Made by a program: the position numbers and the translations under genes. The notes below the pieces were generated by a model that searched no databases, was not told the DNA's origin, and worked only from the letters and a program-made list of their open reading frames with translations. Positions 1-25,646 of a DNA stretch of 25,646 nt are shown here, one piece after another (positions within the stretch are counted from its first letter, which is position 1; each line of letters opens with the position of its first letter). Where the stretch lies: NCBI GenBank assembly GCA_946886255.1, contig CAMPIG010000019.1:1-25646 (forward strand). Reading direction: 5' to 3'. The DNA is from an uncultured Cellvibrio sp. (GTDB lineage Bacteria > Pseudomonadota > Gammaproteobacteria > Pseudomonadales > Cellvibrionaceae).

Positions 1-150
1 CATGGCGAAAATAAAATCACCATCGTGCCCTTCGTGGAAAATGCGAGTGTGCTATCGACCTTGTGGCAAGCGGGTGCCCATTATATTCAAGGGCATTATC
101 TGCAAGAGCCTACGCAAAATATGAGTTACGATTTTAATATGGAGACGTAA
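1..150 (+). CDS. EAL-domain protein, C-terminal end only (FimX-like)
   Basis: The first 49 codons of the window are open and end in TAA at 148-150; the gene begins upstream of the window. The residues include LWQAGAHYIQGHYLQEP, the usual end of an EAL (c-di-GMP phosphodiesterase-type) domain, where a (G/A)xxYIQGxxLxxP pattern closes the barrel. The short tail after it (NMSYDFNMET) resembles the end of FimX, the polar GGDEF-EAL c-di-GMP receptor that governs type IV pili in Pseudomonas. As I recall, fimX also lies beside serB there, so the neighbourhood agrees. The catalytic EAL motif and any sensor domains lie outside the window, so activity cannot be judged. The gene converges on serB. Confidence 0.75.
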   Translation, partial: HGENKITIVPFVENASVLSTLWQAGAHYIQGHYLQEPTQNMSYDFNMET

Positions 151-164
151 TTTAGGATTGGCAG

Positions 165-248
165 TGTCGGATTACGCTGCGCTAATCCGACCTACGGGTG
201 CACGATGCTATGTAGGTCGAATTAGAGGCGCAGCCTCGTAATCCGACG
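165..248. repeat. Pair of REP-like palindromic repeats, opposite orientation
   Basis: Two imperfect palindromic units fill the gap between the convergent EAL gene and serB. The first (165-196) reads GTCGGATTACGCTGCGCTAA followed by TCCGACCTAC. The second (about 210-248) starts TGTAGGTCGAATTAGAGGCG and is more diverged. The same unit recurs at 2842-2873 and 7874-7905. Each can fold into a hairpin with GTCGGATTA/TAATCCGAC arms. Two units head to head at the 3' ends of convergent genes is the classical REP/BIME arrangement and could stabilise 3' ends or end transcription. Confidence 0.75.
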
Positions 249-300
249 ACCGCAAGTGTTAATAAAATCAAATCAACGCCCCATCCAACAACATCACCCA

Positions 301-1518
301 TCACAACAATTTATCCCGATCCCGAAAACCCAACAAATACAAAATCGCATCCAACCCAAGTGTAGAGATCGCGTGTTGCGCCGAGGCTTTCACCAGCGGT
401 TTCGCCCGGAAGGCAATACCCAACCCGGCAACACTCAACATGGGTAAATCATTCGCACCGTCACCCACGGCGATCACCTGCTCCAGCGCAATACCTTCTT
501 TTTGTGCAAGCATGGCGAGCAGCTCCGCTTTGCGTTGTCCGTCTACCACCGTACCCACAACATTACCGGTGACCTTGCCATCGACAACATCCAGCTCGTT
601 TGCATACACATAGTCGATGCCCAGCCGCTGCTGCAGATAACGTCCGAAATAATTAAAACCGCCGGATAAAATTGCCGTTTTGTAGCCGAGTTTTTTTAAC
701 GAGGAGATCAGTTTTTCTGCACCTTCAGTCAAGCGCAGGTTGGCCGCAATACCTTCAAGCACCGACTCATCCAGGCCTTTTAATAACGCCAGGCGCCGGG
801 CAAAACTTTGTTTGAAATCCAGTTCGCCGCGCATCGCCGCTTCTGTGATCGCAATTACCTGCTCGCCCACACCGGCCGCAATAGCCAACTCGTCAATGAC
901 TTCCGCTTCAATCAAGGTGGAGTCCATATCGAAACACACCAGGCGACGGTTGCGGCGATACACGGTGTCGCGTTGGAAAGCGATATCCACATCAAGGCGC
1001 GCCGATAAATCCATAAAATCCGCACGTAACGCGGTGAGGTCTTCCGGTGTGCCGCGCACAGAAAACTCAACACAGGCATTGCTATGATTTTCCAGCGCGT
1101 CGAGCGGAATGCGGCCGGACAAACGATTGATGCTATCGATATTCAAGCCGTGCTTGAAAGTAATGTCGGTGAGTTCGGCAATTTGCACTGCCGTGATCTG
1201 CCGCGCGAGGAGCGTAACAATGTGGCGAGGTTTGCCTTGTTGATCAACCCAGTGCTGATAACTTTCCAGCGAGACTGGCTGAAAGCGCACCTGAATGGCC
1301 AGAGGCTGGGTACGCGCATGGATTTCGTCGAGGATGATGGCTTTGGTATCGGCATTAACCTCCAGCGATACCAAAATGCCCAGCGCCAGCGTATCGTGGA
1401 TCACCGCTTGGCCGATGTCGAGAATGGTGGCCTGGTGCTGTGCCAGTACCGCCGTGATCACCGAGGTGACGCCGGGTTTGTCATCGCCGGAGACGTTAAT
1501 CAACAGGATTTCTTTCAC
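301..1518 (-). CDS. serB: Phosphoserine phosphatase SerB
   Basis: This enzyme hydrolyses O-phospho-L-serine to L-serine, the last step of the phosphorylated serine pathway, in the cytoplasm. The 405-residue product has ACT-type regulatory sequence over roughly residues 1-180 and a C-terminal HAD phosphatase domain. The HAD domain shows the nucleophile motif FDMDSTL (D197 nucleophile, D199 general acid), the motif II region ILSGGFNYF and the metal-binding motif VGDGANDLPML. The two-part N-terminus is the long SerB form typical of Pseudomonas relatives rather than the 322-residue E. coli form. The start is a GTG at 1518-1516, since no ATG fits the N-terminal MKEILLINVSG pattern; AAGTGAG upstream is a modest ribosome site. 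The gene is divergent from the AhpA-like gene. Confidence 0.97.
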   Translation of the reverse strand: MKEILLINVSGDDKPGVTSVITAVLAQHQATILDIGQAVIHDTLALGILVSLEVNADTKAIILDEIHARTQPLAIQVRFQPVSLESYQHWVDQQGKPRHIVTLLARQITAVQIAELTDITFKHGLNIDSINRLSGRIPLDALENHSNACVEFSVRGTPEDLTALRADFMDLSARLDVDIAFQRDTVYRRNRRLVCFDMDSTLIEAEVIDELAIAAGVGEQVIAITEAAMRGELDFKQSFARRLALLKGLDESVLEGIAANLRLTEGAEKLISSLKKLGYKTAILSGGFNYFGRYLQQRLGIDYVYANELDVVDGKVTGNVVGTVVDGQRKAELLAMLAQKEGIALEQVIAVGDGANDLPMLSVAGLGIAFRAKPLVKASAQHAISTLGLDAILYLLGFRDRDKLL

Positions 1519-1557
1519 GTTCGCTCACTTTTATCAGCCGGTTCTCATCAAGGGGCG

Positions 1558-1612
1558 GCATTCTAGCCTAAATGAGAACGCTACAGTAGCCGGCCGCTTT
1601 AGGCTAGAATGC
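1558..1612. promoter_or_regulatory. Mirrored divergent promoter region (15-bp inverted repeat)
   Basis: The arms GCATTCTAGCCTAAA (1558-1572) and TTTAGGCTAGAATGC (1598-1612) are perfect complements 25 nt apart. Each contains TAGAAT, one mismatch from the sigma-70 -10 consensus: 1605-1610 reading right toward the AhpA-like gene and 1560-1565 reading left toward serB. The -35 regions are poor and would overlap in the spacer. Symmetric arms between divergent genes could be two mirrored promoters, a shared operator, or both. Confidence 0.5.
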
Positions 1613-1671
1613 GGCTCAATTTGACCATCAGCCTGGATGCACGGGGATCGCCCCGGCCGTTTGAGATCCCG

Positions 1672-2835
1672 ATGCCGTTACTCACGACTTATCGATCCTA
1701 CCCGCAACTCTTCCTGTGCAGCGTTTTGCTGTTGATACTCGGTTTTCTCGGCGCCGGACTTTATCTGCACAACACTTATTACAACCAACAGGAACAGATT
1801 CATTACTACGGCCAGACCCTCGCCCGCAGCGCAGCGCGCCAGGCCGTCGACGCCACACTGACGCAAGACCTCATCAGCCTGCAGGCCGTATTGCTGGATG
1901 TGGGCCAATACCCCACCGTGATCGGCGCCACCATTCATAACGTTGAAAATAAACTGTTGGTGCAAACCGGCTATGATCCTAACAAGTCCATCGAGGGCGA
2001 GCGTTACAGCTTTACCGCACCCATCGCCCTGCATAACAATATTGCCGGTTATTTGCAGGTGACATTGGAAGTGCCGCGCTATTCGCGTTACGACTATTAC
2101 TTTCTGACCATTTGGGCGGCTGCGGTATTTGTGGCCCTGTGGACGATCTGGTGGTCGATCCAGCGGCAGTGGTGGTCACGCCTGCGCGACAAGCTGCCAT
2201 CGCCCGGCAAGCTTGTGACCAAGGTCGTTGAAAAGATTCCTACTATTCCGGAAGTCCCCCTGGAAGCCCTCAAACCCCTCGCACCGGAACCACCGTCCCC
2301 GCCAGAGGTGGCTGTGCGCCTGCAAATACGCATCACCAATCTCACCAAGTTGTACCAGCAACTCAACAGTGAAGGCTTTGCCAATGTATTGCGTCGGTTT
2401 GAGAAGCAATTGCAGGGCGTGCTGTCGCTGTACAATGGTCAGCGCCAGTTGCTGGATAACGATACCCTGATGGTGGAATTCGTTGGTGAAGCCTTGTACG
2501 ACTGCAGTTTCCGCGCACTCTGCTGTGCCCAACTGCTGAACAACCTCTGCGCCCGCGCCAACAGTCCGCGCCTGCAATTGTCAGCGGCTATCCAGGAAGT
2601 TGCACGCCCGGCGAACCATAGCAACTGCGTATTGCTAAAAGATTTTGTAGCCCAACAACAAGACCCCATCCACCCCGAGCGCGGCGACATCCTCATCAGC
2701 CGCCATTTGCTGGACGACACCTTACTGGCGCACATTGAAGTAGATGTGAACAGCGGTAAGTTAGCTTCGATCAACGCCCCTTACAGTGAATTGCTCGTGC
2801 GCCAGGAAGAACAACTCATAAAAGTGCAGTCCTGA
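1672..2835 (+). CDS. AhpA/YtjB-like inner-membrane protein
   Basis: This membrane protein is divergent from serB, the position of ytjB (smp) in enterobacteria and of ahpA-like genes in pseudomonads. The reading frame is open from an ATG at 1609, but that codon overlaps the predicted -10 (1605-1610). I therefore place the start at ATG 1672, giving MPLLTTYRSYPQLFL and 387 residues. A transmembrane helix (about residues 10-32) and a second near 140-165 flank a periplasmic sensor-like region. A proline-rich linker (PEPPSPPEV) follows. The cytoplasmic C-terminal half (VRLQIRITNLTKLYQQLN onward) vaguely resembles a degenerate nucleotide-cyclase fold, with no catalytic residues I can identify. Homologues were reported to affect haemolysin expression; the biochemical role is unknown. 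The ribosome site is weak. Confidence 0.75.
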   Translation: MPLLTTYRSYPQLFLCSVLLLILGFLGAGLYLHNTYYNQQEQIHYYGQTLARSAARQAVDATLTQDLISLQAVLLDVGQYPTVIGATIHNVENKLLVQTGYDPNKSIEGERYSFTAPIALHNNIAGYLQVTLEVPRYSRYDYYFLTIWAAAVFVALWTIWWSIQRQWWSRLRDKLPSPGKLVTKVVEKIPTIPEVPLEALKPLAPEPPSPPEVAVRLQIRITNLTKLYQQLNSEGFANVLRRFEKQLQGVLSLYNGQRQLLDNDTLMVEFVGEALYDCSFRALCCAQLLNNLCARANSPRLQLSAAIQEVARPANHSNCVLLKDFVAQQQDPIHPERGDILISRHLLDDTLLAHIEVDVNSGKLASINAPYSELLVRQEEQLIKVQS

Positions 2836-2841
2836 TGCATC

Positions 2842-2873
2842 TGTAGGTCGGCTTAGCGTAGCGTAAGCCGACA
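2842..2873 (+). repeat. REP-like palindromic repeat
   Basis: A single unit starting TGTAGGTCGGCTTAGCGTAG and ending GTAAGCCGACA begins seven bases after the stop codon of the AhpA-like gene. The arms carry compensating changes (CGGCTTA/TAAGCCG instead of CGGATTA/TAATCCG). This suggests the hairpin itself is maintained. Confidence 0.75.
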
Positions 2874-2917
2874 CTTGACTTACATCATCCACCTGAAACA
2901 TTTCCGCAACAGATTCA

Positions 2918-2943
2918 TCACACAACCGTCATTTTGCCGTCAT
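2918..2943 (+). promoter_or_regulatory. Candidate PhoB box upstream of the OlsF-like gene
   Basis: CCGTCAT (2926-2932), a 4-nt spacer TTTG, and CCGTCAT again (2937-2943) match the layout of a Pho box: two 7-nt CTGTCAT-like units at 11-bp spacing. TCA triplets recur every 11 bp at 2918, 2929 and 2940, hinting at a weak third half-unit. The box ends 35 bp before the ATG at 2979. No clear -10 hexamer lies at the expected distance, which is the weak point. The downstream gene makes phosphate-free lipids in known relatives, which fits PhoB control. Confidence 0.5.
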
Positions 2944-2978
2944 AACCTGTGGGCGATCTCTCCTACAGGTTCGCTGCC

Positions 2979-4715
2979 ATGCTTAACATTGAACAATCTG
3001 TCGTTAATAAATTTCCCGGTTTTGCCACCAGGGCGCCACTGATTCGCAAATCCACCCTGACGCTGTTGCGCAAGCTCACCCATGAGCAGGAGATAAACCG
3101 TTTTCTCCACGACAATCAGGACAATCACGGTCTGGATTTTATTGATCGTATTTTTGATTACTTTAATTTCAGCTACAGCGTTTCCCATCGCGAGCGAAAC
3201 AACATTCCCTCCCAGGGCCGGCTGGTTATTATTGCCAACCACCCCATCGGTTCACTGGATGGTCTGGCGTTATTGAAATTGGTCAGCGAAGTACGGCGCG
3301 ATGTAAAGATTATTGCCAACGACATGCTGATGGCTTTTGAACCGCTACATGAATTGCTGTTGCCGCTCGATAATATGACCCGCTCGGCTTATCGCCAAAG
3401 CTATAAGAACATCCTCAATACGCTGAACAATGAAGAAGCGGTGATCGTGTTTCCGGCCGGTGAAGTATCGCGCGCTAGCCCTAAAGGCATTCGCGATGGC
3501 CAATGGCAAGCCGGCTTCCTGCACTTCGCACGCAAAGCCAAAGCACCGGTTTTGCCGATCTTTGTATCCGCTAAAAACTCGCTGCTGTTTTACAGTGCTT
3601 CATTTATTTTTAAGCCATTTGCTACCGCCCTGCTCGCCCATGAAATGTTTAACAAACATTCCAGCGAAATTAAATTTCGGGTGGGCGAAGTCATTCCGCA
3701 TCACGCGCTAGAATCCAATAAATTAGCGGACAAAGCGTTGATCAAACGCCTGAAAAAACATTTGTACAAGATCGGCAAAGGCAAGCAAGCGATCTTTGTG
3801 ACGGAAAAAACCATTGCACACCCTGAAGACCGCAGCGCGCTCAAAAAAGAATTTAAAACGGCCACTCTGATCGGCACCACCCGTGATAACCATCGCATTT
3901 ACTTGTGCGACTACCGCCAGCACCCTACGGTGTTACGCGAGATCGGACGCCTGCGTGAACAGACGTTTCGCCTGGTAGGCGAAGGCACAGGCAGCCGCCG
4001 TGACCTGGATAAATACGATCACTACTATCGCCACCTGGTGTTGTGGGATGAAGACAAGCTCACCATCGCCGGCGCCTATCGCCTGGGTGACTGTGCGAGC
4101 ATTTTGCGTCAACAAGGTATTGGCGGTTTATATACGGCAGATTTATTTCACTATCGCGCCGGGGCCAATAATTATCTTGAACAAGCGATTGAACTGGGCC
4201 GTAGTTTCGTTAACCCGGAATATTGGGGCAAAGCCAGCCTGGATTATTTGTGGCAAGGTTTGGGCGCTTATCTGCAGCATCACCGCGAGGTGCGTTATGT
4301 GCTGGGTCCGGTCAGCATGAGTGCGACTTACCCCAAAGCGCTGCGCGACTTGTTGGTATTTTATTATCAGCGTTACTACCGCGCGCCAACGCCCCTCGCA
4401 GAAGGTAGTCATCCGCATTTTATCGAGCCGGAAATCTATCAAGCCTTTAGCGAAGCGTTTTCAACACTGGATCGCGAGCAAGGTTTTGAGTATCTGCAAC
4501 AACAGTTTTCCGAGCAGGGTCACAAGCTGCCAGTGCTGTTCAAACAATACGCCGCTCTCTACGAAGACGGCGGTTATCAATTGCTGGCATTCAGTGTGGA
4601 TTCGGATTTTGGCAATTGTGTGGATGGCTTGTTTATGGGCGATTTAACGCTGATGAAGGCCAATAAGCGTCAGCGTTATCTGACGCCGGCCGTCGCCACC
4701 GCGAAAGTCGCCTAG
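2979..4715 (+). CDS. Two-domain acyltransferase, OlsF-like (PlsC-type + OlsB/GNAT-type)
   Basis: The N-terminal half (to about residue 265) is a PlsC-like acyltransferase carrying ANHPIGSLDGLALL, the H-x5-D variant of the acyl-transfer motif, and FPAGEVSR as the substrate-binding block. The C-terminal half (about 300-560) is an OlsB/GNAT-type N-acyltransferase (AGAYRLG, ELGRSFVNPEYWGKASLDYL, YVLGPVSMSATYP). This order matches OlsF, the bifunctional enzyme that N-acylates ornithine with its C-terminal domain and then O-acylates lyso-ornithine lipid with its N-terminal domain. The product would be an ornithine-type aminolipid without phosphate. The acceptor amino acid cannot be read from the sequence; glutamine or glycine lipids are alternatives. 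A GTG at 2949 is in frame, but the ATG at 2979 (MLNIEQSVVNKFPGF) fits the family better; it gives 578 residues. It is probably transcribed alone, under a Pho-box-like site. Confidence 0.8.
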   Translation: MLNIEQSVVNKFPGFATRAPLIRKSTLTLLRKLTHEQEINRFLHDNQDNHGLDFIDRIFDYFNFSYSVSHRERNNIPSQGRLVIIANHPIGSLDGLALLKLVSEVRRDVKIIANDMLMAFEPLHELLLPLDNMTRSAYRQSYKNILNTLNNEEAVIVFPAGEVSRASPKGIRDGQWQAGFLHFARKAKAPVLPIFVSAKNSLLFYSASFIFKPFATALLAHEMFNKHSSEIKFRVGEVIPHHALESNKLADKALIKRLKKHLYKIGKGKQAIFVTEKTIAHPEDRSALKKEFKTATLIGTTRDNHRIYLCDYRQHPTVLREIGRLREQTFRLVGEGTGSRRDLDKYDHYYRHLVLWDEDKLTIAGAYRLGDCASILRQQGIGGLYTADLFHYRAGANNYLEQAIELGRSFVNPEYWGKASLDYLWQGLGAYLQHHREVRYVLGPVSMSATYPKALRDLLVFYYQRYYRAPTPLAEGSHPHFIEPEIYQAFSEAFSTLDREQGFEYLQQQFSEQGHKLPVLFKQYAALYEDGGYQLLAFSVDSDFGNCVDGLFMGDLTLMKANKRQRYLTPAVATAKVA

Positions 4716-4723
4716 ATCTTCCG

Positions 4724-4746
4724 GCGGGCGCTGTCCCGGCGCCCGC
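4724..4746 (+). terminator. GC-rich hairpin after the OlsF-like gene
   Basis: GCGGGCGC (4724-4731) pairs perfectly with GCGCCCGC (4739-4746) around a 7-nt loop, starting nine bases after the stop codon. The tract that follows (TGCGCTTCTTC) is only partly T-rich. Intrinsic termination is therefore plausible, not certain. Confidence 0.5.
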
Positions 4747-4784
4747 TGCGCTTCTTCACATTACTGTCTTCACACTCCTTTACG

Positions 4785-4832
4785 ACCGAGCCACCCGGCT
4801 CGGTACCATCCCATGGCCTAAACCTCTACAAT
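4785..4832 (+). promoter_or_regulatory. Hairpin and candidate promoter before the RpiB-like gene
   Basis: ACCGAGCC (4785-4792) and GGCTCGGT (4797-4804) form a perfect 8-bp inverted repeat with a 4-nt loop. It is followed by TACAAT (4827-4832), a good -10 hexamer, with only a weak -35 (TACCAT, 4804-4809) 17 bp upstream. The palindrome touches the -35 position, so it could be an operator, or simply a second terminator-like hairpin for the preceding gene. Confidence 0.35.
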
Positions 4833-4912
4833 AGACGCCCTCACATCAATAAAGCAGCGCCAACGAGCCTGCCCTCCGATTTACGTCGTTTAACCAAGAG
4901 AGAGAATCAACC

Positions 4913-5551
4913 ATGAAAATTGCATTGATGAATGAATTCAGCCAGGCGTCCAAGAATGCCATTGTCCTGCAACAACTGAAAGCCGTTGCCGCTGAGCAGA
5001 ATCACACCGTTTACAACGTCGGCATGAGCGACGACAACGACCATTACCTGACCTACATCCACCTCGGCATCATGGCCAGCCTGTTGCTAAACTCCAAGGC
5101 CGTGGATTTTGTTGTGAGCGGTTGCGGCACCGGCCAGGGCGCACTGATGTCCCTGAACGCCCACCCGGGCGTAGTATGCGGCTACTGTATCGATCCCTCC
5201 GACGCCTACCTGTTCGCCCAGATCAACAATGGCAATGCTCTCGCGCTTCCCTTCGCCAAGGGCTTCGGCTGGGGCGCTGAGTTGAACATCCGCTATATCT
5301 TTGAGAAGGCATTTGGCGGCGTGCGCGGCCAGGGTTACCCGGCAGAGCGTAAAGAGTCCCAAGTGCGTAATGCGGGAATTTTGAGCGGCGTTAAAACGGC
5401 GTTGACGAAGGATTATCTGGAGGGTCTGAAGTCTCTTGATCCGGAATTGGTGAAGACGGCAGTGACCGGTGAGCGCTTCCAGGCCTGTTTCTTTGAAAAT
5501 TGCCAGGATAAAGCGATTCTTGATTTCGTGAATGGAGTTTTGGGACGTTAA
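4913..5551 (+). CDS. RpiB/LacA/LacB-family sugar-phosphate isomerase
   Basis: The product belongs to the RpiB/LacAB family, whose members interconvert phosphorylated aldoses and ketoses such as ribose 5-phosphate and ribulose 5-phosphate in the cytoplasm. The core motif VSGCGTGQG carries the catalytic cysteine of the family, and GVVCGYCIDPSDAYLFAQIN matches the following conserved block. At 212 residues it is longer than the roughly 150-residue classical RpiB. The extra C-terminal part (about 150-212) contains several cysteines and ends QACFFENCQDKAILDFVNG. The N-terminus (MKIALMNEFSQASKN) also departs from canonical RpiB, so the substrate may differ. ATG 4913 follows AGAGAGA at a suitable distance. 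The gene appears monocistronic, between a hairpin and the inverted-repeat element. Confidence 0.8.
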   Translation: MKIALMNEFSQASKNAIVLQQLKAVAAEQNHTVYNVGMSDDNDHYLTYIHLGIMASLLLNSKAVDFVVSGCGTGQGALMSLNAHPGVVCGYCIDPSDAYLFAQINNGNALALPFAKGFGWGAELNIRYIFEKAFGGVRGQGYPAERKESQVRNAGILSGVKTALTKDYLEGLKSLDPELVKTAVTGERFQACFFENCQDKAILDFVNGVLGR

Positions 5552-5575
5552 TTTTCGTTCATTGAATTAGAACGA

Positions 5576-5676
5576 GCATAGCGGAGTTGGGGTGCGGGAC
5601 ACGCCGTGAACCCATCCATGGGGGCTCAGCACCGACATCCTGTCGGTGATGGTCCCGCACCCCAACTCCGCTATGC
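5576..5676. repeat. 101-nt inverted-repeat (cruciform/MITE-like) element
   Basis: A perfect 25-bp inverted repeat (arms 5576-5600 and 5652-5676, starting GCATAGCGGAGTTGG) encloses 51 nt. Inside are two further hairpins: CCCAT/ATGGG (5611-5622) and CACCGACA-TCC-TGTCGGTG (5630-5648). There is no open reading frame. It begins 24 nt after the RpiB-like stop. Perfect long arms with nested hairpins suggest a non-autonomous repeat family or a strong RNA structure. No target-site duplication is evident at the edges. Confidence 0.75.
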
Positions 5677-5701
5677 CCTCCGCGCCACCCGATATAAAGT
5701 T

Positions 5702-5731
5702 GTGTCACCTTTCTGAAGCCATTTTTATAAG
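5702..5731 (+). promoter_or_regulatory. Candidate mpl promoter
   Basis: TATAAG (5726-5731) is a fair -10 hexamer with GTGTCA (5702-5707) 18 bp upstream as a weak -35. It is the best sigma-70-like site between the inverted-repeat element and mpl, and it leaves a leader of about 85 nt. The match is modest. Confidence 0.3.
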
Positions 5732-5822
5732 TCTCTAGTGCTAAAACTGATCATCACCAGCCTTTTTGCTCCACTGTCTTAGTGATAAGCTCGCACCCAC
5801 TAAGGGTTTACGAGCGATTGAC

Positions 5823-7196
5823 ATGCATATCCATATTCTCGGCGTGTGCGGCACCTTTATGGGTAGCCTCGCGCAACTTGCCAAAGCCCTCGGGCACCGC
5901 GTGACTGGCAGCGATGCCAATGTGTACCCCCCCATGAGTACCCAACTGGAGCAAGCTGGCATCGAACTGATGCAAGGGTTTGATCCTGTGCATTTGCAGC
6001 CGGCGCCGGATCTGGTGGTGATCGGGAATGCGATGAGTCGTGGGAACCCGGCAGTGGAGTATGTGTTGGCGCAGGGAATTCCGTATACGTCCGGGCCGCA
6101 GTGGTTGCGTGATTATGTGTTGCCGGGGAAGTGGGTGCTGGCGGTGGCGGGTACGCATGGCAAGACGACAACCAGCAGTATGTTGGCGTGGATTCTTGAG
6201 TATGCGGGTATGGCGCCGGGTTATTTAATTGGTGGGGTGACGAAAAATTTTCCGAACTCTGCGCGTTTGGGCGAGACGCCGTTTTTTGTGGTGGAGGCGG
6301 ATGAATATGACAGCGCGTTTTTCGATAAGCGTTCCAAGTTTGTTCACTACAATGCGCGCACAGTGATCCTCAATAATCTCGAATTCGATCACGCGGATAT
6401 TTTTCCGGACCTCGCGGCCATTCAAAAACAATTCCATCATTTAATCCGCACGGTACCCAACAATGGCCTGCTGATTTCTCCACAGGATGATCCCGCGCTG
6501 AATGAAGTCCTTGCGATGGGCTGCTGGACACCGCAACAGAAATTTTCAATTGATGGCGATACATCCGTCGAATGGTGTGCGGAATTATTAGCGCAAGATG
6601 GCTCGTCCTTTGTCGTTTTCCACGAAGGAAAACCCGTAGCGCAAGTGCATTGGGCGCAGACTGGTTTGCACAACGTCAACAATGGCTTGGCGGCGATGAT
6701 CGCTGCTCGCCATGTCGGTGTAACACCAGAGATCAGCGCAAAAGCGCTGGAGCAATTCGCCGGCGTAAAACGGCGCATGGAATGTTTAGCCGATATACAT
6801 AGCGTAAAGGTTTACGATGATTTTGCTCATCATCCTACCGCCATTAAAACCACACTCGCCGGCCTGCGCGCCAAAGTGGGGGACCAAAAAATTATCGCTG
6901 TGATCGAGCCGCGCTCCAACACCATGCGCATGGGTGTTCACAAAGATGCATTGAACCAGGCCTGCACCGACGCCGACGACGTACTCTGGTATCAACCACC
7001 GAATGTGGATTGGGCCATGGATGAAGTGGTAAATAAAAGTCCTGTTCCGGCAAAACTGGTTCACGACCTGGATGAATTGATTCACTGCGCGATTTCACTG
7101 AGCGAGGCTGATACGCACATTGTGATTATGAGCAACGGCGGATTTGGCGGCGTGCATCAGAAGATGATTGAGCAGCTAAAAAAGCACGCGCTGTAA
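5823..7196 (+). CDS. mpl: UDP-MurNAc:tripeptide ligase Mpl (murein recycling)
   Basis: Mpl ligates recycled L-Ala-gamma-D-Glu-meso-DAP to UDP-N-acetylmuramic acid with ATP, returning murein tripeptide to peptidoglycan synthesis in the cytoplasm. Visible features are a Mur-ligase N-terminal Rossmann region (MHIHILGVCGTFMGSLA), the ATP-binding loop GTHGKTTTSSM (about 110-120), VEADEYDSAF of the central domain, and the C-terminal block YDDFAHHPTAIKTTL. The frame is open from 5766, but ATG 5823 gives the conserved MHIHILG start and 457 residues, the usual Mpl length. It is followed after 54 nt by ubiX, a pairing also found in Pseudomonas. Confidence 0.97.
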   Translation: MHIHILGVCGTFMGSLAQLAKALGHRVTGSDANVYPPMSTQLEQAGIELMQGFDPVHLQPAPDLVVIGNAMSRGNPAVEYVLAQGIPYTSGPQWLRDYVLPGKWVLAVAGTHGKTTTSSMLAWILEYAGMAPGYLIGGVTKNFPNSARLGETPFFVVEADEYDSAFFDKRSKFVHYNARTVILNNLEFDHADIFPDLAAIQKQFHHLIRTVPNNGLLISPQDDPALNEVLAMGCWTPQQKFSIDGDTSVEWCAELLAQDGSSFVVFHEGKPVAQVHWAQTGLHNVNNGLAAMIAARHVGVTPEISAKALEQFAGVKRRMECLADIHSVKVYDDFAHHPTAIKTTLAGLRAKVGDQKIIAVIEPRSNTMRMGVHKDALNQACTDADDVLWYQPPNVDWAMDEVVNKSPVPAKLVHDLDELIHCAISLSEADTHIVIMSNGGFGGVHQKMIEQLKKHAL

Positions 7197-7250
7197 TCAA
7201 TATCGTTTCATGTAAGACCAACAGTTTTAAGGACAGCGGGGAATTTGACC

Positions 7251-7859
7251 ATGACACAACGTACCATCACCCTGGCCATGACCGGCGCATCCGGCGCGCA
7301 GTATGGTTTACGTTTGTTGCAATGTTTATTGGCAGCGGACTGCAAGGTTTATTTGCTGTTATCCAATGCGGCGGAAGTTGTGATTCGCACAGAAACAGAT
7401 CTGGATTTACCGGAAACGCTCGACGAGCAACAGGCGATGCTCAGCGAATTATTCGGTGCGGATGAAGATCAGCTGCAAATTTTTACCAAGGATGACTGGT
7501 TTTCTCCGGTTGCGTCGGGCTCCAGCTCACCGACATCCATGGTCATCTGCCCCGCCAGCGGCGGTTGCCTTTCTGCGATTGCCCACGGCGCAAGCAACAA
7601 TCTTATTGAACGCGCTGCAGATGTTGCGCTGAAAGAGCGCCGGCAACTGATCCTGGTGCCCAGGGAAACCCCCTACTCCGCGATTCATCTGGAGAACATG
7701 CTCAAACTCACACAACTCGGCGCCGTCATCCTTCCGGCGAGCCCAGGCTTTTATATGCAGCCACAATCCATCACTGAACTCATTGATTTTATCGTCGCCC
7801 GCGTTCTGGACCAACTAGGCATCGAACAAGACCTGATGCCCCGCTGGGGCGAAGATTGA
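7251..7859 (+). CDS. ubiX: Flavin prenyltransferase UbiX
   Basis: UbiX attaches a dimethylallyl group to FMN, making the prenylated flavin used by UbiD-type decarboxylases, for example in ubiquinone synthesis. Family marks are the FMN-binding [14 protein letters not shown] near the N-terminus (residues 11-15 TGASG), [37 protein letters not shown] and [16 protein letters not shown], all in the expected order. Although the frame opens with a TTG at 7245, ATG 7251 ([15 protein letters not shown]) has a purine-rich site (CGGGGAA) at good spacing and gives the normal length of 202 residues. It is likely co-transcribed with mpl. Confidence 0.96.
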
Positions 7860-7873
7860 TATCGAATTCCGTC

Positions 7874-7905
7874 TGTAGGTCGGATTAGCGTAGCGTAATC
7901 TGACA
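7874..7905 (+). repeat. REP-like palindromic repeat
   Basis: This unit starts TGTAGGTCGGATTAGCGTAG and ends GTAATCTGACA; it is nearly identical to the copies at 165-248 and 2842-2873. It starts fifteen bases after the ubiX stop. One arm carries an unpaired change (TCTGAC instead of TCCGAC), leaving a G-T wobble in RNA. Confidence 0.75.
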
Positions 7906-7932
7906 ACGATCTAACCAACATAATCAACCACT

Positions 7933-8841
7933 ATGGCATTACCCAAATCAGTCAAAATCGTAGAAGTCGGCCCCCGCGATGGTTTGCAAAATGAAAAGCA
8001 AACCATCGCTACCGCGACCAAGATTCAACTCATCAATACTTTGTCAGAAACAGGCCTGTCTTATATCGAAGCCGGCAGTTTTGTAAACCCCAAATGGGTG
8101 CCACAAATGGCCGACAGCGCTGAAGTATTCGGCGGCGCCACTCGTAAAGTCGGTGTGACCTACGCTGCATTGACACCCAACTTGCAAGGCTTCGAGCGCG
8201 CACTCGCCGCACATGTTGATGAGGTTGCGATATTCGCCGCCGCCTCTGAAGCATTCAGCCAAAAGAATATTAACTGTTCTATAGCCGAAAGCCTTACGCG
8301 ATTTACAGCACTGATGGATGCCGCACAACGCCATAACATACCGGTGCGCGGTTACATTTCCTGCGTTGTCGGCTGCCCCTACAGCGGCGCCGTGGAACCG
8401 GAAACGGTTACGCAAATAGCCCGGGACTTACTGGCAATGGGCTGCTATGAAATCTCGCTGGGCGATACGATCGGTATAGGTACCGCCGGGCAAGTCAAAC
8501 GTTTAATTGAGTATCTTATGCAGGATATTCCCGTAGAAAAACTCGCGGTACATATGCACGATACCTATGGACAGGCATTGGCAAATATTTACGCAGCGCT
8601 GGAGTGCGGCGTTAGCGTCGTGGACAGCTCTGTCGCAGGCCTGGGTGGCTGCCCCTACGCGGCAGGCGCTTCGGGCAACGTCGCGACCGAAGATGTGATT
8701 TATTTATTGAATGGCCTCGGCATTGATCACGGTGTCGATCTGGAAAAATTAATTGCCGCCGGCAATAGCATCTGTGAATATCTCGGAAGAACCAATGGGT
8801 CCAAAGTCGCACAAGCTATCACACGGAAATACCAGGCATGA
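7933..8841 (+). CDS. Hydroxymethylglutaryl-CoA lyase
   Basis: This enzyme splits (S)-3-hydroxy-3-methylglutaryl-CoA into acetyl-CoA and acetoacetate, the last step of leucine (and some terpene) catabolism. The 302-residue protein starts with the TIM-barrel motif [11 protein letters not shown], which holds the catalytic Arg-Asp pair. It has [12 protein letters not shown] with metal-ligand histidines. It ends with the signature [21 protein letters not shown], where the conserved cysteine sits. These distinguish it from homocitrate and isopropylmalate synthases. None of the usual leucine-catabolism genes (isovaleryl-CoA dehydrogenase, methylcrotonyl-CoA carboxylase) is adjacent in this window. 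Its stop codon overlaps the next start by 4 nt (ATGA). Confidence 0.95.
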
Positions 8842-9152
8842 TTGATGAATACCTTCCCGATGATATCGTCCAGGCAAAAATAAATCTGGAAACCGCACAA
8901 ATACCCTGGCAAGACCTGCAACGTTTTTTCGCCGGCGGTAAAGCCATTTCCGTAAGTCCAAGCCTGGATCTCACCGAGGTTGCGCGGGTTATTGCCCGGG
9001 ATCAATCCGCACAACTGAAACAGTGGATGGATGCCTCGCTGGTAGATAGTGTGACGGATAAGCAGGCGCAAATCTGGCATGAGCAGAATGCCATGGTCTG
9101 GGCTGTGGTGATAAAGCCTTGGGTACTCGTGCAGGAAGCCCCAAAGGAATAA
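8838..9152 (+). CDS. DUF2288 family protein
   Basis: This small 104-residue protein starts with the ATGA overlapping the HMG-CoA lyase stop, so its translation is probably coupled. The sequence ([53 protein letters not shown]) matches what I recall of the DUF2288 family: soluble and mostly helical, with no known activity. No signal peptide or membrane segment is seen. Overlap with a catabolic enzyme gene does not by itself reveal a function, since DUF2288 genes occur in other contexts. Confidence 0.8.
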
Positions 9153-9221
9153 GCAGCCCTTCATCAAAAGAAAAATCTTTAGCGGTTAATTATTAATAAC
9201 GTTACAAGTCAGGAATTTTAT

Positions 9222-9638
9222 ATGAAGCCCATCTCTGCCGCCGGTGTCGGTATACGTTTTCTTTTCGCGTTGTTGTTAGTGTTCGCCACTTACAACCCCA
9301 GCGGCTATTCTTATTATCACTGGCTCTACGCTAATTGGTCGGCACTTACACCTTACATTGCGCTGGCAGGTTTAATTTTATTGATCGGCTGGGCTATATA
9401 TGTGCGCGCCACTTTGCGTTCATTGGGGTTTGTGGGCTTGATACTGGCGAGTGCATTTTTGGCTTGCCTGGTTTGGTTGTTGGTTTATTGGGGCTGGATC
9501 AAACTGGATAAAGCGGGACCGATCACCTGGATCAGCGAAATACTGGTGGCTGCACTTCTCGCAGCCGGTATGTCCTGGTCCCATATCCGCCGGGCCATGT
9601 CTGGCCAGGTGGATATGGATGATGTGGATGAGAACTGA
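9222..9638 (+). CDS. Small four-helix membrane protein (DUF6524-like)
   Basis: The 138-residue product has four hydrophobic segments: about residues 8-22, 40-60, 67-88 and 102-118. It starts MKPISAAGVGIRFLFALLLV and ends in a short acidic tail (MDMDDVDEN-like). The motif ATYNPSGYSYYHWL after the first helix is the most recognisable part and recalls the DUF6524 family. No enzymatic residues are evident. ATG 9222 is preceded by CAGGAATT. The gene runs into a perfect inverted repeat that contains its own stop codon and faces the convergent TerB-like gene. Confidence 0.75.
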   Translation: MKPISAAGVGIRFLFALLLVFATYNPSGYSYYHWLYANWSALTPYIALAGLILLIGWAIYVRATLRSLGFVGLILASAFLACLVWLLVYWGWIKLDKAGPITWISEILVAALLAAGMSWSHIRRAMSGQVDMDDVDEN

Positions 9639-9652
9639 CAGGTCAGTTCTCA
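9629..9652. terminator. Bidirectional hairpin between convergent genes
   Basis: TGAGAACTGAC (9629-9639) and GTCAGTTCTCA (9642-9652) form an 11-bp perfect inverted repeat with a 2-nt centre. It includes the stop codon of the membrane-protein gene and ends 14 bp before the stop of the TerB-like gene on the other strand. No strong T-run follows on either side, so termination efficiency is uncertain. Confidence 0.55.
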
Positions 9653-9665
9653 TGGCAAATTTAAA

Positions 9666-9905
9666 TCACTGTCCTACCTTCGCGCTGATTTCCGCCAGCT
9701 TTTGACGCATCGCGTCATCTACTTCATGCGGTTTGATGCGCGAAATAATGTTTCGCAGAACTCGTATTTCATTTTGATCAATCACACCATCCTTCTCTGC
9801 GATGGCCAGAATTTTTCCCAGTTCATGCGCGTCCAGTTTTCCATCATTTGAAAAACACTGAATGGATTGAAACGACATTTCCAAATAATCGCGATTTTCA
9901 CTCAT
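9666..9905 (-). CDS. Small TerB-like acidic helical protein
   Basis: This 79-residue protein is the last gene of the minus-strand stress operon. It has FSNDGKLDAHELGKIL and AEKDGVIDQNEIRVLRNI: two repeats of a (N/K)DGxxDxxEL/I pattern that recalls TerB-type tellurite-resistance folds and also EF-hand loops. TerB domains are larger (over 100 residues), so this is at most a minimal version, and calcium binding through EF-like loops is an alternative. A good ribosome site (AGAGGAAG) precedes ATG 9905. TerB-family proteins are known to travel with membrane-associated stress systems, which fits the neighbours. A hairpin at 9945-9968 may reduce read-through from the upstream genes. Confidence 0.6.
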   Translation of the reverse strand: MSENRDYLEMSFQSIQCFSNDGKLDAHELGKILAIAEKDGVIDQNEIRVLRNIISRIKPHEVDDAMRQKLAEISAKVGQ

Positions 9906-9944
9906 CGTTGACTTCCTCTGCTGTTGAAAAAATATTATTTACCG

Positions 9945-9968
9945 GCAAGAGACCTATGCGTCTCTTGC
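9945..9968 (-). terminator. Internal hairpin, possible attenuator
   Basis: GCAAGAGAC (9945-9953) pairs with GTCTCTTGC (9960-9968) around a 6-nt loop, between the PLD-type gene and the TerB-like gene. On the transcribed minus strand the hairpin is followed by CGGTAAATAATATTTTTTC. The T-run comes about ten bases late for a classical terminator. Partial termination or a 3'-protecting hairpin are both possible. Confidence 0.45.
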
Positions 9969-9981
9969 CTCTCTGGGGCTG

Positions 9982-10671
9982 TCAGACAGAAAAACTTTCC
10001 CACAAGGATTCAAACTCCATCTGATACGCGGCCACCAACGCGGGCTCGTTAGTTACCAGAATATTTTCATGGTTTTTATCTGACGCACTGCGTGTCCAGT
10101 TGAAACTGCCATTGACCAGCGTGTGACGGTCGATGATAGCGAATTTATGATGCATATGGTGCTCGGTGTTATCCATCCTGACAGAAATTCCTTGCGCGGC
10201 CATATGCTCTACATCGCTGCCAAGATCCAGCGACTTATCATTATCCGTCAGTATCCGTACCGACACCCCGCGTTGATGTGCATCGCAAATAGCATCACAC
10301 AAACGATCATCAGAAATGGTGAACACACTGATATCGAGAGACTGTCGCGCGCTGACACATAGGTCCAACAGCTTTCGGCGGCAATCGTCACCGGGGCTGA
10401 AGTGAGCACTATTCACAATGACCACTTGCGCATTGCGCGCCGTGTCCATGGTCTTCACGATTTTATCCAGCCACCCAAGAACGGCGATAGCAACATCACC
10501 GCCTTGCTTTATCGGTTCGCGCGCCAAGGCAAAGGCTTTGTTACGAATAAAACTGGTTTCATCCGCTTGCAATTGCGGCAATATTTCACGGAGCGCCAGG
10601 GTCTCCGCATGGCTTAATTTAAAATCGTCCAGGCTTTCTGTTAACCAGGATTCCAATTCATCCAGACGCAT
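9982..10671 (-). CDS. Single-HKD phospholipase D-family protein
   Basis: The 229-residue product carries one complete HKD motif: H174-x-K176-x4-D181, then NGSFNWTRSASD. This makes it a PLD-superfamily phosphodiesterase resembling Nuc nucleases and mitochondrial PLD6/Zucchini. With one motif per chain it should act as a homodimer. The substrate could be phospholipid (cardiolipin) or nucleic acid; the sequence does not decide. The N-terminal about 80 residues (LDELESWLTESLDDFKLSHAE onward) are helical and of no family I recognise. There is no signal peptide, so it is probably cytoplasmic or membrane-peripheral. It begins two bases after the rhomboid stop, showing it belongs to the same transcript. 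Confidence 0.85.
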   Translation of the reverse strand: MRLDELESWLTESLDDFKLSHAETLALREILPQLQADETSFIRNKAFALAREPIKQGGDVAIAVLGWLDKIVKTMDTARNAQVVIVNSAHFSPGDDCRRKLLDLCVSARQSLDISVFTISDDRLCDAICDAHQRGVSVRILTDNDKSLDLGSDVEHMAAQGISVRMDNTEHHMHHKFAIIDRHTLVNGSFNWTRSASDKNHENILVTNEPALVAAYQMEFESLWESFSV

Positions 10672-10673
10672 AG

Positions 10674-11243
10674 TCAGATCCTTTTACGTATACCAAAAAA
10701 GCCCTTTGCATTGAGAAAGGCGCAGTAAAAACCCATCAAAGCACCGAACAAATGCGCCTCGAATGAAATACGCGCATCCGTAGGCAGCACGCCGTAGATC
10801 AAACCACCATAAAAAAGCGCAACAAACAAGGCGATCAAAATATTAATAAATCGCCGCTCAAACCAGGCGGTAGCAATGCATAGACTCCACAAACCAAACA
10901 CCCATCCACTCGCACCGATGTGAGTTGCCGGACGACCAAATAGCCAGACCAGGACGCCGCCTGCCACAATAATAAACAAGCTGTTAAGCAGGTAACGCCG
11001 AATCGAATGCACCAACACCAGGGCGCTGAAGATACAAAAACCCACCAGATTATTCAGCAGGTGCGCCGTGTTGCCATGCAGAAACGGCGCGGTAAATACA
11101 GTCCATAGGCTATCCAGGTGCCGTGGATATATACCAAACCGATTTAACTGATAATTCAGCAAAACATTCACGACATGCACGCCAATCATGAGCGCGCATA
11201 AATGCAGTATCAGTTTGAATTTATCGGGTATCTTTTTTGTCAT
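10674..11243 (-). CDS. Rhomboid-family intramembrane serine protease
   Basis: This 189-residue polytopic membrane protein has the rhomboid core. HGNTAHLLNNLVGF holds the oxyanion His/Asn pair (H61, N65), HIGASGWVFGLW holds the nucleophile Ser112 in GASG, and FEAHLFGALMGF holds the general base His164. Around six hydrophobic segments are visible. All catalytic residues are intact, so it should cleave membrane proteins within the bilayer. The start at 11243 lies nine bases after the ATPase stop, with a 13-bp tandem duplication over the junction and no convincing ribosome site. Translation is therefore probably coupled to the ATPase. In a flotillin/PspA operon it may play the part that NfeD-type proteases play beside other stomatin-family genes. 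Confidence 0.92.
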   Translation of the reverse strand: MTKKIPDKFKLILHLCALMIGVHVVNVLLNYQLNRFGIYPRHLDSLWTVFTAPFLHGNTAHLLNNLVGFCIFSALVLVHSIRRYLLNSLFIIVAGGVLVWLFGRPATHIGASGWVFGLWSLCIATAWFERRFINILIALFVALFYGGLIYGVLPTDARISFEAHLFGALMGFYCAFLNAKGFFGIRKRI

Positions 11244-11260
11244 TCGAGTTTGTCATTCGA
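11236..11260. repeat. 13-bp tandem duplication at the ATPase/rhomboid junction
   Basis: TTTGTCATTCGA occurs at 11236-11247 and again at 11249-11260, a 13-bp period. On the coding strand each copy contains GAATGACAAA. The upstream copy holds the ATPase stop (GAA-TGA) together with an overlapping ATG that leads into the wrong frame. The downstream copy holds the rhomboid ATG. Confidence 0.8.
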
Positions 11261-14200
11261 AATCTTTCTGGTCATGTGCGATCTTTTTTGTCGAACCTTT
11301 CGATGGCTTTCCGGCAACTTCCGCCTCCAGCTGACGAAGCTGTACCAGAACATCTTGCATCTTCTCGTGGGTACGTAAATCAATATCCAGCTTTTTATCC
11401 ATGCTGCGCACCAGTGGAAAGATGCTAATTTCAATCGTTTGTGCCAGGATGCGCAGGATTTTATCGATTCCGGGTACCGGTTGGTTAATCACTTCCACCT
11501 TGGGCGGCTGAACCGCACTTTTTTCACTTATGCTTTCCAGTAATAGTGCAATCCGCTGCAGCGAAGAACCGAAGTCGTCGTCGGGCTTTTTAACCTGATT
11601 GCCAGCCACAACCTGAGCGGTTGCGCCCAAATGTTTTATATTTTCCACCAGGTCGGCCAGTTGCACGACAACGCGCGCACCCACATCAGCATCTGCACCA
11701 CCAATCGCTTTATTACGCAGGAAGTCTTTCTTGATCTGTTCCCAACGAGCTTTCTGTTCGGCCGTCATATTGCCACGCAATTCGGCCAGTTTAAGCAGGT
11801 TACTTTCTGCGCCGGTGGTCAACAACTGCGCCTCGCCCAGATAGTGATCAGCAATCATTTGCATCATTTCATTTTCATTCATGACGGCCGATACTTTCTC
11901 GGTCATCTTATTCATGTTGCGATAACTGCCTTGCAACTTGAATGGCGGCTCCATGCGATATTTGTCATCCTGCGCAGCCGAGGCGATGTACTGTTGGTTG
12001 ATCTTCAGGACGACGTCCTGAATGACGAATAATTTTTTCATTACCGCCGTGATTTCATTAATCTCCGCACCGCTGTATTGATGACGCAAATCGGTGGTAG
12101 CTACCTGCTCGCCCTTGGCCATTCGAATGAGTTTATACACATCATCCATATCGCGTAACGCAAGCGGAGCCAGCACAGGATTGGAGGTCATGGCATTCTC
12201 GATGTAACTCAACGCAAACTGTTCCTCCATACCACCGAGAATGTCACCCAAGTTGTAAATATCCGCCCGGTTGGCCAGCATGTCGGGCACTTTGAAAGCC
12301 TCACCGGTTTCGGTATAAGGATTGCCCGCCATCACCACACAGAATTTCTTGCCGCGCATATCGTAGGTTTTGGTTTCGCCTTTCCATACACCTTCGATAC
12401 GACGCGAACCGTCGCACAACGAAATAAATTTTTGCAAAAATTCTGAATGCGTGTGTTGGATGTCATCGAGATAAAGCATCACGTTGTTACCCATCTCCAG
12501 TGCCAGGTTCAATTTATACAGCTCCTGACGGGAGGTAGAGTTCGGTGCTTGCTCCGGGTCCAATGACAATACATCGTGGCCTAAAGAGGGACAATTGATC
12601 TTCATAAAAATCAGCCCGAGGCGGTTCGCAACATATTCCATCAAGGTCGTCTTACCGTAGCCCGGTGGTGAGATCATCATCAACAAGCCCATAAGATCGG
12701 TACGCTTATTCTCACCGAGCGATCCCATTTGTTTCGCCAGGTTATCACCGATAATCGGCAGATAAGATTCGTTGATTAATCGGTTACGTACAAACGAGCT
12801 CAGGGGTTTGGCTTTGAATGTATCCAGACGCAACAGCTTTCGCTCTTCGTTAACGATGTCCTGGCGGATCTGTAAATAACGCTGGTAGCCGGGCACAACT
12901 ATTTGGTGATGATGTTCAAGACGCTGCAAAAAATCATCCAGCGAATAAACCAGACGGCGCTCACTCAGCGTCACATGTTCACCGAGTAATCCTTCCACGG
13001 TCAGCTCAAGATCTACTTCTGTGAAACGCCGGTCCAGTCGCTCATCAGCATTGATCAACGCAACCGCTTCGGGAATATAACGCGCGATCTTGTGCAGTTG
13101 TTTTTGTTGAACGAGCGCATGCAACCAGGTATTCGTGAGCTTCCAACGTTCCGCAGGCCAGCCATGCATTTTTTCCAAGGCACTGTGAAACTGCCGCCAG
13201 GTGGCATCCTCTAGCGATTGCTTCAGCTCATCGAGCAGTTGTCGGGCATATTTGCTGCCAATAAATTCTGTCCGTTCACGCGTAAGCTCCTCAACCAGGT
13301 ACTGCGCCGCACGTTGAATGCTTACTTGATCCGCTGGCAGCGGATGCTGGCCCACGTATCCGGTTAAACAATCGGTCACTTCTGCCACAAGATCATTTAA
13401 TGCCTGTGATTGGCCAAAGGTTAGTTGTATTTGTTTGGCAGACTGCGCGCGCTCTTTCCAGGTATCGTGAGGAATAGGATCACGCCCCGGACTGACTTTG
13501 GGTTTGCGTTGGTAACTGCTATTAATATTGGCCCAGAAAATTTGCGCAACGGCGCGACTTAACGGATCGAACCTCAACAGGTCCGCACGATCAATTGCTG
13601 GAATCAATGCCTTAAGTAAAAGCGTGGCATCGTGATCGTGGATACCTTTTTGATAGCCTTCTTTGTAACGCGGTGCGGCGAATTCACGCACCAGTTTCAG
13701 CAGTTGCTCATCATCCAGAAGCGCTTGGTGCAGCTTATCCCAACTCAAATTTTCGCCATTTTCCTGGGCCGCCTTGAGTATGAGGGATGCCAGATACTCC
13801 GCTCGGTAAACCTGTTCCGACTCTGACGCCTGCACCATGCTCCAGAATTCCCGCAGAGCTAACAACTCGGCATGCTTGACTGGCTCAAAATAATGGGTAC
13901 CGGTGAGATGAATATTCAATTCGCCTTCACGCGGAATAATGGTCAGGTCAAGCTCCTGGGTGTTGACACTGAATTTATGTCGCGGCCCTAACTTGATGAC
14001 ATTGCCGCCCTCTTCAAAGATATCGGTCTTGTCGCGCAATGCCCGCAAAGCCTGACCTTTCACCGCCTTGAAGCGGGAATCGAGATCATCAGCCGCAATC
14101 GCGTTATCAAGTTCGCGCAATTGTTCAACCAAATCGCGAACCTTCAGCACCAGCGCATCCGATGCAAAATAGGTATTCAATTCGTCTGGTTTAGTCAGAC

Positions 14201-16580
14201 TAAGCGAGCGCTTCTCAATACTTTTTAATATTCTGGAGGCTGCATCGGTAACGGTTTGGGCTTTCCGCTGCCGCTCGTCCAGCAGGCGTTGTTTATGCTC
14301 CTGAAAGGATTCATAAACCTCTTCACGCTTACTCATGATGTCCGCGAGGAACTGATCATACTCGCTGAACTGCCCTTCGATTTCTTCGAGCTGCACCAGG
14401 GTTCGCGACAGTTGTTCATCGCAACGATCCGGTGTAGTCGACAGGCTCAGCGCATGGGTGATGCTTTGCGAGAAGAGTTTAAATTGTGCGGCAAACTGGG
14501 CAACTGCTTCAGCGGAACCAAAGTTTTTCTCCCGGTGCCGCGCGTTGGCTTTGCTTTGATTCAGGCGGGAATAGACTTCCGAGATCGCATCAACAATACG
14601 CGTGCGCACTGTCGCGTCCTGTACTTTCAGGGTGCCCATCAACTCCGATAATAAGTCCAGCCCCGCCGCGGTAGATTCTATAACTTCCAAAACCGGTGCC
14701 AGGGTTGCACTGGTTGTCGCCAGTTCAATATCGTTATTGATGGACTCTATTTTTTGTAGATAGGGCGTTAATGCCTGCTCGTCAGACAGAAAATGAACCG
14801 TCTGTTCGCTCAAATTATCATTGATGTCCGCGAGCTGTTTATCCAGCTCGGCAATGCGCGCGTTATCGATGTAGCGATACTCGCGAATAGTCGCCAAGTG
14901 GCCACGCTGTTTGCGCAGACGACTCAAAGCGTCCACGTACTCCTCTGCCAGGGTCCAATTTTCTGGCCGCACGGATTGGAGTAAACGCTCCTGCTCGGCC
15001 TCCGCTTGGGTCATGGCTTTGGCGGACTGTTGTCGAATACTTTCAACTTTTTCAAACTCATCGATCACCAGCTCAGCGGTGGCAGCAATATCTTTCATTA
15101 CCGCCGCAATCGCCTGGGTTTCGCTTTCATTCACCCAGTAGTAGCTATCAAAGATTTTCCTGGCCGCAATACTCAACTCTTCATACAGGCGCAACGAAAC
15201 CGATTGGTTATTGATCAAGCGCGCGATGCTGTAGAAATCAGAAATACCGCGCACTAATTCGGTATTTCCGATGCGCCCATAAAAGGTCTGACTCGCTGGC
15301 GCTTGACTGGCATATTCAACGCTTTGATAAGGCGTCTGCCAGATTTGCATGGGATGCACACGTGTGGGCTCTTTTTCAGCAGAGAAAATAACAACCTTGC
15401 CATCCTCAGAGAGCGCATAGCCGTTGCCAAAAATAGGATTCTGTAACACCTTCTGAATCAGGTTGTAAGCGAAGAGCCCGACGATACCATCTGCCGGTTC
15501 ATAGAAAATATAAAGCACGTCTTCGCCATTGGGCGAGTGAATCATGCGCTTGAAACGAAACGCCTGGGTATCTTCGTCGAAGGTTTTATATTCACCCGAT
15601 TGCAGGTAATAGCCGCCGGGAAAGATGATGCCGTGATTTTCAGGTAACTGCACACAGGAATTGCCCAGCTGATCCATACGCACGACGGTTTGCGTCATCG
15701 TATTAAAAATCAGGTAACGCCATTGTTCCTCGCGATACGGACGAATTTTTAACAGGATTAAACTACCCACAGCAGCGTAGGCAACATCGGCGTCATCAAG
15801 GGATTGTGTTTTATCTTCCACTGGTTCGCGATAAATGCCCAATCCGTCTTCAGTATTATTTTCAACCTTGATAGTCAGATCCCCACCAATGGTTTCAACA
15901 AAAACCTTATCCAGAATATTAAGGTGAGGATGTCGCCCATGGACAGCATGTTCGCGCGTGGCTGTCACCCATTCAAAATCGTATGCGGGAGGCAACTCGA
16001 TGTCTCGCTCGCCGCGATTATCAATATATTTGACCTGCTTCCCGTCAGGTGACAACGACCAGCGAAATACGCGGATATCGTCGAGCCGCTCACCAATTTG
16101 AAATCCGGCTAATAATTTCCCATGATTGATACTGAGCTTGATGAGCTTGGTGTGCTTGTAGTAACGATAAAGCTCTTCAAAATCATTAACGAAGCCTTGC
16201 TCAGATAAGAAGGCGTTGGCCAATGGAATTTCATCCATCTCATAGCCATCATCCGCCTTACGTGCAGTAAAGAGTGCAAATACGTCTTCAACACGGGTTT
16301 CTTTTTTTAGCCCGATAAATACGTTGTAGCCAAACAGCAGATAGTCGCCTACCTGGACAATATCGCGTGGAATGCAATTATTTTCAGTGCGCACCCGGAC
16401 TCGCGCAATCACACTCATTTCGGACGTGCCGAACTCTTCGAGACGCGCTTCGTTTAGCGCACGTATGCGTGCCTCGAGAGTGTGCCCCTGCTCCAGCAAA
16501 CGCTTGCGGATAATCTCATAAGCGCCACCTTCTGCAACGGCGTTGTCGACGAGTTCATTGGCAGGGGCTTGCTGCACCAT
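11253..16580 (-). CDS. Giant AAA+ ATPase (DUF3686 / 'DNA repair ATPase' type)
   Basis: This protein of about 1775 residues is the centrepiece of the operon. Counting from ATG 16580, residues about 1-480 contain propeller-like repeats (SLSPDGKQVKYI, IHSPNGEDVLYI, YALSEDGKVVIFS). Residues about 500-900 are rich in heptad coiled coil. The AAA+ domain lies at about 1270-1500, with Walker A SPPGYGKTT (K1310), Walker B VMLYLDDIQ (D1372, D1373), a sensor-1-like VVMAGNP, and a candidate arginine finger in MLANRADIYNL. The last about 100 residues are charged and again helical. Database entries for this type are often named DNA repair ATPase or DUF3686; I see no nuclease or helicase motif supporting DNA repair. 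ATG 16580 has AAAGGA seven bases upstream; the earlier in-frame ATG at 16607 has none. Likely a membrane-associated remodelling ATPase, by context. Confidence 0.85.
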   Translation of the reverse strand: MVQQAPANELVDNAVAEGGAYEIIRKRLLEQGHTLEARIRALNEARLEEFGTSEMSVIARVRVRTENNCIPRDIVQVGDYLLFGYNVFIGLKKETRVEDVFALFTARKADDGYEMDEIPLANAFLSEQGFVNDFEELYRYYKHTKLIKLSINHGKLLAGFQIGERLDDIRVFRWSLSPDGKQVKYIDNRGERDIELPPAYDFEWVTATREHAVHGRHPHLNILDKVFVETIGGDLTIKVENNTEDGLGIYREPVEDKTQSLDDADVAYAAVGSLILLKIRPYREEQWRYLIFNTMTQTVVRMDQLGNSCVQLPENHGIIFPGGYYLQSGEYKTFDEDTQAFRFKRMIHSPNGEDVLYIFYEPADGIVGLFAYNLIQKVLQNPIFGNGYALSEDGKVVIFSAEKEPTRVHPMQIWQTPYQSVEYASQAPASQTFYGRIGNTELVRGISDFYSIARLINNQSVSLRLYEELSIAARKIFDSYYWVNESETQAIAAVMKDIAATAELVIDEFEKVESIRQQSAKAMTQAEAEQERLLQSVRPENWTLAEEYVDALSRLRKQRGHLATIREYRYIDNARIAELDKQLADINDNLSEQTVHFLSDEQALTPYLQKIESINNDIELATTSATLAPVLEVIESTAAGLDLLSELMGTLKVQDATVRTRIVDAISEVYSRLNQSKANARHREKNFGSAEAVAQFAAQFKLFSQSITHALSLSTTPDRCDEQLSRTLVQLEEIEGQFSEYDQFLADIMSKREEVYESFQEHKQRLLDERQRKAQTVTDAASRILKSIEKRSLSLTKPDELNTYFASDALVLKVRDLVEQLRELDNAIAADDLDSRFKAVKGQALRALRDKTDIFEEGGNVIKLGPRHKFSVNTQELDLTIIPREGELNIHLTGTHYFEPVKHAELLALREFWSMVQASESEQVYRAEYLASLILKAAQENGENLSWDKLHQALLDDEQLLKLVREFAAPRYKEGYQKGIHDHDATLLLKALIPAIDRADLLRFDPLSRAVAQIFWANINSSYQRKPKVSPGRDPIPHDTWKERAQSAKQIQLTFGQSQALNDLVAEVTDCLTGYVGQHPLPADQVSIQRAAQYLVEELTRERTEFIGSKYARQLLDELKQSLEDATWRQFHSALEKMHGWPAERWKLTNTWLHALVQQKQLHKIARYIPEAVALINADERLDRRFTEVDLELTVEGLLGEHVTLSERRLVYSLDDFLQRLEHHHQIVVPGYQRYLQIRQDIVNEERKLLRLDTFKAKPLSSFVRNRLINESYLPIIGDNLAKQMGSLGENKRTDLMGLLMMISPPGYGKTTLMEYVANRLGLIFMKINCPSLGHDVLSLDPEQAPNSTSRQELYKLNLALEMGNNVMLYLDDIQHTHSEFLQKFISLCDGSRRIEGVWKGETKTYDMRGKKFCVVMAGNPYTETGEAFKVPDMLANRADIYNLGDILGGMEEQFALSYIENAMTSNPVLAPLALRDMDDVYKLIRMAKGEQVATTDLRHQYSGAEINEITAVMKKLFVIQDVVLKINQQYIASAAQDDKYRMEPPFKLQGSYRNMNKMTEKVSAVMNENEMMQMIADHYLGEAQLLTTGAESNLLKLAELRGNMTAEQKARWEQIKKDFLRNKAIGGADADVGARVVVQLADLVENIKHLGATAQVVAGNQVKKPDDDFGSSLQRIALLLESISEKSAVQPPKVEVINQPVPGIDKILRILAQTIEISIFPLVRSMDKKLDIDLRTHEKMQDVLVQLRQLEAEVAGKPSKGSTKKIAHDQKDFE

Positions 16581-16626
16581 TTTATGATCCTTTAAATCCA
16601 GTGGCATCTTGGGGAAATAGCGAGGC

Positions 16627-16659
16627 GAGCTTCACCGCTGAATCACAACGGTGAAGCTC
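16627..16659 (-). other. Intercistronic hairpin between flotillin and ATPase genes
   Basis: GAGCTTCACCG (16627-16637) and CGGTGAAGCTC (16649-16659) form a perfect 11-bp stem with an 11-nt loop, 16 nt after the flotillin stop on the transcribed strand. No T-run follows. It looks like an mRNA processing or stabilising stem, or a weak attenuator that would set the ATPase level below that of flotillin. Confidence 0.6.
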
Positions 16660-16674
16660 CAGGCATGATAATAA

Positions 16675-18651
16675 TTACTCTTGAACCACATCCGCCTTGA
16701 CAGGCTCAGCTGCTTTACCTTGTACCAGCCGATCCAATACTGCAGTTAATACGCCGCTCTTGCTGGCGAGGCCGTCAATCGCCTTGCCAATAGACAGGGA
16801 CTTGGCAAAGTTATCAAAGAAATGTGCTTCACCACCAACGATATCGATATGCGCTTTCTGCAATGCAATTGCCAGAACCTCCGCATTTTCCTTGGCGATT
16901 TCCTTACCGGCTTCAATACTTGCCAGAGCTTCCTTGAAGGCGGTTTCCAGACTCATGCGGAATTCTTCGTGCTCACGCGCCTGCGCACTCATCGCATTCA
17001 TCGCATCAAACTTCTCAACCAAACCGGCTGCTTCAGCTTTGAACTTCTCGCGCGTTACATCCGCTTCGGCCAAGCCAACATCTTTGCGCGCCTTGGCTTC
17101 CGATGTACCTTTCGCAGCGATAACCTCCGCTTCCGCCATACCCTTGGCATTAATCACTTCTGCTTCAGCTTTGCCTGCATCCGCTTCTGCTGTGCCTTTC
17201 ACACGAATCACATTGGCTTGAGCAACGCCTTCTTTCTCCAAAGCATCGGCTTTGGCTTCCTGAACCTTGGCATCTGCAAGTCCTGGCGCAGCGCGTTCAG
17301 CCTGGATACCTTCAGCCATTTTCTTCATCGCTTCAGCCTCCTTGGCAGAAGCATCCAGCTTGGCTTGTGCAATAGTCGTAATCTCTACCGCTTTATGCTT
17401 GGCAGACAACTCTTCTGCTTCGGCCGCTTTTACTTGTTTAACTTTCTCTTCATCGGCTTTAGCTTCTGCCGCCAACACCTGCACTTGTTTCTTGCGATCG
17501 GCATCGGACACTTCACGCACTTCTTTAATACGCTCTTCTTCAATGGCCACTGTCTTATCGACCACTACCCGCTCGCGAATAACATTGGCAATTTCTTTCT
17601 TCTGTATTTCAATAGCCTTTTCAGCTTCAATCGTTTGCAGCTCTACCTCGCGCTTGCGCGCAACAATTTCGAGCTCGCGAGCTCGCGTAACCTTTTCTTC
17701 CTCAATAGCGACTGCACGCAGACGATTCTGCGCAGCCACTTCAATCTCCCGTTGCTGATTTTCCGTCTGTACGGACAACTCTTGAGCAACCTGAATCGCA
17801 GTCTGTTCGTATTTTTTACGCTCTTCTTCCTGAACCTTTTTTGTTTCCGCCTCTTCGCGCGCACGAATGGTGGCAATTTCACGTTGCTGACGGGCTTCCG
17901 CATCCGCTTGCTGACGATCCAACTCCAACATAGCCTCTGTGGTTTCTACATTTTTCTTCTTGATTGCCAGCTCTTCATCACGTTCGAGGATGTTGGTACG
18001 GACATTTTGCGCAGCTGTCAGCTCAGTGATCTTCTTGATACCTTCGGCATCAAGAATATTGTGAGGGTCAAGGGAGGATTTCGGCGTTTGTTCGATATAG
18101 TCGATAGCCACGTCTTCCAGCACATAGCCGTTCAAATCATCGCCAATAACCTGGATAATTTTTTCACGAAACTGCAAACGATTTTCAAATAACTGAACAA
18201 ACTCAATTTGCTTGCCGACAGTCTTTAAAGCTTCAGAGAACTTTGCTGAAAAAAGCTTATCCACGGCCTCTATGTCAGACGCGCGATCAGCACCAATAGA
18301 TTTGGCAACCCGCAACACATCCTCTGCCGTTTCATTAACGCGCAAATAAAATGCTACGCTGATGTCAGCGCGCATATTATCTTTACAGATCAGGCCATCA
18401 CGCCCACGGCGATCCACATCCAATGTAATCAATGAAATATTCATTAATTCTTTTTTGTGGATAATCGGGTATACCAGCGCGCCGGTAAAATGAATCTTGG
18501 GTGTTGAGCTCATGTCATTAACAATAAGCGCAGTGCCTTGGGCGACTTTTATGTAAAACAGCTTATAAAAGAAAGCTAACCCAAGGATGATTAATACAAT
18601 AATTCCTACACCCAGAATAATAGGGGATGCAATGGCCAAGTCGATGTTCAT
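16675..18651 (-). CDS. Flotillin-family band-7 protein (YqiK-like)
   Basis: The protein has an N-terminal membrane segment (about residues 10-32, IILGVGIIVLIILGLAFFYK). The SPFH/band-7 domain follows (about 35-210, from KVAQGTALIVNDMSSTPKIHF). Then comes a very long charged coiled coil (about 230-560) ending in alternating Ala-Glu repeats (AEADAGKAEAEVINAKGMAE), as in flotillins. Flotillins form large oligomers that organise membrane microdomains. At 658 residues it is about 100 longer than E. coli YqiK (553 as I recall), mostly in the coiled coil. A GTG at 18657 is in frame but lies against the AAAGGAG site; ATG 18651 sits five bases after it and is preferred. It follows a YqiJ-like gene, the same pair as E. 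coli yqiJ-yqiK. Confidence 0.93.
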   Translation of the reverse strand: MNIDLAIASPIILGVGIIVLIILGLAFFYKLFYIKVAQGTALIVNDMSSTPKIHFTGALVYPIIHKKELMNISLITLDVDRRGRDGLICKDNMRADISVAFYLRVNETAEDVLRVAKSIGADRASDIEAVDKLFSAKFSEALKTVGKQIEFVQLFENRLQFREKIIQVIGDDLNGYVLEDVAIDYIEQTPKSSLDPHNILDAEGIKKITELTAAQNVRTNILERDEELAIKKKNVETTEAMLELDRQQADAEARQQREIATIRAREEAETKKVQEEERKKYEQTAIQVAQELSVQTENQQREIEVAAQNRLRAVAIEEEKVTRARELEIVARKREVELQTIEAEKAIEIQKKEIANVIRERVVVDKTVAIEEERIKEVREVSDADRKKQVQVLAAEAKADEEKVKQVKAAEAEELSAKHKAVEITTIAQAKLDASAKEAEAMKKMAEGIQAERAAPGLADAKVQEAKADALEKEGVAQANVIRVKGTAEADAGKAEAEVINAKGMAEAEVIAAKGTSEAKARKDVGLAEADVTREKFKAEAAGLVEKFDAMNAMSAQAREHEEFRMSLETAFKEALASIEAGKEIAKENAEVLAIALQKAHIDIVGGEAHFFDNFAKSLSIGKAIDGLASKSGVLTAVLDRLVQGKAAEPVKADVVQE

Positions 18652-18716
18652 AGTCACTCCTTTTTTCTTTTTACCAATATAAATAGATCAAATGTAAATA
18701 GTGTCGCTATCGGCCA

Positions 18717-19397
18717 CTACAATGAAGGTTTCCCCAGAAACTCCTGTTCTGAGATAACACGATACACATACAGCTCTGGCAAATATTCCAGCAATACAAC
18801 ACGGTCACCACGATGGAATTCTGTGTTCCCCATAGCGCGTGCCTTAAGAATTAATCCTGCACCGCCATCTGCCAGCGTGACCTCACCAAATTGTGCATTG
18901 ACAACCGATGAGCGAACGATAGCTACCTGCCCCAAAACGCGCTTTATCGTTTCCTGCTGGGTCTTATGAAAAAACGGCCGTAGTGGCTTAATGACCAGAG
19001 CCGTCAACATGACGCCGATATACAACGACCCCGCCAGCGCAGGTAAACCCAGCAATAAACGAAGGAAACCCGAGGAAAACAAAGGCGTTAAAAAATACAC
19101 CAGGTAGTAGCAGATCAACCACCCGAAGAGCACCACCAGACTAATAATGATCGTCACCGGCACGCCGTGCAATCCGAACCGCATCATAAGGCCCGTCAAT
19201 GCATTGGCGTTGGAGATATCACCCTCAGCACTGATGTCCATATCAAAATCCAGCAATGAGATATCAAACACACCGAGTATGGTGAACAACCAGTAAATCA
19301 CTACAACGATCAGCAGTATCGTGAAGAATATCGTCGGAAATGAAGCCACAATCTGGTAGAACGGCCTCATCCCTTCACTCAAGAGAACCGCGAACAT
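18717..19397 (-). CDS. YqiJ-like inner-membrane protein with OB-fold C-terminus
   Basis: This 226-residue membrane protein carries hydrophobic segments at about 15-40, 73-97, 98-115 and 122-140 and a soluble C-terminal domain from about 155. The latter (LGQVAIVRSSVVNAQFGEVT, GNTEFHRGDRVVLLEY) has the beta-rich look of the NfeD/YqiJ OB-fold. Proteins of this type pair with flotillins or stomatins and probably anchor or regulate the band-7 oligomer. A GTG at 19403 opens the frame but lies inside AGGAGGTG, an excellent ribosome site for ATG 19397 five bases later, so the ATG is the start. Downstream there is a 65-nt gap to the flotillin start. Confidence 0.85.
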   Translation of the reverse strand: MFAVLLSEGMRPFYQIVASFPTIFFTILLIVVVIYWLFTILGVFDISLLDFDMDISAEGDISNANALTGLMMRFGLHGVPVTIIISLVVLFGWLICYYLVYFLTPLFSSGFLRLLLGLPALAGSLYIGVMLTALVIKPLRPFFHKTQQETIKRVLGQVAIVRSSVVNAQFGEVTLADGGAGLILKARAMGNTEFHRGDRVVLLEYLPELYVYRVISEQEFLGKPSL

Positions 19398-19440
19398 CTT
19401 CACCTCCTGTTTATTCGATGAGCAATGGCTGGCGATTATC

Positions 19441-20133
19441 TTACGATGATTTTTTGTTCTTCAGGCGAGTCAAAATATCATCCACGCTCGCCCCGTTAGG
19501 CGCGATACCGGCCGCTTCAAGTTTTGCTTGCAATGAGAACTCGGGGGTATCCTGAGCCAATTCGCTGGCAGCGCTGATCTGTGCATCTTTCAGCGCTTGC
19601 CTTTCTTTAATGCGCTCAAGTGAGTCCATGGCGGTGCGCAGCTTTGAGTTGGAGCCACTATGACGCTCAGCAACGGCCGATTGCGCGCGCTGTACATTTT
19701 CTGTGGCCTTGACCGTATCCACCTGCTGTTTTAAGCGCTTGATATTTTTCTCGGCTTGCTGAATAGCAAAACGTAATTTGGTCGCGCTTTCTGCATAACC
19801 CTCGTGTGCTTCTTGCTCCGAAGCCAGCTGATTTTCCAGTTCGGCAACTTTTTCGGCCACCTCTCGAGCCAGCGGCTCATCGCCCTTCTCAAGTGCTTTC
19901 AGCGCATAACCTTCGTGCTCTTCAATGGCCTTTTTGTTTTTTTTGCACTTTTCTTCAGCCAGTTTCTGGCGCGCCATAATTTCTGCCAGACTGTCTTTGG
20001 AACGCTTCAACTCTTCCGAAGCGTCACGCACCTCTTGATCCAGAATCCGCAATGCCTGGCTGTCAACAACAGCTTCACCGGCTTCATTTACACCACCGCG
20101 CAGGGCGGTAATCATCTTTGCCCAGATATTCAT
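19441..20133 (-). CDS. PspA/IM30-family protein (YjfJ-like)
   Basis: The 230-residue product is almost entirely helical coiled coil, with the PspA/IM30 start MNIWAKMITALRGGVNEAGE followed by EVRDASEELKRSKDSLAEIM. PspA and IM30/Vipp1 bind stressed inner membranes and assemble ESCRT-III-like rods or rings. The length equals that of E. coli YjfJ (about 232 as I recall), and YjfI-YjfJ order is the same as here. The C-terminal part (PEFSLQAKLEAAGIAPNGAS) is a YjfJ-type tail rather than classical PspA. Its ribosome site AAGGGGTG overlaps the stop codon of the YjfI-like gene, so translation is probably coupled. No PspF or PspBC gene is nearby, so regulation differs from the E. coli psp operon. Confidence 0.93.
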   Translation of the reverse strand: MNIWAKMITALRGGVNEAGEAVVDSQALRILDQEVRDASEELKRSKDSLAEIMARQKLAEEKCKKNKKAIEEHEGYALKALEKGDEPLAREVAEKVAELENQLASEQEAHEGYAESATKLRFAIQQAEKNIKRLKQQVDTVKATENVQRAQSAVAERHSGSNSKLRTAMDSLERIKERQALKDAQISAASELAQDTPEFSLQAKLEAAGIAPNGASVDDILTRLKNKKSS

Positions 20134-20143
20134 AACTCACCCC

Positions 20144-20785
20144 TTAAGCTGCAACAGATTCTTTTAAATACTCGCTGTAGGCCTCAGTAGCCTGAATAAC
20201 GTTGGAAGCGAGCACTTCAATTTCAAAAAGTACATTCTGCAAGCTCGATGCGGAACTCAAGGCACCGAACATGTGATAACAATCGTCGCCATCCATATGA
20301 TCAAGACTGATCGTGGATAACGGAAAATATTTGTGCGTACGCAATACCGCCTCATTAAAACGGTCCGCATTTTTTACATCAGAAGCAGACCACAACATAG
20401 CTTCCACGATGATTTGCTCTCCCGATACCGTGAGAAAAACGGGTAAATCTCCATAATCAAACATCACTATGTGCAAAGCCGGGGAGACCCCGTCAATCAA
20501 TTCCACCTCGGCACGCTTACCAACAAACATATCTGCCTTATAAAGTGCTTCGTATAGACTTGTCGTAGTCCAGCGAGTCATATTGTCTGTCATTGGTTGT
20601 TCTCCTTTCATGAGAGTAGAGCCATTGGTTGAAAGCAGCCCCAAGGGTTCGCGCAATTCCTTCTCGTATGCCGTGAGCTGGGCCGTATTTTCCGGAAGTA
20701 TCCACACCTCCTTCTTAACCAGGCCCTGTTCGCGCAAACGTTTGCGGTATTCCCGCTGGTAATGTGCTGATGATTTTGGCTGCAT
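20144..20785 (-). CDS. YjfI/DUF2170-family protein with basic N-terminal extension
   Basis: First gene of the operon, 213 residues from ATG 20785 (a GTG at 20794 is also in frame). The C-terminal part from about residue 65 (MTRWTTTSLYEALYKADMFV to LKESVAA) corresponds to YjfI/DUF2170, normally about 130 residues. The extra N-terminus (SAHYQREYRKRLREQGLVKK, EVWILPE) is basic and resembles short ribbon-helix-helix-like DNA-binding segments. It could bind the paired palindromes just upstream, which is inference. An internal ATG at 20593-20591, in frame, has AAAGGAG eight bases upstream, a better site than that of the first start. A short YjfI-only product of 149 residues (MTDNMTRWTT) may therefore also be made. 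The molecular function of DUF2170 is unknown. Confidence 0.85.
   Translation of the reverse strand: MQPKSSAHYQREYRKRLREQGLVKKEVWILPENTAQLTAYEKELREPLGLLSTNGSTLMKGEQPMTDNMTRWTTTSLYEALYKADMFVGKRAEVELIDGVSPALHIVMFDYGDLPVFLTVSGEQIIVEAMLWSASDVKNADRFNEAVLRTHKYFPLSTISLDHMDGDDCYHMFGALSSASSLQNVLFEIEVLASNVIQATEAYSEYLKESVAA
20591..20609 (-). promoter_or_regulatory. Strong internal ribosome binding site in the YjfI-like gene
   Basis: On the minus strand AAAGGAG is followed by AACAACCA and ATG (20593-20591), in frame with the YjfI-like gene at codon 65 counted from ATG 20785. The site is closer to consensus than the one before the first start. It supports a second, shorter protein or a mis-assigned first start. 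Confidence 0.6.
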
Positions 20786-20803
20786 GAAAGGCACTCTACT
20801 CTC

Positions 20804-20851
20804 TTACATGTAATGAGTCAAAATATTACATGTAATAAATCAATCACAGAA
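20804..20851 (-). promoter_or_regulatory. Operon promoter with two TTACATGTAA operators
   Basis: Two identical perfect palindromes TTACATGTAA lie at 20804-20813 and 20826-20835, centres 22 bp apart (two helical turns). A plausible minus-strand promoter has TTCTGT as -35 (20846-20851), a 17-bp spacer and TAATAT as -10 (20823-20828). This puts the start near 20816, between the palindromes. One palindrome overlaps the -10 and the other covers the first transcribed bases, which suits repression. The regulator is not known; the basic N-terminus of the first gene product is a candidate. Confidence 0.6.
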
Positions 20852-20974
20852 CGTCTTATGCAAACGATTGATTCGTAACGTATTAACAACGGCAGAGAGG
20901 AAAAACCGTTGATTTTAATGTCGTTTAGACATTCTTATAGGAGATTAAATAACAAAAAGATCTAGGAGTCGCTT

Positions 20975-21559
20975 TCATTGCTTCTTATGGTGCAACTCCC
21001 AGTTCTCCAATTTCTTCCGCTCACTTTTCCGCAGCAACACATAGGTCGCTCCACCGGCGCCATGCTGTTTCTGGGCAGAGTGAAACGCGAGTATTTCCGG
21101 AAATTGAGGCAACCAGTGCGCAACGCAGCTCTTTAGTAGTGCCGGCTGCTCACGCCCCTCACCTTTACCGTGAGTAATCAACGCACAGCGAATGTCGTTG
21201 GCCATGCAATCCCTGATAAATTGATATACCGCCAGGCGCGCCTGCTCGACCTTCATCTGATGCAGGTCGAGGCGCGCGTCGATTTGGTATTTACCCAGTC
21301 GCAAGTTTCTATAGACTCCGTGCTGCACACCGTCGCGCTTGAATTCCAATATGGATAAAGGATCAACCGGCTCAACATATTCCCCCGAGAGAAAGTTTTT
21401 GTCGCGCGGCCCTTCAGCGAGAGCGGCCTTGCGGCGGGAGCTAGCGTTCAATTTGTCGGCATGACCAGGCGCCAGGGGAACCGTCTCCGGCACCCGGATT
21501 GGCTCGACATCCCGCATCTGTTTTGTGAACAACTCGTGATCTTTGTCTTTCTCGTTCAT
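20975..21559 (-). CDS. smrA: Smr-domain protein, SmrA-like endonuclease
   Basis: The 194-residue product has a poorly conserved N-terminal region, with a DUF-like block around residues 40-90 (DKNFLSGEYVEPVDPLSILE), and a C-terminal Smr domain (about 92-185). Smr motifs are LDLHQMKVEQAR (97-108), LITHGKGEG (128-136) and HSAQKQHGAGGATYVLLRK from 160. Stand-alone Smr proteins of this size in gammaproteobacteria (E. coli YdaL/SmrA) have DNA-nicking or RNA endonuclease activity. The in-frame TTG at 21562 is ignored, because ATG 21559 follows GGAGG eight bases upstream. It is upstream of the stress operon on the same strand. The 190-bp gap between them contains the operon's own promoter, so it is probably a separate unit. 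Confidence 0.88.
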   Translation of the reverse strand: MNEKDKDHELFTKQMRDVEPIRVPETVPLAPGHADKLNASSRRKAALAEGPRDKNFLSGEYVEPVDPLSILEFKRDGVQHGVYRNLRLGKYQIDARLDLHQMKVEQARLAVYQFIRDCMANDIRCALITHGKGEGREQPALLKSCVAHWLPQFPEILAFHSAQKQHGAGGATYVLLRKSERKKLENWELHHKKQ

Positions 21560-21609
21560 CAACCCACCCTCCAGCAGCGAAGCCGCGCTTTTAAATCATG
21601 CGCAGCCGC

Positions 21610-21615
21610 TATAAT
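21610..21615 (+). promoter_or_regulatory. Perfect TATAAT -10 before the GGDEF gene
   Basis: TATAAT at 21610-21615 points toward the degenerate GGDEF gene. The -35 region (GCTTTT at 21587-21592) is poor. Transcription from here would give a leader of about 105 nt. Confidence 0.4.
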
Positions 21616-21726
21616 CGACTACAGCTATCGTTCAACTCTTCGATGGCACTCGACTTATTATGCCCGAGATGATTCAGCGCAAGCCATGCTGAATTTACTG
21701 TTGTTTTCCCACACATCGGTGAAGCT

Positions 21727-22623
21727 ATGTGGAGTAATTTTTCTATCGCACTGGTCACCTTGCTGCTGGTACTGGTTGCAGTTTTTCTGTGGGCCGTGGC
21801 TGTGTTTGCCGCAGGCGACGGTATTCCGCTGGGCAACGTTGATATGCATTTGGCGATTCGCAACCTGTTCTTCTGTCTCGCCGCCTTCATTTTGTTGTGC
21901 ATCACAGCACAGCTACCCATCCGCCGCCCTATTATCGTCAAGCTGATGGTGGGTTTCGGCTTGCTGTTTCTCGGCGCCTGGCAAGAACTGCTCAACACAC
22001 TGGTCCACAGCGATTGGCTGCTGGTACGCTGGCTAGAGATGGTGGGCTTGCCCGGTGGAACACTGGCCGCATCGCTGGGTCTGTTTGAATTGGGCAAAGC
22101 TTATCGATTGAACCGCCTTTTATTGGGGAGTTATCGCAAGATTGAGCATAGCCTGGCGACGGTGGATCAATTAACCCAGCTATATAATCGTCGCTATTTT
22201 TTTGCTACTTGCCCGGATTTAATGCTATCCACCCAACATCACGACGAGACGGCTGCACTGATTACCCTGCGTATCGCCAACCTGCAGGAAACCAATCGCA
22301 ATCTGGGATATCAGGCTGGCGACGCCGTATTGACCCAGGTGGCTCGTGTATTACTTCGCCACACGCGCAGCCATGACATCGCCGCTCGCCTCAGCGGGCG
22401 CCGGCTCGCGATGTTTTTACCCAATACCACCCCCAAAGATGCCGAAGAAATCGTGCAACGGCTGCTCATGCATGTGGAACATATTGGAATCACGAATGAT
22501 GCGGGGGAGGAGATTGTCCAGCGAATCGATATTGAATATGTCGTCTGTTGTGCCGAAACGGGAGAGACGTTCGAGGAATTAATGCAGCGAGCACGCCGAA
22601 ATTTATTGATGCTTGAGCATTAG
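21727..22623 (+). CDS. Membrane protein with degenerate GGDEF domain
   Basis: The N-terminal half holds about four membrane helices (residues 6-29, 46-63, 70-90 and 104-122), a short cytoplasmic helix follows, and a GGDEF fold runs from about 143 to the end. The linker motif DQLTQLYNRR (147-156) is intact. The metal-binding LDID-type motif is LRIA (181-184), and the GGDEF motif itself is SGRRL (223-227), so diguanylate cyclase activity should be lost. The inhibitory I-site RxxD is kept as R214-S-H-D217, exactly five residues before the active-site position. The protein is therefore likely a membrane-bound c-di-GMP receptor rather than an enzyme; this is inference. The start ATG 21727 follows GGTGAAG. 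The gene is divergent from smrA and ends in the terminator shared with acs. Confidence 0.85.
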   Translation: MWSNFSIALVTLLLVLVAVFLWAVAVFAAGDGIPLGNVDMHLAIRNLFFCLAAFILLCITAQLPIRRPIIVKLMVGFGLLFLGAWQELLNTLVHSDWLLVRWLEMVGLPGGTLAASLGLFELGKAYRLNRLLLGSYRKIEHSLATVDQLTQLYNRRYFFATCPDLMLSTQHHDETAALITLRIANLQETNRNLGYQAGDAVLTQVARVLLRHTRSHDIAARLSGRRLAMFLPNTTPKDAEEIVQRLLMHVEHIGITNDAGEEIVQRIDIEYVVCCAETGETFEELMQRARRNLLMLEH

Positions 22624-22636
22624 CAGACTGTTAACT

Positions 22637-22664
22637 AAAGAGCCCAGACCAATCCGGGCTCTTT
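22637..22664. terminator. Bidirectional terminator between GGDEF gene and acs
   Basis: AAAGAGCCC (22637-22645) pairs with GGGCTCTTT (22656-22664) around a 10-nt loop. The stem has an A-run on one side and a T-run on the other, so it can end transcription from both convergent genes. Confidence 0.85.
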
Positions 22665-22673
22665 CTGCGCGTA

Positions 22674-24611
22674 TTATTTGCTAGCGCGATTGCGGATTAA
22701 CTCATCCACTACAGCGGGATCAGCCAGCGTGGATGTATCACCCAGACTATCCAACTCATTGGCAGCAATCTTGCGCAGGATGCGGCGCATGATCTTACCC
22801 GAGCGAGTCTTGGGCAGCCCCGGCGCCCACTGAATTATATCTGGCTTGGCGATGGCACCAATCTCCTTAACACAGAGCGCGATTAATGCTTTACGCAAAT
22901 CATCCGAGGGCTCTACGCCGCTCATCAATGTCACGTAGGCATAAATGCCCTGGCCTTTAATATCGTGGGGATAACCTACTACTGCCGCTTCAGCAACAGC
23001 ATCATGCAACACCAGGGCACTTTCCACTTCCGCCGTTCCCATACGATGGCCGGAGACATTCAGCACATCATCCACACGACCGGTAATCCAATAATAACCA
23101 TCCGCATCCCGGCGAGCGCCATCGCCGGTGAAGTAGTATCCAGGATAAGTACTGTAATAAGTATCGATACAGCGCTGGTGGTCACCATAAACGCTGCGAA
23201 TTTGACTGGGCCAAGCGGCTTTGATTGCCAGGTTACCTTCACCCGCCCCTTCAATCTCCTTACCTTCGGGATCGAGCAGGACCGGCTGCACACCAAAGAA
23301 AGGCACAGTTGCAGAACCCGGCTTGAGATCAATAGCACCCGGTAACGGGGTCAGCATATGCGCGCCGGTTTCGGTCTGCCACCAGGTGTCCATGATCGGA
23401 CAGCGACTGTCGCCTACCACTCGGTAATACCACTCCCAGGCTTCAGGATTGATGGGCTCACCCACCGAGCCCAGCAGCTTCAATGAAGTGCGGGAGGTTC
23501 TAGTGACCCAATCATTACCGGCGCCCATCAGTGCGCGAATGGCGGTTGGTGCGGTGTAAAAACTATTAACTTGATGCTTGTCGATAATCTGCCAACAGCG
23601 CGAGGCGTCAGGGTAAGTCGGCACACCCTCAAACATCAAGGTGATTGCACCATTTGTCAGCGGACCGTAAACAATATAGCTGTGGCCTGTCACCCAACCC
23701 ACATCAGCGGTACACCAATAAACATCACCTTCCTGGTAATCAAAGACGTATTTATGGGTCATCGCCACTTGTAACAAGTATCCAGCGGTCGTGTGCAGCA
23801 CGCCTTTCGGCTTGCCGGTTGACCCTGATGTGTAGAGGATAAAGAGGGGATCTTCAGCATCCATGACTTCCGGTTCGCAAACATCGTTCTGCTGATCAAC
23901 CAGGTCGTGATACCAGATATCGCGCTCTTCGCTCCACTGAATTTCACTGGCCGTACGACGCACCACCAGACAAGTATGGACAGCGGGGCAGGATATCAGC
24001 GCAATATCGGCATTTTTTTTCAGCGGGACTTTTTTGCCACCGCGAACACCTTCATCGGCCGTGATGACAACCTTGCAATCCGCATCAAGAATGCGGTCCT
24101 TGAGTGCCTCCGGGGAGAAGCCCCCAAACACAACAGAATGAACTGCGCCGATGCGCGCACAAGCCAACATGGCGTAGCTGGCCTCGGGAATCATCGGCAT
24201 GTAAATGCATACCCGATCCCCTTTTTTAACGCCGCGAGCCCGCAACGCATTAGCTAATCGACAAACCTCTGTGTGCAATTCCGCATAGGTAATCAGTTGA
24301 TCTTCGGCGGGATCATCACCCTCCCAGATAATGGCAGTCTGGTTCGCTCGCTGAGGCAGATGTCGATCAATACAATTCACGCTGACATTGAGCTTGCCAT
24401 CGATAAACCAGGCAACGTCACCTTTATGCAGATCACTTTTAGTAACCTGACTCCAGGGTTGTTGCCAGGTCAAAAACTGCTTGGCCTGCTCAGCCCAAAA
24501 AGTATCAGGTGAATTAACCGACTCAGCGTACATTGCGCGATAGCGCTCAAGATCAATCGCAGCACTAGTCTTGAAATGTTCGGAAACGGGATAAAGATGG
24601 ACGTCGGACAC
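22674..24611 (-). CDS. acs: Acetyl-CoA synthetase Acs
   Basis: Acs activates acetate with ATP to acetyl-AMP and then acetyl-CoA in the cytoplasm. The 645-residue length and motifs are typical. [17 protein letters not shown] is the nucleotide-binding loop. [29 protein letters not shown] and [20 protein letters not shown] are the A8-hinge and adenylation motifs. [16 protein letters not shown] carries the catalytic lysine (K606), the usual target of reversible acetylation. The start is GTG at 24611 ([13 protein letters not shown]), preceded by AGGGAGAT; no upstream ATG fits. It is transcribed alone, with a terminator right after its stop. Upstream lie a 12-bp palindrome and about 160 bp of non-coding DNA. 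Confidence 0.97.
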
Positions 24612-24697
24612 AGTGATATCTCCCTGCCGTTATTTTGTTATTGGACAGACCCAAGTTAAGGGGAACTAGCTTAACAGCTGATTGAGGCAGCGACAAT

Positions 24698-24709
24698 GAC
24701 AACGTTGTC
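24698..24709. promoter_or_regulatory. 12-bp palindrome upstream of acs
   Basis: GACAACGTTGTC at 24698-24709 is a perfect palindrome about 90 bp upstream of the acs start. On the acs strand it is followed at once by TTGTCG and, after 17 bp, TAAGCT, a weak promoter candidate. It may be an operator. The remaining gap from 24612 to 24770 shows nothing else I can name. Confidence 0.3.
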
Positions 24710-24770
24710 TGATGGTCCACAACACTTCCACAGAAATCCCGACGATAGAATCAGGTTGCCTCGATAGACA

Positions 24771-25091
24771 TCAAGGCGTTTCCGGACCCTTTGGTCCTTC
24801 TCGACCCAACCGCTCAAGTTCTTCCTGATAGGCCTCGAGATCCTCCCAATCGTATTGGGTTCCAGCATTAAGATCTTGCGGGTGCTTGGCACGCTCTTTT
24901 GCCTGTTCCTGCAAGCTGTGATCCTTATGTTCGTCTTCCTTCTCATTAAGGTTCTCGTAACGCTTCAACGCCAAATCACTACGTCCCGGCGGCATAGTGG
25001 GATGCTTATTGGTGTCCCGCTCCTGATCTCGTGTAGCTGTTGTGGATTTTATGCGTTGTTCTTCGGAGGGTTTCTCGTGTTGATCCGACAT
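24771..25091 (-). CDS. Small, highly charged, probably disordered protein
   Basis: I do not recognise this 106-residue product. It is extremely hydrophilic, with few hydrophobic residues, no cysteine, and many Glu, Lys, Arg, Asp, Gln and Pro (KRYENLNEKEDEHKDHSLQE, YDWEDLEAYQEELERLGREG). It starts MSDQHEKPSEEQ and ends in GPKGPETP. Such composition suggests an intrinsically disordered or single-helix protein, possibly of the small stress-protein kind; that is a guess. The ribosome site AAGGAG at good spacing before ATG 25091 is strong and supports real translation. It lies between panD and acs on the same strand, with the panD terminator upstream, so it must have its own promoter in 25092-25198, where I found no convincing hexamers. 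Confidence 0.7.
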   Translation of the reverse strand: MSDQHEKPSEEQRIKSTTATRDQERDTNKHPTMPPGRSDLALKRYENLNEKEDEHKDHSLQEQAKERAKHPQDLNAGTQYDWEDLEAYQEELERLGREGPKGPETP

Positions 25092-25198
25092 GGTTCAGCT
25101 CCTTCGTATCTCTAGATAGCGTTAGGGAATCTTTGAGTTTCGACACCACGAAAAGCAAAGATTCACCGCGCCAGTAAAGATAACGGGACACTATACAA

Positions 25199-25219
25199 AA
25201 GGGCCGCTAAACGGCCCTT
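25199..25219 (-). terminator. Rho-independent terminator of panD
   Basis: AAGGGCCG (25199-25206) pairs with CGGCCCTT (25212-25219) around a 5-nt loop. On the minus strand the stem is followed by TTTTGTAT, starting about 32 nt after the panD stop. This is a good intrinsic terminator. Confidence 0.85.
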
Positions 25220-25251
25220 GAAGGAAAGCGGATCGAGTTAATTAAAGAAAA

Positions 25252-25632
25252 TCAGGCAACTTGCATAGGAATGGTGTTTGTTGTGCGTTCAACGCGATTG
25301 TTTTCGTCAAGATATACCAGTTTGGGCTTGTAATTGATCAGCTCAGCTTCGCTGTATTGACCGTAGGTAGCGATGATAACCCGATCACCCACCTGAACTT
25401 TGCGCGCTGCCGCGCCGTTCATGGAGATGGTGCCAGAGCCCGGCTCTGCCAGAATGATATAAGTATGAAAACGCTCGCCGTTATTTACGTTGTAGATGTC
25501 GATTTGCTCGAATTCCCGCAAGCCAGCCAACGCCACCAGGTCGGCATCAATCGCGCAGGAGCCGTCGTACCAGAGCTCCGCCTGGGTGACTTTGGCCATG
25601 TGCAACTTACCTTTCAACATTTGTGAGAGCAT
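25252..25632 (-). CDS. panD: Aspartate 1-decarboxylase PanD
   Basis: PanD decarboxylates L-aspartate to beta-alanine for pantothenate and coenzyme A synthesis. The 126-residue proenzyme has the self-cleavage site Gly24-Ser25 in WYDGSCAID; cleavage turns Ser25 into the pyruvoyl cofactor. Active-site Lys9 is in [16 protein letters not shown]. The conserved block [19 protein letters not shown] (including Asn and the AA loop) and [12 protein letters not shown] follow in order. ATG 25632 is preceded by GCAGGAGGAGTGTC, a very strong ribosome site, visible in the last bases of the window. panC/panB are often upstream of panD but would lie outside the window. Transcription ends at the hairpin at 25199-25219. 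Confidence 0.97.
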
Positions 25633-25646
25633 GACACTCCTCCTGC

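Follow-up and report, generated by a model that had tools for sequence, protein, structure and literature searches.

How are non-classical PspA operons, those without PspF, switched on? The question is raised by eight same-strand genes of an uncultured Cellvibrio species, which occupy positions 9666-20794 on the minus strand of the window (the whole stretch of 25,646 nucleotides analysed here) and are separated by intergenic gaps of only 2-76 bp (10, 37, 59, 67, 9, 2 and 76 bp in gene order, from yjfI to the gene of a 79-aa protein), a tight packing that the original prediction for this DNA had described correctly. A Pfam scan of 20 proteins of the window gave no match to PspB, PspC or PspF, and the operon lies outside the classical pspFABC type. 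Judged from its sequence, it is probably a self-repressing envelope-stress module of the PspA type, and the earlier reading of the locus as a PspA/flotillin/AAA+ membrane-stress module was the right one.

Gene content and conservation of the operon

All features described here are on the minus strand. The first gene, yjfI or bacA-type (20144-20785), encodes 213 aa from its ATG at 20785, with a GTG at 20794 as the other possible start, and matches Pfam DUF2170 (3.2e-52). The protein is a BacA equivalog, scoring 312.3 bits against NCBIfam NF050185 (curated cut-off 300) over profile positions 1-205 of 206. Next come pspA (19441-20133), encoding a PspA/IM30 protein of the YjfJ type (Pfam PspA_IM30, 5.2e-49; 35% identical to E. 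coli YjfJ across 230 aa), a gene for a membrane protein in the YqiJ or short-NfeD position (18717-19403), which adjoins the SPFH gene in all 96 loci with full flanks, and a YqiK-like flotillin (SPFH) gene (16675-18657), whose label comes from BLASTP against E. coli YqiK (E 3e-43, with 28% identity across 449 aa) and is without Pfam support. The fifth gene (11253-16607) encodes an AAA+ ATPase of 1784 aa with Pfam DUF3686, DUF7902 and AAA matches, in which no protease domain is recognised by Pfam; its Walker A motif PPGYGKTT and a Walker B motif ending in DD, not DE, are each present in 123 of 123 sequences. The remaining three genes encode a rhomboid intramembrane protease (10674-11243; Pfam 7.6e-21), a single-HKD hydrolase of the PLD type (9982-10671; Pfam PLDc_2, 1.2e-31) and the 79-aa helical protein, weakly TerB-like (9666-9905; 14-member alignment). 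The DUF2170, PspA/IM30, AAA+, rhomboid and one-motif PLD names originally proposed all find support in Pfam, with a single PLDc_2 match, and the flotillin name finds it in the YqiK hit. The YqiJ-like and TerB-like names are weaker: the former agrees with gene position and with the short NfeD name used in PA14 (PMC13086221, as far as that source was available), while Pfam gives no match and BLASTP finds E. coli YqiJ at a non-significant E of 0.35, and the latter stays below the Pfam cut-off.

Chance association of the yqiJ-flotillin-AAA core is excluded, because none of the 96 full-flank loci, collected via the AAA gene itself, has lost it. The rhomboid gene recurs in 36 of these loci and the 79-aa TerB-like gene in 23, both at shuffled positions, and the HKD hydrolase gene in only 16; as the gene profiles were built from the loci themselves, distant versions may escape them and absences are upper bounds. 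That the rhomboid, HKD and TerB-like genes might be adjacent in this genome only, which the original prediction had set as grounds for giving it up, did not turn out to be the case, as they are adjacent in other genomes too. The operon is patchily distributed (39 of 144 genomes of the family), and a relative, G594, shares 91-94% identity over two BLASTN blocks (window 4790-9639 and 9982-24479). Its neighbours in the window are housekeeping genes, and Rfam gives no match in the window at gathering scores.

Relation to described systems

Most of this gene set is already published, so that the original view of the full set as undescribed does not stand. According to the parts of Ravi et al. 2024 (mSystems, PMC11237479) covered here, YjfI (CesT/Tir) and PspA occur with flotillin, a YqiJ-type protein and a beta-propeller AAA+ protein, joined in some Proteobacteria by an HKD hydrolase. 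YjfI, PspA, flotillin, AAA+ and sometimes HKD are common to those operons and to the window, where gene position also suggests a candidate for their 3-TM YqiJ/YuaF-type protein; in the window a DUF2170 CesT/Tir protein likewise adjoins PspA/IM30, and an SPFH/flotillin protein with a coiled coil accompanies an AAA+ protein with a long N-terminal region. "Rhomboid" and the whole word "Ter" have no occurrence in the main text of that paper, and the parts of it covered here contain no YjfI operator or DNA-binding role; nor did the open-licence PMC papers listed, two of which (PMC8749415, PMC11919738) mention rhomboid once each, yield any previous account of the operator, a repressor function of YjfI or rhomboid membership. 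What is new here is the recurrence of the rhomboid and 79-aa genes, and the YjfI segment with its operators. In E. coli K-12, yjfI-yjfJ and yqiJ-yqiK lie at separate places, as originally stated; the yjfI-yjfJ-yjfK-yjfL-yjfM-yjfC cluster also contains the YjfI and PspA pair, but E. coli YjfI, unlike that of the window, is short and without a TTACATGTAA-like operator.

The experimentally studied relative is the bac operon of Pseudomonas aeruginosa, bacABCDEF, which has the BacA family and a PspA-like second gene in common with the window; the statements on it that follow hold for the portions of the cited papers that were accessible. It contains short NfeD and SPFH genes, paFlo3 being bacD (PMC13086221); RT-PCR gave a product at every junction (PMC10948618), and a 2008 abstract called the cluster monocistronic (PMC2587700). 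In a bacA transposon-insertion mutant the other Bac proteins rose 6.1- to 13.5-fold, and an interaction between BacA and BacB is stated there as unpublished (PMC10948618). The window differs from bac in that the solved BacA chain 8Q8O is without the segment discussed below, and in that a sigma54 promoter has been proposed for bac (PMC10948618). The bac name would also suit a general regulator of biofilm and surface lifestyle, with stress effects secondary, since the pA3731 mutant (PMC2587700) and the bacA mutant (PMC10948618) both show reduced biofilm, swarming and rhamnolipid. We consider such a role improbable, given that the protein set is of a membrane-remodelling type, that the amount of PA3731 goes up under osmotic shock (PMC2587700), and that deletion of the SPFH gene paFlo3 in the same operon has a marginal phenotype, with biofilm only about 20% less (PMC13086221).

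Palindromes at the yjfI promoter

Exactly two copies of the palindrome TTACATGTAA occur in the whole window, both at the yjfI promoter: operator 1 (20826-20835, minus strand), 50 bp before the yjfI ATG, and operator 2 (20804-20813, minus strand), 28 bp before it. The same stretch contains a σ70-like promoter, TTGACT-17-TAGAGT (20793-20821, minus strand; 7 nt before the ATG), which is a consensus match only; operator 1 is upstream of the -35 element, which thus has a palindrome on either side, and operator 2 fills the spacer between -35 and -10. It is this place between the operators, and not the score, that speaks for the promoter, because the excess in both scans is small: the best promoters of the upstream regions average 9.17 matches of 12, against 8.33 in mononucleotide-shuffled sequence, and the window has 18 promoter-like sites where 14.1 are expected. 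A σ54 pattern reaches 7 of 10 matches in one of 66 upstream regions, that of P. aeruginosa not being among them, and 55 of the 66 have none with a GG/GC core.

The palindromes recur at other loci. Among 126 non-redundant loci, yjfI is on the AAA strand in 67, on the other strand in 4 and missing in 55; with the 67 as count base, at least two TTACATGTAA-like sites (no more than one mismatch) were found within 200 bp upstream in 55 of 55 loci whose YjfI bears a basic N-terminal segment, where chance would give 0.028 hits per shuffled upstream region. Almost all exact copies in 1.19 Mb (80 of 81) sit upstream of segment-bearing yjfI. The same holds for 11 of 11 further segment-bearing yjfI genes (at least two TTACATGTAA-like sites each), seven of which are yjfI-pspA pairs with no flotillin or AAA gene in the stretch analysed, and for three of three on Pseudomonas plasmids. 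When YjfI is reduced to representatives at 80% identity, all 43 of them retain such sites. Of 22 operon-bearing genomes surveyed in full for exact tandem TTACATGTAA pairs, 11 have them, and in 10 of these they are at the operon promoter. With a separate search range, at least two sites were seen in 47 of 48 segment-bearing loci, and the exception is taken to be L033, whose frame opens far upstream and for which the count made from the gene start gives both sites. No TTACATGTAA site was found upstream of L254, which has a divergent YjfI N-terminus, even at two mismatches, nor upstream of L256, a broken yjfI with a segment remnant that was excluded from the count of short YjfI.

The N-terminal segment of YjfI and its possible replacement

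The segment in question covers approximately residues 1-45 (20651-20785, minus strand) and is defined by invariant columns in 31 aligned sequences; a low-confidence linker joins it to the DUF2170 CesT/Tir-like domain. A structure model of moderate confidence gives the segment as a helix-coil-helix monomer with helices at 6-19 and 31-45. No Pfam model reaches its cut-off there, PF11455 (MazE-like) giving 14.6 bits against 22 (E 0.03). It appears to be a putative DNA-binding segment on the basis of its correlation with the operators. The original prediction contained neither the operators nor this DNA-binding-like segment.

Short YjfI proteins present a mirror image of this arrangement. A separate gene for a ribbon-helix-helix (RHH)-like protein is present in 13 of 13 full-flank loci with short YjfI and in none of the 48 with segment-bearing YjfI, and a second palindrome, GACATNNTATGTC, is likewise upstream in 13 of 13 versus 0 of 48. 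TTACATGTAA-like operators are absent at short YjfI in all 13 full-flank loci, in seven of seven further genes and on two of two plasmids, although plasmid L295 is a doubtful control for short YjfI, as a similar stretch lies in frame, followed by a stop, upstream of the annotated start. Among the 35 loci without yjfI, five have GACATNNTATGTC upstream, and of these only L056 was found to have the RHH-like gene. The tracking of operators with the segment, together with the swap to RHH and GACATNNTATGTC in short-YjfI loci, points to YjfI as the most likely candidate for the autorepressor.

It is unlikely, in our judgement, that the palindromes instead serve another regulator, or that YjfI activates, with another function for the segment and shared ancestry behind the match between segment and sites. 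Another regulator would agree with the failure of the segment to reach any Pfam cut-off and with L186, which retains its TTACATGTAA sites despite the loss of yjfI, and the loci are related, so that their site counts are not independent. Against this, the sites follow the segment and not the operon, as seen in the yjfI-pspA pairs and on plasmids, and they are missing wherever YjfI is short. The place of operator 1, ahead of the -35 element, would also suit an activator, but a site within the -35/-10 spacer fits repression, as does the increase of Bac proteins that follows the bacA insertion (accessible parts of PMC10948618).

Rhomboid, hydrolase and 79-aa protein

The operon rhomboid has the residues expected of an active rhomboid protease (predicted catalytic Ser112 and His164), and the GxSG serine and catalytic histidine are kept in 40 of 40 operon rhomboids, which form their own clade. 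It was found in 34 of 61 loci with pspA versus 2 of 35 without (Fisher p 5.7e-7, relatedness ignored), and appears to be a member of the operon gene set. Rhombosortase TIGR03902 was rejected for it (46.2 bits, cut-off 84). The 79-aa protein scores 14.4 bits against Pfam TerB PF05099, below the cut-off of 24.4; 11 of the 14 family members match TerB with E values no higher than 1, the lowest being 0.0026, EF-hand models being about as strong, and the model of the protein has four helices (pLDDT 79). Some relatives bear UniRef names of the DjlA N-terminal domain.

In the HKD hydrolase, the H174-K176-D181 motif is kept in 17 of 17 operon hydrolases, and the closest solved relative by sequence is mitochondrial cardiolipin hydrolase (MitoPLD, 6e-29). 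This enzyme, together with the rhomboid, could be thought to attack the cell or an invader after membrane damage, in an anti-phage or abortive system such as the self-inflicted attack originally suggested. Weak similarity of the HKD protein to the DrmC and DpdK defence models, the patchy spread of the operon, and the helicase and methyltransferase genes near the operon on pQBR103 would agree with this role, which we nevertheless regard as very unlikely. With 50 bits, the HKD protein stays below the DrmC cut-off of 133, and DISARM was rejected, a PADLOC scan of the eight operon proteins having shown neither DrmA nor DrmB. Apart from the HKD protein, that scan gave nothing but very weak hits of PspA on JetC, at about 15 bits; the window neighbours are housekeeping genes, and most loci are without the HKD gene.

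Proposed mechanism and implications

For the self-repressing envelope-stress module, the following scheme may be proposed. Bound to the palindromes, YjfI dimers would block RNA polymerase, and the repressor is probably coupled to PspA, which the chaperone-like domain of YjfI would bind. A damaged membrane would draw PspA away, so that repressor occupancy would drop and the operon would be induced. PspA would then coat and reshape the membrane, while the short-NfeD/flotillin pair would form a membrane cage or platform, at which the AAA+ ATPase may remodel PspA or another client and the rhomboid may cut a membrane protein; the HKD enzyme and the TerB-like protein would be optional accessories.

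More tentatively, YjfI/BacA may represent an unrecognised kind of stress repressor, exchangeable with RHH proteins, which rules a repair hub of PspA, flotillin, AAA+ and rhomboid. YjfI would then be a chaperone-like reader of PspA fused to a DNA-binding segment, and a separate RHH protein replacing that segment in evolution would bring its own operator; PspA would be ESCRT-III-like and the rhomboid dedicated, in a layout comparable by analogy to the mitochondrial SLP2-PARL-YME1L hub. That hub likewise brings an SPFH scaffold, a rhomboid and an AAA+ protein together at one membrane, an analogy only, as the AAA+ protein of the window has no recognised protease domain and the hub, in the portion of its description covered (PMC7966987), is without PspA and YjfI. 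The long NfeD-SPFH pair PH1510/PH1511 of Pyrococcus (cited in the accessible part of PMC13086221) also places a membrane protease gene beside an SPFH gene, whereas the window has a short protein in the NfeD position and a separate rhomboid as the protease.

For non-classical PspA operons without PspF, a candidate repressor, operator and promoter are now defined. Autorepression by YjfI would account for the higher amounts of the other Bac proteins when bacA is disrupted, and on this view the solved BacA chain (8Q8O, 146 residues) would be without its regulatory end. Finally, a dedicated rhomboid subfamily would be a partner of PspA operons, whose substrate thereby becomes searchable.

Gene content and known relatives

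When read along the minus strand from 20794 to 9666, eight genes follow one another head to tail with intergenic gaps of 2-76 bp, confirming the closely spaced, same-strand cluster of the original prediction. Its labels held for DUF2170/YjfI, PspA/IM30, the AAA+ ATPase (11253-16607; DUF3686, DUF7902 and AAA), the rhomboid domain and the single HKD domain (PLDc_2), all recovered by family scans, and for flotillin, given the kinship of the SPFH protein with E. coli YqiK. The label YqiJ-like found no such backing, since the membrane protein next to the SPFH protein, in the YqiJ/short-NfeD position, has no Pfam match and BLASTP did not recover E. coli YqiJ, and the TerB likeness of the 79-aa protein is weak. 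Walker B of the AAA+ ATPase ends in DD in 123/123 sequences, where DE is usual, and judged from this motif hydrolysis may therefore be unusual. The flanks look housekeeping: smrA and genes for a GGDEF protein and an acetyl-CoA synthetase lie on one side, and on the other are genes for DUF6524, DUF2288, HMGL-like, flavoprotein and Mur-ligase products. A 456-codon open frame lies antisense to the flotillin gene (16822-18192, plus strand) and is probably a by-product of flotillin coiled-coil composition.

The original prediction knew of no description of the full gene set, but most of it is on record. Ravi et al. (2024; PMC11237479) describe a CesT/Tir(YjfI)-PspA operon type with a band-7/flotillin protein, a YqiJ/YuaF protein and an AAA+ ATPase that has a coiled coil and a beta-propeller, joined in some Proteobacteria by an HKD hydrolase; the word "rhomboid" occurs nowhere in their main text. 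The bacABCDEF operon of P. aeruginosa is a relative, for which the account in PMC10948618 gives an RT-PCR product at every junction.

Rhomboid and TerB-like genes as operon members

PF12458 was found in 27/194 genomes drawn from the order, 8/398 from the phylum and 39/144 from the family, and the system is thus patchy. A search of genome contigs with the AAA+ protein, retaining the best 80 of 291 relatives, contributed to a sample of 146 loci including the window, reduced to 126 by removal of 20 redundant loci and to 96 with complete flanks by removal of 30 whose flanks were short or whose AAA frame was broken. In these 96, gathered via the AAA gene and skewed toward close kin of the window, yqiJ, flotillin and AAA genes are each universal (96/96), pspA and yjfI are each present in 61, and all eight genes occur together in five. 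The rhomboid, TerB-like and HKD genes are, as predicted, not peculiar to this genome, recurring in 36, 23 and 16 loci, respectively. A zf-TFIIB-type zinc-ribbon protein (Pfam) is encoded downstream of the AAA/rhomboid genes in 35/96 loci (for instance L203:5338-5970 and L176:4860-5414); its gene is absent from the window, and the close relative G594 has it without a TerB-like gene.

The rhomboid and TerB-like genes are real operon members. The rhomboid gene follows the AAA gene in 27/36 loci, AAA plus TerB-like genes in one more and AAA on the other strand in another, lies between pspA and yqiJ in four and is divergent upstream in three; TerB-like genes follow AAA or stand in the pspA-yqiJ or flotillin-AAA interval. 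Because twenty such genomes encode 2-8 rhomboids each (86 in total), chance would place one in a segment this long in an estimated fraction on the order of 1%, against the 36/96 observed. Catalytic Ser and His are present in 40/40 operon rhomboids. In a FastTree phylogeny of 71 rhomboids, whose 30 non-operon members are the best-scoring 30 of those 86, all 41 operon rhomboids group together (support 0.85) with one Aliikangiella stray (L282) that has no adjoining pspA, and the 29 others make up a separate clade (support 1.0). The rhomboid also tracks pspA, occurring in 34/61 loci with pspA versus 2/35 without.

Plasmid pQBR103 (L293, L298) carries yjfI-pspA-rhomboid-DUF2491-DUF350-DUF1190-glutathionylspermidine synthase-unknown-SPFH-"DNA repair ATPase", uniting both PspA operon types, with the rhomboid gene directly 3' of yjfI-pspA and the SPFH and ATPase genes farther along the same strand.

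The N-terminal segment of YjfI and its candidate operators

The ~45 residues that precede the DUF2170 domain of YjfI include K, Y, Q, R and W positions that do not vary across 31 aligned sequences; AlphaFold models them with moderate confidence as helix 6-19, coil and helix 31-45, followed by a linker of pLDDT <50 and the known fold, mostly ~90. This end appears to have been overlooked: the solved chain of the P. aeruginosa relative BacA (8Q8O, 146 aa) covers just residues 74-212 of the 216-aa form, and the terms "DNA-binding", "ribbon" and "palindrom" are all absent from the text of the BacA paper.

Exact TTACATGTAA occurs twice in the whole window, both times upstream of yjfI. A promoter-like TTGACT-17-TAGAGT stops 7 nt short of the yjfI ATG (gap 20786-20792), with operator 1 (20826-20835) before the -35 and operator 2 (20804-20813) inside the spacer. 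In 33 of 66 upstreams an operator lies in the spacer of the best-scoring promoter, which scores only modestly higher than shuffled sequence; in 24 others the promoter overlaps an operator, and in 9 it touches none. Since the -10-like hexamer is so near the ATG and SD-like sequences are rare (5/66), the transcript may be nearly leaderless.

Sites with no more than one mismatch were counted in the 200 bp before yjfI in the 67 non-redundant loci that have this gene on the same strand as AAA. At least two precede yjfI in 55/55 segment-bearing loci, an exact one in 48/55, and of the 81 exact copies across these loci (1.19 Mb), 80 fall in those upstreams; the pair is kept in 43/43 representatives after clustering YjfI at 80% identity. 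Among the 12 loci without a readable segment, only L198, a record in which frame changes disrupt the genes, has at least two. In a further fetched set, sites precede 11/11 segment-bearing yjfI genes, of which several are closely alike and seven belong to yjfI-pspA pairs that lack flotillin/AAA in the fetched stretch, and 0/7 short (segment-less) ones, E. coli included; a broken copy with a segment remnant (L256) has none (0/1). The yjfI-pspA-rhomboid cluster L254, with a divergent YjfI N-terminus, has no TTACATGTAA even at two mismatches and may have its own operator. From 77 plasmid records matching YjfI, five were examined: three Pseudomonas plasmid genes that encode the segment show sites near -96, -72 and -28, and the other two records, of which L295 is a doubtful control, have none. 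An exact tandem pair occurs in 11/22 operon-bearing genomes, at the operon promoter in ten; in the eleventh (G626) it lies away from the operon, at L255:8691-8731, with no operon-profile match within 19 kb. The yjfI-less operon of G626 (L186) retains one exact and one one-mismatch site in the promoter before pspA.

A swap of regulator and operator

Short YjfI is found in 13 full-flank loci, and 13/13 encode a separate protein with two ribbon-helix-helix-like repeats, judged by eye (no Pfam match above cut-off in three examples); its gene occurs in 0/48 segment-bearing loci and 2/35 without yjfI. An exact copy of a different palindrome, GACATNNTATGTC, lies upstream in 13/13 short-YjfI loci versus 0/48 segment-bearing ones, and TTACATGTAA pairs in 0/13 of the former. 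GACATNNTATGTC is also present in 5/35 yjfI-less loci, and as four of these (L032, L036, L046, L169) show no RHH-like gene in the span by profile, it can stand without a recognisable one. In three genomes (L247-L249 with L152, L156, L157) the two regulators coexist at different loci, short YjfI and the RHH-like gene alongside GACATNNTATGTC at one, segment-bearing YjfI-PspA alongside TTACATGTAA at the other. Two regulators and two operators for one operon kind provide the strongest argument, drawn from sequence comparison, that the YjfI segment is a putative DNA-binding part.

Proposed mechanism and implications

YjfI would bind the TTACATGTAA sites and repress its own operon, and PspA would alter this binding, repression being read out via PspA. 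Repression rather than activation is favoured because, by the proteome reported in PMC10948618, the other Bac proteins are up 6.1- to 13.5-fold in a bacA insertion mutant. Cleavage of the SPFH partner is reported for a long NfeD protein that has a protease domain (cited in PMC13086221), and the rhomboid may therefore provide proteolysis that short NfeD lacks. The SPFH-rhomboid-AAA+ trio may resemble, in its working and not by membership, the mitochondrial SLP2-PARL-YME1L hub as outlined in PMC7966987, and in the same sense the nearest solved structure to the HKD protein by sequence is mitochondrial cardiolipin hydrolase. The window operon is thus of a known type, with the rhomboid, the TerB-like protein and, in relatives, the zinc-ribbon protein as new members, and its proposed regulatory circuit is new and directly testable.
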